DNA of 64,000 nucleotides, taken from NCBI RefSeq assembly GCF_013343295.1, contig NZ_CP049074.1:1903501-1967500 (forward strand), written 5' to 3'. Every line of letters begins with the position of its first letter. Position 1 is the stretch's first letter. Shown in pieces: positions 1-64,000 of this stretch. The stretch is from Metallosphaera tengchongensis. Lineage in GTDB: Archaea > Thermoproteota > Thermoprotei_A > Sulfolobales > Sulfolobaceae. Position numbers and translations under genes: made by a program. The notes under the pieces were generated by a model, which saw nothing but the letters and a program-made list of their open reading frames with translations, was not told where the DNA came from and searched no databases.

Positions 1-154
1 GGGAATAATTGGTTCCCTGATCGGGGATAGAGTAGCAGGGGGCGTCCTCCTTATTCTAGCGGCCTTGTTTTCTCTGCCCTTGTTCTTTGGCTTCTTCGGG
101 ATTTCATTTGTCCTCCTGTTGGTAGGAGGGATTCTGGCTCTCTCTCGTAAATGA
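1..154 (+). CDS. C-terminal end of a membrane protein (partial)
   Basis: The window opens inside a gene. Reading from base 2 gives 50 codons to a TGA at 152-154. The peptide is almost entirely hydrophobic, with two likely membrane segments rich in Leu, Phe and Gly, and a short basic tail ending in Ser-Arg-Lys. The N-terminus lies outside the window. No family can be assigned from this fragment; small multi-spanning membrane proteins of this look are common in Sulfolobales. Confidence 0.5.
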   Translation, partial: GIIGSLIGDRVAGGVLLILAALFSLPLFFGFFGISFVLLLVGGILALSRK

Positions 155-889
155 TGCCTCAAAGAGTTCCGGTTATTGACCGATTTCCAGTCAAGGAGAC
201 TCCCGTGAGTTGTAACGCCCTAGGCCTCAACGTAACTTCCTCTAGAGCTGGGAGAAGGTCTTGCGTTTCCGTGTAAGACCGGAGAGTAGGTAAGGACTGA
301 GTGTAAAGAATAACGACCTGTCCCCCTAAGTTATAAGGTTCGTCGTTCTCCCGTCAGGAGGGTTCCGTCACATTGGGTCTAGACTAGGTTTTAGTCGAGT
401 TTTCATCTCTACACACTTCTGTAGATGTTGAGAGTTCATCCTTTCCCTTCTACACGGAGCGAGACGTGCCCTAGACAATTTCAACACCGTCACGCTGACT
501 AAGAGAAAGAGCAGCCTAGTCCCTTAGAGCAGAGAAAAGGTCCTTCTGATACCAAACCACTGTTCATGGAAGGAAGCCTAAAAATGAGCAAAATTGAAAA
601 GTGTCCCTCCTTCTCAGTACATATCCCTTAGACCCGGGGACTCCATCCGAGGAACAGGGGTAAAGTGGCTGAAGACCAAGCCGTTAATCTACCGGACGAA
701 CGTAGTTTGGTCTGTCATCGCCCACTATCTGCGAAAGTGAGTGTTGCGAACCATAAACCTATGGACCATAAAACCACCCTTTATGGCGAGGAGGTCATCT
801 AACCGAATTTAGGGAGGTTTAGCTAACTTTCCTTAACTAAAGTAAATTTGGGAAAATATTTTTTTACTATTCCCTCATGGTTTACTTCA
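155..889. other. Intergenic stretch, no gene recognised
   Basis: About 730 bases with stops in all frames and no ORF of natural composition. A TATA-like AT-rich box (AAATATTTTTTT, about 852-863) sits 27-30 bp before the ATG at 890 and probably drives the next gene. Nothing else was recognised. Confidence 0.4.
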
Positions 890-1276
890 ATGTCGGAGAA
901 ACTCGGGTTCGGAAAAACCAGTTTAAGATGGGTCGCAATGTTGTTATCAGCCCTCTGGGCAGGGGTACACCTAGACCTGACCACCGCAGTCCTTCCCAAC
1001 CCTACGGCAACGCTAGTCTACAGGATATTTTTCGGTTTCGTCGCCTCTTTAGCCTTAGTTGCAGCAGCTGCTTTCATTCAAGGACTCAGGTCCCTGTACC
1101 TCCCCGCAGCACTTTTTTACGTTATAGACCTGGGTCTCCTGGTCGAGACTAGGACAGCCCCAGCTCTGCTCATAGGGAAGAGGCTCCCCTTCAACCCCTA
1201 CGTAGACATCTCGTTGGTCTTGGACGTAATCCTAGTGATAGTGTCGCTGTTGCTGTGGAGAGTAGATAGGAAGTAA
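890..1276 (+). CDS. Small multi-spanning membrane protein, unknown function
   Basis: A 128-residue protein with about four hydrophobic segments (roughly residues 16-35, 45-65, 68-90 and 108-124) and a basic C-terminus (WRVDRK), so an integral membrane protein. I chose the ATG at 890 because a TATA-like stretch lies about 28 bp upstream, which fits a leaderless transcript. The same frame can be read from a TTG at 848, but that start would place codons over the TATA box. I recognise no enzyme or transporter motif. The gene converges on the hypothetical gene at 1384-2178. Confidence 0.55.
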   Translation: MSEKLGFGKTSLRWVAMLLSALWAGVHLDLTTAVLPNPTATLVYRIFFGFVASLALVAAAAFIQGLRSLYLPAALFYVIDLGLLVETRTAPALLIGKRLPFNPYVDISLVLDVILVIVSLLLWRVDRK

Positions 1277-1383
1277 GCCGTTGACCTCTTTTCCCCAAAG
1301 TTAACCTTTTTGAACCTTTGTATACCGTCAGGATCCTGTGCCTCACGTTCTCCAGGGTATCCATGACGGTGACTATGTTCCCT

Positions 1384-2178
1384 TTAACCACCAAGTACAA
1401 GGAGTCTGTTAACCTCCCTCAGGACTGTGAGGAGGTCCCTAGCCCATAAGGTGAACACCCTGTCCTTCTCCAGGTCGTTAAACCCATAGGGGTGGATTAT
1501 CCTGGAGATGTTGGAGTAGGTCGTCTTCAACACATCCCCCTTCATACCCCTAATGTGGGTAGCCAGACCCATAAGTGCGCTCGCCTTGGGCATTGCCAGC
1601 GTGAAGTACTTGGCGTCCCTAGAACACTTCCTACACTTTGCCCTAACCTTGAGGTGCAGTGAACTCTCCAACTCCTTAACGCTTATTGAGTACCTAGGAA
1701 ACATGAGATGTCTCTCACAGGTCGGTTCCCCAGCCAGGTAAATGGTGAACCTGTCCAGTCTAACCTCCCTCCCTAGAAATCTCCTGACACTCCTTAAGGC
1801 ATCCCGCTCATTCCTGATGGTGTACCCCGAGTCCACCATTACGTGCCATCTCCTGGTCTTGAGGAGCTCGAGGTATTTCTCTGAGGTCTCTGAGACTAGG
1901 ACGGAGAGGCATGCCCTCTCTATGATGAACCTGTTGCTCTCCTCCGCTGACCTTAAGAAGCCTAGGGTGGCGTTCTTGTACCCGGTCCACATGGAGTTTG
2001 AAATGTCCTCACCCAACACCACCCCCTTCAGGAGACCCTCCTGGTCGGTTATTATTTTCCTAACATACCTCCTGAAACTAGGGTTTGACCTGGGAGCCTC
2101 GTAGACCACATCTAGAGTCCCATCCCTCCTCTCAAGGAAGGAGCTGATCTCCCTACACTGTTCAGACCTGCACCTCAT
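1384..2178 (-). CDS. Hypothetical Cys-containing protein, possibly frameshifted at its C-terminus
   Basis: A 264-residue protein of natural composition. It has a His/Cys cluster (CERHLMF near residue 155, then CRKCSRD near 183) that could bind a metal, and two N-terminal Cys (MRCRSEQC). Its ATG lies about 26 bp behind a TATA-like ATTTTATC (about 2200-2208), which suits a leaderless start. I recognise no family. The last codons read REVNRLLVLGG and stop, but dropping one G gives REVNRLLYLVVKG and a natural-looking continuation into 1300-1400 (GNIVTVMDTLENVRHRI). This suggests a 1-nt frameshift, sequencing error or recoding near 1396, and the true C-terminus may lie near 1190-1290. Confidence 0.6.
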   Translation of the reverse strand: MRCRSEQCREISSFLERRDGTLDVVYEAPRSNPSFRRYVRKIITDQEGLLKGVVLGEDISNSMWTGYKNATLGFLRSAEESNRFIIERACLSVLVSETSEKYLELLKTRRWHVMVDSGYTIRNERDALRSVRRFLGREVRLDRFTIYLAGEPTCERHLMFPRYSISVKELESSLHLKVRAKCRKCSRDAKYFTLAMPKASALMGLATHIRGMKGDVLKTTYSNISRIIHPYGFNDLEKDRVFTLWARDLLTVLREVNRLLVLGG

Positions 2179-2574
2179 ACCGGGAAGTAACCGGGACAGA
2201 TAAAATCTCTTCTCATGTCCGTCCTCGTTCTACCCGGTTCGGAACCGGTGTGGAACTTCAGTTGCAAGAGTGGTATAAGAATTTCCCCAATCGCTTGCCT
2301 TAATCCCTTAAAGATCTGGGGCAACGGCAAGCCTCGCAGGGTGAGGAGGTCAGGAATGCAGGACATAGATAATACGTATGCAGGTTCCCTGGAGTCTAGA
2401 CATTTTCCAGGCCTCGATACACCTCGATTCCCTTATCCTTGTTATAATTTTCCCTCGATTGGGTCAAAACTTTTTACTTTAATGATTTTATATCTTCTTA
2501 AGGAATACGTGTTCCCTACACCACATAAACCCTTTTTAACTTCAGTTTAAATATTTGAAGTCTTAAGTCGTCTC

Positions 2575-3354
2575 ATGAGACTATCAATCCTCAGCGCCAA
2601 AGGGGGTGTGGGTAAGTCCACCATTTCCCTACTCCTAGCCAAGTCCTTAGCTGAGCTCGGTGAAAGGGTCATGATCATGGATAGGGACCCAGTAGCCTCC
2701 ATATCTATGCTCTTGGGAGCGCGTAGGGAGGGCTTAGTGGAGAGCCTCGCTCAAGGGAGGGAACCTACAGGCTTCACCTTGAGCTCGGGTAACATTACAG
2801 TGGTTAAGTGCTTCGGTCAGGGACCTAGATACCTACTAGACCTCGAGACCGTTATGAAGACTCCTGAGTTAAGCCTTAAAATGCAGCGGAAGTGTGAGGA
2901 GGTCCTTTCTGGGGACTACTCGTTCTTTATCGTGGACAACGCCTCTTTTGTTATGCCCCAGGAACCGTTGGTCAGCCTAGAGTTCAACACGTTCCTCAGG
3001 CTAAGACCAAAGGAGAAGGTGCTCAGAGTTTACATAAGCGATCCCTCTGAGTATAGTCTGCGAGTAACTGAGGACTACTTCAAGAAGCTGGAGAGCTTAA
3101 AGCCAGCAGGGGAACCATACGCGTTTATAATAAACCTGGTACCTCCCTTTGAAGATAGTATAAAGGCCAGCAAGAAACACCTTGACTCAGTGATATCTGA
3201 ACTTGAATTGAGGGACGGGTTCATTTTACCCTTCATTGAGGAGCTCTTCCAGCTGAGCTCTCCCAACGTAAAGGTACCGAGGGAGATAGAGGAGTTCTCA
3301 AGAAGGTTAGTGAAATTGAGGGCTGTGCAGGAAGTGGGAGCTGGGAGAGCTTAG
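2575..3354 (+). CDS. ParA/MinD-like P-loop ATPase
   Basis: A 259-residue ATPase with the deviant Walker A motif KGGVGKS (residues 9-15, preceded by LSILSA) and an Asp-rich A' motif (MIMDRDP, Asp36/Asp38). These are hallmarks of the ParA/MinD/Soj family. The Walker B region reads FFIVDNAS near residue 120 instead of the usual DTPP, so it is a divergent member. ParA-type proteins partition DNA or position complexes by ATP-dependent dimerisation on DNA or membrane. No ParB/SegB partner follows, so a role in chromosome segregation is not supported by context. A TATA-like TTAAATATTT lies 26 bp before the ATG, consistent with a leaderless, monocistronic gene. Confidence 0.75.
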   Translation: MRLSILSAKGGVGKSTISLLLAKSLAELGERVMIMDRDPVASISMLLGARREGLVESLAQGREPTGFTLSSGNITVVKCFGQGPRYLLDLETVMKTPELSLKMQRKCEEVLSGDYSFFIVDNASFVMPQEPLVSLEFNTFLRLRPKEKVLRVYISDPSEYSLRVTEDYFKKLESLKPAGEPYAFIINLVPPFEDSIKASKKHLDSVISELELRDGFILPFIEELFQLSSPNVKVPREIEEFSRRLVKLRAVQEVGAGRA

Positions 3355-4334
3355 CGCAATGCACTGCCCTCCCCTTATTAACCACGACCGAACCTTTCGA
3401 CATGCTCCTGAACCCTCACCTGTAGCTCTCCTCCAATGGAGCTATCTTACCCTTGATGTAGTTCCGGTCGTAGCGTAGGAACGCTGACCTCGTGGACCTC
3501 CTTAGGTCTTGGTAGCGTATTTAACCTTATATGAAGTTATGCAAGCTCCGTGAGCCAGTAAAATTACTGACAGCGGCAGATGAGAGAGGGAGTCGTAGAA
3601 AAGTGAAAACTCTACCAGCGAAGAAGTGCATAGGGAACCAAGGGGTTAAATGTAGATCACTGAGATAAGGAACGGTTAAGCAGATCGCTAGGGTCTAAAC
3701 GTTCGGACTTAAACACGGCGGAAAGATAAGATTTGCTTGTGGAGGACACTCGCGGCTTAAGGAACTCCTACATGTAGGTGCATTGACTAGATCTTAGGGA
3801 GTGTACCCACAGAGGGTGCAAGGTTACGGACTCCGTACACAAGTTCGTTAACGCGTCCTTGAGCTCACACCACTTTCCACTTACCCCTTGAAGTACTAAG
3901 GTAGCTGGAAACGTTGTGGTTCTAAAGACCCGCTGTCTGAAACACCAGGACCATCTGGAAATCTTCATCACGTGCTCAAGCGTAAGGCTACCCTTCATGA
4001 TCCTCACGTGGTTTAGGTCAACCCCCTCCCTACCTCAAGCCCTTTCCTCAGGTCCTCATCCAGAAAGGCTAGAAGACCATCACGTGCCCGAGATGTAGAT
4101 TTAGACCAGGTACACAGTTTAACGCTTGCCTGAACATCTAGGTTAAGACGTTCATCACCATACCTGGGCAATCCTCCTTCTAGGTGGGTCACCAGGCAAA
4201 TGGGACGGGGGATGTGACGAGTTCTTCGTGAACGCACGTGGAGCACAGACGATAAGGGTTAATAAGGCTCTTATAACCCAAAAAGACCCATTCGAGGTAA
4301 GCAACTTTATTACAAATGTAGAACAGGAAAAGCA
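3355..4334. other. Intergenic stretch, possibly with decayed coding remnants
   Basis: Nearly 1 kb without a credible intact gene. On the minus strand between about 3770 and 4250, short protein-like pieces (for example AFLDEDLRKGLEVGR and RIMKGSLTLEHVMKIS) appear in adjacent frames, suggesting a decayed gene I cannot identify. A TATA-like ACTTTATTAC at about 4301-4310 precedes the transporter gene. Confidence 0.3.
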
Positions 4335-5465
4335 ATGGATCACATAAACAAGGTAGCCTTGATCGGTGGTTTCAGGGCCTTCAGCGGATCCATAATCTGG
4401 CCTTTTATTGGTTTCGCCCTTTACAAGGTCTACGGGTTTCCCCTTACCCTAGTATCGTTGTTCTACTTGGTACAGGGGGTGATAAGTGTGATCGCGTCGA
4501 TCTCAGGGGGAGTGATCACGGACTACCTAGGAAGGAAGAGGAGTATGACCATCTCGATCTCGTTCTCATCCCTCGCCCTGTTGCTAGCCTACGTCCTAAA
4601 TTTACCCATTTACGTTATGGCGTTCACCTTGGTTCAGACCTTCCTAAACACGGTATACAACGTCTCGTCCACGACGATTGTGGGAGACCTCTACAAGGGG
4701 ACGGGAGACCTAGTCAAGGCTTACAGCAGGCAGAGGGTCGGCATTAACGCTGGGTGGGCCCTTGGTCCCCTCATAGGCGGATACGTGTTTAACTTTTACG
4801 GCTTCAGGGTTTTGTTGCTAGTCTCCTCCTTGGTCGTCTTGACCATAATCCCCCTAGTGAGGCTACTACCTGACTTCAGGGGTAGTAGTGGACTCACCGA
4901 CTTCAAGTTGAGTAAGGAGTTCATCACCTTCTTAGTACCTACATTCCTGACTTTCGTGATAGTGGGCCAGTTGGGGTTCCCCCTCTTAACATATTACAAT
5001 TCAGTTTTGCACTTCACGGAGTTCGAGGTCGGGGCCCTTTTCACCATAAACGGTGTCTTGATCGTGGCAATGCAGGACCTAATTGGGAAGTTCATAGAGG
5101 GTAGGCTGAGGCTGATCACCTTGGGCGCTGCAATGTACGGGTTAGCTTACCTGTGCGTCGCCCTGGTGAGTGACCTCCTCACGGCAGCCCTTGACGTGGT
5201 GTTCATAACGTTAGCTGAGATGATAGTGACGCCCATCTCACAGGCACTCGCGAGCACCCTCGCCGACCCGGGCTCTAGGGGTAAACAGATGGGAGTCTAC
5301 AGCATGGTCACAGGTCTGGGAAGGGTCGCTGGGTCTTCAATCTCAAGTGAGCTCATGAGCTACTATCTATACTCCCCGTTAGACCTGTGGGGGGTAATAT
5401 CGCTCTTCGGTTTCTCCTCTGCCCTGTCCTACTTCCTGGTCCTGAGGAGGCTTAAGCTTAGATGA
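4335..5465 (+). CDS. Major facilitator superfamily transporter
   Basis: A 376-residue, very hydrophobic protein with about 12 predicted membrane helices. The loop between helices 2 and 3 carries the MFS signature (GGVITDYLGRKRSM, residues about 56-69, matching GxxxDxxGRR). A second Arg-rich loop and a Pro/Gly-rich helix 5 (NAGWALGPLIGGYVF) also fit the family. It should move a small solute across the cytoplasmic membrane by proton coupling; the substrate cannot be told from sequence. The length is at the short end for MFS (380-420). The ATG is 26 bp downstream of a TATA-like box, with no upstream partner, so it is probably transcribed alone. Confidence 0.85.
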   Translation: MDHINKVALIGGFRAFSGSIIWPFIGFALYKVYGFPLTLVSLFYLVQGVISVIASISGGVITDYLGRKRSMTISISFSSLALLLAYVLNLPIYVMAFTLVQTFLNTVYNVSSTTIVGDLYKGTGDLVKAYSRQRVGINAGWALGPLIGGYVFNFYGFRVLLLVSSLVVLTIIPLVRLLPDFRGSSGLTDFKLSKEFITFLVPTFLTFVIVGQLGFPLLTYYNSVLHFTEFEVGALFTINGVLIVAMQDLIGKFIEGRLRLITLGAAMYGLAYLCVALVSDLLTAALDVVFITLAEMIVTPISQALASTLADPGSRGKQMGVYSMVTGLGRVAGSSISSELMSYYLYSPLDLWGVISLFGFSSALSYFLVLRRLKLR

Positions 5466-5646
5466 CGTGGTGTCCAACTCAAATGACCTCCTCCGGGTCT
5501 AGATAAGAAGGGGTACTGGGACGTGGCTAACGCACGTTAGCCGAGGGACGTAAGCTCCTCTCATGCAAAAAGTGGGACCTGACCCCAGAGGGCAAGGGTA
5601 ACTCCATGATTGACGAAACCCCTAGGGGGAAGATGCGGTGGAATTC

Positions 5647-7242
5647 CTAGGACTCTACCTTGTCTGACCTGAACACTAGGTCGTTGACCTTGAGGGAGAA
5701 AGTCCTCAGGATACCGTAGCCCGCGGGGGACGCCTGTAGCATCTTGGAGTACTCCTCCATGTCTATCCTCTTCAGCGCCTCCTGGTCAGCCCTCAACGCT
5801 ATCTTGGAGTTGGTGAGAGTGAGTATCAGGTCGTTGAGGTCAGTGGGCCTGTGCGTAGCCAACACGGTGCCAAGCCCCCTTACCCTCCCAAGCCTCAGGA
5901 CCCTGTTTATCAACCTCTCCAGGGACTCCTTCTCCCCCTCCTCCTTCCCCCCTTGAGGGAAGTACTCGTGGGCCTCGTCAAAGACCAACAGGTATGGCGT
6001 GGATACCCCCTGTTCCCTGTACCTCTTGTCAACGATCTGGAAAATCCTGTCCACGACAACGAACGCCGACATTGTGGCTGAGCTAGTGCTGACCTCAGTG
6101 GCCCACCTCAGGTCCAACACGCTCTTCTGAGAGAGCAGGTCCTCGTACTCAGGTTCTCCCAACGTTATCTCATTGTTGCCCTTCATCTTTACGTCAATGA
6201 TCCCAGACTCCCTTAGGAGGAACACAGACCTCAGGATATTCTCCTTGGTGAACTTGTGGGGGGAGATATCCTCCATGATCCCTGAGCACTCCTCCTCCCA
6301 GTTGTCTATGGGGGGTTCGCATCCTTCCGTGATAATCTTAAAGAATTGCCTCCCCTGGGGTGAGAAGAACGGCGAGACCTCGGCGAATATCTTGTACGTC
6401 TTGCTGAATTCAAACCCCATCAGCACTACCCTGAAGCTACCCTGACCTGACCCAAGCTCCAGTAGGTTCCCGTCCACCTTCTTGATCTCGTGGTCGGGTA
6501 GGTTGCTCCTCCTCAGGAACTCCCACACGAACTTCACCACCGATTGCGAGTACTTCCTCGGTACAGGTATCACCACAGTCCCCCCTTCCTTAGCTATCAT
6601 CCTCACGTAGTCCCCCTGGATGTCAAACACCATCAGGGGGGTCTTGGACTTCTTTATCATTGTCTTCAGTAGGTTGGTCTTTCCAGCCCCCGTTGTACCC
6701 ACGACCAGTACGTGATGCCTCAGTACCTCCTCCGTTAACCTGAGCTCCACGTCGAGCTTCCTGTAACCCTCCATTACGTACCCTATCCCTATACCTTCGT
6801 CTGGCAACCCGAGCATCGTCTTGAGGAACTCCGCCTTGGGGACAAAGATGGGGCTCTGCGGGTCCACAGGTGAGCTCGGTTGGACCACCTCTTCGTCCTT
6901 CATCTCGGAGAGGAGCTCAAGGGTAAGGGTGAGGGGAGTCGTCAGTCCTGAGCTGTCTTCAGTCGGGGAGAGGACAGGGACCTTGGACACTGCCAGGATG
7001 TCTGCCCTCTCTACAGTCTTCACCCTGCTGAGCATAAGCGTACCTGCGACGGGTAGGGATATGCCCAGGTAGCTCCCCACTAGGAACCTCCTCTGTAGGT
7101 AGACCTCGTAGGGGACTTCAGCTCTCACCTCCTTCTCCTCATACCCGTGGGAGATGGGGGTCACCCTGGATATAAGGCCCACTACCTCCCCGTTCTGCCT
7201 CGCCCTCTCCTTTGCTCCCTCTATCATGTCCTCCAGCGACAT
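5647..7242 (-). CDS. herA: HerA-type DNA helicase/translocase
   Basis: A 531-residue protein. The N-terminal 90 residues form a HAS-barrel-like region (GLISRVTPISHGYEEKEV). A FtsK/HerA P-loop ATPase follows, with Walker A GTTGAGKT (182-189), Walker B LLVFDEAHEY (418-427) and a C-terminal ATHRP motif. HerA forms a hexameric ring that pumps duplex DNA and works with the nuclease NurA to resect DNA ends. I set the start at the ATG at 7242 because its A is shared with the TGA stop of the upstream nurA (TGATG). The same frame stays open upstream but there overlaps nurA and has unnatural composition. In many archaea herA and nurA sit with mre11 and rad50; this pair stands alone beside type I-A cas genes, so it may be a paralogue. 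Confidence 0.88.
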   Translation of the reverse strand: MSLEDMIEGAKERARQNGEVVGLISRVTPISHGYEEKEVRAEVPYEVYLQRRFLVGSYLGISLPVAGTLMLSRVKTVERADILAVSKVPVLSPTEDSSGLTTPLTLTLELLSEMKDEEVVQPSSPVDPQSPIFVPKAEFLKTMLGLPDEGIGIGYVMEGYRKLDVELRLTEEVLRHHVLVVGTTGAGKTNLLKTMIKKSKTPLMVFDIQGDYVRMIAKEGGTVVIPVPRKYSQSVVKFVWEFLRRSNLPDHEIKKVDGNLLELGSGQGSFRVVLMGFEFSKTYKIFAEVSPFFSPQGRQFFKIITEGCEPPIDNWEEECSGIMEDISPHKFTKENILRSVFLLRESGIIDVKMKGNNEITLGEPEYEDLLSQKSVLDLRWATEVSTSSATMSAFVVVDRIFQIVDKRYREQGVSTPYLLVFDEAHEYFPQGGKEEGEKESLERLINRVLRLGRVRGLGTVLATHRPTDLNDLILTLTNSKIALRADQEALKRIDMEEYSKMLQASPAGYGILRTFSLKVNDLVFRSDKVES

Positions 7243-8261
7243 CACTCCATCAACTCCAGGTTCGCCTGGTTCACCCTGTTCCAGTCCTCGTAGTTGACCC
7301 CCACCATCTCCTTCGCAAGACCGAAGGAGAGGAGGAGGGCTGAGGCGCTCAACCTCCTGGACAGCTTGTCTGAGACCTCTATGAAGGTTGGTATGCCCCT
7401 GACCGACACGCTCTTGAGGGAGGTCTTGACCCCTGGGCACAGGAGGGAGGGATCGGAGCTCTCTACTCGGAACACTGAGTCCCTCACCTTGACGTACACC
7501 ATGTACCTGGTCAGTACCCTGTCGGAGAGGGGGTGGTCCTCCTTCAGGACTGGAGATAGGTACACCTCCTTCCCCCTACCCAGCTCCAACATCACCACGT
7601 CGTCGGTAGCGTTTATGGACGCCTTCGAGTTCATGACTCTGCTCAGCTTCCTGGTCATGGACAACCTCTTGACTACACCCACGAGCTTATCTGTCTTCCT
7701 GGCCTTGATCAAGGTCTCGTAGGCTGACCTGTACGGTTCCCCCACGGTGGGTAGGAAAGGCCCTGGGAACACCGGTCCGTCAGCGATCGTGACGTTCCCC
7801 TGGTTTATGACGTAGTTCTCCAGGTTCACCCTCAGCTCGTCCAGGATGTTGTCGTCCTTGTACTCTGGGGTGTAGAGCACGCCATCCGGGTTCCTCACAG
7901 ACACCACGTTCGGTAGTCTCGACTCGATGGCCTTGAGGACTTCATCCGACGCCTTTACTGCTATGAAGGGCACTGAGGTCTGGGGAGGGATCATGACGTG
8001 CGTCCCCTGGTTGTAGGCGTAGAGGGACGCCATATGTATGTTAGCCCCCCTAACGGTCAAGGTCCTGGATGACGAGTCCAGGTAGGAGAAGGACTTGAAT
8101 GGATCGCAGTCCTCCAGGTTCCCGACCTCCTCTACCGTCCCCGCTTCCACCTCGGCAGAGGTGATCTCCCCCAGGAAGGGCCTGCTCTTGACCAGGGCTG
8201 AGAGTAGGTTCATCAGGTCCTTAACTGCGTCCTGGAACTCCAAGGTCTCACCTACCTCCAC
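7242..8261 (-). CDS. nurA: NurA 5'-3' nuclease
   Basis: A 339-residue NurA-family protein. The family's acidic motifs are visible: SYLDSSSRTL (Asp62), IADGPVFPGP (Asp161) and GVVKR (Lys198), followed by a C-terminal GIPTFIEVSD motif. NurA is an RNase H-fold nuclease whose dimer caps the HerA ring and degrades DNA ends. The gene overlaps herA by one base, which implies translational coupling and a 1:1 complex. The annotated start is a GTG; a TTG at 8243 is an alternative because a weak AT-rich box (about 8266-8276) lies roughly 26 bp before it. A structured inverted-repeat element lies upstream at 8308-8385. Confidence 0.85.
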   Translation of the reverse strand: MEVGETLEFQDAVKDLMNLLSALVKSRPFLGEITSAEVEAGTVEEVGNLEDCDPFKSFSYLDSSSRTLTVRGANIHMASLYAYNQGTHVMIPPQTSVPFIAVKASDEVLKAIESRLPNVVSVRNPDGVLYTPEYKDDNILDELRVNLENYVINQGNVTIADGPVFPGPFLPTVGEPYRSAYETLIKARKTDKLVGVVKRLSMTRKLSRVMNSKASINATDDVVMLELGRGKEVYLSPVLKEDHPLSDRVLTRYMVYVKVRDSVFRVESSDPSLLCPGVKTSLKSVSVRGIPTFIEVSDKLSRRLSASALLLSFGLAKEMVGVNYEDWNRVNQANLELME

Positions 8262-8307
8262 CGTAATAGTAAAGTAGTTCAGCCAGTCCCTGAGTAAAGA
8301 GAGTAAC

Positions 8308-8385
8308 CTGAACTGTAGTTTGAACCCCTAAGGCCTGTGGGTGACTGGCTAGACCCACAGTACCCCCATTAGGGGTGAGGTTCAG
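8308..8385. other. Nested inverted repeats (possible structured RNA, terminator or operator)
   Basis: Three nested complementary pairs stack into one long stem. The outer pair is CTGAAC (8308-8313) with GTTCAG (8380-8385), the middle is ACCCCTAA (8324-8331) with TTAGGGGT (8369-8376), and the inner is CTGTGGGT (8335-8342) with ACCCACAG (8353-8360), leaving a 10-nt loop. It lies between the 3' end of cas6 and the 5' end of nurA, both on the minus strand. It could end cas6 transcripts, regulate nurA-herA, or be a small RNA. It contains no ORF. Confidence 0.45.
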
Positions 8386-8570
8386 CTCATAAAATACTTC
8401 CGGAAACCCCATACTACATAATCTATCTACTCAGCTATAAAAACCTTTCCAATGAAGAAATTTTTCGTTGCAAGGGATTGAAAAGCCTTTCAGAAAAATG
8501 AAAATCATCCGTCAGGTTACCAAACTGGATTCACACCGGTAAAACCCACCGTCTATCAACCTGGGCGTCC

Positions 8571-9416
8571 CTACACCCTCTCGACCTTCACTTTACCAAA
8601 CCCGATCCCCCTCGACCTACCAACTCCAAGGAAGTTCGCCAGGCCTAGGAGCTTCTCCATGGACTCCGTATACCGCTTCGCCTCTACTACCTCGTACTTT
8701 ACCCATCCATTAAACCCCCTCGTCTTCCTCAGGTTCCCGTTCTTGTCCTTCCCGACCACCACGGTCACTGGTGTAAGGGAGTAACCTACCTCGGCGAACA
8801 TGACGTCAGCTATCCTCCCAAGCTTGTAGGGGGTCCAGTCCGAGTCCCCCAGGACTATCACCTCCTTAGGTGTAGCTATGGAGTTCCAGATCCTCGCAAG
8901 GGAGGAGATCAGGAGGGACGGCTGGGGGAGCAACCTGTTCATTTGCCTCAATTTCCTAGCCTTCACGTTAGGGGGTACCATGTACTTGTTGGAGAGCAGG
9001 GTGGGCGTCTCGAACCTCACGTTCACCTTATGGCCGAGCTCTGCCCTTACTTCACCTAACTCGGTCATCCTTATCTCTTCGAGGATCATCACAAAGTCCC
9101 CGTAGGGGGTACTGACCTCGTTGGGTATCTTCTCGAAGACCTCGGGGTCCACCTCCTCCGAGGCCAAGCTGAAGGTGAAGGACGCCCTCTCCTTAGCCCT
9201 CAACGTCATAACCCCCGGTCCAGTGGAATACAGGTACCTCCCCCTTAGAAAGAGTGGGAAGATGGAGATCTCCTTGTACTTTTTAGCGCTCTTGACGAGA
9301 CTCCCTATCTTGGGATGACCCTCAAGTACGTACTTGAGGACCTTGGACGTGAGGGGAGGCAGTATCACGTCCCTCTCCGGGACCACGGAGTAGGTGGCTG
9401 ATATCAAAAACGTCAT
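8571..9416 (-). CDS. cas6: Cas6 CRISPR RNA endonuclease
   Basis: About 281 residues of Cas6 type: two ferredoxin-like halves and the C-terminal glycine-rich RAMP loop LGVGRSRGIGFGKVKVERV. Cas6 cuts each repeat in the array transcript, leaving an 8-nt handle (here AGTTGAAAG-like) at the 5' end of the crRNA. I prefer the ATG at 9416 (MTFLISATYS) because the TATA-like TATAAAAG block at 9438-9446 lies about 26 bp upstream. An in-frame ATG at 9425 would add three residues. The gene diverges from csa3 across a short shared promoter region. It should serve both large arrays, which have the same repeat. Base use matches the neighbouring I-A genes. Confidence 0.85.
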   Translation of the reverse strand: MTFLISATYSVVPERDVILPPLTSKVLKYVLEGHPKIGSLVKSAKKYKEISIFPLFLRGRYLYSTGPGVMTLRAKERASFTFSLASEEVDPEVFEKIPNEVSTPYGDFVMILEEIRMTELGEVRAELGHKVNVRFETPTLLSNKYMVPPNVKARKLRQMNRLLPQPSLLISSLARIWNSIATPKEVIVLGDSDWTPYKLGRIADVMFAEVGYSLTPVTVVVGKDKNGNLRKTRGFNGWVKYEVVEAKRYTESMEKLLGLANFLGVGRSRGIGFGKVKVERV

Positions 9417-9435
9417 GCCATACATAGAACTCGTT

Positions 9436-9447
9436 TAGTATAAAAGC
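9436..9447. promoter_or_regulatory. Shared TATA-like element between cas6 and csa3
   Basis: AGTATAAAAGCG lies in the short gap between the divergent cas6 and csa3 genes. The distance of about 26 bp to cas6 (9416), and roughly 40 bp to the GTG of csa3 (9482), suggests it can serve one or both directions, probably with leaderless or short-leader transcripts. Csa3 could autoregulate here. Confidence 0.45.
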
Positions 9448-9481
9448 GTGGTGATCTACGACTCAAACTTTTAACTAACGC

Positions 9482-10132
9482 GTGTTACTTATACTCGTGT
9501 CCCTCTTAGTATCCCCCATTGGCTTCGACGAAAAGTTCCTGGTAAGGGCGTTTTGGAGGAGAGGCAACAAGGAGATAAAGGAGGTCCTCCTGATCAAGCC
9601 CTCCGATAGGAATGAAAAGTCTGAAAAAGCACTCAACTCTTTTTCAGAACTGTTAAAACAGGTGGAGGTCCCCCTGAATGTCCTAGAGGTCGACCCCAAG
9701 GACTTCACTTCCGCGGTCTCGAAAATAGCTAGGGAGCTGATGAACTCGAGGTCTACCTCCTTCATTATAAACCTCTCCAGCGGTATGAGGATCCTGGGAC
9801 TGGAGGTCCTCACGGCGTTCCTACTCTTGGACATAAACGCTGAGCTCGAGGTCGAAATGGAGAACCAGGAGGGAGTAGTGACCTGGAGCTTGAAGGACAT
9901 GGTAAAGGGCAGGATCGACGTCAAGGGAGACGTGGAGATACTGAAGGCCGTCAAAAAGGGTATCAACACGGTCTCTGAAGTGGCGAGGGAAGTGGGGGCC
10001 CCAATCGCCACAGTGTGGAGGAAGGTCAACAGGCTAATAGAGGAGGGCTACCTAGAGAAGGACGAAAAGGACCTCCTAAGGCTAACCGTAAAGGGTAGGA
10101 TCTCCACGGAGATCTACGACGCCTCATCTTAG
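9482..10132 (+). CDS. csa3: Csa3, CARF-winged-helix regulator of type I-A CRISPR
   Basis: A 216-residue protein. Residues 1-130 form a CARF-like Rossmann fold: SPIGFDEKFLVRAF at the start and the ligand-loop motif INLSSGMRILGLEV near residue 98. A C-terminal winged helix-turn-helix follows (NTVSEVAREVGAPIATVWRKVNRLIEEGYLEK). Csa3 proteins bind cyclic oligoadenylate and regulate cas genes or array transcription. It starts at GTG because an in-frame TAA lies six bases upstream; a later GTG at 9497 is possible. It sits directly before csa5 and diverges from cas6, the usual place for a regulator of the interference operon. A second Csa3 is encoded at 34863-35561. Confidence 0.85.
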   Translation: MLLILVSLLVSPIGFDEKFLVRAFWRRGNKEIKEVLLIKPSDRNEKSEKALNSFSELLKQVEVPLNVLEVDPKDFTSAVSKIARELMNSRSTSFIINLSSGMRILGLEVLTAFLLLDINAELEVEMENQEGVVTWSLKDMVKGRIDVKGDVEILKAVKKGINTVSEVAREVGAPIATVWRKVNRLIEEGYLEKDEKDLLRLTVKGRISTEIYDASS

Positions 10133-10192
10133 AAACTGTGAAAGTTTTTTCACTTATCTGAAAAAGCTTTCAGTACCTAAATGCCATGAAGA

Positions 10193-10200
10193 CTTATATA
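10193..10200 (+). promoter_or_regulatory. TATA box of the type I-A interference operon
   Basis: CTTATATA stands about 27 bp before the ATG of csa5, the standard archaeal spacing for a leaderless first gene. It follows the csa3 stop by 60 bp, so the operon probably has its own promoter, which Csa3 could regulate. Confidence 0.55.
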
Positions 10201-10223
10201 GGGCTTTGACGTAGAGAATAGTG

Positions 10224-10625
10224 ATGAATATGAGTCAAGAAGACAAAGAGCTTGTTCTTAGGAGGGTGGCAAACCTGCTCGCGGTTGCCACCATTTACGC
10301 CGATACGCCCACTTTCACGGACAGGATGGCTAACGCCCTGAATAAAGAGTCCGTGTTGAGGTCCATCTACGATGCCGAGAGGATAGTGAAGGTCGGCAAG
10401 GACCGTGGAGAAATCATGGAGACGAGGGAACAGGGAGAGCACTCAGGTCCTTGGATTTCTGTGGTCGAGACGAGTGATAAAGGCAAGAACGTAAAGGGCA
10501 AGGTCTTCGGCTATTTACCGAGCGAACAAGACGTGGAGAAGTTCTTGAACTACGTGGAGAAGGACATATACCTAGCTAGGAAAGTGGGGGCCCTAGCTAT
10601 GGCAGCCGTTAACAAGCAAGGGTGA
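10224..10625 (+). CDS. csa5: Csa5, small subunit of type I-A Cascade
   Basis: A 133-residue, mostly helical protein of the Csa5 (Cas11a) family. The pattern LRRVANLLAVATIYADTPTFTDRMANAL with a C-terminal YLARKVGALAMAAVNK is typical of the crenarchaeal small subunit. Several small subunits line the Cascade belly and stabilise the R-loop. The start is the ATG at 10224 (GTG at 10221 is equivalent), set by the TATA box at 10193-10200. The stop is 4 bp before cas7, so the two are co-transcribed. Confidence 0.82.
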   Translation: MNMSQEDKELVLRRVANLLAVATIYADTPTFTDRMANALNKESVLRSIYDAERIVKVGKDRGEIMETREQGEHSGPWISVVETSDKGKNVKGKVFGYLPSEQDVEKFLNYVEKDIYLARKVGALAMAAVNKQG

Positions 10626-10629
10626 GACC

Positions 10630-11586
10630 ATGATAGCAGGAAGCGTTAGGTTACTTATCAACGTTGAGGCCCTCAACGGGGTCGAGTCTGTGGGCAACCT
10701 AGTGAGGCACAGGAGCGTCCCAGTCGTGTTCAGGACGAGTAACGGTTACGTGATGAGGTACGTTCCCGCGATCTCAGGGGAGTCCATAGCCCACACCTAC
10801 CAGTTTGAACTGGCGCAGTTAGCAAAGGCTGGGAATCTACCAGTCACAAACCTGTCCCTGTCTGGAGAGTTCGTCAAGTTCGCAAGCGACGATTTCCTTG
10901 CAGGCGTGACCCCGCCAAAGGACGCCAACGACGCTAGGAGGTTTGAGGTCGACGTCATGTTAACTGACGTTGTAGCAGACGTGGGTGGCTTCCTGTTCGC
11001 GGGTAAGAACCCCGTCAGGAGGTCCTCCAGGTTCTACGTAGGGTACATGATACCGACACTCCAAGGGGAGGAGATCCCCTCGCAGCTAGAGGCCCAGTTC
11101 CACGTACGCTACTCCCAGTCCACTCAACAGCACGCCATATTCAACGTTGAGATGGGTTCAGCACTTTACACTGTGAGTTTCGCCCTAGACGAGAAGACTA
11201 TCGCTACCCCGTCAAACGCTGGGAACCAGGTCCAAGGGGAGAGCACGCTAGCCCAGCAGAGGAAGTCCAGGGTAGAGGCTGCTATAAAGGCGCTCTCCGT
11301 GATAATGAACGTCAGCTTCGGAGGAAAGAGGTCCAGGTTCCTCCCATCAGCGAAGCTGCAGTCTGCTGTGGTCACAATGTCAGAGTTCCCGTTCATGCCA
11401 GAGCCCGGACACTCCCCCAACTACATCAAGGACACCGCAGAGAGGATAAGCAGGACAGCGTCCCTACGTGGCTCCCAGAACTACGTGGTCATGGCGGTGA
11501 ACAACGAGGGCCTTGACGCAGGGAATGCCAAGGTACTGAGCTACCCTGAGGACCTGATAACTGAGCTCCTCAAACTAGCGAAGTAA
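10630..11586 (+). CDS. cas7: Cas7 (Csa2), backbone subunit of type I-A Cascade
   Basis: A 318-residue protein of the Csa2/DevR-type Cas7 family. It shows the N-terminal SVRLLINVEALNGVESVGNLVRHR strand, the FRTSNGYVMRYVPAISGESIAHTYQ region and a conserved GGKRSRFLPS loop. Multiple copies polymerise along the crRNA spacer to form the Cascade backbone. Length matches the family (about 310-330). GGTGAG lies just upstream of the ATG as a possible ribosome-binding site, as expected inside an operon. csa5 precedes it and cas5 follows after 4 bp. Confidence 0.88.
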   Translation: MIAGSVRLLINVEALNGVESVGNLVRHRSVPVVFRTSNGYVMRYVPAISGESIAHTYQFELAQLAKAGNLPVTNLSLSGEFVKFASDDFLAGVTPPKDANDARRFEVDVMLTDVVADVGGFLFAGKNPVRRSSRFYVGYMIPTLQGEEIPSQLEAQFHVRYSQSTQQHAIFNVEMGSALYTVSFALDEKTIATPSNAGNQVQGESTLAQQRKSRVEAAIKALSVIMNVSFGGKRSRFLPSAKLQSAVVTMSEFPFMPEPGHSPNYIKDTAERISRTASLRGSQNYVVMAVNNEGLDAGNAKVLSYPEDLITELLKLAK

Positions 11587-11590
11587 CAGG

Positions 11591-12319
11591 GTGCACGAAT
11601 TGGAGTATTACGCCAAGGTCAGGTTAAAGCTACACTGGGGTTTTTCCGTCAGCGTCCCCTTGGCCGCCAAGGCCAAGCCGTCCTTCTTCCTCCCTCCCCC
11701 TTCAACACTCAAGGGAGCCCTCTCCTTCTCTAAGTATAGGGGGGTGGACACTGTGGGAGGTAGGTCGCCAGCGAGCGAATTTGAGGACGTCCTGGCCTTC
11801 GCTAGGTTCTCGGACGACACCGTGGCGAGCTACAGCGAGGACGTTGTGAGGAACGTTGTCCTCCTCTTCCAGAGACCGGAAAGGAGGGAGGATAGGACGT
11901 ACTGGTTCAACATAGTTCCCACGGGAAAGGTTCTCTCCCCCGCAGGGGAAATAGTCTCAGTATTCGTGACTAATAAGTTCACTAAGAAGGAGTTGGAGGA
12001 CATGGGCTGGTCGATCATGAGGTTAGGGTCCAAGGAGGGCCTGGTGAGCGTGGAGGAAGTGGAGACTGGGGAGGCTAAGGCGGTGAGCGGTAAGGTGAGC
12101 ACTAAGTACTATTTCCCTGCAACAGCAGCCGTGGAGGAGTCCCACACGCCGAAACTCGTGTACGCCGAGTTCTGGGAGGGGGGCTTTGAGTACGGTAAGG
12201 AAGGGAAGCGCGTAAGGTACGCCGTCCCGCTCCAGAGGTTCCCCATGAAGTCCATCGAGGTGACGGTGAACAGTAGGAAAGCCTACGAGGTCGGTGGTGA
12301 GTACGTCGTCGTTGCTTGA
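11591..12319 (+). CDS. cas5: Cas5 (type I-A), crRNA 5'-handle-binding subunit
   Basis: A 242-residue RAMP protein starting at GTG. The signature is near the N-terminus (YAKVRLKLHWGFSVSVP, then PSFFLPPPSTLKGALSF), typical of crenarchaeal Cas5a. Cas5 caps Cascade at the crRNA 5' handle and contacts the large subunit. It begins 4 bp after the cas7 stop and its 3' end overlaps the cas3' start by about 23 bp, so translation is probably coupled. The length is normal. Confidence 0.83.
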   Translation: MHELEYYAKVRLKLHWGFSVSVPLAAKAKPSFFLPPPSTLKGALSFSKYRGVDTVGGRSPASEFEDVLAFARFSDDTVASYSEDVVRNVVLLFQRPERREDRTYWFNIVPTGKVLSPAGEIVSVFVTNKFTKKELEDMGWSIMRLGSKEGLVSVEEVETGEAKAVSGKVSTKYYFPATAAVEESHTPKLVYAEFWEGGFEYGKEGKRVRYAVPLQRFPMKSIEVTVNSRKAYEVGGEYVVVA

Positions 12320-13775
12320 CTACTACTGGGAGGTAAACAAGGAGCTGAAATATTCCCCGAGGCAGGGGATAGAGGACACCCTAGCCCTCCTGGAGAACGG
12401 TAGTGATGTGGTGTTCACTGCACCGACTGGGTACGGGAAGACTACCCTTACCAAGGTCCTGGGAGTTGCCTCCTCCAAGGGGAACCAACTGTTTGACCGA
12501 GTGATCCACGTCCTCCCCTTCAGGGGCATAGTCCAGGACCTGTACAGTAAATTACGTGATGAGAAGAACAAGCTGGGGATCAAGAGCGTCGGGGCACAAG
12601 ACATGGACTACCACGACGCGCCGTACTACCTGAAGAAGGTGAACGTGACCACTTTGGACTCTTTCATCCTCAACCTGTTTAAGGTCCCAGTGGACGAGTT
12701 CAAGAGGGTGATAAAGGGCAACGGTTCACACTTTGAGGTGCCCAGGGGTATGATATACTCTTCAGTGGTGATCTTCGACGAGTTCCACCTGTTCGCCGAG
12801 GAGGGAAGGGCCCTCAGCTCCACCCTCAGCGCCATAAGGGCGTTGAAGAACGCCATGGTGCCCGTGGTGATCATGACGGCTACGTTAACTACACAGATGA
12901 AGGACGAGCTCCTGGCTATGGGTTTCAAACACGTCCATGCTACCGACTTCCACGTGGACAGGCGCTTGAGAACGGAGTTCGTGTCTGACCCTGTCGAGGC
13001 TGTGGAGAAGGGGAAGAAGAACCTGATGGTCTTCAACACGAGGGAAGGGGCCATTAAAGCGTACGTGGAGCTGAAGCGGAGAGGTCACAGACCCCTCCTG
13101 ATACACAGTAAGTTCAACACCCAGGACAGGAAGAAGAAGGTGGAGGAGCTGCAGAAGATGAGCGCGGACAAGAGTGAGTATGACGTAGCCGTGACCACCC
13201 AGGTCGTGGAGGCTGGGATTGACGTGTCCTTTGACGTCCTCATCACTGAGGCCTGTCCCGCAGACTCCCTTTTACAGAGGGCAGGTAGGGTAGCCAGGTA
13301 CGGAGGAGATGGGGTCGTTAAGATCTTCCCCTTCAGCGGGAAAGTGTACGACAAGGAGGAGGTGGAGAGGACCATGAGAGAGGCGGAGAGGAGGGGGATA
13401 GACCCGGCCATACTCTCCGTGTTGAAGAGGGGTGTCGAGAGGGACATGGCCCTTGAGAAATCCCTAGAGATTATAGACTCGAACGTCATGTTCAGCGCTA
13501 GAACGGCATCTGACCTCATGATGGAGATGTGCTCCCTGACCAGGGAGGTCTCCCTGATCCCAGGCTTCCCCCCACGTACTAGAGACGCGCAGCAGGCCAT
13601 ACCCCTCACCGAGTACGAGGCCAGGCGTCTACTCCCTGGGAAAGTTGTCCCCTACGAAGGGGACGAAGAGGACTTTCAACCACACTCCCAGTGCCTCCCC
13701 GTTGAGCTCTTGAAGAACGGGATAGAGGGTGTCGTGATCAAGGGTTACGACCCAGAGGTGGGTGGGATAATATGA
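12297..13775 (+). CDS. cas3': Cas3' DEAD-type helicase of type I-A
   Basis: About 492 residues of superfamily 2 helicase, starting at GTG (12297, or 12294). Motifs in order: Walker A APTGYGKTT (about 43-51), DEFH motif II in VVIFDEFHLF, motif III MTATLT, motif V TTQVVEAGIDVSFD, and motif VI QRAGRVARYG. In I-A systems the helicase and HD nuclease of Cas3 are separate proteins, and this is the helicase that unwinds target DNA. Its 3' end overlaps the HD gene by 4 bp (ATGA). The end after motif VI is the family's usual accessory tail. Confidence 0.9.
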   Translation: MSTSSLLDYYWEVNKELKYSPRQGIEDTLALLENGSDVVFTAPTGYGKTTLTKVLGVASSKGNQLFDRVIHVLPFRGIVQDLYSKLRDEKNKLGIKSVGAQDMDYHDAPYYLKKVNVTTLDSFILNLFKVPVDEFKRVIKGNGSHFEVPRGMIYSSVVIFDEFHLFAEEGRALSSTLSAIRALKNAMVPVVIMTATLTTQMKDELLAMGFKHVHATDFHVDRRLRTEFVSDPVEAVEKGKKNLMVFNTREGAIKAYVELKRRGHRPLLIHSKFNTQDRKKKVEELQKMSADKSEYDVAVTTQVVEAGIDVSFDVLITEACPADSLLQRAGRVARYGGDGVVKIFPFSGKVYDKEEVERTMREAERRGIDPAILSVLKRGVERDMALEKSLEIIDSNVMFSARTASDLMMEMCSLTREVSLIPGFPPRTRDAQQAIPLTEYEARRLLPGKVVPYEGDEEDFQPHSQCLPVELLKNGIEGVVIKGYDPEVGGII

Positions 13776-14506
13776 AGCCGTGCGCTTTCCACGAACAGGA
13801 GTTGACCTCCCACGCGAAGGGGAGCGTGGACCAAATGCTCACGTTCTTTGACGACCATTACTTCACGGTCCTGCACAGGAAACTGAACCATTACCTCAGG
13901 AAGCTAGGCAGCAACCTGGACTTGGATCCTCAGCAGGTAAAGGAACTGGTCAAGTTCCTGACAGCCTTCCACGACATCGGTAAAGCAGCCGAGGAGTACC
14001 AAGTACAGTTTGACGACGCCTGCAGGGCCAAGGGAGAAAAGACCTCCTTCGTGTACCACGAGGTAGGGGGTGCGCTCTTCCTCTGGTACAACCGATGGGA
14101 GGATGAGTTCCTCAAGGTGATGTCCGTCATGTCCGTTCTAAACCACCTAAACGCCATAAGGGGACTACACAACTTGAACGAAAGCAAGGTTAAACCTGGA
14201 CACCTGAAGCTGGGGAGGTACGGCTCGGCCTTCCTGTCCCAGGTTATCGACCAGACCAAAGTGAGGAACCCGTTCATGACCACCTACGAGGTGAGGGACT
14301 ACGAAAAGTATGAGGTCCAGGACATGGTGAGCCAGCTCAGCAGTTTCGCCAGTTCAAAGTTGGAGTTAAAGTACTACGTGCTCCTGCTGACCCCTATCAT
14401 TGTAGGGGACAACCTGGACAGCTCCTCCCAAAGGAAAAAGGACCAGTCCTACAAGTCCAAGAGCAGGTTCATCACTGCCATTGAAACGGAGGTGAAGTCG
14501 AGTTGA
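13772..14506 (+). CDS. cas3'': Cas3'' HD nuclease of type I-A
   Basis: A 244-residue HD-superfamily protein. The metal-binding motif FHDIGKAAEEYQ is near residue 70, with upstream and downstream His (SHAKGS near residue 13, YHEVGGA near 97, LNHLNAI near 128) that would complete the site. It degrades the DNA exposed by Cascade and unwound by Cas3'. ATG overlaps the cas3' stop by 4 bp, and its stop overlaps the next start, so the three genes are tightly coupled. Length suits a stand-alone Cas3''. Confidence 0.87.
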   Translation: MKPCAFHEQELTSHAKGSVDQMLTFFDDHYFTVLHRKLNHYLRKLGSNLDLDPQQVKELVKFLTAFHDIGKAAEEYQVQFDDACRAKGEKTSFVYHEVGGALFLWYNRWEDEFLKVMSVMSVLNHLNAIRGLHNLNESKVKPGHLKLGRYGSAFLSQVIDQTKVRNPFMTTYEVRDYEKYEVQDMVSQLSSFASSKLELKYYVLLLTPIIVGDNLDSSSQRKKDQSYKSKSRFITAIETEVKSS

Positions 14507-15522
14507 CCGTGACAGTACCTCTCTACGACATATTTGGGGACAATTTCGTGATCACCCTTGCCTCCCTCACGAGTAACGCTAGGAGGACCCTGGACTCAGT
14601 CGAGTTCGACGAGAGGGAGCTCAGGGACGCCCTCCTTACCGCCTCTGAAGTTGCTAAGGCCAGGGAAGGGGCAGGCAAGTTCGACTTCCCCAGGAGCGGA
14701 AACGACAAGAGGTCCTTTTCAGCGTCCCTCAAGTGCTTCAATATACCCGAAGGTACTCCAGTCTCCACGGCCCTAGAGAAGGTAGCGAACTCCCTCTCCC
14801 CCCAGCCCAGCTGTGAGGAGGTGAGCTCTCTCTCCATGCTTAAACCCGAGTTCTACGAGTACGCAAGGACCCCTGGGTTCTACGGAGGGAGGAAGACTGG
14901 TATCGAGGTGTCCCCCACCTACGTCATGCTGAGCGTAGCCGGTTGGGTCCTGAGCCGACTGGGGAGGGCCCCCGTCGCAAATAGGGAGTACGTGGGGGTC
15001 TACGCGTTCCCCATCGACATAGACAGGAAGTTCAGCACCATCCCCTCATTGTTGAAGAGCCTGGGCAACGGGATGATACCGGGTACCGAACCTGCGACTG
15101 CCCTCTCCATATGGTTGGCCTCGAAGATGCTGGAGTCAAAGGCAATAGTTGACCAGGTCATGCTCTACTTCATGTCTGAGCCAGGGGGGCAGAGCCCTGC
15201 CAGAGTGACCAGCGGGCAGATAGTGAGCGTGGAGAGGTTAGTCAAACACAAGAAGTTCAGTGATGTCCACAAGACCGCTGAGATAATCGCCCGTAGAGCG
15301 TTAAGCCCAGACCCATGGGAGTGCGATAAGGGAGGCTTCAGCGTAAGGTTCTCCAACCTCCTGTTCGAAGTATTGACTGGCAGTAGGAGGGAGGTCGAAC
15401 TGACCTACTTCGCCAACAGGGAGTACATGAGCTGGAGAAATAGTGACGATGATAAAAAGAAGGAGTGCTTAGACTATTACAAGTCAGCTTCATCCATAGC
15501 AAACAAGGTAGCAGAAGTCTGA
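14503..15522 (+). CDS. cas8a2: Cas8a2 (Csa4), large subunit of type I-A Cascade
   Basis: A 339-residue protein beginning at TTG, overlapping the cas3'' stop by 4 bp. It carries the motif FYEYARTPGFYGGRKTGIEV followed by SPTYVMLSVAGWVLSRLG, which I associate with Csa4/Cas8a2 of crenarchaea. The large subunit recognises the PAM and helps recruit Cas3. Gene order (csa5-cas7-cas5-cas3'-cas3''-cas8a2) matches Sulfolobus I-A operons. Cas8 proteins diverge fast, so the call rests partly on position. Confidence 0.78.
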   Translation: MTVTVPLYDIFGDNFVITLASLTSNARRTLDSVEFDERELRDALLTASEVAKAREGAGKFDFPRSGNDKRSFSASLKCFNIPEGTPVSTALEKVANSLSPQPSCEEVSSLSMLKPEFYEYARTPGFYGGRKTGIEVSPTYVMLSVAGWVLSRLGRAPVANREYVGVYAFPIDIDRKFSTIPSLLKSLGNGMIPGTEPATALSIWLASKMLESKAIVDQVMLYFMSEPGGQSPARVTSGQIVSVERLVKHKKFSDVHKTAEIIARRALSPDPWECDKGGFSVRFSNLLFEVLTGSRREVELTYFANREYMSWRNSDDDKKKECLDYYKSASSIANKVAEV

Positions 15523-15558
15523 TTTTTTGGGTAACTTTAAAGAAGGAGGTGGTAAGTC

Positions 15559-15855
15559 TTGGGAGAGCTAAAGGGTAGTATAACCTTCAGGAAAGTGTAC
15601 GTGGGCATATCCAGGGAGCTGGTAAAGGACACCTTGTCCCTCTGCTACAGGGCAAGGTCTAAGAGGGACGGCTCAGACGTGTTCATATACCTGTCCCTGT
15701 TCCCAATTAGCCTGACCAAGGGAGCAGTTGTGGAGGAGCGCGACCTCGGGACTCTGGTGAAGACCCTGACGACTGAGTACTGCTGCTTTAAGGCAATGAT
15801 GGTAATGAACAACCGTTTCCTCTACAAACTGTTCTCGAACCTGCTGGAGGAGTAG
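15559..15855 (+). CDS. Small protein at the end of the type I-A operon, unknown
   Basis: A 98-residue protein starting at TTG 36 bp after cas8a2. A strong Shine-Dalgarno sequence (GAAGGAGGTGG, about 15542-15552) gives it good translation support. The composition is natural: basic, two paired Cys (EYCCFKAMMVMNN) and a segment SDVFIYLSLFPISLTKGAVVEERDLGTL. I recognise no Cas family. It lacks the Csa5 pattern, so it is not a second copy of that subunit. It may be an accessory subunit or regulator of the I-A complex. Confidence 0.6.
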   Translation: MGELKGSITFRKVYVGISRELVKDTLSLCYRARSKRDGSDVFIYLSLFPISLTKGAVVEERDLGTLVKTLTTEYCCFKAMMVMNNRFLYKLFSNLLEE

Positions 15856-16337
15856 AGCTAGTAGGTCTGGTCGGACAGGTCCAGGGTTAACTCTGGTAAT
15901 GCACTGAGAACTGCTGTCTAGACCCCTAACGACCAGGTCCAAGGACATGACGTCACCTGGGCTGACCTGGTGACAGAGACGGCTGGGTGTAGTCTGAGGG
16001 GTTGGGTCCACGTCTGGTCTATCTGGGCGACTAACGTAAACCTCTGCCGTCGATTATCACACGTCTCGGGAGCGACCTAGGTACCAAGACCTCTTCTACT
16101 TCCTTGTGAGAGCCAAGGTAATGAGGGGTTCCACTCGCGACGGTCTGTAGTCTACCTCGACCAGGATGCTCACCCAGGACGGGTAAGCGCAAGGCTTAGA
16201 GCTGGGCACGCGAGCGGAGGTATGGGCGCCAAGACCCCAAGGAGGGCCACAGCCTGATCTCCCCCCTCCTTTCAGGACCCAAGACCTAGCGAACCCTGAT
16301 CTGTAAGACTTTTAAAGCCTGATCGTCTATGTACCCT
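15856..16337. other. Intergenic stretch before the CARF-PIN gene
   Basis: About 480 bases with no credible gene on either strand. A TATA-like CTTTTAAAG (about 16309-16317) lies 26 bp before the ATG at 16338 and is the likely promoter of the CARF-PIN gene, so that gene is transcribed separately from the Cascade operon. Confidence 0.4.
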
Positions 16338-17579
16338 ATGAAGTTAGCCGTACTCGGGTCGGACAAGCTCGTGACCACAACAAACGCGTTGCTCTCCGAG
16401 GTCTTCACAGGGACCATCCCTAGTGAAGTCGTAGTGCTCTCCGAATCGCAGGGCACTAAAGACCTGACCAAGCTCGGGGACATCCTCAGCCTGTTCTCAG
16501 ACGTGGAAATCCCTGTAAGGCAGGAAGTTATCGGGGAGGGCGTAGAGAAGTGGAGGCAGAAGGTCTCCACGCTGGACGTGGACGTGGCTGATGTCACCCC
16601 AGGTAGGAAGTACATGGCCGTCTCGGTCTACGCCTACTCCAGGGCGAACGAGGTCAGGTACGTCTACCTTAAGAACGAGGGACAGGGGTACAGGGTATTC
16701 GGTTACGTCCCCTTTAACGAGATCAAGGTCGTTGACGTCAGGGGAGGGAAGGAGATCCCCTTCTCCCCGCCTAAGGTAAACAAGGGGGGCAGGACCTCCT
16801 TCACCCTGTCCCAAGACGGGCTCAGGGCCCTCCTCAACGTATACTCCCTACTGGGGGAGGTGAAGGTCAGTATCGGAGGGGACGAACTCTCCCTGCAGGA
16901 ACTGCCCGAATACGCAATGGAGACGGACGACGTGAAGACCTGCGCTATCAGGTCCGGTCTGCTCATCTTCAAGGAGGAGGCTGAGGTGAGGAGGAAGGTG
17001 GACCAGAACACCTTCTTTATCGCAGACACCAACGCCTACGTGAACCTGGGGAGGAGGTTAGGGGAGATCACTTGGAGCAGGGAGTTCGGAAGGAGGCTCC
17101 TGCCCAGTAGGTCGGTGTACAACGAGATAGAGAGCCACACCAACACGACGCAGAAGAACGATCCGTCCCTCAAGCTATTCCAGTTGGCCTCTTACTCCTT
17201 CCTATCTCTCCACGCGCCCCCTTACACTTCACAGTCTAAGGGTAGCGGTGATATCCCGCTCCTCAACGAGGTCACGTCCCTCAAGGGTACCCTACCCCAC
17301 GTGGTCCTAATCACCGGTGACGCGGGGGTGACCAGGTCAGCCCAGGCCAAGGGGATCGACGTCGTGTTCTTGAACAAGGTCGTTAGGGGGAGCCCAGAAG
17401 GTGTGGGGGAGTTCCTCCAGTGTCTGTCCCTCTTTGGCAAGGACGTGGAAGTCCTGGTCGAGGACAGAACCGTTGCCAGGTTGAAGAAGCAGGTGAGGGC
17501 AGGGGACGAAGTCGAGGTCTACGACCAACTCAGGTATGCATGGGCCATAGAGATGGCCGAGAAGTTCATACGGGAGTAG
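16338..17579 (+). CDS. CARF-PIN fusion: predicted cyclic-oligoadenylate-sensing ribonuclease
   Basis: About 413 residues. The N-terminus is a CARF-like Rossmann fold (KLAVLGSDKLVTTTNALLSEVF, then SEVVVLSES). A middle region of about residues 90-215 is beta-rich. The C-terminus is a PIN nuclease with all four acidic positions: Asp in FIADTNAYVNL (233, counted from the upstream ATG 16329), Glu in YNEIESH (266), Asp in GSGDIPLL (308) and Asp in LITGDAG (331). CARF domains bind cyclic oligoadenylates made by type III Cas10, and PIN domains cut RNA, so it is probably a signal-activated ribonuclease. I chose ATG 16338 from TATA spacing. It has its own promoter beside the I-A operon. Activity and ligand are inference. 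Confidence 0.75.
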   Translation: MKLAVLGSDKLVTTTNALLSEVFTGTIPSEVVVLSESQGTKDLTKLGDILSLFSDVEIPVRQEVIGEGVEKWRQKVSTLDVDVADVTPGRKYMAVSVYAYSRANEVRYVYLKNEGQGYRVFGYVPFNEIKVVDVRGGKEIPFSPPKVNKGGRTSFTLSQDGLRALLNVYSLLGEVKVSIGGDELSLQELPEYAMETDDVKTCAIRSGLLIFKEEAEVRRKVDQNTFFIADTNAYVNLGRRLGEITWSREFGRRLLPSRSVYNEIESHTNTTQKNDPSLKLFQLASYSFLSLHAPPYTSQSKGSGDIPLLNEVTSLKGTLPHVVLITGDAGVTRSAQAKGIDVVFLNKVVRGSPEGVGEFLQCLSLFGKDVEVLVEDRTVARLKKQVRAGDEVEVYDQLRYAWAIEMAEKFIRE

Positions 17580-17889
17580 AGGAGGTAAAGGGGCTGCTGG
17601 AGTCCAGGGACTGTCCATGGGTCAGGGGATAGGGGCTGCTGGACGGGCCTTGTCCTTCATGTGAAGCCCTCACTGGTCCGGGCTTACGCCCCTCATGTAA
17701 GGGGTGGCCGGGGGCAGATAACTACCAACAGGTCCATGACCGCACGACCTTAGGGTCGCTCTCGTGACGCGTAGGTAACGGAAGTGCCTACAAGTGAACT
17801 CTCAATCTCTCTCATGCTTAAGATGTTTAGAGGGGCGTCTAGGCCCAGGTACACGGCTCTCGGCGTTTTGCCTGCTTCCCTGCCAACCG
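17580..17889. other. Intergenic stretch between CARF-PIN and the mini-array
   Basis: About 310 bases without a gene. A short GC-rich hairpin (CCCCTCATGTAAGGGG, about 17691-17706) follows the CARF-PIN gene and might assist transcript ending. Nothing else was recognised. Confidence 0.3.
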
Positions 17890-17976
17890 GACGCATGTGT
17901 ACTGCATTCAAAGCTTTCTCCTGCACCTCTGCCTGTAAGTCTAGGTACTCCCGACGCATGTGCACTGCATTGAAAG
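17890..17976. CRISPR. Two-repeat relic CRISPR with a different repeat family
   Basis: Two 24-nt units at 17890-17913 and 17953-17976 differ at only two positions and are separated by a 39-nt unique spacer (17914-17952). Both begin GACGCATGTG and end GCATTGAAAG or GCATTCAAAG. The TTGAAAG end, the 24-nt length and the 63-nt period are exactly those of the large arrays here, but the 5' part is unrelated to the main repeat. No third unit is visible one period away on either side. It looks like the remnant of a second CRISPR family or a displaced mini-array; orientation by the GAAAG end would be plus. Confidence 0.6.
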
Positions 17977-18112
17977 TGTATCTCCGAAGTCAAGGCCCCC
18001 ATTATGAGGTTTTTAAGCGCTCAAGAACGATGATGAGACGTTAAAAGAAATAGTCGGATCGGCGACCCACTTACTATTTCTGAGTGAGCCCTCTGAGACG
18101 TCTCTAGTCCTT

Positions 18113-21100
18113 CTTTCCACTCTATGGAAGATCAACTGACCTCCGTGGGGAGGCCTTTCTATGCAGTTTCGAAAGATTTCAACTCTGTGGAAGATCAACC
18201 TTGTCAATTTCATTCTTAAAGAAAAAGAGGTAGCAAAAGCTTTCATCTCTATGGAAGATCAACTCTTCACAAAATCCTAAGGGGAAACCCTCATATGAAC
18301 TTTCATCTCTATGGAAGATCAACTTGCACTCGGCGGTGGAGAAATTGGAGGTGGAAATACCGTCTTTCCACTCCATGGAAGATCAACTCTGACTTTTTCT
18401 CACTTCCGCTCACTGAACAGAACGCTTTCGGCTCTATGGAAGATCAACCCGTATGGAAAGCTGCTACCTAATTCGCCCTTTGTGCCAACTTTCAACTCTA
18501 TGGAAGATCAACGACGGGCTACGTGACAACGAGGATACAAGTGCAGCTTACAGCTTTCAACTCTATGGAAGATCAACATATATTCTGGCGATACAAAAAC
18601 GGAAGTGGTGCTGTATAGCTTTCAACTCTATGGAAGATCAACAGGTCGGTGACGTTAAGGTCACCGTAAAGCTTGAGGTAATACTTTCAACTCTATGGAA
18701 GATCAACAGGCTCAACAGCTACAGAGTCAGGTACAGAACCTTCTTAGCTTTCAACTCTATGGAAGATCAACCACATTACTATTGAAGTTGCAACAGTACG
18801 CTGATAGTGGTCTTTCAACTCTATGGAAGATCAACAATTCTAGTTTACAACTATTCAACTCAAGCAGGCTACCTTTCAACTCTATGGAAGATCAACTCCG
18901 CTTCCAACCTAGCACTCTTCACCAGGATCTTATCTCTTTCAACTCTATGGAAGATCAACGAAGAGGTTCAACAGGCTCCTAGGTTAATGGAGTTAAATCT
19001 TTCAACTCTATGGAAGATCAACAAGACTAGGTCAAACTGCTTTAATGAGTCTTATAACACCTTTCAACTCTATGGAAGATCAACGACAGATGGAGATAAA
19101 AGGTTTGTGAAGGAAGGGGTACCTTTCAACTCTATGGAAGATCAACTACCTTTATCGAGAATATCTTCACTCTCTGTTTGTACTCGCCTTTCAACTCTAT
19201 GGAAGATCAACTTATCTTCTACGTATTCAACGAGGCCATACATATTTATCTTTCAACTCTATGGAAGATCAACGTGGCTGGCGGAATTGAAAGCGAAAAT
19301 GTGAGGGGGTCTTTCAACTCTATGGAAGATCAACCTCATCCCGTTCTGTGGTTGTTGTACTCCCTGTAGTTGTCTTTCAACTCTATGGAAGATCAACTTA
19401 ATTTCGTCCTTGTATGGGAGGTCATTAAGTTGATACTTTCAACTCTATGGAAGATCAACTAATGGAAGGTTGGTAGGGATGACTATTGTTGGGGATTTTG
19501 CTTTCAACTCTATGGAAGATCAACACTGATAAAGGTGAGGTATGAACCTCAAAAGGAAAGGGATCTTTCAACTCTATGGAAGATCAACTTGAGTATAGTG
19601 TTGAACAGTATTTAGAACTGGATGTTGCTTTCAACTCTATGGAAGATCAACAAAACCCCCTGCCCGGGGGGAACAAGCCCGCGTTCGTGGTCTTTCAACT
19701 CTATGGAAGATCAACATGCGAAACCGGCACTTCATACGTGACCCCGTTTGCGACTTTCAACTCTATGGAAGATCAACCTCTGGAAAAAGGGATTAATTAG
19801 CTTATAGGTGAGAACACTTTCAACTCTATGGAAGATCAACCATAAGTAATGAGACAGTGCCGCGGGCCAGGGTCGAAACTTTCAACTCTATGGAAGATCA
19901 ACTGAGATGCGAAATGGCCCGTTGAGCGAGGGCGTCAAAACTTTCAACTCTATGGAAGATCAACGTGAGAAAAATGGTGAAAGGGAGCACAACCGACGCC
20001 GCACAAGCTTTCAACTCTATGGAAGATCAACCCCTCAAGGATCCTATACCCCCTCCCCTCCTTTTTTACGCTTTCAACTCTATGGAAGATCAACCTTCTC
20101 ATGGCTGTGGCCAATCATAGACGCATTCCTATTAATCTTTCAACTCTATGGAAGATCAACGCGCAAGCCCTCGCAATTGAGGGCTACACGCCTGACCTGA
20201 TCTTTCAACTCTATGGAAGATCAACAGTTATAGGGAAGAAGTGCTAAAGTTCATTAATGATAATCTTTCAACTCTATGGAAGATCAACGTACGGTGACGG
20301 GGTGTTTGACTTTGACAAGCGTACGTATCTTTCAACTCTATGGAAGATCAACTTGAATATGTTTATCACTATGATACTCTTGAGTTTGTTAATCCTTTCA
20401 ACTCTATGGAAGATCAACTATCGAATAGGACGCTGATACCGGGCATGTAGCGTTTTTCTTTCAACTCTATGGAAGATCAACATGGTTGACAAGCCTGAGA
20501 TACTTGCATCGAAGGTAAAGGGACTTTCAACTCTATGGAAGATCAACGGGAAACCCGATTCAGATAAACTACTTCGGAGCGATAAATCTTTCAACTCTAT
20601 GGAAGATCAACTGAACCTGAGCTGAGCTCATAAGATAGCAGAGCTATTGCTTTCAACTCTATGGAAGATCAACTCATCATCTATGAATATTTGGCATCTC
20701 ACGTTCTTTATTTCTTTCAACTCTATGGAAGATCAACAATGGTTCAGTTCTCTTAGGTTCTATGAATGGAGTAACGAACTTTCAACTCTATGGAAGATCA
20801 ACCTCAGATGAAGAGATAGACTATATCATCAGATCTTCGAGCTTTCAACTCTATGGAAGATCAACACCACCCAGAGGCGTGGCTGGATCGCAGAATAACA
20901 TTAACACTTTCAACTCTATGGAAGATCAACTAATTGCGACGTGCTGAATAACGAGCTAGCTGATATCACCTTTCAACTCTATGGAAGATCAACACCTGTA
21001 ATTGCCTTAACGTCAGTCAACAAGCTAACGAGACTTTCAACTCTATGGAAGATCAACCAGATGTAGTGGGCGTGGTCGCTAGGAACAACGTAATAACCAC

Positions 21101-24100
21101 TTTCAACTCTATGGAAGATCAACTTGCGGGTCACGCGGGGGGGTATGTTCTCGGGTTGTCGTCCTTTCAACTCTATGGAAGATCAACTATAACACTCTCT
21201 CTTACTCACCTTTCGGGATCCACTACTTTCAACTCTATGGAAGATCAACGAAATACGAGGATTACGAACTTCTAGGACAATCGATGGATACCTTTCAACT
21301 CTATGGAAGATCAACTCTAGTAATGATTTTTGCTTTGGTGTATCAAGTCGCAGGCTTTCAACTCTATGGAAGATCAACAGCATTACGTTCGTACGCTGAT
21401 ACGGTTGTGTTCATAGTCTTTCAACTCTATGGAAGATCAACTACGTCCGGCTTGCTAGTGCTCGTCAACTCCGTGCTGCTGACTTTCAACTCTATGGAAG
21501 ATCAACTCTTTGGGCTGTCCAGGGAGTTACTCACGAATAACACTCTTTCAACTCTATGGAAGATCAACCTTCCAACGTTTCAAACGCACATATCATAAAT
21601 GCGCTAAACTTTCAACTCTATGGAAGATCAACGCTTCCTGCAGCAACTGCGCCCTAGTTGACTTTGGTGGTGGTGGCTTTCAACTCTATGGAAGATCAAC
21701 TCAGTAAGGTCAACGTGTACATGGAGAATCACGAAGCAAAAATTACTTTCAACTCTATGGAAGATCAACCTCATAAAAAGTAACGTTGCCGTTGTCGTCT
21801 ATCTCTTTCAACTCTATGGAAGATCAACATGAATGAGAGTTCGCTTGGTTCTAAGATTGAGGAATTAACTTTCAACTCTATGGAAGATCAACGTACGATA
21901 TATTCTACAAGTCCTGTTGAGGCAGATGTATCTTTCAACTCTATGGAAGATCAACGTGTAAACGTCGCCCTAGTACAGTTGAACGTTAAAGTCTCACTTT
22001 CAACTCTATGGAAGATCAACGAGCTGAATGAATGGATCGGATCCAAAAGTGGGCCAGACCTTTCAACTCTATGGAAGATCAACTCGTGTTGACCCACTTC
22101 ACATCTTTACGGTAAGATGCACCTTTCAACTCTATGGAAGATCAACTAACTGGAGGAAATGCAGGAACAGCATTTTGATTAGCTCCCTTTCAACTCTATG
22201 GAAGATCAACCGCTTGTTGTAACTCTTCAGCTGACTCATAACCATACCTTTCAACTCTATGGAAGATCAACCAGTAGGCCGCCTGTGGCAAATTTGACGG
22301 GTAAGGTTTGACTTTCAACTCTATGGAAGATCAACGACTTCACGCGTATAATGGTCTCGTCATCAGTATCCTTGACATCTTTCAACTCTATGGAAGATCA
22401 ACAATGTTCGCTTGAACGGGGACTAGCTTGTCTTCAGGCTTCCTCTTTCAACTCTATGGAAGATCAACTCAAGGGAGCCTGAAGAGGAAGAGGGGAAAGG
22501 GGACTTCAGAGCTTTCAACTCTATGGAAGATCAACGCCAACGTCTGTAGATAAGGCCTCTCTTGTTGAGTCTCGAGCTTTCAACTCTATGGAAGATCAAC
22601 ACGATGTTGTAAAGGTCTCGGAAAGTCGGGTCTGGGTTTTTCCTTTCAACTCTATGGAAGATCAACCGAGTAATAAGTACCCGTTGATTAATATCGACAA
22701 CTATTACTTTCAACTCTATGGAAGATCAACGAGTCTGACGCCTACGAAAGAAATTACGCATATCTATTCCTTCTTTCAACTCTATGGAAGATCAACAACT
22801 ACTTCTCCGTTTACCCAACAAGACGTATCTCTAATCTTTCAACTCTATGGAAGATCAACTTGAGTATCTTAAGCAGGCTCAAGCTCCTCGTGGATAACCT
22901 TTCAACTCTATGGAAGATCAACCCCTTTTTTAATCCTCCCTCTTTCTTCCGCGTATGAGGAACTTTCAACTCTATGGAAGATCAACCAAGGCACCCACAA
23001 CGGTCAGGGGGTCGCCGGTCTCTACACTTTCAACTCTATGGAAGATCAACCCTGGCCGGGCCCACAAAACGCCGTTTCGTGAGAAAGGTTCTTTCAACTC
23101 TATGGAAGATCAACTAAGGGCTGTGTGCAAACTCTTCCGAATCTTTCCTCTGTAACTTTCAACTCTATGGAAGATCAACTTTGAGTTATTCTTAGACGTA
23201 ACTAAAGCTAAGTTGACGACTTTCAACTCTATGGAAGATCAACATACCCCAATTCGTTGCGGTTGGGGTCACGATGAGATGATCTTTCAACTCTATGGAA
23301 GATCAACGCAGTGCCTATTTTGTTGGAACAACATTTTCAATCCCAAGCTTTCAACTCTATGGAAGATCAACGAAGAATAACCCTTTTTTCCCTTTCTCTC
23401 TTTCTGCTTTTTCTTTCAACTCTATGGAAGATCAACTGAATATACCCAACAAGAGACTACACGACGCCGTAAAGCTTTCAACTCTATGGAAGATCAACAC
23501 ATAATTGAAGGTTACCCACAGCCCCACGGTTACCACTTTCAACTCTATGGAAGATCAACTGCTCAAAACGAATAAAGAGCGTATCTATGGAGTCTTTATC
23601 TTTCAACTCTATGGAAGATCAACAAGATGAATTTCCAGAGATTAAATTATTGCATTATCCTAGAACTTTCAACTCTATGGAAGATCAACCAAATGGGCCC
23701 TTCTGGGAAAGCGTCTAAGGGGATATGTCCTTTCAACTCTATGGAAGATCAACAAATACCATCTCGGCGCATATACCGATAACCCCTGCGAACTTTCAAC
23801 TCTATGGAAGATCAACCTTACTGTCGTAAATTCTCATTATATATGCTTGCTCTATCTTTCAACTCTATGGAAGATCAACTTTAGGGGTGAGCGTCATGAG
23901 GCTTACGTATTGTCTGCTCTTTCAACTCTATGGAAGATCAACAGGACTGCCATTATACCTGTAATCCCCGGTCTAGGAATACCTTTCAACTCTATGGAAG
24001 ATCAACGGGGAGGAGCTAGGCCATGGGAAAGATTAGATTAAGAAGACTTTCAACTCTATGGAAGATCAACTACTTGCTAATACTAGCTAATATTAGGTGG

Positions 24101-25357
24101 TTGAAAAACTTTCAACTCTATGGAAGATCAACGAAAAGTTCAGAAGCCAAGTAAAGGGTGAGATCATTGCTGCTTTCAACTCTATGGAAGATCAACAGAA
24201 CGAGCTGACAAAGACCCTACCAGCGCAGAGCGTAGGTCCTTTCAACTCTATGGAAGATCAACCTCTATCACCTTCTTCACATAGTTGGCGTACTTCGTAG
24301 TGAGCTTTCAACTCTATGGAAGATCAACTTCTATTTATCTCTTATCATTAATGTAATAAATAGAAATCTTTCAACTCTATGGAAGATCAACATGACCCCT
24401 ACCTCCTTAATATACGCTGGAGCATCCTCCTCGCTTTCAACTCTATGGAAGATCAACGGATCAAAAACTGAGGTTGATGACTTACTAGAGAAAAAGACTT
24501 TCAACTCTATGGAAGATCAACCCAGTTAAATATCTTGAGTGGTCTCTGTAAGACTTGGTACTTTCAACTCTATGGAAGATCAACTTCTCTAGCTCTTGGC
24601 GTTGCTCTTCAGACATAGGAGAAAACTTTCAACTCTATGGAAGATCAACACGTGGGTCAAAAGCATACTTTATCAACGCGTCTGCTTGGAGCTCTTTCAA
24701 CTCTATGGAAGATCAACTGGGGTCGAGAAAAGGATGGAAGGGGGGAAAGCAAGTTATCTTTCAACTCTATGGAAGATCAACACTACCACCGCATCATGAA
24801 GCTCTTTCTTCACTTTCCAATCTTTCAACTCTATGGAAGATCAACGAGCTAGTGGAGCTGCTCGATCGTTATGCAATGAAACATCTTTCAACTCTATGGA
24901 AGATCAACAGAAGAACGGCGGATATGAGGACTGGAAGGGCAAAGATAACTTTCAACTCTATGGAAGATCAACCTTATCGCCGCCAACACGCCTGCAATCA
25001 CGAGACTGAACCTTTCAACTCTATGGAAGATCAACTTAAGAGAGATAAGAGAAGTTACACCGAGAAGGGGGTCTTTCAACTCTATGGAAGATCAACAAGG
25101 GATGTACTCGACTTCCTACACTCCGCAGGAGTGTATGGCTTTCAACTCTATGGAAGATCAACATACTTCCAAGAACACCCTGGCCACCTCCTTCCTCCCT
25201 TCTTTCTTTCAACTCTATGGAAGATCAACCTAACTCGACTAACGTTCTATATGCTGAATTTGCTGTAATCTTTCAACTCTATGGAAGATCAACGTCGGAG
25301 TGGAAGGAAAAGGATTAACTTAGAAAAAAACATCTTTCAACTCTATGGAAGATCAAC
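18113..25357 (-). CRISPR. CRISPR array 1 (about 114 repeats, 113 spacers)
   Basis: A 24-nt repeat, on the plus strand beginning CTTTCAACTC and ending GAAGATCAAC, recurs every 59-67 bases with unique spacers of about 36-43 nt. By hand I counted 114 repeats. The crRNA sense is the minus strand (GTTGATC...GAGTTGAAAG), so the leader lies at the high-coordinate end. The first six units (18113-18448) carry point changes (CTTTCCACTC, ATTTCAACTCTG, CTTTCATCTC, CTTTCGGCTC), the decay expected at the leader-distal end. All later repeats look identical. Frames reading through it that yield repeated FNSMEDQ, STLWKIN or QLYGRST are not genes. Confidence 0.98.
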
Positions 25358-25417
25358 TGAACATTTATATATCCTTAATTTACTTCAATTTACTCCCTAA
25401 TAATAAGCTTTTTCCTC
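25358..25417 (-). promoter_or_regulatory. Leader-proximal promoter of array 1
   Basis: On the minus strand, the 60 bases just before the first repeat read GGAAAAAGCTTATTATT, then an A-rich stretch, then GGATATATAAATGTTCA directly against the repeat. The TATATAAA box and the TTCA junction are shared with the leader of array 2. TATA spacing predicts a transcript starting within the first repeat. Confidence 0.6.
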
Positions 25418-25558
25418 AACTCACTGACGAATTTTTACTGGAATACCTATCAGTCTTATCATTTCCGTAAGCAGTGGCTGATCTCATTGAAGAATGTTTT
25501 TAGAACGTATCTGTTACTTGAAGGTAAGTAGAGACGAGTTAGCCCTTTATCCAGCAGT

Positions 25559-25900
25559 TATGACGAGGAGCACGGAAAAATGCCTGGTCGACCTTTCCCT
25601 GAACAGGTCCTTGATTAAGCGGTAGAAGGCGATTTGCCCGTCCCTTTCCATGAAAGATATACCCGCGAGCTTTCAATCTCACGTGTTAACCTTACCTCAT
25701 CTCACCCTTGATCCCCGCCTCCATCCCCTAGGGTCCCAACTCTTCCCGACAAAAACCGGGAAACTTACGTCTTTCCTACATATAGAATAGTCTCTGTCGC
25801 TCACGTGGACCCCCTCTACCTTAACGTCGCCCTTCTCCCACTGAGATTGTAGGGACGCTGTCAACACCTCCTCCTAATTAGACCTGGGAAAACTTCACGG
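25559..25900 (-). pseudogene. Decayed coding remnant beside the array 1 leader
   Basis: The minus strand encodes protein-like pieces broken by stops and frame changes. About 25718-25870 reads SQWEKGDVKVEGVHVSDRD and continues to a TGA (VSFPVFVGKSWDPRGW). About 25560-25660 reads ISFMERDGQIAFYRLIKDL and then FRERSTRHFSVLLVITAG, ending at a stop. Codon use resembles real genes, so this is probably a dead gene between the leader and csa1. I do not recognise the family. Confidence 0.3.
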
Positions 25901-25945
25901 TCCGCCTAGTCCAAGTTTAAAGACAACACTGTATTATACAAACAC

Positions 25946-26767
25946 ATGAGGTCTCAGATAACTCGACAGCTCCGAAGGTTACACTCCTACAGGGCCTCAG
26001 ACCCGGTGGACGAGGACCTGAGGGGCTGGAACTACCACACCCCGCCAGTTAAGCCCAGGAGCTACCTGTCCCTGTCCATAGGGGACGTCGCCTACCGGTA
26101 CTGCGAGACTAAGAGGGACGTCTACCTCAGGAAGGTCATAAAGGTAAAGGGTGAGCAGACACCCCTGCTCTCCCTGGGACAACAGGTCCACGAGATTATC
26201 GCCTCTTCCTCCAGGGACATCTCCCGGCTCTTGGCCCAAGGGCTACCCCCTTACGAGGTCCTAGAGGTCGTCGGGAGGAGGAGGTACGGGAACTGCTCAT
26301 CCCCCTACTGCGAGAAGGTCAAGAAGGCGTTCTCCTTCTTCCTCCTTTCCGACGCTTCCGACTCCTCCGAGTTCATACCCATGATCTCCGAGTTCAGGGT
26401 GGACGGGTCCCCCTTAGGGCTGAGCAGGTGGCTTTCGGCTGACGCTGTAGCCCAGCTGTCCATGGTGGTGGAGATCAAGGTCGGGAATCCACAGGACTTC
26501 CACAGGTTAGCCCTCTCGGGGTACGCCCTCGCCCTCGAGAGCGCCCTAGAGCTACCCATCGACTTCGGCGCTCTCATCTACGTGAACGGGCTCAACAACA
26601 GGTTCCCAGACATCAGGACGGAGGTGTATTACATCTCCACGGACTTAAGGAAGGAGTTCCTGGACGCCAGGGACGAGGTCATAGAGATGGTCATCGAGGA
26701 GAAGGACCCCGGGCTCTCCAGTAGTTGCTCCACAGGGTGCCCTTTTTACTCTTACTGTAAGAAGTGA
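25946..26767 (+). CDS. csa1: Csa1, Cas4-like Fe-S nuclease of the type I-A adaptation module
   Basis: A 273-residue protein of the Csa1 branch of the Cas4/RecB-like nucleases. Active-site elements are visible: His82 in LGQQVHEII, Asp166 in LSADAVA, and Glu176/Lys178 in VVEIKVG (PD-(D/E)xK). Cys53 (YRYCETK) and the C-terminal cluster CSTGCPFYSYC (261, 265, 271) would hold the Fe-S cluster. It trims or selects spacer precursors for Cas1-Cas2. A TATA-like GTTTAAAG lies about 26-30 bp before the ATG. It heads the adaptation genes just inside the array 1 leader, with a 474-bp gap to cas1. Confidence 0.85.
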   Translation: MRSQITRQLRRLHSYRASDPVDEDLRGWNYHTPPVKPRSYLSLSIGDVAYRYCETKRDVYLRKVIKVKGEQTPLLSLGQQVHEIIASSSRDISRLLAQGLPPYEVLEVVGRRRYGNCSSPYCEKVKKAFSFFLLSDASDSSEFIPMISEFRVDGSPLGLSRWLSADAVAQLSMVVEIKVGNPQDFHRLALSGYALALESALELPIDFGALIYVNGLNNRFPDIRTEVYYISTDLRKEFLDARDEVIEMVIEEKDPGLSSSCSTGCPFYSYCKK

Positions 26768-27241
26768 TGGTGAGGTGAGGTCAACGTCTCACGGGTTTAA
26801 GATTCGAGGCCCTTGGTCGGGCTTAGGGGGTGACGTACCCTTTCCGCTTGAGAAAGTGGAGCTGACCTGGCCGGATATGTCAACGTGTCCAGGGCCTGAC
26901 GCGTCCCTTCCTCTCCTGGATCTGGTACTCACCCACGCATATCCGACCTACAACGGCCTCTCTCGGCACTCCCCCAGGGCTATCGCTCACCGCTGCACGA
27001 CTCGGTACTTTCAGGATGTCCTTGGAGGGCTGCAAAAATTCCTAAGAAGTCAAGGCTGCATGACCCTGGGCCCTCACGGGTTAAACGGGGCCTCCAGGGG
27101 GTGGATAAGGCCTCCCCGTTCTTCACAGGGCTATCAAGTAGGTGTTACCCCTGCACGACTGGGGACCGTGGACGGGCAGCTCCGCTCACCTCTAGACCCC
27201 AAAAGAGGGACGTGCCCTAGGTCAGAGGAGGGTGTTTCCAG
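26768..27241. other. Gap between csa1 and cas1
   Basis: 474 bases, unusually long inside an adaptation cluster. One plus-strand frame is open through it but its translation is Pro/Gly/Arg-rich and unlike a folded protein, so I do not call a gene. GC-rich short inverted stretches are present (GGGGCCTCC near 27086, GGCCTCCCC near 27108). A purine-rich GAGGAGGG (27224-27232) is the ribosome-binding site of cas1. Confidence 0.35.
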
Positions 27242-28156
27242 TTGAAGGTCCTCGTGGTCTCTCAGCACGGCTCCTACGTCACGGTGAACAAGGGGCTCTT
27301 CCTGGTCAAGGGGAAGGACAACTCCAAGTTCGAGGTCTCCCCCGCGGAGGTAGACGAGATCCTGCTCATATCCACAGCGACCATCTCAGCGAGGGCAATA
27401 CAGTTGGCCCTGACCCACGCCATCGACATCTTTTTCATGAACTCCAGGGAGGACGTGTGGGGTAAGGTCATGTCCAGCTCAACTACCATGACCGTGGACA
27501 CCAGGAGGTCCCAGTACGAGGCCGTGGTCCAGGGAAGAGGGGAGGAGTACGGGAGGGAGATCATCTCAGCCAAGGTAGAGAACCAGGCGTCCCACCTACT
27601 CCACTGGTCGAGACAGGGCTACAGGACTTCCCACAAGGTTCTCGACCAGTACAACGAGGCGACAGCCGCGAGGCTATACTGGCAGGATCTGGCCACCGTA
27701 GTCCCCAGGGACTTGAAGTTCCAGGGAAGGGACCACGACTCCCAGGACCAGTTCAACGTCTCCCTTAACTACTCCTACGCCATCCTATACAACAGGGTCA
27801 TGAGGTACCTGACCCTCGTGGGCCTGGACCCCTACCTAGGCTTCGTCCACAAGGAGAGGTCGGGTAACGAGAGCCTTGTCTACGACTTTTCAGAGATGTT
27901 CAAGCCCCTCATAGACTTCTCCCTAGTGAAGGCGTTCAGGCAGGGTTTCAGGGTGTCACTGACCAAGGGCCTGCTGGACGGGGAGAGTAGGGCGAAGCTA
28001 GCGAGCCTGGTAATAAACGCGCTTGAGGAGAAGGTCAAGGAGAAACACGACGACCACACTAAGACCTTGAACCAGGCAATTAAGTCCCACGCCGTGAGGT
28101 TAGCCAGCGCCCTCAGAGAGAGGAGGGGCTACAGGGGCTTCAGGGCGAAGCTCTAG
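27242..28156 (+). CDS. cas1: Cas1 integrase
   Basis: A 304-residue Cas1 starting at TTG, chosen for the strong upstream GAGGAGGG and the standard N-terminal strand KVLVVSQHGSYVTV. The catalytic triad is visible: Glu139 in NEATAARLYWQ, His203 in LGFVHKERSG, and Asp215/Glu218 in YDFSEMFKP. Cas1 with Cas2 integrates new spacers at the leader end of the arrays. Its stop is one base before cas2. With two outward-facing leaders on either side of this module, one Cas1-Cas2 set probably feeds both arrays. Confidence 0.95.
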   Translation: MKVLVVSQHGSYVTVNKGLFLVKGKDNSKFEVSPAEVDEILLISTATISARAIQLALTHAIDIFFMNSREDVWGKVMSSSTTMTVDTRRSQYEAVVQGRGEEYGREIISAKVENQASHLLHWSRQGYRTSHKVLDQYNEATAARLYWQDLATVVPRDLKFQGRDHDSQDQFNVSLNYSYAILYNRVMRYLTLVGLDPYLGFVHKERSGNESLVYDFSEMFKPLIDFSLVKAFRQGFRVSLTKGLLDGESRAKLASLVINALEEKVKEKHDDHTKTLNQAIKSHAVRLASALRERRGYRGFRAKL

Positions 28157-28157
28157 G

Positions 28158-28442
28158 GTGAAGGTATTGATGCTCTTGGTCATATACGACGTGAGCGATA
28201 ACGGGAAGAGGACAAGGTTGGCGAACTCCCTGAAGAGGTACGGAATGTCCAGGATACAGAGGAGCGCCTTTAAGGGGGAGGTGGACAGCCAGAGGGTGAA
28301 GGACCTGATCAGGCTGATAAGGAGGGAGGTGGACCAGACTGACGTGGTGCACCTAGTTCCGCTGGACCCGAGGAACTGGGAGATGAGGGTGGTCATAGGG
28401 GATGAAGGGGGACGGAATGACGGCCCCGCGACGGTGGTATAG
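28158..28442 (+). CDS. cas2: Cas2, structural partner of Cas1
   Basis: A 94-residue protein with the ferredoxin-fold start MLLVIYDVSDNGKRTRLANSL, including the conserved Asp in YDVSD, and the following RIQRSAFKGEV strand. It starts at GTG one base after the cas1 stop, so the two are co-translated. Cas2 bridges two Cas1 dimers in the integrase. The C-terminal tail (EGGRNDGPATVV) is slightly longer than in many homologues. An inverted-repeat structure follows before cas4. Confidence 0.93.
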   Translation: MKVLMLLVIYDVSDNGKRTRLANSLKRYGMSRIQRSAFKGEVDSQRVKDLIRLIRREVDQTDVVHLVPLDPRNWEMRVVIGDEGGRNDGPATVV

Positions 28443-28461
28443 GGTGGCGTGCGAGGGATCT

Positions 28462-28492
28462 GGACCAGTGGGAGACCCCACTCACCCGGTCC
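28462..28492. other. Hairpin between cas2 and cas4
   Basis: GGACC (28462-28466) pairs with GGTCC (28488-28492), and inside it AGTGGG (28467-28472) pairs with CCCACT (28477-28482) around a 4-nt AGAC loop, with a 5-nt bulge. An 11-bp GC-rich stem at this place could slow or end transcription between cas2 and cas4, or set their relative levels. Confidence 0.4.
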
Positions 28493-28562
28493 ACCCGGTG
28501 GGAGTTGTCCCCACCTTGACCTTCATGAGGCGTGGAATTCCCTTACGGAGGTGAAATAGACC

Positions 28563-29093
28563 GTGGAGGGACCTGGCGTCAATGTCACCGTGACTGACCT
28601 AAAGGACTTCTACCTCTGCAAGGCTATCCCGTGGATCAGGAGGAGGCTAGGGTGGAGGGAGCCGATCACCTACAGCGTGGCCATGGGGAAGGAGGGAGAG
28701 GTACCTAGGTTGGAGGGGGCGAAGTACGAGGTCCTCCTGTGGGACCCTGCCACGGCGTTGGTGGGAGTTGTCGACGCCATAACTGAGGACAGGGTCTACG
28801 AGTTCAAGAGGTTCACGAGGGGTAAGGTGGGCCACTTCAGGCTCCAGCTCTTGGCTTACGCGTACCTAGCCAACAGGAACGGGTATAAAATAAGGGAAGC
28901 AGTGCTACTGATGAACGGTGAGGAGAGGCTAAGGATCGAGGTCAACGAGAACCACTTGGGTTACGTGAGGGACTTGACCAAGAAGATAAGGGAAGAACTG
29001 TCTCTTGACAAGCCCCCCGTAGTGTACCCCTCCAAGAGGTTGTGTGAAGTGTGTCAGTACAAGAGGGTGTGCCTGTCCACACCATATTATTGA
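28563..29093 (+). CDS. cas4: Cas4 Fe-S exonuclease
   Basis: A 176-residue Cas4 starting at GTG behind a good GGAGGTGA site. It has Cys19 in FYLCKAIPW, the PD-(D/E)xK residues Asp71 (GVVDAI), Glu80 and Lys82 (YEFKRF), the QLLAYAYLA helix and the C-terminal CEVCQYKRVC (161, 164, 170) for a 4Fe-4S cluster. Cas4 processes prespacer ends and fixes PAM orientation during adaptation. It is the second Cas4-family nuclease of the module beside Csa1, the usual pairing in Sulfolobales type I-A. Confidence 0.9.
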   Translation: MEGPGVNVTVTDLKDFYLCKAIPWIRRRLGWREPITYSVAMGKEGEVPRLEGAKYEVLLWDPATALVGVVDAITEDRVYEFKRFTRGKVGHFRLQLLAYAYLANRNGYKIREAVLLMNGEERLRIEVNENHLGYVRDLTKKIREELSLDKPPVVYPSKRLCEVCQYKRVCLSTPYY

Positions 29094-30066
29094 AGGGCTT
29101 CGTGGTGGAGCTAGGGTGAAGCCGCTGGAGGTCAGTACATGTTAATACCTTAATACGCCTCCCCGAGAAGCTTGCTCTGGTCTGCTTAGTCTCTAGGGTT
29201 GACGTCATGGCCAGTCGGTGTCCCTAATACCCTCCCAAGGGAGACATGCCTCTTTATCTAACTACGTAAAGCTTTCAAGGTAGCGGTTTGCGTTTAATAT
29301 AATTTGTAAGACTTTAGCTTTTTTTTTTTAAAAATTAACCGTTTTAGGACTTTAAGGTAGTTACTTCCAACTTTCACAGTCCTTGACCACACATATAGAT
29401 TACGTTGTAATAGACCTGCCCTTTCCACTTTAGTTTCAGGGTTGTTTGAGGGCCTACCCCACATTTCAGATAGTGTGAAATACCCAGACGTGACGACTAG
29501 ACCCTTTCCACCTCCTCTAAATGGAAGAGTGGTAGCCTATTCTAGTAAAATTCATGACCCCCATCCCCACCTGTCCCATTTGTCGAGGAGCCCAGAGGGC
29601 TATACTGAACAACTTAAGGGACACCCAACCTCATAATCACAACTAGGACGATGAAAATACTTGGAACCGTTCACCCCAACTCCACTGCCATGTTTAGTAC
29701 AACGATAAGGTGAGTAGTGAGGTAAAGATAAGCGATCTAGACCTCTTATCCTAGCTTTACGCAAAACAGTCGAGGTCGGTGGGGACCTTAAGCCAGCACC
29801 CCATCCCTCACCGTCCATTTTCACTAGCCCTCTAACCCACAAGTGTAGATAAAAGTGAGGGAAGCCAAACGTCCAAGGCTAAGTACAGATGGTACTAACA
29901 TGTTTAGACCTCCGTCAAGTAGTTATTACGATTTTAATGTCGGATCCAGACGGGGCCTGCCCGAATTTGTATTATTTAATGAATCTTTACTTCTCCGAAA
30001 CCCTTTTTAACGCCATTTCTATTGGTGACCGAAACTCTTTTTAAATGTTATTCACAAAAAATTGAG
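29094..30066. other. Intergenic stretch between cas4 and the kinase
   Basis: About 970 bases without a credible gene. It contains a T11 run at 29319-29329 and, near the right end, a TATA-like CTTTTTAAATG (about 30038-30048) placed 26 bp before the kinase ATG. No repeats of the large arrays are present. Confidence 0.4.
29319..29329 (+). terminator. Poly-T tract downstream of cas4
   Basis: A run of 11 T lies 226 bp after the cas4 stop. Oligo-T on the non-template strand is the main intrinsic termination signal in archaea, so this is the likely end of the adaptation transcript. No hairpin is needed or seen. Confidence 0.45.
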
Positions 30067-32208
30067 ATGTCAAGCAGTTCAAGTGACAAGGGAAAAAGAC
30101 TTGTAGCTTTCATAGCAGTGTTCAGTTTCATCTTTACTACCCTCTATTACCTTGTTTCGGGCCTTTTACCAGCAATAGCTAACGGTTTGACTAGGGGTGA
30201 CCTTTTCAACAGCGTCCTTAGCGTCGTGAACAGTAAAAATAGCCCGATCATATATTCTAGTACTGTAGTTGACAGTAATGGGGTTGTTAAGCTCAGCCTA
30301 ATTGTCTACGCTGTGTTCGAAAACCCAGTGAGCGTATTAAACCTAGCTATTTTAGGATTGCCACACGTCCCAGGAGGAGGTACTCTACTCTTCGGAGGAG
30401 GGTTAGTCAACCTGATCTCTGGGGGGATATTTGCTTACTTTTATAGGAGGTCTAAGGGAGTCCTTATATCATCAATTTCGTTAATAAGCAATAGTATTAT
30501 ACAAGCGTTCATCACCTCGAGAATCTCCTCTGACCCTCCCTTTTATTCGCTTTTTTCAATGTCTGAAGCTTTACTTTTCGTTGTCGGGCAAGTCATAGCA
30601 GGTACTGAGCTCTACAGAGAGAACAAGGTCAAGGCTATACTGGTCTCCTTCCCCTTCTTTTCCTTATTGAATATATTAGGCTTCGGTTGGCTGATCTCTG
30701 ACGCGTTTAACGGGGCTCAGACGCACTCGTCCGGGGCGCAGCAGTACGTCCCACCTAGCACGACCCAAAACTATAACGACTATGACGCTCTGGTTGGAGC
30801 GCTGCGTAATGGGGATAGCGCTGAGGCTAGGATGTACATCTCTGAGTTGCAGGCTGACGGGTTCGCAATAGAGGACATATTGGACCAACTGGTCAACGAT
30901 GGAGAGTGTAGGGGGGCAATATGGGTGATGGACAACTACACTCTAGACTTTGGAAAATTAAAAGATTCTAGTGTAGTCGACTGCATAGTCGAGGCTCGAA
31001 GAGTCCCCAAGAGTGTAGTCAGCCTTCTAGAGTCCTTGGACAAGACCAGCGTGGAAAACGCGTTAAGGTTAGCCAAGTTCATTTATTATAATACTAACTT
31101 AAGCGACAGCAGAAGGGATAAGGCCGAGGAAATACTGGTCAAGCACTCAGTAATCCAAAGAGGCAATCCTCCTGCATCTCCTCAGCCTAAACCTGGTTCT
31201 ACCATGCCTACTCTCGACAGGTGGGACCCTAACCTGTGGGTCGGGAAGGAGGTCTATGGCTATACTATCGAGAGGGTTTTAGGGGTGGGCGGGACTTCTT
31301 ACGTCCTGTTAGCTAAGACTGGTGATGAGCAGTACGCGATAAAGGTACCCATACTCTCTTATTCGCCTACGCAAGCTACGAAGGTAAGTAGCCTGACCTT
31401 CCAGGACATTTATAAGGAGTCCTCAAACTTACAGAGGTTGTCAGAGCATGGTAACGTTGTTAGGATATTTGGTATGTTCCTTGACATGAACTTGTTGAAA
31501 AGGGTCGAGAGGGGTGAGGTCGCGTATTATTTGTCTAACCCCCCTGCTATTGTGATGGAGTACATGGGCGGTGGGAGTTTAAGTACTCTAGTCAACGAGG
31601 ATACGGTGTTCTTCTCCACCCGTTGGGTCGATGTCCTTAGGACCGTGTTCCTGAAGGTGGGTAAGGCCCTGGACTACCTCCACAAGAGTGGTTACGTCCA
31701 CTTGGACGTAAAACCTCAAAACATTTTCTTTAGTAGGCCTTTGGGTGGGACCGGTGAGGAGGTCTACGACAGTCTGGTTAAAGGTCACGCTGAGGTCAAG
31801 TTAGGGGACTTGGGCTCCGCTAGGAGGGCTGGGGAGAGGGTAACGCAGTACACTGCTCAGTACTGCCCTGTTGACCAAGTCAAGGCTATGGTCCTCGGTA
31901 AGGCTGACCCGTCGATGGACGTGTACTCTTTTGGGGCCTCCCTTTACACTGCGTTGACTAGGAGGTATTTTAACCCTCAAGAGCTGGTCAAGTTGATGGA
32001 CGATGCTGTAGATGACTATGCGAGAAAGGGGAGCAGTTTCTTGAGTATCTTGAGGGAGGCTGAGGAGAAGTACGCGAGATATTATAACGGTGAGTTGAGG
32101 ACATCTCTCTCTAGTTACCCAGATAATTTAAGAGAGGTCATTTTGCTCGCCACTGACCCAGACCCTAATAAGAGGCCTAGGATGGGCTATATCATAAGCC
32201 TACTTTAA
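30067..32208 (+). CDS. Membrane-anchored eukaryotic-type Ser/Thr protein kinase
   Basis: A 713-residue protein. Residues 10-35 and several stretches to about 215 are hydrophobic, giving about five or six membrane segments. A helical linker (about 230-370) and a Pro-rich hinge (PPASPQPKPG) follow, then a C-terminal kinase domain. The kinase shows the G-loop LGVGGTSYVLLAK (about 405), Lys in YAIKVP (about 426), the catalytic loop VHLDVKPQN (about 544-552) and GDLGSAR in place of DFG. All are compatible with an active kinase facing the cytoplasm. ATG 30067 lies 26 bp from a TATA box. Its placement between the adaptation genes and array 2 is unexplained; the kinase may be a passenger. Confidence 0.85.
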   Translation: MSSSSSDKGKRLVAFIAVFSFIFTTLYYLVSGLLPAIANGLTRGDLFNSVLSVVNSKNSPIIYSSTVVDSNGVVKLSLIVYAVFENPVSVLNLAILGLPHVPGGGTLLFGGGLVNLISGGIFAYFYRRSKGVLISSISLISNSIIQAFITSRISSDPPFYSLFSMSEALLFVVGQVIAGTELYRENKVKAILVSFPFFSLLNILGFGWLISDAFNGAQTHSSGAQQYVPPSTTQNYNDYDALVGALRNGDSAEARMYISELQADGFAIEDILDQLVNDGECRGAIWVMDNYTLDFGKLKDSSVVDCIVEARRVPKSVVSLLESLDKTSVENALRLAKFIYYNTNLSDSRRDKAEEILVKHSVIQRGNPPASPQPKPGSTMPTLDRWDPNLWVGKEVYGYTIERVLGVGGTSYVLLAKTGDEQYAIKVPILSYSPTQATKVSSLTFQDIYKESSNLQRLSEHGNVVRIFGMFLDMNLLKRVERGEVAYYLSNPPAIVMEYMGGGSLSTLVNEDTVFFSTRWVDVLRTVFLKVGKALDYLHKSGYVHLDVKPQNIFFSRPLGGTGEEVYDSLVKGHAEVKLGDLGSARRAGERVTQYTAQYCPVDQVKAMVLGKADPSMDVYSFGASLYTALTRRYFNPQELVKLMDDAVDDYARKGSSFLSILREAEEKYARYYNGELRTSLSSYPDNLREVILLATDPDPNKRPRMGYIISLL

Positions 32209-32983
32209 ATACTTTTATGGAGTGATTAACTAATTTCATATTAGGTACATGACGACTTCTACAAAATAAATGACGCTCAACGACCTTACGGAGCCGGTGA
32301 CGTGGGAGATGAAATAAATCAGAAAATGACGAAAGACTTTCTTTCTAGACAGAGAACTGTTAGAGGAATAAGCTCACGCTTGGACAAGAGTTGCTGAACT
32401 AGTTTATAAGTAAGCATAGCCAGCGAAGAGAAAGGGAGTTACCTCATGAACCTCTCACACAAGTCTATAGTATCCAAGGACTCAGGCCCCGTAAAAGTCC
32501 ATGTACCTGAAAAAGAATTGATATATTCTAGGTCGACATCTTTGCTTAGCATGATAGCGGACCGTGACCGAAAAAATCATTTCTTCATTATACTACAGAT
32601 GGCGTGGTGAAAATTAAAAAGAGAAAAGTAGAGAAACCACGTCTTAAAATTAGTGAGACCTGATCACCCTCTTCGACCCCTCTCCCTTAAGTAGAAGAAT
32701 GAGAGGGGGGTTAAGGCCCCCAGGTCCCTGCCCTAAAGGGTCTTGCCGAGGTTTAAAGGGTTACTGCCCTCTGTTGCTCCTTCTGACATTAAGAGGAAAT
32801 AGAAGGGCCCTTTAGCACACTTAGTCTAGGTAAGCCGTCCTTTTTATTTTATCAGCGTTAAGTGGGGTCTGCATCGCATTATTCTCGCGCAGAGATTGGT
32901 TGAAGAGTTTTACAGTTCACCGTTGTGGCTTGCACGACTTATTACTAGTAGCATTTATATATTAGTAAATTAAATAGTAGAAT
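32209..32983. other. Intergenic stretch before vapBC
   Basis: About 775 bases with no recognisable gene. A TATA-like TTTATATATTAG (about 32951-32962) precedes the antitoxin ATG by 26 bp and is probably the toxin-antitoxin promoter. Confidence 0.4.
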
Positions 32984-33217
32984 ATGGAGAGGGTCAAGGT
33001 AACTAGGAACTACCAGATGACTATCCCCTCTACTGTAAGGGAGGCTTTAGGGATAAAAGAGGGAGACATCTTAGAGGTCTACGTCGAGGGCGATAGGATA
33101 GTGATAAAGAAGGTCAAGTCTAAGAGACCTAGGATAAGGCTCAATAGACCCGTAACCTTGGAGTATATAGAGGAGAGCGTAGAGAGAGGTATGCATGAAA
33201 GTCTTAGTGGACACTAA
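32984..33217 (+). CDS. vapB: VapB-type (AbrB/SpoVT fold) antitoxin
   Basis: A 77-residue protein with an N-terminal swapped-hairpin AbrB DNA-binding domain: VKVTRNYQMTIPSTVREALGIKEGDILEVYVEGDRIVIKK. The acidic C-terminal tail would occupy the toxin's active site. VapB neutralises the PIN ribonuclease encoded next door and represses the pair. The ATG is 26 bp behind a TATA box. The 3' end overlaps vapC by 23 bp in another frame, typical of coupled toxin-antitoxin genes. Confidence 0.88.
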   Translation: MERVKVTRNYQMTIPSTVREALGIKEGDILEVYVEGDRIVIKKVKSKRPRIRLNRPVTLEYIEESVERGMHESLSGH

Positions 33218-33587
33218 CGTTATCATTTTTGACCTCATAGAGGACTCACAGTTCCACAGGGAGGCTGAGGAGCTACTAGACACGGCAGATACTTGGGTAA
33301 TACCCTCTATAGTTATCCACGAACTGGTATGGTTCTTGAGGGCTAACAACATTGAGGACTTAGAACACGTATCTGCCTACTTAGAGGACCCAAAGGCTGA
33401 GGTCGTCTGTGATGATTATGAAGTAATAAGGAAGACATTTGAGATAATGACCAGAGAGAGGCTATCACTCTCTAGATACAACGACGTGGTTATACTCGCC
33501 CACGCTATACTTAAAAGATTACCACTCGCTACCTTTGATAAGAGGCTCTCCAGTCTAGCCAAGAAATACGGTATAACCAGCGTATAG
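33195..33587 (+). CDS. vapC: VapC PIN-domain toxin ribonuclease
   Basis: A 130-residue PIN protein. The acidic residues are present: Asp6 (VLVDTNVI), Glu43 (VIHELVWFL), Asp near 96 (RYNDVVILAHA) and Asp near 114 (ATFDKRL). VapC cuts RNA when free of its antitoxin. It overlaps vapB by 23 bp. Such pairs are very frequent in Sulfolobales and often accompany mobile or defence regions; they may help keep the CRISPR locus from being lost, but this is inference. Confidence 0.9.
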   Translation: MKVLVDTNVIIFDLIEDSQFHREAEELLDTADTWVIPSIVIHELVWFLRANNIEDLEHVSAYLEDPKAEVVCDDYEVIRKTFEIMTRERLSLSRYNDVVILAHAILKRLPLATFDKRLSSLAKKYGITSV

Positions 33588-34862
33588 GACTGACCCTAAA
33601 GGAGCGTACTACTGAGGTTAAGTACTCCATATGTGTTAGTACTGGCTCAACTTTGACCCCAAACACTAGCCTCAAATTTCACCCTCCTCCCTATCAATTG
33701 GTTAAAACGCTCTGAGGTGGAGGCACGTCTACAGCACGAACAGTAGTCTCACCAAAGAGGAGCAAGTCGGGCTTGAGACTTTTATCTCCTGTTCAGTAGC
33801 TTAAGCTTACAACGTAAGAGGTAGTGGGCCCAGAGCTGTGGGGTAGAAGCACTTACGTAAAGTGTAAGGTAGTCGTTTAGGAACGGACCAGTATTTTTAT
33901 CGCGGGGTCTTTAACAGGTAAGACGCGACTGGCTACAGACTAAAGACTGAGGAGATCAACAATATAGGAGGGACCAGATATCGCCAGTCCGTATCGTCAC
34001 GTGTCCAGCGTAGACTATAGGAGTTTTCGTCAGCTCTGGGGTTCTGGGTTCCTAGGATTTCACATAACTTGATACTTATGTTTGGGCTCCGGAGTCAAGT
34101 GAATTTTCGACTCCACCCTCCTCCCATTAGCGTGGTAACTAGACCATACAGAGGGTACCGTCTAAGCGGGGGGAACCCGCACATCTTGGGCTGTCCATAT
34201 CCCAGCCTTTTGTGACGCATACCCACATCTGGCATCATCTAAAAATTTGGATGGAGTTGTCTCACCTCCTCCCCGCCCTGCGAGGGTCCCGCTGAGGTCT
34301 GAGGCGTTTTCCCCTTTACGGAGTTACTCCGTTAGAGGAGACGAGGTAGGAAACAGGTTTTTAACTTGACCACACCTCTCCTGGTCCCCAGTTCCATTCA
34401 TAATTTCATTGTGTTTGAAGCTACATTAACGTCCTGTGGAGCTTATGACCTAAAGGGCAGTCGACGACTCCCTAGGCTTCCTCGCAACTACGACCTCGTG
34501 AAGAGAGTAGAGTAGGGGTGTCGTACTCCACAACTAGAGACACCTTTATGACCTACTCGTAGAGCTTGCATTCAACGGCGCCAGTTAACTAGGAAGTCCT
34601 CCATACGATGCGGTGAGAGGAGTACGACGTGACCCCGTATTGGTGTACCCCTCCTCTCCACCCCATACCACGGTCGTGTCTAGTGGGTAAGGCGGTAAGT
34701 CTAAAACTTAACTGTATTTCGAGTACCACCTCGCTATCTAGTCCAGAAATACTAGGTTTCCTCCAAGCTAGGGGTTTCCACAACGTCCCCGGGTGTAGAT
34801 GGATGCCCCTAGAGGTCTCACGCGCAGGCACGCACACCCAGCGAGGCGACCCACTGACAGCC
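33588..34862. other. Long gene-free stretch with weak repeats
   Basis: About 1.27 kb without a credible gene. Stretches near 33640-33720 and 34030-34150 resemble each other weakly (CACCCTCCTCCC shared) and resemble 47635-47760 (AACTTGATA followed by similar C-rich text), which hints at old copies of a mobile element. No intact inverted repeats were seen. Confidence 0.3.
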
Positions 34863-35561
34863 CTACCCCTTCCCTTCCCCTCCGGGACTTCCCCCAGGCT
34901 TTTTGTATTCCCCTCCCAACTTGACGACTAACAGGGCCCTACCGAGCTCCGTCAGCTCCACCCCCCTGTCCTTCCCCCTCAAGTTCAGGAGGCCCCTCTT
35001 CTTGAGCTCTGACACCCTGTTCACCACCGTCTTCTCGCTCTTCCCCAGCCCCTTAGCCAGGTCGCTGAGGGCGACCCCTTCGCCCTTCCCCACAGTCATG
35101 AGCAACCTCATGTCCTCAGCGGTGTAGTCCTCGAGTAGGCTGTAGACCTCCTCCCCCCTGACCACGACCTCGCTCCCCTCCCCGGTCTCGTTGAAGAAAT
35201 ACGCGACGAAGGGCCTCCTCGTGGATATAAGTGAGAGCAGTATCACTGTGTCCATCAGGCGCAGTCCTAGGCTGAGGTTGGTGTACACGAACCCCTTGCT
35301 CCTGCCCACTATCATGGCGACCTGGGAAAGGGTCTTGGGGAAGTCCCCGACCTCTATCTCCTCAACTTTGGGCTCTGGGTAGCGCATGCGGTAGCACGTA
35401 GCCCTCAAGCCCTCTATTGCGTCGGCTACCCCACCTACAACGGGCCTAGGCACTACTATGACCAGCTCGTCTTCCTTAGAGGCGTTAGTCCTAGCGAGGA
35501 GCCTTAGCATGAACGACTCGTGGAAGCCCATAGTGCTGAGGTAGGTCTTACTTTCGGTCAT
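34863..35561 (-). CDS. csa3: Second Csa3-type CARF-winged-helix regulator
   Basis: A 232-residue protein. The N-terminal CARF fold begins KTYLSTMGFHESFMLRLLAR and has a conserved loop GFVYTNLSLGLRLMDTVILL near residue 90. The C-terminal winged helix is at about 155-215 (VALSDLAKGLGKSEKTVVNRVSELKKRGLLNLRG). It is only distantly similar to the Csa3 at 9482-10132. By position next to the array 2 leader and near cas1-cas2-cas4 it is the likely regulator of adaptation genes or the array promoter. A TATA-like GTTTATATC on the minus strand lies 26 bp before the ATG. The C-terminal tail is Gly/Pro/Lys-rich. Confidence 0.83.
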   Translation of the reverse strand: MTESKTYLSTMGFHESFMLRLLARTNASKEDELVIVVPRPVVGGVADAIEGLRATCYRMRYPEPKVEEIEVGDFPKTLSQVAMIVGRSKGFVYTNLSLGLRLMDTVILLSLISTRRPFVAYFFNETGEGSEVVVRGEEVYSLLEDYTAEDMRLLMTVGKGEGVALSDLAKGLGKSEKTVVNRVSELKKRGLLNLRGKDRGVELTELGRALLVVKLGGEYKKPGGSPGGEGKG

Positions 35562-36216
35562 GCCTGAATTATAGGGACTGGAGATATAAACTTTTTGTTG
35601 AAAAAGGTGTTGGCATGTCCCTAACTATTCCCGTGGAGGAACGTCTGAGGTGGACAAGGTTGGGCCCACCTTTCAGGGGTCTTCCATTCTCTACATTAAA
35701 ATAACGTTGTATTCCCAACTTTAGTTGAGAAGCGGTGGAGACAAACGGGTAGGGCTGGGACCAGGGATGGGGTTGAGAAAGAGATACGTTAATCACGGAT
35801 TCCTCAAGGTAGTTAGTAAGGTGTCGTAGTCTAGAGAAGAGACAGAGATACGTTACTCAAGGACTAAGGAGATGTTCGCGTGTCTGAAGAAGACCTCTGA
35901 CTCCAGCACGAGTCCTGCAGATTCCTTAGAAGTTCAGTCGGATCCCGTGACGTGAAGACCTCTGACTCCAGCACGAGAGACGTTAATTAGGGACTGAGAA
36001 CCTAGCTAGCTCCCCCTCATAGTGTTTCAGTGGGAGCACGTTAATCACGGACTGTGCCAAGAAGGCCCAGGGCAGGACCTTGACAAATGGGGGCAACACA
36101 GACCTCCTTTTCCTTGGGGACCAGGAAGCCGAGAAAATAGGAGCGGGACGTAGTTGAGCTAGGTAAGTATGTCTCTGTAGTTTGTTCGCTTGACGTCTAT
36201 TGGCAAGATATGAAAT
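35562..36216 (+). promoter_or_regulatory. Distal leader region of array 2 with internal repeats
   Basis: About 650 bases between csa3 and the promoter-proximal leader, without a gene. It holds two perfect copies of a 24-nt unit (35889-35912 and 35954-35977; starts GAAGACCTCTGACTCC) 65 bases apart. It also holds four copies of a motif like ACGTTAATCACGGACT (about 35786-35800, 35850-35865, 35979-35995, 36038-36053). Such repeated words in a leader could bind adaptation proteins or a regulator such as Csa3. Confidence 0.5.
35889..35977. repeat. Perfect 24-nt direct repeat in the array 2 leader
   Basis: Units at 35889-35912 and 35954-35977 are identical (begin GAAGACC, end CAGCACGAG) with 41 intervening bases. 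The unit is unrelated to the CRISPR repeat and lacks the GAAAG end. Length and spacing mimic a CRISPR period, but there are only two copies and they lie inside the leader. Confidence 0.7.
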
Positions 36217-36275
36217 AAGGAAAAATTTATTATGGATAAAGTGTATAAGATAATCAGGAGGTATATAAACATTCA
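36217..36275 (+). promoter_or_regulatory. Leader-proximal promoter of array 2
   Basis: The last 60 bases before the first repeat read GGAAAAATTTATTATGG, an A-rich stretch, then AGGTATATAAACATTCA directly joined to the repeat. This aligns with the array 1 leader over the A-rich start, TTATTAT, TATATAAA and TTCA. The TATA box ends only about 6 bp before the repeat, so transcription should begin inside the first repeat-spacer unit. Confidence 0.6.
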
Positions 36276-39200
36276 GTTGATCTTCCATAGAGTTGAAAGA
36301 TATATTTCTCCATCCTTAGTCTTCACTACATCATAGAGTTGATCTTCCATAGAGTTGAAAGAGTCCCGTAGGCAACGCAGTTGAGCTGTTCAGCGAGCGT
36401 CTGTTGATCTTCCATAGAGTTGAAAGAAGATTGAGTATATTTTTAGTAATGAAGAGGGAAAGAAAGGTTGATCTTCCATAGAGTTGAAAGGTAGTATTAG
36501 AGTTTTATGGTAACATGTATGATTCTGTATGTTGATCTTCCATAGAGTTGAAAGAACTTCATTAAAGCTAAAACAGCAGAGGATGAGCAGTTATGCTTGT
36601 TGATCTTCCATAGAGTTGAAAGGCATCAACATAAGGCAGGCGGGTGAGAGGGACCAGTTTAGTTGATCTTCCATAGAGTTGAAAGAATTGCACGGTTGGA
36701 CTTATACGTCTGTTAGAATCTAAGTTGATCTTCCATAGAGTTGAAAGCGGGTCCCGCGCGCTTTCGAGTGTGTGTCTTCTTCTGTTTGTTGATCTTCCAT
36801 AGAGTTGAAAGTACCGGGCTGTCTGCAAGCTAGACTAGTAATTCAGTATACGAGTTGATCTTCCATAGAGTTGAAAGTTGGACAGAGCATCGTTACAGGT
36901 ATAAACACAATTTACAGTTGATCTTCCATAGAGTTGAAAGTCCTTATTAGGACATCGTACTTATTTGCGAGAGGCAGGTAGTTGATCTTCCATAGAGTTG
37001 AAAGATGCGACGTGGACGCTTGTTTTCAGGCTCTATGAGCCCAGTTGATCTTCCATAGAGTTGAAAGCAAGATAAGGGACATCGCTAAGTCGAGGTTGTT
37101 CGACCTGTTGATCTTCCATAGAGTTGAAAGATCGGCAACTGATAGGCTAGCCACACATGAACTAACGACTGTTGATCTTCCATAGAGTTGAAAGACCAAC
37201 GCACTCTTGTTCTCTCTTAACGTCATTATACTTGTTGATCTTCCATAGAGTTGAAAGCCCCTTCTACGATCAATTCAACATTTCCCCCTCGGGGAAACGT
37301 TGATCTTCCATAGAGTTGAAAGATACTTACTAGGGACGACGTAGTACTCACTTACCCCATCGTTGATCTTCCATAGAGTTGAAAGCATCATAAACTCGAT
37401 CTTGTCCTTAAACTCCACCAACAAGTTGATCTTCCATAGAGTTGAAAGTTCGTTGTGGGTCGTGATGAACAGCTTCTTTTTCGCTTTGGGTTGATCTTCC
37501 ATAGAGTTGAAAGGTGGAGAATCCCCACTTGAGTAGAGCCTCTCTCACATGAGTTGATCTTCCATAGAGTTGAAAGTTAAGGGAAGGGGATATTTCCCTC
37601 CTTCCTACAGGATGTTGTTGATCTTCCATAGAGTTGAAAGTTCTACACTTTTGTAGAACGTTTAGAAAACTATTTCTTTCGTGTTGATCTTCCATAGAGT
37701 TGAAAGATACGTTCAGCTATCTCAGTCAGGGTCATCTGTTCATTTGTTGATCTTCCATAGAGTTGAAAGCTAGGCCGTTGCCCATGGGGTCGTTGTAGCG
37801 ATAGTGCGCGTTGATCTTCCATAGAGTTGAAAGACCCCGCATACTCCAGCGATTAGAAGGGAGGTCTTTCCTAAGTGTTGATCTTCCATAGAGTTGAAAG
37901 TTTTCTTCTCTAGCAGATCATCAACCTCAGTTTTGCTACCTTCGTTGATCTTCCATAGAGTTGAAAGTAAAGTGAAGTGAAACATGGCTTTGCAATACTA
38001 TTACAGTTGATCTTCCATAGAGTTGAAAGATTGACGCACCCCTCACGATTAACCCTGTCGCGTTACCTAGTTGATCTTCCATAGAGTTGAAAGTATGTTC
38101 CAAGTCATGCTTATTTGGGTCATGAAAAGAGTGGTTGATCTTCCATAGAGTTGAAAGCTATTCCCTGGATATGTTGTAGATGATAAATTGATTCCCCAGT
38201 TGATCTTCCATAGAGTTGAAAGAGACCCAGGTCTTGTAACCAAGGTGGTGGAAACGGGGGACGTTGATCTTCCATAGAGTTGAAAGACCTCCTCCTCGAT
38301 CTGGTCTAATAGCTTCTTGATCTCTTGTTGATCTTCCATAGAGTTGAAAGCTCCCTCCTCATGAGCGACCTGAGGTCACTCCAGAGTTCTGGGTTGATCT
38401 TCCATAGAGTTGAAAGTGAGGTAATAGTACTCACTACCTTCTACAGGCGAAGTTGATCTTCCATAGAGTTGAAAGAGCAAGAAGAGAAAGCCCTGCCCGA
38501 TACTCAACTTAGGTGTTGATCTTCCATAGAGTTGAAAGTTTTCCTCATCACCATTCACCTCCTGAGGTCTTGAATAATTGTTGATCTTCCATAGAGTTGA
38601 AAGCTCTTCATTGATCTTCACGAAACCCATAGCTTCCAGGTCGAGTTGATCTTCCATAGAGTTGAAAGCTGCAGCGCTTGTTCCCTCTTGATAGCCAACT
38701 CTGCGATAGTTGATCTTCCATAGAGTTGAAAGTGAATATAGTAAGGTGTTGGGGCAGACAGGGAAGTATATCGTTGATCTTCCATAGAGTTGAAAGTTCC
38801 CTCACTGTTGTACTCAATTGTCACCAAATCGAATAATGTTGATCTTCCATAGAGTTGAAAGTCATGGTTAAGTTGATGATAAATTTATTAGTGCGATTTA
38901 GGTTGATCTTCCATAGAGTTGAAAGGAACTCCATGTACCTCACGTAAAAGTAGTCAGCCATAAGCCGTTGATCTTCCATAGAGTTGAAAGTCTTAAAAGT
39001 TACTCTATCAGGAATACAAAAAATATCTGTGTTGATCTTCCATAGAGTTGAAAGCCTCTAATTGTCCAAATTCCAAGATTCTCACCATCTAGTTGGTTGA
39101 TCTTCCATAGAGTTGAAAGTTTCATACGGTATCCTTAAAAACTTTGCTAATTGCAACTTGTTGATCTTCCATAGAGTTGAAAGACTCAAAAAGTTGTACA

Positions 39201-42200
39201 GGATTAAGTATAAACTTTGACCAAGTTGATCTTCCATAGAGTTGAAAGCTGTCGTTGAAACTACGTTTGTTAAATTACCTCCGACCTCGTTTCCGTTGAT
39301 CTTCCATAGAGTTGAAAGTTCAAGAAAGCTCGTGGTGGTGGTGGAGGAGGGGCAACAGTGTTGATCTTCCATAGAGTTGAAAGCTTTCTCTACGCCGAGA
39401 TAGCCGTCCTGCTGTAATTTTGCGGTTGATCTTCCATAGAGTTGAAAGGTCTTATCCAGGACTGAGTATAACGAGAGAGAAAAAATCACGTTGATCTTCC
39501 ATAGAGTTGAAAGGAGTCGCTGAAGCCGAGAAAGACCCCATCCTCATCCAGTAAGTGTTGATCTTCCATAGAGTTGAAAGATTGCTTTACAATCAAGAAG
39601 TTTTTGCATAAATAGAAGAAGTTGATCTTCCATAGAGTTGAAAGTACTATTCACCTGACATTGCACAGTTCTCAGCACTTTTCTAGTTGATCTTCCATAG
39701 AGTTGAAAGATTTTACTTTTCGGATCCTTCAACATTATTCTCACCACATCGTTGATCTTCCATAGAGTTGAAAGCCTAGCTGTCCTTCCCCTCCACTCGT
39801 GCCGTTTTGTTCACCACGTTGATCTTCCATAGAGTTGAAAGCCACCACCGCCGCAACCCGTTCCTCCGTTTTGACCATTTGTTGATCTTCCATAGAGTTG
39901 AAAGGACAGATAATATGGCACAAGCACAAGAAAATTGCGTTTTTAACGTTGATCTTCCATAGAGTTGAAAGATAGAGCGTTGTGGATCCTCCATCATCGG
40001 CAACACGGCTTGTTGATCTTCCATAGAGTTGAAAGGATACAACTGCGAATAACGTTACAGGTATAGTACTTGATCCAGTTGATCTTCCATAGAGTTGAAA
40101 GTTCTAGTAATCCGTTTCCTAGTCCGCTCATGTATTTCTTAGTTGATCTTCCATAGAGTTGAAAGAGCAACTCATCGTACTTGAAAAGCAAAAATTCCCC
40201 GTTGGTTGATCTTCCATAGAGTTGAAAGACCCGTTTGCTCGAAGATATAGCTACTCAATAAATCCCGAGTTGATCTTCCATAGAGTTGAAAGGAGAAGAG
40301 ACTCTTATTACTGTTGATCGCCCGGGATCCTGTTGATCTTCCATAGAGTTGAAAGTTCCGCTATGCATACTGTATAATCTTCGCTACAAATCAAAGTTGA
40401 TCTTCCATAGAGTTGAAAGATGAAATCGGCGCCATTCAAATTCCCAATAAGTTTTGGCATGTTGATCTTCCATAGAGTTGAAAGCTGACTAGTGGTCAAC
40501 CTACTGCTACAACCCTAACATCATGTTGATCTTCCATAGAGTTGAAAGATATAAGATCCATGTTTATTATAAGGTAATATATAAAGTTGATCTTCCATAG
40601 AGTTGAAAGTTTCTCTTCGTCAGAAAGCTTCGATAAGATGTAGCGTAGGTTGATCTTCCATAGAGTTGAAAGTAAAAGCCCTCGCCGAGGTGGTGAGGGA
40701 GGCATATGAGGAGTTGATCTTCCATAGAGTTGAAAGACCTATCTACATTAGTACAATACGCTACGTACTTGGGAGTTGATCTTCCATAGAGTTGAAAGTT
40801 ATATTGCAAAATGATAAATGATTCTATGATACTTACGGTTGATCTTCCATAGAGTTGAAAGGATTGTTCAGGTACCCTGCAACCAGCATTGCTATCTGGG
40901 GTTGATCTTCCATAGAGTTGAAAGGCAGATATCTCGATGACGCCGTAGCTGTCCCTCTTTATCAGTTGATCTTCCATAGAGTTGAAAGTCACTATCTTCC
41001 TGAGAAAAGCGCTTTGCTGCACGTGTTGATCTTCCATAGAGTTGAAAGTTACCTTATTTTCGACCGCCTCCCTCTGCTCCTCCTCAGGTTGATCTTCCAT
41101 AGAGTTGAAAGTTCAATAAGCTCGATTATATAAGAGCAAAGTTTAATCTTCCGTTGATCTTCCATAGAGTTGAAAGTAATTAAATGTAATTTTCGTTTTA
41201 TCTTTTCTCTAGTCATTAAAGTTGATCTTCCATAGAGTTGAAAGTTCCCTTGGTCTCAGATTGCATATGTAGGGATAAGAGGTGTTGATCTTCCATAGAG
41301 TTGAAAGAGCAATGACCGAAATAGACTTCAAGGCTAAGTACTGGTCCCGTTGATCTTCCATAGAGTTGAAAGCTTTTTTGTGTACACCAATCAAAGAATT
41401 CAGCAATTTTGCCCTGTTGATCTTCCATAGAGTTGAAAGCTCGTCTTTTAGATATCTGAACACGTCTTCAGTCGACCAGTTGATCTTCCATAGAGTTGAA
41501 AGAGTCCTGCTCCAAACATTATGCTGGTACCTCCTGCTCCTCGTTGATCTTCCATAGAGTTGAAAGAAACTGAGGATAAAGGCGCCCGCGATCGTCCCTA
41601 GCAGCAGTTGATCTTCCATAGAGTTGAAAGCTACCTCCTTCAAACATTGCTCAAACCGCGCATTAGTATCGTTGATCTTCCATAGAGTTGAAAGAGCTGG
41701 CAGGGAAGATGGTAAATCTAACATCGATAGATCTCAGTTGATCTTCCATAGAGTTGAAAGACCCCTCATCAAGAGGTCGAGGCTCACCTCTAAAGAGAAG
41801 GTTGATCTTCCATAGAGTTGAAAGCTGACGGATTTCTTCTACGTGACAAGAGAGAAAAAGAAGTTGATCTTCCATAGAGTTGAAAGACAGATAAAACCCA
41901 AAAATATTACAGAGAACTAGGCACCTAGTTGATCTTCCATAGAGTTGAAAGACCCCCGTCGCCTTAACTGCTACAGCTGGGATCTGCCCAGCGTTGATCT
42001 TCCATAGAGTTGAAAGGACTTCCTCGTCGTCCTTTAACACGTAAGTCCTCTTTATTCCGTTGATCTTCCATAGAGTTGAAAGATTTCAGCAGGAACACAA
42101 ATTCTAGTTCAAAATGTTAAGTTGATCTTCCATAGAGTTGAAAGCTTGATTAGTCCATTTATTTGTATTCAGAGAGGTTCCAGCGTTGATCTTCCATAGA

Positions 42201-45200
42201 GTTGAAAGCAGGCATCTGGATCTACTACGAGGTCTCAATGTACAAGGTTGATCTTCCATAGAGTTGAAAGCATTGAGTTAAGTAAATGTGTCCAGTCTGC
42301 CATACCATTGTGTTGATCTTCCATAGAGTTGAAAGCCTCGACAGCTTCTGGGTCTTCTTCCTCCTCGTCCCACTCGTTGATCTTCCATAGAGTTGAAAGG
42401 GTGAAGGAACAGAGAAGAAGAAGAGGGCAGAGATGCCACGTTGATCTTCCATAGAGTTGAAAGGTTATAGTTCATATAATAATGTATCACAACCAAACCA
42501 AGTTGATCTTCCATAGAGTTGAAAGCTGTCTCAGGAACTTCTGTATTTAACAAAAATCTATCACTGTTGATCTTCCATAGAGTTGAAAGTCTTTTTACCT
42601 GCCTTATCTTTCTGAATCTGAAGAGTTTGTTGATCTTCCATAGAGTTGAAAGATATAGTAAGTGCATATTTAACAAAGTCTGGTAACGAATTGGTTGATC
42701 TTCCATAGAGTTGAAAGAAAGGTGAAGGACAAGATGGTAGAGCGATGAGACCGAAGGTTGATCTTCCATAGAGTTGAAAGCTACCGCCACCTGCGGAAAT
42801 AGTCGTTGAACCTATTGTAATGTTGATCTTCCATAGAGTTGAAAGCTTATCAATGCTTGTTTTGCTTTCTGATCGCCTAGAAGCGTTGATCTTCCATAGA
42901 GTTGAAAGCCTCGAAAAGTCCTGTCAGCTCTTTCCATCGACAAGGATCGTTGATCTTCCATAGAGTTGAAAGTTTGACCTTCGGCTGGAGCATTATAACG
43001 GGCATCATCTAAGTTGATCTTCCATAGAGTTGAAAGAAGCCCGTGAGGGAGTAACTACGGACACCCAAGCTCCAGTTGATCTTCCATAGAGTTGAAAGCT
43101 ATTATAAGGAGGCGAATGCAGATGGACGCTGATGAAATCCGTTGATCTTCCATAGAGTTGAAAGTGGTTACCAATTTGAGGCAATATGCAACGGACGGTA
43201 ACGTGTTGATCTTCCATAGAGTTGAAAGAACGCCTCAGGCTCTCTTTCCAACGTCCACAAGAATACCGTTGATCTTCCATAGAGTTGAAAGAGCGTCTGA
43301 TGCGCAAGTGATGGAGCGCACTAGAGAGGATGTTGATCTTCCATAGAGTTGAAAGTTGAAACCATACCATGTATTTGTATTACCTGTATATGCAATTCGT
43401 TGATCTTCCATAGAGTTGAAAGAACATGACACAGATCGTGGAGGCCAGTGGGGGCATGAGCACCACGTTGATCTTCCATAGAGTTGAAAGATTGCCTGGC
43501 TCGTTGACATGCCCAACGCGACCCAGGTGTTGATCTTCCATAGAGTTGAAAGTTATCTTGGCTAAAAGACTTAAAAGGATGAGAAAGAGATGTTGATCTT
43601 CCATAGAGTTGAAAGAGCCTCTGTTGGGGGAATCCTGAGTTCATTGATCTGTTGGGTTGATCTTCCATAGAGTTGAAAGAGTAGCCCCCACTCCATGGCC
43701 CAACTTCTGCCCCCTCGGTTGATCTTCCATAGAGTTGAAAGCATCCCAATACATCTCTTTCACCACGGAAAGATTTTTAGTTGATCTTCCATAGAGTTGA
43801 AAGTTCTGCCAGTTCACCCACTCATAGAAATTATACGTCCCATTTGTTGATCTTCCATAGAGTTGAAAGTTTAGGGTGATGTTCTTCAAGTCTCTCTGTC
43901 AAGAGACCAGTTGATCTTCCATAGAGTTGAAAGCTTGGGTTTCGCTAACGTCATGGAAATATTCGACAAGTTGTTGATCTTCCATAGAGTTGAAAGGTCT
44001 ATTAAAACTGGTATTATAATAATCTTCTGCATGAAAAGTTGATCTTCCATAGAGTTGAAAGTTCAAGAACAAGTTTAACGTGAAGGCTATCATAACTGTT
44101 GATCTTCCATAGAGTTGAAAGTTCGCGGTTTGTGTTATGTTACCAATCGTTACTGAACTGTTGATCTTCCATAGAGTTGAAAGCAAGTTTCAACTTTTAC
44201 CAACTCCTCTCTCAAATGTCCTAAGTTGATCTTCCATAGAGTTGAAAGATTTCTCATATCACTTTACCTTCCTAGTCCTGTTCCTAGTGTTGATCTTCCA
44301 TAGAGTTGAAAGTCCTCGTTTTCTACGATGCCCTTCAGCCTGTACAAGCCCTTGTTGATCTTCCATAGAGTTGAAAGCGGTATGTCCACGTCCTTGTTAA
44401 ACGGATCCTTGGTGATGTAGTTGATCTTCCATAGAGTTGAAAGAACTCCACCTCATCTATTAACCCTGACTTATTCAAACTCTGTTGATCTTCCATAGAG
44501 TTGAAAGTTTCCTTTTAATTCTTGTCTGTCTTATAGAGTTGAAGTAGTTGATCTTCCATAGAGTTGAAAGTCCACGAATGTGATACCGTAAGTAATGCGG
44601 ATGTCCTCTGTTGATCTTCCATAGAGTTGAAAGCCTGCTGCTGTCCCACCAGCTGCAGTTTCCTCAACCACGAGTTGATCTTCCATAGAGTTGAAAGGAT
44701 ACAACAGCGAATAACGTAATAGATGCACTATTTGATCCAGTTGATCTTCCATAGAGTTGAAAGTTTTTTATTTTATCAAAACCAATGTCATAAAAATCCT
44801 GTTGATCTTCCATAGAGTTGAAAGCCAGCTCCTCCATTTGCTGTCTCTGTAATGTTTCCGATGTTGATCTTCCATAGAGTTGAAAGTTAGCGTCTAAAGG
44901 ACTAGTGATAATTACGTTATTCACCGGGAGTTGATCTTCCATAGAGTTGAAAGATATAAGCTCCAATCAATATCAGCAACAGTCCGACCCACGTTGATCT
45001 TCCATAGAGTTGAAAGACAAACCCCTGAGGTGGGGGTAAACACCTTACACGAGTGGTTGATCTTCCATAGAGTTGAAAGTTTTTCATTACAATTATTGTC
45101 CATCCAGTCTTCCTTAGGTTGATCTTCCATAGAGTTGAAAGGCCCGAATAGACTGGAGGATAGGGTGGTCTTCTATAATCGTTGATCTTCCATAGAGTTG

Positions 45201-46528
45201 AAAGCGAATGTATGTAGTGTACTACGTATTTGTCATGAAGTAGGTTGATCTTCCATAGAGTTGAAAGGTCTCTTTAATCTTCTCTCTACATTCTTAAGAA
45301 AGTCATGTTGATCTTCCATAGAGTTGAAAGGCTTTCTGATTCTTCTCTCCATGCTTTTCAGAAAGTCATCCAGGTTGATCTTCCATAGAGTTGAAAGCTT
45401 GATATATCTGAAACTACTGTAGAAAATACTGCTTCTAAGTTGATCTTCCATAGAGTTGAAAGTTTACTTGAAAGATAGACCACAACCTTAGGTAGATATT
45501 AACCCGTTGATCTTCCATAGAGTTGAAAGCTTCCTCCACTCCCGACTGTGATTGATGCCGATGAACCTCCGTTGATCTTCCATAGAGTTGAAAGTTTAAT
45601 GGCAGGTGCCCTGCATGTTAACATCACGTTGATCTTCCATAGAGTTGAAAGAGATGGGATGGAATATGTTTGCGATCGTACTACTTGCTTTGTTGATCTT
45701 CCATAGAGTTGAAAGCTTTCAAGAGGAGTATGATACAACGCGGTATGAGCCCAGTTGATCTTCCATAGAGTTGAAAGCTTCCTCCACTCCCGACTGTGAT
45801 TGATGCCGATGAACCTCCGTTGATCTTCCATAGAGTTGAAAGTTTAATGGCAGGTGCCCAGAGAGCCCATTCTCCATTTTCTGTTGATCTTCCATAGAGT
45901 TGAAAGGGACTGGAAGAGGGTATTGTGCCTGCCAATGAAGATCCAGTTGATCTTCCATAGAGTTGAAAGTCTGGTATCGCATTTATTTGAATGACCAGTC
46001 TATTTAGTCCTTGTTGATCTTCCATAGAGTTGAAAGCACAAGCTGATCTACACTGTACGTAACACCCTCTACAAGGTTGATCTTCCATAGAGTTGAAAGA
46101 TTTTATCTGCAGGCACACTATGCAACAGCCATACAGCAGTTGATCTTCCATAGAGTTGAAAGCATTAATGGTTCTGAGAGCTCTCTAAACTTGTTAGTGG
46201 TGGTTGATCTTCCATAGAGTTGAAAGCTTCTCCGTAAACTTGAAAATAACATACTGAGGAGGCTTTTTCGTTGATCTTCCATAGAGTTGAAAGACATTGA
46301 ACGTTTGTATAGTTATACTGCTACCAGAGCTACTGTTGATCTTCCATAGAGTTGAAAGTTATACAAATTACCTAATAGGAAACTCTACTATTCTAATGAG
46401 CGTTGATCTTCCATAGAGTTGAAAGAAACATCACTTTGTAGGGTTTATCAGAGGAAGTCAACGTAGTTGATCTGTTTGAGGAGAGGTTTAAAAAAGAACA
46501 GGAGGTTGATCTTCCATAGAGTTGAAAA
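36276..46528 (+). CRISPR. CRISPR array 2 (about 160 repeats)
   Basis: The same 24-nt repeat as array 1, here in crRNA sense on the plus strand (GTTGATCTTCC...GAGTTGAAAG), recurs with unique spacers of about 33-43 nt. By hand I counted 160 units, the last (46505-46528) ending GAAAA. The leader is on the low-coordinate side. The trailer end is decayed: after the unit at 46402 a 79-base interval contains a broken repeat starting GTTGATCTG at 46466. All repeats before that look identical. The array is over 10 kb long. Spacer content includes duplicated and related spacers listed under findings. Confidence 0.98.
45506..45859 (+). repeat. Duplicated 106-bp block inside array 2
   Basis: Bases 45506-45611 and 45754-45859 are identical: repeat, a 41-nt spacer (45530-45570 equals 45778-45818), repeat, and the first 17 bases of the next spacer (TTTAATGGCAGGTGCCC). 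The spacers then diverge, giving a 33-nt spacer at 45595-45627 and a 40-nt spacer at 45843-45882. The breakpoint inside a spacer shows a rearrangement, not two independent acquisitions. Confidence 0.85.
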
Positions 46529-47820
46529 ACGACTAGTACTGGTGGGAATACCGGTGAACGAAACGCAGGTTGATCCTCCAGTCACTGCTTAGGTACTTGG
46601 CAATGAAGGTTGGAAACAAAGTTGTCACACTCAGGTCCAACCTCCTTCTGCCCTGTCGATCATCTTCCACTCCTTCCTACTTTTAACTGTAGTCCCCATG
46701 ACAGTACTCCTCACCACCCTGTAGTGCTCTTCATATTGGATGAACGTGACCGGGATTACCCTCCTCCTTGCCTCGAGTTCAAGGGAAAGGACGGTCACAG
46801 TGCAGGAGCAAACGCGGAAATGAGGCCCATCCGGGACAATGTGGGGCCCATAGTGGCTGGGTCACTCATAAGCCCGTACGGGCAGCCCGTAATGGAGTTC
46901 ACACTCGGAAATACGCCAGTGTCCGTCTTCATACATCCAGGTTTGCTTTGAGTTCTCCTTCTTGATATCTCCCGCGGTCATAGTGGGTGTGGTCCCCTAA
47001 GCCACTAGGGTCAGGGAGAAGAGGGAAACTGTGGAAAGTTGGGCCTGGAGTGACGGGGTAAAGTCGTCAGACGGATTGAAAGGGTCTGGAATGGAGGCAG
47101 ACCGACAAGGGCCACCTCCTCTTGGACCGCGAATGACCGTAAATAGGCGCTGGGAGTGGTATTGCTCAGTCATGGGCTACAGATTTACGTCGAGGGCCCG
47201 GTCCTATACGGGGAGGATCCTAAATGGACTTTTTCTGGTCACAGGGCGAGAACCCTCCCGCACTTTAGGCCGAGACGGATGGGACTTGAACGCACATCTC
47301 TACCCCCTGTTCTTGAGGGGGAGTTAGAGGGAGGACCGCTAGGGCTACATTTATGAGAACCAACATGGCCCTCTGCTCAGTATGTTTAAAAGGTGGGGGA
47401 AAGCCTCTCACCCCTTAGTTAAGAGATGACAGACCAAAAAGGTTGAAGGGACGTAGAATGAGACCCACCATACACTGAGACAGTGGTTCAACTTACCCTC
47501 CTAAGTGGCTCGCGGCTCCTCAGGGACACTATTGCAAGGATAAGGGGTTAAGTGACACTAAGCCCTGTAAGTACCCCATAATCCATAAGGTCTGGATAGC
47601 TAAACCCTAACCGTATAATTTCAGGGACCTCGCCAATATGGGGGTTTGGGTTTCGTCGGTCTCATGTAACTTGATATTAATTTTCAACCCTTGACACGTG
47701 AGTCGAGTGGGTTTTCCTTCATCCTACTCAGCCCCATTTACGGGGTAACCCAGACCCATTGGATGGAGTTGAAAACAGATCGTGGACTGTTTAGCCTCCT
47801 TTGGAGGGGAGATCGGTTAT
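46529..47820. other. Gene-free stretch after array 2
   Basis: About 1.3 kb with no credible gene. Just past the array a short GGTTGATCCTCCAG (about 46568) may be a last relic of a repeat. Text near 47635-47760 resembles 34030-34150 weakly. Open frames here translate to Pro/Ser/Arg-rich nonsense. Confidence 0.35.
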
Positions 47821-48132
47821 ATGTGTAGGAGCGTGAGGAATAAGGGTGTCAACGCTCGAGTGATTAATAAGTACGTTCAAGCTTACCTCGGGGATAGAGA
47901 GAGTGATATACTGATCTCTCATATTCGAAGAGGAGCTAAGGTTAGTGGATTTGGAGTGATAACTGACGTTGAATTAGACGCTTTGAGGAAATATGTCTGC
48001 AGTGGTCAAACTACAGGGCTTTATCCGTTGAGGATAGGGATTAAGGTATTTTGGCTATACAGTGGCGTAACTAGTTTTTGTAAGGGCTACACTAGGTGGG
48101 AATGGGTAACGGAGAGGGGAAGGGGTGGTTAA
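47821..48132 (+). CDS. Small unknown protein in an AT-richer patch
   Basis: About 103 residues from ATG 47821; the frame also stays open a little upstream. The composition is natural (NARVINKYVQAYLGDRESD, then HIRRGAKVSGFGVITDVELD and RIGIKVFWLYSGVTSFCKGY). I recognise no family. It is followed 18 bp later by another short frame of similar style. Both are richer in AT than the surrounding text and may derive from a virus, plasmid or dead mobile element. Confidence 0.4.
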   Translation: MCRSVRNKGVNARVINKYVQAYLGDRESDILISHIRRGAKVSGFGVITDVELDALRKYVCSGQTTGLYPLRIGIKVFWLYSGVTSFCKGYTRWEWVTERGRGG

Positions 48133-48150
48133 CCGTAAGTCCCTTTACCG

Positions 48151-48291
48151 GTGAGAGTGGTGTGCGTTGAGCGTTTTAATGGGAGGAAAATTAGACCCTT
48201 TGTTAAGGACTTTATATTGGGGATGGAAAGGGGGATTGGAAATACATTATCCTTCTATGATGGTCTAAGGGGGATCCTAGCTAGGGTTTAA
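48151..48291 (+). CDS. Very small unknown protein following the 103-residue frame
   Basis: A 46-residue frame from GTG (VRVVCVERFNGRKIRPFVKD, then FILGMERGIGNTLSFYDGLRG). It starts 18 bp after the previous stop and its composition looks coding. It may be the continuation of the previous gene after an inactivating stop, or a separate small gene. No family was recognised. Confidence 0.3.
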   Translation: MRVVCVERFNGRKIRPFVKDFILGMERGIGNTLSFYDGLRGILARV

Positions 48292-48891
48292 GTTATGTAG
48301 GTAAGCTGAACTGATAGAGATTATGGGATAGCTTACCAATCCTCAAAATGTAGTATAAAGGGTCTTATTTACCCTAGTAATGGCTACAGGACGTCCTTGG
48401 AAGGCAAGTCAGACCTGTGTATGGTGAGGGTTAAAGCTCAAGGCAGTGTTGACGCAGACCGAGGGCTAGATCTAGTTGCACTTATGACCCGTGCACTACG
48501 TCCGTAACCTGTTTAGCCCGCCCTTCCCTGGGTGGTCCACCTCTAACCTATTCTTGAGGGTTTCCATGACGCGGAGGGGTTCAGAGACCTGTCTAACTAC
48601 GGTCTCTCGTGGTGTGGGCTTTCCTCTTACCCTCTCCCTTGCTGTCCTGTTAAACCTTAGCCTACAGAGCTACGTCTTGACGGTTTTCACGTGCCCTGGA
48701 TAGCGTATCCCTTTTCTTTAGCTCTACTGTCTACCGGACGCCCTTGAAAGTGTTAATCCTAAGGACTGAAGGTAGTTTAACGCCTCATCTGTTAAGTCAG
48801 AGCTCAGATTAGAAAGGGAAGGAATACTAGCCCATAGAGAGTGGAGCAGGCCAGAGAACTAGAACGACGGTCTCATTGACCGTCAGCCCCG
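48292..48891. other. Intergenic stretch, nothing recognised
   Basis: 600 bases without a credible gene, repeat or RNA signal. The plus-strand frame at 48491-48703 translates to a composition not typical of proteins and was left out. Confidence 0.35.
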
Positions 48892-49452
48892 TCAGACTTT
48901 TAGGGCCATAAGACCTTTGAGTGACCCTATCACTCCCTTGACCTCTCCCAAAAACCTCCCCGTCTCCTCAATCCTCCTATATTTGTACGTGACGATCAAG
49001 ACGTAAGCGTCCCTTAACGCGGGGTACGGGAGCACCCTTATAGACGAGTTCTCGTCGGTCACATCAAAACCGCTTAACTCCTTACCGAGTACCTTACAGT
49101 CCAGCTTCAGTCTGCCCCTCAACAAGGTCTCTGAGCTCAGCTCAACGAAGTCGATTTCCCCTAGTCTAAACTCTTTAGTTATCTCCTTGAAGTCGTCGAC
49201 TGCTTTAACGACGTGGTCCAGAGAAGGGGCTGAGAAGCTCATGACTCCTGAACTGTTGTTAAACTCTAGGACTACATTGTCCTTGACCCCCGTGAAATTG
49301 CCTATTAGGACAGACCCTGGGACAGGGGTGGGTAAGTTTTGGAGTGGGACAGTGTAGCCATTGCTCTGTACCGTACCAATGATATCTCTCAAGTCCAATA
49401 CGTAAGGGTAAGAGAACCTTACGGTCAACCGACTGACCTCCTCCAGCCCCAA
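48892..49452 (-). CDS. Hypothetical protein, unknown function
   Basis: A 186-residue protein of natural composition, soluble, mixed alpha/beta (VRFSYPYVLDLRDIIGTV, then PVPGSVLIGNFTGVKDNVVL, later DAYVLIVTYKYRRIEETGRF). It starts at TTG; a weak AT-rich box (about 49468-49478) upstream on the minus strand supports that. No motif was recognised. It lies at the edge of the AT-rich type III island but its base use is closer to the GC-richer background, so it is probably not part of the type III set. Confidence 0.6.
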   Translation of the reverse strand: MGLEEVSRLTVRFSYPYVLDLRDIIGTVQSNGYTVPLQNLPTPVPGSVLIGNFTGVKDNVVLEFNNSSGVMSFSAPSLDHVVKAVDDFKEITKEFRLGEIDFVELSSETLLRGRLKLDCKVLGKELSGFDVTDENSSIRVLPYPALRDAYVLIVTYKYRRIEETGRFLGEVKGVIGSLKGLMALKV

Positions 49453-49942
49453 AGGGTTCCGTTAAGTCTAAAGTTTTCCCCTTTACTACCTCGTTTGACG
49501 ATACGAGGAAGAAATAGTTTTCTCAATACGTTAACGATTTCCTTTTTACCTAGTTTCATTACTTTTGAAGCACCGTTAACGTCACTGTAGTTACTTGTAA
49601 TACCTTTTTAAACATTGTTAATTCTAAGTCACAAGTTAAGCTTCTGCTTTTTAGTTTCTGCGTACAGATGAAATTTATTTAATACTCTTCATCCTCGCCG
49701 TGCGAGTATTTACCTCATTTTTTAAGCACTGTAACGTATAGCTTTCATTGTAACCTATGGTCAATACCCAGTTTCTATAACATTAAAAGTCTTTTAAAGT
49801 ATAAGGGCGTGCACAAGGTAGAATTTTAAGTTGAACGGTCAGTTATATTTATTTGGAACAAGTTCAAATGAAAAACTGTAGAAACTTATCTACACCATGA
49901 GCATAAACAAAATGACTGAATATACAAATTATTTTCTTTACT
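49453..49942. other. Boundary region entering the AT-rich island
   Basis: About 490 bases without a gene. Base composition shifts visibly here from GC-richer to strongly AT-rich text, marking the left edge of the type III island. No direct repeats or tRNA fragment that could serve as an attachment site were seen. Confidence 0.4.
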
Positions 49943-50233
49943 TTACCCATTCGTTTTTCTTTTAAATTCCATATAACCTATCAGTACAGCGGGTGCATGA
50001 AGTAATCCATTTTTAGAGCTTTTACATACGATATCGTGAATGCCATCCGGCATATTTATTTCGCTAGATATTTTATTTGCAGAAACATAAATATTATCAG
50101 GCTGGTTTATTGTGTTTACATTAACTAGGTAAAGTAACTTTAACTTATTCTTGTCTCTTTCCTTGTCGAAGACAAGTTCGTCAATATCTTTGGAATTCTC
50201 AACCTCTCTTAGAAAATCCAGATAAGACTTCAT
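49943..50233 (-). CDS. Small unknown protein divergent from the type III operon
   Basis: A 96-residue, Lys/Asn-rich protein (YLDFLREVENSKDIDELVFD at the start; NKISSEINMPDGIHDIVCKS later). The minus-strand TATA-like AAATTTATTT (about 50251-50262) lies 26 bp before the ATG. It is transcribed away from the type III genes and has the same AT-rich codon use, so it arrived with them. It could be a regulator or anti-phage accessory, but no motif supports a function. Confidence 0.5.
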   Translation of the reverse strand: MKSYLDFLREVENSKDIDELVFDKERDKNKLKLLYLVNVNTINQPDNIYVSANKISSEINMPDGIHDIVCKSSKNGLLHAPAVLIGYMEFKRKTNG

Positions 50234-50280
50234 TATTTTAAATCTGAACTCGGTCCAAATAAATTTTTCTATATATCATC

Positions 50281-51135
50281 ATGATTTATATACCTCTCTT
50301 AACAATTCATCTTAGCTTGGAGCAAATCCCATTTAAGCAAATCCATCGGGTTAAGTTAACTATAAAAACGAGTTTGAATTATGAAGAAATAAGTACGTCT
50401 AAAGCAATAATAGAGCCGTTGATCCTAGTAAGTCGAGATAATTATGTAACTGAACTTTACGAATACTTTCAGTCCGCCACTCTACGAGATGAGTTTTCTA
50501 AACATTATAGAATTGTTCTTAGGGAGATTGGAAGCGATGGTAAATTAATTATTTCTATACCTGGAAGTTCTATTAAAGGTCTATTTAGGTTCGCGTTGGA
50601 TAAAATGCACTATCTGCCGAATAGAACGAAAATGGAAAATATTACTAAGAATGATAAAAATTCATCGCTACCTTGTATAGAGTATTTTAAAAAAATATGC
50701 AAGGATAACGGAGAGTGCAGGAAAATCTCGTGCTTCAAATCAAATGAAATTCTAGATAGACTTCCTGCACGAAGCCAAGATTTATGCTTGGCATGTAGGT
50801 TATTTGGCACCACTGGGCTGAAATCTGTTTTAAGTTTTAAGGATGCTCATAGCGATTCATCTGGAGTACACTGTAGAGAAAGAGAAATAAAGTATATTCC
50901 GGGAAATATTACTTTTAGAGGTGATATAATAATAAGTTATACTCCGGTCCAAGCAATGTTGATAAGAAATCTGTTAAAAGAAATGGAGATTAATGATGAT
51001 GTTTATACTTTTGTAAAGAATTTATTAGATTGTCTGTCCAGTTATATAAGTAAATATATGGCTCTAGGACAGAAAAAGAATAAAGGTTACGGTAAAATTG
51101 AGGTGGAAATTTCTGAACAAAGAAACAATGTATAG
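50281..51135 (+). CDS. Cas7-like RAMP protein, type III
   Basis: About 284 residues. RAMP features: the first strand HRVKLTIKTSLNY, the loop ISIPGSSIKGLFRFALDK (about 92-108), a Cys pair in LCLACRLFGTTG and a C-terminal glycine-rich segment (GQKKNKGYGKIEVEI). This is the Csm3/Csm5/Cmr-type Cas7 pattern. In the other two Cas7-like proteins here an Asp stands where Cas7 cleaves target RNA; this one has Glu in AIIEPLILV. The start could be ATG 50281 or TTG 50317, the latter 26 bp from a TATA box. It stands 437 bp before the rest of the operon, so it has its own promoter. Confidence 0.7.
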   Translation: MIYIPLLTIHLSLEQIPFKQIHRVKLTIKTSLNYEEISTSKAIIEPLILVSRDNYVTELYEYFQSATLRDEFSKHYRIVLREIGSDGKLIISIPGSSIKGLFRFALDKMHYLPNRTKMENITKNDKNSSLPCIEYFKKICKDNGECRKISCFKSNEILDRLPARSQDLCLACRLFGTTGLKSVLSFKDAHSDSSGVHCREREIKYIPGNITFRGDIIISYTPVQAMLIRNLLKEMEINDDVYTFVKNLLDCLSSYISKYMALGQKKNKGYGKIEVEISEQRNNV

Positions 51136-51571
51136 CTTTGTTTTTTATCAATTCTAACAGAAAACCGGATCCTTATGAAGGATCCCTATGAAGATCTAGA
51201 CTTTATTAAACAGTAAGAGCGATCACAGTGATTTAACACCTGCTATTGTTCCCAGGATCGAGACAATTTTGCGTTATAAATTTATTCGTCATTAATATAC
51301 TTCAATTCGCGGTACATGATCCCCAGGAGATTCTATACGAAAATATAACGAAGAATGGGAAAGCATGAATAAGGGATTAGAAAGTGTTATAAATATCCAT
51401 ACATGTATAAAATTAGACGTGATATAGAGACGAATGTTTATGTAACGATAGATTAAGGTGATACACGAGCGTTTTTAGTCCATGGCCTATGAGGACCAAT
51501 AAGATATTTTTTATAAGTTGTATACTAAGTGTAAATTAAAGCTTATATATTACTAAAGCTAGATTAAGTAT
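51136..51571. other. AT-rich gap inside the type III island
   Basis: 436 bases of AT-rich sequence with no gene. A short tandem-like GGATCCTTATGAAGGATCCCTATGAAG region sits near 51167-51193 and could form a hairpin. CTTATATATTAC (about 51542-51553) is a TATA box 26 bp before the next ATG. Confidence 0.4.
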
Positions 51572-52249
51572 ATGAGTGCTCCAAATTCTAACGAAATGTA
51601 TATTTTTCTACCGATTTTAGATAAATATTCTATTAAAATAGATACGGAGAATAATATAAATAAAATAGTCTATGTTGACTCACGAGATAATAGAAATAAA
51701 TATGATTACCTGAACCTAAATAACCGAGAACTGTTAGAGCGTAATGATGATATATCTACTCAAATTGAACTAAAAACAAATGGAAGAAACATATCGGTAA
51801 ACAAAATATATAATATCTATACACTATTTTCAGTAGCTGTCGATATTAATCAGAATAATATAATATTAGCACAAACTTTTGATCCTTGTCATTTTGTGAG
51901 AGGTATAGTAGTGAGGGTGCAAAAACTGCAACAACAGAGTCAAGGAACGAGTGAACGCCAGCCTAGTATCTATGAAATACCTATAGGTGCCTTCTATGTT
52001 ATTAACAAGGACTTTTACAGAGTTCAGAACGACGTGAGAGTTTCTGTACCTCTCTATATAGGCACTAAACCTTCAAACAAAGCAATACTACACTCGCTTG
52101 ACGAAGATATGCTAAACAAAGTGTTTGACCAAGGTACTCTGCTTAACAAGCTCCAAAGCCTTGGATATATAAAACCAAGGGAACAAAGAGACTTGCAGAG
52201 AGTTACTTTAGGTTACAATAAACAATCCTTCAGGTATTTTAAGGTTTAG
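51572..52249 (+). CDS. Unknown protein, first gene of the main type III operon
   Basis: A 225-residue protein rich in Asn, Ile and Lys. The N-terminal half is beta-strand-like (MYIFLPILDKYSIKIDTENN). A Gln/Ser-rich linker (KLQQQSQGTSERQPS) precedes a C-terminal part (EIPIGAFYVINKDFYRVQND) ending in an Arg/Tyr-rich tail. I see no RAMP glycine loop, HEPN or CARF motif. ATG is set by the TATA box 26 bp upstream, and it ends 6 bp before the Csx10-like gene, so it is co-transcribed with the effector genes. It may be a divergent structural subunit. Confidence 0.6.
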   Translation: MSAPNSNEMYIFLPILDKYSIKIDTENNINKIVYVDSRDNRNKYDYLNLNNRELLERNDDISTQIELKTNGRNISVNKIYNIYTLFSVAVDINQNNIILAQTFDPCHFVRGIVVRVQKLQQQSQGTSERQPSIYEIPIGAFYVINKDFYRVQNDVRVSVPLYIGTKPSNKAILHSLDEDMLNKVFDQGTLLNKLQSLGYIKPREQRDLQRVTLGYNKQSFRYFKV

Positions 52250-52255
52250 TAATAG

Positions 52256-53254
52256 GTGGAAAATTTGTACTCATTTTTGCTCAGGGACGTTACATTAAAT
52301 TCAATGGTCTCTTCACGGTACTCTATAACCAATTATTATAAGGCGTTAGACTATTTTCCCTCCACCACGATCTATGGCCTAACGGTCCGTTCAACCACAT
52401 ATCCACCTTCAAATTCTATTGATGATGTGATAGACGCTGTTAGGGACAAGATTGAGGAAAAAGGAGAGAAATTTCGAGCACTTCCTGCGGTCCCAGCTAT
52501 AGTATCGGACTCTAATAATTACTTAGATTTAGCAGTAGTTAAAGGTCCTAGATTGCAGGGGAGGACTTATCATAAGAACTACTATAGGCTGATAGATGTG
52601 ATAAACAACACTTATACACCAATTAACTATGCCCCTACTATTATGGAATATAGCAGGGTTGGCATAGCGATGGATAGGGTTAGAGGAGGTTCACAAAAAG
52701 GCTTTTTATATATTATGAATGAAAAAAAGCTGTCTGGCAACCTGATCTTTGGGGTTGAGGGGATTACATTAGGAGAGGCTGAGCAAGTACTTAATGGGAT
52801 TAAGACATTTGGTCTAGGGAGGAAAAAACACTTAAGGTTTAACGTTAATAGCGCCTATCTTATACCTTCGAGGTTTGACCTCCCAGATGAAACGGTAAAT
52901 AGGTTTGGAATCTTTGCTATATCGAATCTTCATTACGGCATAATAAAGGGAATAATGAGCAGGTTTAACTGTAGGTTAACTTATGCGTATATGGAGCCCA
53001 TATATCCTTATATTTATTTAGAGATAATAAATCATTTCGTGAGGGTAAAGGTTAATGGTGTTGAAGGCCCTTTCTTTTCTAAAGGTTCGATTTTAATTCT
53101 CGAATGTAAGGACAAGGTAAGTTTAAAAGAAATATATGACTATAAAGGGGAGGTTGAATGTTTAATTACCCCCGCGATTAAAGAGAAGGAGGTGAAAGAG
53201 ATCTGTGAGCATAAGTTCAGATCTTCAGTCTCATACGTACCGATTAAGGCTTAA
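52256..53254 (+). CDS. Cas5/Csx10-like RAMP protein, type III
   Basis: A 332-residue protein starting at GTG. Motifs: LRDVTLNSMVSSRYSITNYY at the start, STTIYGLTVR (about 36-45), EYSRVGIAMDRVRGGSQKGF (131-150), and the glycine-rich KTFGLGRKKHLRF (183-195), the pattern of Csx10-type Cas5 in subtype III-D. Cas5 binds the crRNA 5' handle and Cas10. It follows the 225-residue gene by 6 bp and overlaps the next RAMP by 50 bp. Sequence is very diverged, so subtype is inference. Confidence 0.62.
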   Translation: MENLYSFLLRDVTLNSMVSSRYSITNYYKALDYFPSTTIYGLTVRSTTYPPSNSIDDVIDAVRDKIEEKGEKFRALPAVPAIVSDSNNYLDLAVVKGPRLQGRTYHKNYYRLIDVINNTYTPINYAPTIMEYSRVGIAMDRVRGGSQKGFLYIMNEKKLSGNLIFGVEGITLGEAEQVLNGIKTFGLGRKKHLRFNVNSAYLIPSRFDLPDETVNRFGIFAISNLHYGIIKGIMSRFNCRLTYAYMEPIYPYIYLEIINHFVRVKVNGVEGPFFSKGSILILECKDKVSLKEIYDYKGEVECLITPAIKEKEVKEICEHKFRSSVSYVPIKA

Positions 53255-54323
53255 AACTAGGACCCACGTTGGCGGCGGTCCACAAGCAAGGCCTTCAATT
53301 ATAGACCTCAAAGTGTGGAGGGCGAGGACTGGTAACGGTGAGGACAAGTTGGCTATCCCTTCTTCGACCATAAAAGGTGTTATGAGGACTAGGTTCGAAA
53401 ACGAGGTAAGGAGAAAGACATTTGAAGCAATTAAGAAGTCCTATGGTTCACTTGAAGACTTTTTATATTGCTTTTTAAAACAATTCACGGCTAACGTTAT
53501 GAACTATTCTATAGACTCCTTGAAAGAGGATCTAAAGAAGGTTATACCAAAGAACAATAGACTGTATTCCGGTTATTATGGCTTGGGTACAGAGCTACCG
53601 TCATTTTTAGATCTGCATGATGAAGAACTTTCAGCTCTAGTCTCAGTCTCAGTGTATGATTTCTTCCCCATCATTTGTGACCCGACTAGCCAGCTGAGTT
53701 GTTTGAGTGATAAAGATCTCTTAGGTATATCTGAAAACGAGATGACGATGTTTACACTGTTGCTACAGATAGCCTTAGCAAAGAAGTTGCCGTTTTCGTC
53801 AGAGACTTGCACTTCTTGCGAAATATTCGGAGCCAACGGGTTAATATCTGCTATAAAGGTCTCAGACTTTATAGCCATAACTAATATACCCGTTATTCCG
53901 GTCCAGGCTAGAATAAGCGTGGATAGACTTATGAGGGCTGTATCACAAGCGAAGCTGTTTTCTGCCGAGTACATACCCGAGGATATAGAGTTTAAGGGTA
54001 GAATCGAATTAATGAGAAGAGTTCCATATTTAAGTCAGCTGGACTCTATTTTAGACAATTTAGCTAATCTAATACAGAGAGTGGGGAGGTGGGAGTCATT
54101 GGGTTTTGGAGAGGTTGAGGTTTTAGATGTCATGAACAGAGATGATCGTTTTATAATACATGTAATTAGGTCTTACATAGACTACTATAAGCAAAATTTT
54201 GAGAATTCGGTGAAAAAGGTAAATTTTATTCTCGAAGGTGAAAATAGGGACAAAATAATAAATGCTATGAATTTAGGAAAGAGCATAATTGAAAAAATAG
54301 AGGAGGGGTTAGGGAGGTCATGA
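53205..54323 (+). CDS. Cas7-like RAMP protein, type III
   Basis: A 372-residue RAMP starting at GTG and overlapping the previous gene by 50 bp. First strand RLRLKTRTHVGGG, then IIDLKVWRA with Asp34 at the usual RNA-cleaving position of Csm3/Cmr4-type Cas7. The loop IPSSTIKGVMRTRFE (about 51-65) and Cys pair CTSCEIFGANG are typical of type III Cas7 proteins, as is the C-terminal RWESLGFGEVEVLD. The extra length over a plain Csm3 (about 220 residues) is an insert plus a C-terminal helical tail. A 4-bp ATGA overlap leads to the next gene. Confidence 0.7.
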   Translation: MSISSDLQSHTYRLRLKTRTHVGGGPQARPSIIDLKVWRARTGNGEDKLAIPSSTIKGVMRTRFENEVRRKTFEAIKKSYGSLEDFLYCFLKQFTANVMNYSIDSLKEDLKKVIPKNNRLYSGYYGLGTELPSFLDLHDEELSALVSVSVYDFFPIICDPTSQLSCLSDKDLLGISENEMTMFTLLLQIALAKKLPFSSETCTSCEIFGANGLISAIKVSDFIAITNIPVIPVQARISVDRLMRAVSQAKLFSAEYIPEDIEFKGRIELMRRVPYLSQLDSILDNLANLIQRVGRWESLGFGEVEVLDVMNRDDRFIIHVIRSYIDYYKQNFENSVKKVNFILEGENRDKIINAMNLGKSIIEKIEEGLGRS

Positions 54324-54502
54324 ACAAATTCTATAGCAATGGACTTTTGAGGAGGATTAAGAAATTTAAAGACGAGGAGAGGGAAAGGATCGTTCTTTCA
54401 GAAGTACTAGGTTACAATATTTTGTCCTTAGAGGACATCCCTATTAGGGAAGACGAAACGGTGATAAAAGTACTCTTATATCTCTCAAAATGGGTGGATT
54501 AG
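54320..54502 (+). CDS. Small helical protein in the type III operon
   Basis: A 60-residue protein, translated by ATGA overlap with the RAMP before and ending one base before the RAMP after, so it is certainly part of the operon. It is charged and helical (LLRRIKKFKDEERERIVLSE, later IPIREDETVIKVLLYLSKWV). It is too short for a normal Csm2/Cmr5 small subunit (about 110-150 residues). It may be a reduced small subunit or a regulator. No family was recognised. Confidence 0.65.
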   Translation: MNKFYSNGLLRRIKKFKDEERERIVLSEVLGYNILSLEDIPIREDETVIKVLLYLSKWVD

Positions 54503-55552
54503 ATGAAGTTAGACATAATAACTCCATATGATAGTGAGGTCAAGGTCTATAAGATAAAGTTTAAAAACTTGACAAACCTCTCAGTAGGAGGCGGGACTAT
54601 TGAGTCAGCAATGTCACCTATCGATCTTCCTATAGCTAAAAGAGAGGCAGTCATTTCTCATACTGGCAATATCCTCTTACTACCTTATATACCCTCTTCG
54701 ACTCTAAAAGGTGTCTTAAGGTCTAAGTATGAAGAGTATAATTTTGAACAGGGTGGAAATTCTTTAATCTCATTCAGGGAACTTCTTAGAATATTAAAGG
54801 ACGTTACGGATCTGAAGTTCAATGATAAGTTAGAAATAAAGGAAAAAATAATCGATCCATTACTTCAAGACTTTCTGGAGTCTAGCTTATATGACGTTAA
54901 TATAGAGAGTCTAGAAGTTACGGGTAGGGATGGGATTTCTGGGCTCATTGACTCTGTGTTAGACGGGGTGAGGATGCCAACTAACTGGTCTTCATGTATA
55001 AGTTACGTTGATGGACTTAAATGCGAATTCCCGATGCCCAGGTATAAGCTGAGTATATTAAAGTCTCTAGCAGTCGAAAAATATCCTTGTAAAGTGTGTA
55101 AATATTTCGGTGCGAGCGGTTATGAAGGAAGGATAATTGTATTTGACGCCTTGCCTGTATCTAAGTATTTAATAAATTCGTCAACACACAATGCTATAAA
55201 TAGGTTTACTGGAGCTGCAGCAAATAAAAAACTCTATGACATAGAACATTTGGAACCTGGAACCACTTTCTTAACCTTTATAGTGGTGGAGACGAAAAAT
55301 AAAGACGATGAGTTTATAGATTGGTTATCAAATAAATTGAAAAATAGTTACTTGATCATGGGGAAGAGAAGTACTATAGGTTACGGTGAGGTAACGATAG
55401 AGAGCGTCGAAGAAGTAAATGAGGAGGTGAACGCTGAGCAAGAACTAGAAAATAGCGCCCTGTTAACAAACCTACACAACGACCTAGTAGAAGCTGTGAA
55501 CAAGTTCCTCAGAGGTAGATCAAATGGTCAAGGTAGCGATAGGGCTCAATAG
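54503..55552 (+). CDS. Cas7-like RAMP protein, type III
   Basis: A 349-residue RAMP. First strand YKIKFKNLTNLSVGGG followed by MSPIDLPIAKR, with Asp41 where Csm3/Cmr4 have the RNA-cleaving Asp. The loop IPSSTLKGVLRSKYE, a Cys pair CKVCKYFGASG, and FTGAAANKKLYDIEHLEPGT then RSTIGYGEVTIES near the end all fit Csm3/Csm5. It has an acidic tail. It follows the 60-residue gene directly and overlaps the Cas10 start by 29 bp. It is the third Cas7-like gene of the island. Confidence 0.72.
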   Translation: MKLDIITPYDSEVKVYKIKFKNLTNLSVGGGTIESAMSPIDLPIAKREAVISHTGNILLLPYIPSSTLKGVLRSKYEEYNFEQGGNSLISFRELLRILKDVTDLKFNDKLEIKEKIIDPLLQDFLESSLYDVNIESLEVTGRDGISGLIDSVLDGVRMPTNWSSCISYVDGLKCEFPMPRYKLSILKSLAVEKYPCKVCKYFGASGYEGRIIVFDALPVSKYLINSSTHNAINRFTGAAANKKLYDIEHLEPGTTFLTFIVVETKNKDDEFIDWLSNKLKNSYLIMGKRSTIGYGEVTIESVEEVNEEVNAEQELENSALLTNLHNDLVEAVNKFLRGRSNGQGSDRAQ

Positions 55553-57266
55553 ACCTCACTTATTTATAGATTCGTCTATAAGGCTTCATGACCTTAGGGG
55601 AAGAAATTACATTCTAAATCACGCTCAGAGGTTGTTTCAGTTTTTAATAAAGAGTTATGCATTAGAACATGACTTAGGGGCTAAGATACTGAGGGTTGGA
55701 GGGGGAAGGAGTGAAGTTGAGATCTCACAAGTAGATACGGAACTATTTGAAGAACTTTTCTCTCTATCTAATAACTTAAATCAAATTCTCTTTCCGTCAT
55801 ATGTTGATATAGACGTTGGTAGTTCCACTCTAATAAAGGGGATCCCTAGTGTTTCCGCCAGCGCAGGGAAGGTTTGCGATATATGTAAGGCAAGGGATGA
55901 TTACGACGTTTCAGGTAATGAGTTTTTATCTCAGATAAAGAGAGACGACCCGTTATGTGAAATCGATTTGATGCTGAGGGGAGTCGGAAGAGTTTTAAAT
56001 AGCTCTGCAACTATGTCAATTTGGACCTTCCGTGAGAAGAATTGTAAGCCTTGTATTGATAACCAAAGTACGATGTTCGAGATAGACGATTTAAAGGTCT
56101 ATTTAACTAGACGTGCGGAAAATCATGGAGATATAGCTGTAATCAATTATAAATCGATAACTAATTATTTAATAGGATATACAGTAACTAAGGCTAAAGA
56201 GCTCGTTAATCTAGTGCCAAAAGATGTAAATAGGGATAACGTAAGTGAGGTAATCAAGATAGTAAAGGCAAAAATTAGAGATCTCATAGGCAGTAATACA
56301 GCAGATCAGCTGTTTGATGCTTCTGAAGTACTGTATGGAGTTGACTTTGACTTCAATCCTTACGTTACGTATATAGACCCTTTGTGGGTAACGATAAATT
56401 TGAGAGGTAGGCGTTCTGAAGTTGGTCTTGACAGTATTGTCGAAAGTGGGAATTACGCTTACATAATCAGAGGTGATGGAGACCATTTTGGAGCATTTGT
56501 GGATTTAAATAAGTTTAAGGAGGCCTCTAAAGAAATAGGATTGCAAATCAATAATAGCAGCGAAGAGTGGACTATGGCTATTGAAGAAGAGCTCTACAAG
56601 TTTAAGACATTTTTGCCATTGTTTCTAGGTTCGCAATACGACGCGATTACGGTTTATTTAGGCGGCGATGAAAATTACATAATACTATCGAGCAGTGATC
56701 CAGTAGACTTATTAGAGATTGTATCAAGAATAAGGCAAGAAATACTAGACATAGGAGTTGGTGTCATTAAAAAATTAACAAATTACGATAACGTGGAAAG
56801 GATAAGGAAGTTCTTATTAGAGAGAAAAATTATGACCTTCTCTTCATCAGCTATAATAACTAAGGGGGACTTTCCAATATACCACATTAATGAAGTGCTT
56901 AATAGGTATATGGAATATGTTAAGGAGGAAGCGATTCCTTCAGAAAGGGACTCTCTTGCAGTCCTGTTTTTAACTAACCCTTCAATTAGGTATGAGGACA
57001 AGATATTAGTACTGAAGATGAGTTACGAAGGTAATGATATTCTGAGCGTAATACCACAGGTCGTGGGCAGGTACGGTTATAGCAACTTGAATACAGTATT
57101 ACAAAACCTTTACGTGTGGTCGAGTGAGATAGGACAAGAGAAGACCGAGGAACTACTTTCCCTAGTCATAAATAATATTTTGAAAACGAAAATAAGTGAG
57201 GAATATGAAGGACACCTACTCGGTTTCTTAGACCTGATAGACTCCCTGCACAAGGGAAGTAGGTGA
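55524..57266 (+). CDS. cas10: Cas10 of type III, HD domain absent, GGDE active site
   Basis: A 580-residue large subunit, shorter than most Cas10 (700-1000). No HD nuclease motif is present at the N-terminus. A zinc site is formed by CDIC (118, 121) and CKPC (174, 177). The first palm carries RGDGDHFGAFVD (316-327), and the second motif is YLGGDENYII (378-387), GGDE instead of GGDD. Asp382 is kept, so cyclic-oligoadenylate synthesis is possible but not assured. Without HD it should not degrade DNA. It overlaps the preceding RAMP by 29 bp and the next gene by 4 bp. AT-rich codon use like its neighbours. Confidence 0.82.
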   Translation: MVKVAIGLNRPHLFIDSSIRLHDLRGRNYILNHAQRLFQFLIKSYALEHDLGAKILRVGGGRSEVEISQVDTELFEELFSLSNNLNQILFPSYVDIDVGSSTLIKGIPSVSASAGKVCDICKARDDYDVSGNEFLSQIKRDDPLCEIDLMLRGVGRVLNSSATMSIWTFREKNCKPCIDNQSTMFEIDDLKVYLTRRAENHGDIAVINYKSITNYLIGYTVTKAKELVNLVPKDVNRDNVSEVIKIVKAKIRDLIGSNTADQLFDASEVLYGVDFDFNPYVTYIDPLWVTINLRGRRSEVGLDSIVESGNYAYIIRGDGDHFGAFVDLNKFKEASKEIGLQINNSSEEWTMAIEEELYKFKTFLPLFLGSQYDAITVYLGGDENYIILSSSDPVDLLEIVSRIRQEILDIGVGVIKKLTNYDNVERIRKFLLERKIMTFSSSAIITKGDFPIYHINEVLNRYMEYVKEEAIPSERDSLAVLFLTNPSIRYEDKILVLKMSYEGNDILSVIPQVVGRYGYSNLNTVLQNLYVWSSEIGQEKTEELLSLVINNILKTKISEEYEGHLLGFLDLIDSLHKGSR

Positions 57267-58549
57267 ACTTTATGGTATTGTGCGTAGAGCTAAAGGACAA
57301 AAATGGCTTGAATGAACTCTATAGGGCTTTGACCATAATAAGTAATTATAAAATATATGCCCCAGGTGAAGTAAGCGAGAGCGACAACGTTCGCGTCAAG
57401 TTCTGTCTTGAACCAATGATTATGAAATCACGAGGTTTTACACAAGTATCTTACATCCCCTACTTTTTGCATTATGATGGAACTCGATATATCCCTAAGC
57501 GCAAGCTTAACTTCTTATCTTATACTTTACTTTCTACCAACGGATATCCTGCAGCTTTCCCTCTAGTTTATTATAGTAAGGTTGATATGGACAACATAGT
57601 CCACGAGTCCTTAAAGTTCAAGAGCCAGCTGGTCGGTGAAGGTTATGAGATGAAACTGCAGTCTCCCTACTCTTTTATACCAGCATTCATAGGCATGACT
57701 AGATATGGACTCTTGTTAGATAGAGTAATTTTTCAAACTCAGCTACTTAGGGGGAGGTTAGAAACGACGAGCGATCTTAGATTTATACTTATCACCTATT
57801 TAATATCCATATTACAGTCAGTAGAGTATTTCATTCAGGGTTTCAAACCCATGATGCTCGAGAGGCATGTTGTAATGGGCGAGATATCTGAACAGATAAA
57901 GAAGCTGTTAGAAACTAAGGAGAATAGAGAAACGGAAGTTATAGGCGAGATAGAGAATGTTATAATGGATTTGGTAAACTCATACCAGGAGAGAAGTGTT
58001 GATTTTCAATACGTAAGGAGAATGATAAAGAATTGTTTTCAGAATGAGGATGAGAATAGCTCTGATATAATTCAATCTCTATCAGGGTATGTGTTAAAAA
58101 GCTTAAAATTGAAGAATGTAAAGTATACTAGGGAACTCTTGCTTACCTCAATTAAATTGATTTTAAACGTTCATGACTTCGTAAGGAGGACTGTAAGAAG
58201 AGAAGGCAAGATTAAAGACCTAGATAACGTAATAAATAACTTAGAGAACAGACATTCCCAAGCAGAAAAAAGATTAGTACTATTCGCTTCCGAGTCCTTT
58301 GGTCCTCATATCTTTTTGGGATTAAAATACGTGAACGGAAATAACGACAACCTGTTAAATAGACTAGTGAGCACCATCGAAAAAATTGAAGTGTATTACA
58401 CTTACACTACTTTTCCAAACGTGCTAATGTTTGACAGCGTTATCAATGAAGAAGTTAATGGGATTCGTGACAAATTAGAATACTATAATATTAGCGGAAT
58501 GAATGCGTATTACGTTGATTTCATTACAACTAGACTTACGAGGGAGTAA
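57263..58549 (+). CDS. Unknown 428-residue helical protein of the type III operon
   Basis: Begins by 4-bp overlap with cas10, so it is translated with it. The N-terminal 180 residues are mixed (VRVKFCLEPMIMKSRGFTQV, SYIPYFLHYDGTRYIPKRKL). The rest is long helices (RHVVMGEISEQIKKLLETKE; NVHDFVRRTVRREGKIKDLD). RxxxxH or HEPN-like catalytic residues are not clear, and there is no RAMP loop. It may be a divergent small- or large-subunit partner, or an accessory effector. No named family can be assigned from sequence alone. Confidence 0.65.
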   Translation: MNFMVLCVELKDKNGLNELYRALTIISNYKIYAPGEVSESDNVRVKFCLEPMIMKSRGFTQVSYIPYFLHYDGTRYIPKRKLNFLSYTLLSTNGYPAAFPLVYYSKVDMDNIVHESLKFKSQLVGEGYEMKLQSPYSFIPAFIGMTRYGLLLDRVIFQTQLLRGRLETTSDLRFILITYLISILQSVEYFIQGFKPMMLERHVVMGEISEQIKKLLETKENRETEVIGEIENVIMDLVNSYQERSVDFQYVRRMIKNCFQNEDENSSDIIQSLSGYVLKSLKLKNVKYTRELLLTSIKLILNVHDFVRRTVRREGKIKDLDNVINNLENRHSQAEKRLVLFASESFGPHIFLGLKYVNGNNDNLLNRLVSTIEKIEVYYTYTTFPNVLMFDSVINEEVNGIRDKLEYYNISGMNAYYVDFITTRLTRE

Positions 58550-58553
58550 TGAC

Positions 58554-60200
58554 ATGTCTGTGTCTATCGTTGAGATTTTTTCTCATCTTGTTAAAATAAT
58601 TGAAAAAGAAAACTACCTAGAGTTAAGCTTCGAAGGAAGTTATCCAGATCTAGTATATACAATAGTTAATATCTTATATGAGTTGGATGCGCTGAGGATC
58701 TATAAGCAGAACGAAAAATACTCTCTAGAATTTTATGAGGAAGTTTCGACCCCCCATGAAGCATTAAACCTTTCCAATGGAAATGTAAAACAAGGTTTAC
58801 ATATGTTTTTTATAACAAGGCCAATAATTTATGAAGGAAATAGTATTGAAGAAAAAAATAGTATTGAAGAAAAAAATAGTATTGAAGAAAAAAATAGTAT
58901 TGAAATAGGTAGCGGATCTCCTAAATTCTTTCAAGTTTCGAACAAGGAGAATAAATATCTCTTTCCTTCTCCCACCTTAGAATATGAGAATGAGATCCTA
59001 AAGGAGATTTCTTATTACATTAGGACTTTAGCACCTGAGTTGTTTTACTACACAAATTACCTTATAGGCAACATGGCCTTTATTACAAATAGTAACAAGG
59101 ATTCTCCATTACTCTTCAAAGATGTTTTAGGTATAGGTGGTGAAGAAGGTAGCACAAGAAATGAGGAGAAGACTTGGGTTGAAGATCTAATAGACTATAT
59201 TAAACATAAACAAGATAAAGAATTTGATCACGCGAAGTTGATCTCAGTCTTTTTACTCCTTATAATGTATAAGCATTTCCTTTTAACTAAAATCTTCGAA
59301 GGGACTAACCTAAGCGATAAAGGGAAGGACTTTTTTGATAAAGCTACTGAATTATATACATCGATATGCTCGAGCTGTTCATCTGAAAAAGATATACTTC
59401 ACTTAATTAATAGTTCTTTAGCTGATTACGCGTTTGGCGACACAGATAGTTCTAAAGAAATTATGTTTCTGCTTTTCTTACAGCCTGGGGCCGAAAATTT
59501 ACTAGAGAGCTTTTCGTACACAGTACAAGTATTTAAGAAAGAGTTAGACTCTCGTAACTATGGTAACCGTGATAGAAAATATAATGTGTACATAGTGAAG
59601 GATGAAAGAACGCCTTCAGAATTAATTGATAAAATGAAGCAAAAAATGAGTACCATGCCAGGTATAGATGTGGAAGACGTAGAATATAGAGATTTAGAGA
59701 GTAAATTAAAAGGAAACCAAGAAAGGCCAGTTATATACATAATGGTAAGAGACTATAATAAACAGAAATTTGTAAATTTTATTAAGAATTTTATAAAAGA
59801 CTTTCCAGAGAATGAAAGGGACACGTTAGGAAAAAAGGTAAGGTTTGTATACGTACCCGAAAAGGTCATAACTAGAGAAAGGACTAAAGAGCATAAAGGG
59901 AGGGTTGCAGAACAAATCCCATATTCAGATTTTATAAAGAATCTTGCCGATAAAATATCAAACATAAACTGCGATGGGTCTGAAAGTTTAATAGTTAAAC
60001 TAGCTGATCAAAATAAGGAAATACTATTTGATAAGCTGCAAGTAATAAGGTTTTATAAGGCACGTTTACGAGAGAGGGAAAGAATAATAGTGACCTTTAG
60101 TGGTCTATCAGCGGGCATCCAATCTACGATTTCGCTCTTACATTATCTTCCTGACAATGAAGATCAAGTTATATTTTTGGACCTTGAGGACTCAAGATAA
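58554..60200 (+). CDS. Unknown protein of the type III operon, apparently truncated in a PP-loop/CARF-like domain
   Basis: About 548 residues from ATG 58554, 5 bp after the previous stop. The N-terminal part could be a winged helix (VEIFSHLVKIIEKENYLELS). A low-complexity stretch of NSIEEK repeats (residues about 96-117) follows, then a helical middle and a mixed C-terminal half (YNVYIVKDERTPSELIDKMK). The end reads RERIIVTFSGLSAGIQSTIS then LLHYLPDNEDQVIFLDLEDS and stops. This looks like the first strand-loop-helix-strand of a PP-loop (S-G-x-QST) or CARF Rossmann domain, cut after about 35 residues. A broken tnpB begins within 150 bp, so truncation by insertion is likely. Confidence 0.62.
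   Translation: MSVSIVEIFSHLVKIIEKENYLELSFEGSYPDLVYTIVNILYELDALRIYKQNEKYSLEFYEEVSTPHEALNLSNGNVKQGLHMFFITRPIIYEGNSIEEKNSIEEKNSIEEKNSIEIGSGSPKFFQVSNKENKYLFPSPTLEYENEILKEISYYIRTLAPELFYYTNYLIGNMAFITNSNKDSPLLFKDVLGIGGEEGSTRNEEKTWVEDLIDYIKHKQDKEFDHAKLISVFLLLIMYKHFLLTKIFEGTNLSDKGKDFFDKATELYTSICSSCSSEKDILHLINSSLADYAFGDTDSSKEIMFLLFLQPGAENLLESFSYTVQVFKKELDSRNYGNRDRKYNVYIVKDERTPSELIDKMKQKMSTMPGIDVEDVEYRDLESKLKGNQERPVIYIMVRDYNKQKFVNFIKNFIKDFPENERDTLGKKVRFVYVPEKVITRERTKEHKGRVAEQIPYSDFIKNLADKISNINCDGSESLIVKLADQNKEILFDKLQVIRFYKARLRERERIIVTFSGLSAGIQSTISLLHYLPDNEDQVIFLDLEDSR
58839..58904 (+). repeat. 18-bp tandem repeat within the last type III gene
   Basis: The unit AATAGTATTGAAGAAAAA occurs three times (58839-58856, 58857-58874, 58875-58892) and a fourth time for 12 bases. 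It encodes repeated NSIEEK. The copies are identical, so the expansion is recent or a slipped-strand variant, and length may differ between strains. Confidence 0.9.
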
Positions 60201-60345
60201 GTATTGATGAGCCCCACTGTGCTAATGATTAAGGCGTCCATTTAAAGGCGGTTACGAGCTAACCTCCTTTCCTTATGGGTTCTCCACGTCGTTTCGGAGT
60301 CACATCTATGAGGGGCCGTCTAGAGGGAAGAGGGCCCCTCCCCTA
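60201..60345. other. Right end of the tnpB remnant with hairpin
   Basis: Between the type III gene and the tnpB remnant. GAGGGGCC (60310-60317) and GGCCCCTC (60333-60340) form a perfect 8-bp stem with a 15-nt loop. It lies just beyond the tnpB 3' end on the minus strand. IS200/IS605 elements carry such a subterminal hairpin at the right end, and TnpB guide RNAs map there too. Confidence 0.45.
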
Positions 60346-61260
60346 CTAGTTCATGATTGCGATGACGTCACGGTTCTCATGACCGCGGGGACTGTGGAGG
60401 TACCCATGGGCTGCTTCATCCATCTTTCTCCCGCATTTTGGACTTGAGGTGAAGGAGCAGTACGGGTCGACGTAGACTACCCCGAGACCGTGTTTTTAAG
60501 CTTGCGGTCCAGTCCAGAACTAGGGCCTACGGTACTGCATAAGATAAAGTCTATCCCTAAACTGTGCTGGTAACCTCTTCACCCTCTTTATGAGGTTGTT
60601 CGGGTCTTCGAGGAAGATGGCTAAGGGGTTGAGCGAACTGGCTATCTCAACTACCCACTTCCCTACCTTCCTAACTGAGTCCTCCAACACGTTCCTAGCC
60701 TTCCTATGATATGACCTTATCCTGTTTAAGACCGTGTCGTTCTCATTCCACCTCTTCTAATACTCCTGAGAGGACTAAGCTAGTGACCTGTAGTGGTGCC
60801 CCCCTATATGAGTCGGTGTCCTGACGTATTGTTTATCGTCTTTACCTACTACGACCTTAGCCATAGAAACGTAAAATGCGACGCCGTCCTTAACCTCTGA
60901 TCCCTTCCGTTCCTTATGGAGGGTAACCTTTAGGTAAGCTTCACCCTTCCTAAACAATAACCTAACCTCCCTTAGTTCCTAGTCCGTGTACTCTGGTAGG
61001 TTCCTAGGGTATCCCTGGATCGTTAACTTACGGACTCCTGCTACCCTCGCGCTCCTCCTGCTGAAGTCGCCTGAGTACGGCCGTACTGGCGTTAACCAGA
61101 GAGACACGTTGCCTACGCTCGAGTACCTACCGCTTTTATGGTCGTTCAACCACAACTTGTACTTTGCGGTGGCATCCTGTAGCAGTCTATGGCAACCTTT
61201 GACGGCAGATTAAACTTCTGCCTTAGAGTCTCGTAAGTCCCTTGCGTCTTTCAACAACCA
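60346..61260 (-). pseudogene. tnpB: Broken IS605-family tnpB
   Basis: The minus strand encodes recognisable TnpB pieces in order, interrupted by stops and frame changes. They are KYKLWLNDHKSGRYSSVGNV (about 61100-61175), FRKGEAYLKVTLHKER with VAFYVSMAKVVVGKDDKQYV (60775-60960), then NRIRSYHRKARNVLEDSVRK, KVGKWVVEIASSLN, AIFLEDPNNLIKRVKRLP and RDRLYLMQYRRP (about 60480-60750). The last is [20 protein letters not shown] (about 60421-60480), part of the zinc-finger region, then [12 protein letters not shown] at the C-terminus. TnpB is an RNA-guided nuclease of IS605 elements. Several stops make it non-functional. No tnpA partner is seen. Confidence 0.75.
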
Positions 61261-62183
61261 GTTTGGCCTATTTTCCCTTAGCTGTTCAAGGATATGACAT
61301 GGATCTTTTTCATACCTTTCAATTAGGCTGAGCAGAGCGGAGGTAAGGGAAACCTTGAAACTGCGACCCTGGTTTCGGTTCCACTCCTATTACCCTCTCT
61401 GCCCATGGATATTGGTATAGAGGAAATGGGGTTCTATACCCTCTCTAATCCCCACCCTAGTGGGCGAGCCTTCCCCTACTTTTTAGACTTAATAGCCCCA
61501 CTAAAACTACTGACGACGGCCAGGTAACGGCAGACCGTCCCTTCCCCTCTTTAACCCTATGAGTAGCAGTAGGCCTCCCCGGAGTTTTCGTTTAACCAGC
61601 ACGCGTTGAGCATCACGTAAAGGGCGTAACGAGGAGGTACCCACATCACCTCCTCACCGCCCTTAAACCCCAGCGTCGCGGCGTCCTCAGAGGGTTAATG
61701 TCCCTTAGAACACGATTGTCCATCCTCTCAGCCTTAGCCTCACTTAGGATCTGTAACAGTGGGTCACCATACGTTCCAGCTAAGTTTTTTAGCGGTGATC
61801 TCTTGCACATCTACCCGCTGGTAGCCTTTCACCTCCTTCGCGCAGAACTCGTCAGAGCACATTATCTTTACAGGTAAGGTTAGGGAAGGGAAAGGTAATA
61901 CTTATTACTGTTTGACAAGTCCTCGAGATGTGCAGGCCTCCACTCAACGACTTTCCCCCTTCTTTCTGGTAGGTCACCGGCAACTTCACCTCCCACATCT
62001 CGGTATTACCTCCACTACTCTACCTATTAGGATATCCAAATATTAAAGTAGTATCTATTAAAGTAGTATCGCCGTAGTCGACTTAGACGTTGGCGCCCAC
62101 TATTTCTAATCATCTTGATGCCTCGTCTTGGAGACTTGGGCAAGGGCTTGCGAAGGTCCCGGGTCTAAGGAGGCGACCGACTC
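61261..62183. other. Gene-free stretch with possible decayed frames
   Basis: About 920 bases without an intact gene. On the minus strand, pieces such as MWEVKLPVTYQKEGGKSLSG (about 61940-62000) and EEVMWVPPRYALYVMLNACW (about 61600-61660) look coding but run into stops, so another dead gene is likely; I cannot identify it. A 15-bp tandem repeat stands at 62041-62070. Confidence 0.35.
62041..62070. repeat. 15-bp perfect tandem duplication
   Basis: TATTAAAGTAGTATC occurs twice back to back (62041-62055, 62056-62070). It lies in the gap upstream of no gene start on the plus strand and downstream of the HExxH gene on the minus strand. It may be a replication slip. Confidence 0.85.
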
Positions 62184-63236
62184 TCATTGGCAACTAACCC
62201 ACACTTCCTTCAGGTCCTTCACCCTAGGTGGGGCTTTTACATCTAGATTTAAGTAGACGTTATCTTCGGTGTCGTAGCTAACGTGGAAGTGATCATGGTC
62301 ATGATAGTTAAAGCCTATATTTACCCCTATCCAAGGTAGGCTTATTACGCTAAACCGATCATCTGCCTTGTGGATATCAATTGACCCCAGTATCCGGTTC
62401 TTAGACCCTAAATAATTGTAAAATCTAGAGTAACAGGGTAACCTTGAGTGCGTCAGGAGTATGGACTCCACAGAGAGTTCAAGGGCGAAAAGCGTCGAGA
62501 GGTCATGGAGTAGTATAAACTTTCTCTTTATCCTATCGAATAGGTTGTAGACCAAAGGCATGAGGTAAGGGCGTATAGCTAAGTTGACTGTTGGCTGAAT
62601 TGCCAAGTTAAGAGGTGGCTGGACCGCCCAGTCTTCGAACCTTCTCCCCCTTATCAAGTCTATGGTCCTCACTATCTGGTATGCAGTCGCTCTAGCCTCG
62701 GCATCACACCTGTCTGAAGATCCGCAACCTTCAGCCCAGTGAAACCTCTCGTGAAGCATTATAGAGCTAGTGATAACGTACCTTACCGCCTTCTTTACGT
62801 TATTTAGTAACCTGTCCCACCGATATTTATCTTTTATTAATCCTGCCACTACTTCCTTAGTAAAAGCCCTACTCATGTCCGCCAATGTCAAGAGCACGAT
62901 GGAGTTAGTAAGGCCGTCAATGTATTCATTTATCCTGTCAATGTTGTAAAAGATGTACCCAGCGTGCTCTCGTTCACTACAGCAAAAGATAGCCAGTCTC
63001 TCTAGGCACGCCTGACTGGGGTAATATATCGGGGACCTCCTCGCAGCCTCGATCACGTTCCTAAGCGTCCCTTGGACATCTAAGTCCAGGAAGTTCCTCT
63101 CATAAAAGGCTGCCTCTATCCTGCGTATGTTTATACCTGACCAGTCGTATACATCCTCCCACCTTACGCTCTCACTCACGTATTCAGAACAGTTGATATT
63201 ACATCTGCCACACTCGTTACCTTGCATGTTTATCAC
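62184..63236 (-). CDS. Unknown protein with HExxH motif
   Basis: About 350 residues from GTG 63236 (an ATG lies three codons later). The N-terminus has a Cys cluster (CGRCNINC, and CSEREHAG near residue 90). Near residue 160 is SIMLHERFHWAEGCG, matching the zinc-protease HExxH pattern, and 20 residues on AEARATAYQIVRTI could give the third metal ligand. The C-terminal part has a His-rich segment (GFNYHDHDHFHVSYDTEDNV). No membrane segment is clear. A TATA-like TTAAAAG (about 63259-63265) precedes it. It might be a metallopeptidase, but the family is unknown and the motif could be chance. Confidence 0.6.
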   Translation of the reverse strand: MINMQGNECGRCNINCSEYVSESVRWEDVYDWSGINIRRIEAAFYERNFLDLDVQGTLRNVIEAARRSPIYYPSQACLERLAIFCCSEREHAGYIFYNIDRINEYIDGLTNSIVLLTLADMSRAFTKEVVAGLIKDKYRWDRLLNNVKKAVRYVITSSIMLHERFHWAEGCGSSDRCDAEARATAYQIVRTIDLIRGRRFEDWAVQPPLNLAIQPTVNLAIRPYLMPLVYNLFDRIKRKFILLHDLSTLFALELSVESILLTHSRLPCYSRFYNYLGSKNRILGSIDIHKADDRFSVISLPWIGVNIGFNYHDHDHFHVSYDTEDNVYLNLDVKAPPRVKDLKEVWVSCQ

Positions 63237-64000
63237 AATGGTTAATTTCTTGGGGGACTTTTAACCCTTTCTTTAGCGTCAAATCTCTAGTGTCAAATCC
63301 AAGAGACCCTTTCTTATGAGGTCACGGACCCGTGAAATCCCCAGATCATCCGGGGGTCGTCTCTCGTCTCGTGATGAGAAGATGACCAGCCCTCACACCT
63401 CGGAGGGGACCGCTTTGACCTTCACTCCGACCCTCAAGTCGGGGACCGGATCCTGCCCCAATACACCTTTTGGCTGAGACCTCACGTCCGCTAAGGGCTG
63501 AGGCTTGCTGTGTAGCTGGACCTTTCGTCCGTCAGAGGGGCCAGTGTCGCGGGGTGGTTCAAGGTGACAAAGTTGGTCTAAACCGTAAAGGGTCAGGTTT
63601 CCTGGTACTCTTCACCCACTCGCCTTAGGGGTCTACACGTCCACGTAGCTCTGACGGTGACAGGTCCAGGACCGGGAGAGCGCCTTTAACCGATAAAACT
63701 TAGGCAGGCTATTCTCACGTTGACTCGTGGCGGAGTTGATCAACGTCTGGCGAGGGACTTAGTACCCGTGCGAGGAGAGCTAAGACGCGAGCTAACTACT
63801 CGGACTGGAGCTCCGCACTGGTCCAGCCAGATACGCGATGAAGAGGTGGAGACACCCCAGCAGGGTGAGGGGGCTAACGTGACAGTGGTAGATCAGCAGT
63901 AAAGGGCTGCTCGAGATGACCAGGTTTGCAGCATGGTACTCTCGGGACCTACGAGGAAAGCTCGAGGTTGAGCGGAGACCCCTAGACCGAGCAGACCTCC
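63237..64000. other. Gene-free right end of the window
   Basis: About 760 bases with no frame of natural composition on either strand. No repeats, RNA genes or hairpins were recognised. The text is GC-rich like the background of the chromosome. Confidence 0.35.

Follow-up and report, generated by a model that had tools for sequence, protein, structure and literature searches.

Two CRISPR arrays of Metallosphaera tengchongensis each hold a spacer that translates into the same peptide through different codons, and the question raised by this locus is how two spellings of one coding sequence came to be stored in two arrays. The analysis covers a 64,000-nucleotide stretch of the 2.18 Mb single-contig genome, referred to as the window, and spacers are named by their first position within it. 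The arrays share a common 24-nt repeat and lie on opposite strands (Table 1). Their polarity is indicated by repeats that end in GAAAG where they adjoin the spacer and by the degenerate repeats of array 1, and is also backed in array 2 by a spacer whose protospacer is preceded by CCG; leader similarity was set aside as proof of orientation, its global score of 12.0 being inside the shuffle range (maximum 14.5). Array 2 also holds one exact duplicate spacer (45530 = 45778). Adaptation and type I-A genes sit between and beside the arrays; the former include Cas1 and Cas4/Csa1, with Cas2 not identified, and the latter include Csa5/Cas11a, Cas7, Cas5a and a split Cas3.

Table 1. Coordinates of the arrays, cas genes and spacers discussed, as positions in the window.
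Feature	Position	Strand	Remarks
Cas6	8571..9425	-	
Type I-A effector genes	10221..15522	+	Cas11a/Csa5, Cas7, Cas5a, Cas3', Cas3'', CsaX
CRISPR array 1	18113..25357	-	114 repeats, 113 intervals; six degenerate repeats at 18113-18425 are the old end
Array 1 spacer	24458..24497	-	40 nt; number 14 of 113 counting from the leader; its crRNA is antisense to GSKTEVDDLLEKK
Adaptation genes	25946..29093	+	Csa1/Cas4 (25946), Cas1 (27242), Cas4 (28563)
Csa3 regulator (CARF)	34863..35561	-	
CRISPR array 2	36276..46528	+	160 repeats, 159 intervals; repeat identical to array 1
Array 2 spacer	37901..37943	+	43 nt; number 26 of 159 counting from the leader; its crRNA is antisense to EGSKTEVDDLLEKK
Array 2 spacer	40036..40077	+	in register with 44698-44739, 34/42 nt
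Array 2 spacer	41245..41283	+	matches ATV2 at 35/39, PAM CCG; in register with a spacer from another genus
Array 2 spacer	44698..44739	+	partner of 40036-40077
Array 2 spacer	45268..45306	+	in register with neighbour 45331-45373, 27/39 nt
Array 2 spacer	45331..45373	+	partner of 45268-45306
Type III-like effector genes	50281..57266	+	Cas7-like, Cmr7, Csm3-like, Cas10

Translation of 24458-24497 on the plus strand gives GSKTEVDDLLEKK, and that of 37901-37943 on the minus strand gives EGSKTEVDDLLEKK. The spacers are identical at 31 of their 40 shared bases, and the nine differences are all synonymous, so that none of the 13 residues of GSKTEVDDLLEKK is changed. These differences fall in six of the 13 codons and are distributed 2, 1 and 6 over the first, second and third codon positions, those outside the third position belonging to a serine exchange (TCA/AGC) and a leucine exchange (TTA/CTG). 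The original prediction that both spacers encode one peptide with mostly third-position changes is therefore correct in its coordinates and translation, with six of nine changes at third positions, and its statement that both crRNAs run antisense to the peptide frame is borne out given the array polarity. In crRNA orientation the two spacers begin at the same base (offset 0) and end unequally at the distal side, as is expected if both were cut beside one PAM. The pair thus combines an equal PAM-side start, a variable distal end and protein-constrained differences, the marks of repeated acquisition, in agreement with the earlier proposal that one gene site was chosen twice, once per array. Neither spacer lies at the old end of its array, as their ranks from the leader indicate (Table 1). 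These observations support derivation of both spacers from homologous coding sequence, and fit one short piece of one presumably foreign invader gene, present in two differently spelled versions.

The resemblance is not due to chance. All 272 spacers of both arrays (a count that includes the last interval of array 2, which at 79 nt is probably no normal spacer) were compared all against all, ungapped and on both strands, with 20 dinucleotide shuffles of the full set as the null. The three best non-identical pairs, 40036/44698 (score 22), 24458/37901 (17.5) and 45268/45331 (9.0), are all at offset 0 in crRNA orientation. Shuffle maxima are 5.5-9.0 at any same-strand offset and at most 2.5 at offset 0, and a score of 17.5 is reached in none of the 20. 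When nine substitutions were placed at random, only one of 5,000 sets kept some open frame without a residue change, and none reached the observed protein score. Compared as peptides, two pairs lead at offset 0 with scores of 54 and 38 (the second being the neighbours 45268/45331), and other offsets give at most 33.

In-register pairs are not confined to this one. The neighbours 45268 and 45331 read DFLKNVERRLKR and DFLKSMERRIRK on the opposite strand, and the 40036/44698 pair, with five amino acid changes, has codon constraint in neither open frame. The comparison was extended to a total of 1,099 spacers drawn from six genomes of the Sulfolobales, namely the window genome and five other genomes of the family, the latter represented in part by 13 strand-arrays from fetched stretches. 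Scores of at least 8 are reached by 11 pairs at offset 0 and by three over offsets 1-6, and ten shuffles gave no such pairs at offsets 0, 3 and 6. At scores of at least 12.5 there are 10 pairs at offset 0 (three identical and seven diverged), two with another offset on the same strand, of which one overlaps exactly over 25 bases, and one on the opposite strand. Eight pairs were examined for codon constraint, which is strong in 24458/37901, clear in four others by residue changes or BLOSUM score, and weak or absent in 40036/44698 (P 0.78) and the cross-genome pair M. sedula-like 4822 / G072 7842 (P 0.34); the remaining pair has two differences only and is uninformative. As a general rule of in-register pairs codon constraint is not upheld, there being none in two of the eight.

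A single register-locked pair has a known target. Spacer 41245 is in register, at 31 of 39 bases, with a spacer of G159, a genome of a different genus, and both target a large gene of ATV2 that contains four copies of the site, each behind CCG. Three of these copies are 38-39/39 alike and the fourth matches the others at 28-29/39; spacer 41245 agrees most closely with the three (35/39), and the closest match of the G159 spacer is the fourth (33/39). The counterpart gene in ATV also has four site copies, behind CCG or CCA. Of the 1,099 spacers, eight distinct ones match the ATV/ATV2 stretches at 80% or more, and CC stands at -3/-2 in all eight; one of them, 41245 with its CCG, is from the window genome, in keeping, like its effector and adaptation genes, with the CCN subfamily of Sulfolobales type I-A. 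Read from these other spacers, a CCN PAM is likely at the 24458 and 37901 sites too. The ATV2 gene also shows that two in-register, synonymously diverged spacers can come from repeats within a single gene, and with four diverged site copies in one gene the 24458/37901 pair does not require two lineages. Of the proposal that the host met two lineages of one virus, homologous coding sequence is supported, all changes being synonymous, and a viral source and two lineages are inferences.

At the patterns and sensitivities applied, searches of IMG/VR, INPHARED, PLSDB and GTDB genomes yielded no protospacer for the 24458/37901 pair; these collections may omit records very near the window genome. In IMG/VR the pattern GSKTEVDDLLEKK has no matches, and shorter patterns (EVDDLLEK, 8 matches; KTEVDDLL, 13; GSKTEVDD, 2; a relaxed GSKTE-form, 1) give none that extends to the spacer peptide; DTTANNV, from another pair, matches 66 stretches, none with the following residues. 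Eight stretches were recovered from GTDB contigs, none archaeal by title. When either spacer was run singly against INPHARED (E up to 10), the matches listed (20 of 85 and 24 of 24 records) were all short and from bacteriophages. The two whole arrays, array 2 split into two, were also run against INPHARED, and array 1 with the greater part of array 2 against PLSDB, without a protospacer for the pair. The pair has no match to ATV, and a Fusellovirus integrase used as a hook for further Sulfolobales virus contigs returned one locus, SMF1 itself. The peptide search in viruses suggested as a check on the original prediction therefore found no coding match, a result that is empty rather than negative. 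Within the family, a search of 31 genomes for a self-target or provirus at up to three mismatches returned only the two spacers themselves, as did a shorter exact pattern in 197 genomes of the order. A host gene was considered as the source: a conserved chromosomal gene of G114, small and adjoining a cdc6-like gene, has a 24-base stretch that matches the array 1 spacer at 23 of 24 bases. It is kept in 27 of the 31 family genomes and lacks the full peptide, and the match is set aside as coincidence. By known spacer biology the default source is a virus or plasmid; as the gene was not found in the collections searched, the label viral is an inference, and with no protospacer found the PAMs at the two sites cannot be read directly and foreign origin is unproven.

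The features of the pair are those of spacer uptake as described in Sulfolobus. PAM-side spacer ends are reported to be homogeneous and distal ends heterogeneous, with lengths of 36-43 (PMC3468723), and for type I-A subfamily-1 a CCN PAM and an 'imprecise molecular ruler' measuring from the PAM end are reported (PMC4390879). Type I-A uptake in PMC3468723 and PMC3839810 has the same fixed PAM-side and variable distal ends, 36-43 nt lengths, CCN signal and use of several loci, and allows repeated taking of one protospacer; that uptake was in the laboratory from one plasmid sequence, whereas here the genome is natural and the copies differ at 9 of 40 bases. Overlapping spacers are described as rare in natural Sulfolobus strains (PMC3468723). 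Mismatched S. islandicus spacers against diversified viruses (PMC6452263) likewise preserve alleles unlike those that the viruses now carry, although there a spacer is set against a virus and here a spacer against a spacer, with no virus in hand. Spacers of M. sedula and S. solfataricus against the bicaudavirus ATV (PMC4390879) are comparable to the register-locked pair that targets the ATV/ATV2 gene, and differ from 24458/37901, which has no ATV match. We found no paper on synonymously diverged in-register spacer pairs in natural Sulfolobales arrays, in a search that covered subscription literature thinly. Equal PAM-side starts with unequal distal ends are what ordinary Sulfolobus type I-A adaptation makes, and the pair fits a new instance of this known process, repeated memory-taking beside a fixed CCN signal, with nothing unusual in its mechanism.

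Whether some sites are intrinsically preferred can be considered from the same data. Uniform choice among PAM sites is expected to yield about 4-7 same-site pairs from 272 draws over 5,000-10,000 sites, so repeat sampling of one site is unsurprising. Uniform choice also predicts about 1.5-2.8 times as many shifted overlaps as same-site pairs. Among diverged pairs three overlap with a shift and seven are in exact register (P ~0.005-0.05 depending on the CC density assumed), in a test that uses the shuffle maximum as its threshold, takes its power estimate from those seven pairs and counts among them the ATV pair, with a target that repeats within its gene. This is a weak hint that some sites may be preferred. 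Selection in PMC3839810 is described as random overall, yet with one dominant spacer per locus that is reproducible across experiments. The broader idea, that the adaptation machinery intrinsically prefers some protospacers and that this preference outlasts divergence of the target, so that hosts, even of different genera, re-sample one codon-level site as virus genes evolve, appears to us rather unlikely.

We favor, with a probability of about two in three, capture of one site twice by type I-A adaptation, once per array, from two homologous foreign coding copies. The machinery would have taken the site separately into array 1 and array 2, at a position preceded by a CCN PAM in the antisense strand; with the PAM so placed, the source gene would read ...EGSKTEVDDLLEKK and continue with a codon ANG and a G. 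The copies would most likely be orthologues from two related lineages that the host encountered on separate occasions. Each spacer would probably protect weakly against the other allele, given nine mismatches of which two are within the first five PAM-side bases, and both would therefore be worth keeping. Against this reading, two of the seven diverged in-register pairs (40036/44698 and 4822 / G072 7842) are without codon constraint. A second lineage would be unnecessary if both spacers came from a single virus or plasmid in which one gene, or gene family, holds diverged repeats of the site, a possible if less than probable source: the ATV2 gene is a precedent, with copies behind CCG as little as 28/39 identical, and a KTEVDDLL-like motif recurs in four of the 13 IMG/VR frames that contain it. 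It is single in the other nine, however, its short resemblance to the spacer peptide may be accidental, and a repeated copy of GSKTEVDDLLEKK is not known in any source element. Orthologues in two lineages and two repeated copies in one genome cannot be told apart from the present data.

Two other origins have little to recommend them. Duplication of a spacer between the arrays by recombination, followed by mutation in place, has parallels in the spacer-repeat duplication and inter-locus recombination reported in Sulfolobales (PMC4390879) and in the exact duplicate within array 2, yet spacers are untranslated and all nine changes are synonymous, as in one of 5,000 random sets. Furthermore, the spacers are of unequal length (40 and 43), the distal end carrying new sequence, and the all-against-all scan, the sole comparison of flanking spacers, shows no duplicated block; this origin is strongly disfavoured and very improbable. 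That two unrelated spacers merely look alike is scarcely credible: coiled-coil-like peptides rich in K, E, D and L do recur accidentally, the G114 gene being an example, but the score of 17.5 against at most 9.0 in 20 shuffles, the exact register and the complete synonymy refute it at the level of the shuffles.

A site stored as two alleles does not by itself imply two virus lineages: repeats within a gene give the same signature. The excess of register-locked pairs lends itself to a simple test for site preference in natural arrays. When spacers are compared with one another in crRNA register, a piece of an invader's coding sequence, with its frame and likely PAM position, can be recovered even where that invader has never been sequenced. 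For the 24458/37901 pair the comparison yields a falsifiable gene prediction, EGSKTEVDDLLEKK followed by the codon ANG and then G.

Three further genes lie around the arrays and the effector genes, and the kinase domain of one of them, a protein of 728 residues, is similar to those of the defence kinases MAD6 and PD-T4-6.

Other genes around the CRISPR arrays and effector genes (window coordinates)
Protein	Position	Location
Protein with Ser/Thr kinase domain, 728 residues	30022-32208	Between adaptation genes and array 2
CARF-PIN protein	16329-17579	Next to array 1
HerA-like ATPase	5647-7440	Upstream of type I-A genes

The genome of Sulfolobales Mexican fusellovirus 1 (SMF1, KC618393) contains a near-copy of the M. 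tengchongensis CRISPR repeat (23 of 24 bases, at about 3007-3031), flanked by the integrase on one side and a DnaA-like gene on the other; it is single, no further copy being found in the SMF1 contig. One published account (PMC6858448) notes that archaeal viruses can carry lone CRISPR repeats.

The large gene of ATV2 occupies 168-4202 within the stretch 52900-57200 of that genome and encodes the site FPWSQIGY four times, each copy being preceded by a CCN PAM. The gene is matched by spacers from M. tengchongensis, from a same-genus M. sedula-like genome, and from G159, a Sulfolobales genome of another genus.

Within array 2, spacers 44122-44159 and 44825-44862 share the peptide motif IGNIT[QE]TA with the register shifted by 12 bases, and spacer 45530-45570, which encodes a Gly/Ser-rich stretch, is exactly duplicated at 45778-45818, three spacers separating the copies. 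The spacers at 44122, 44825 and 45530 possibly derive from one repetitive structural protein.
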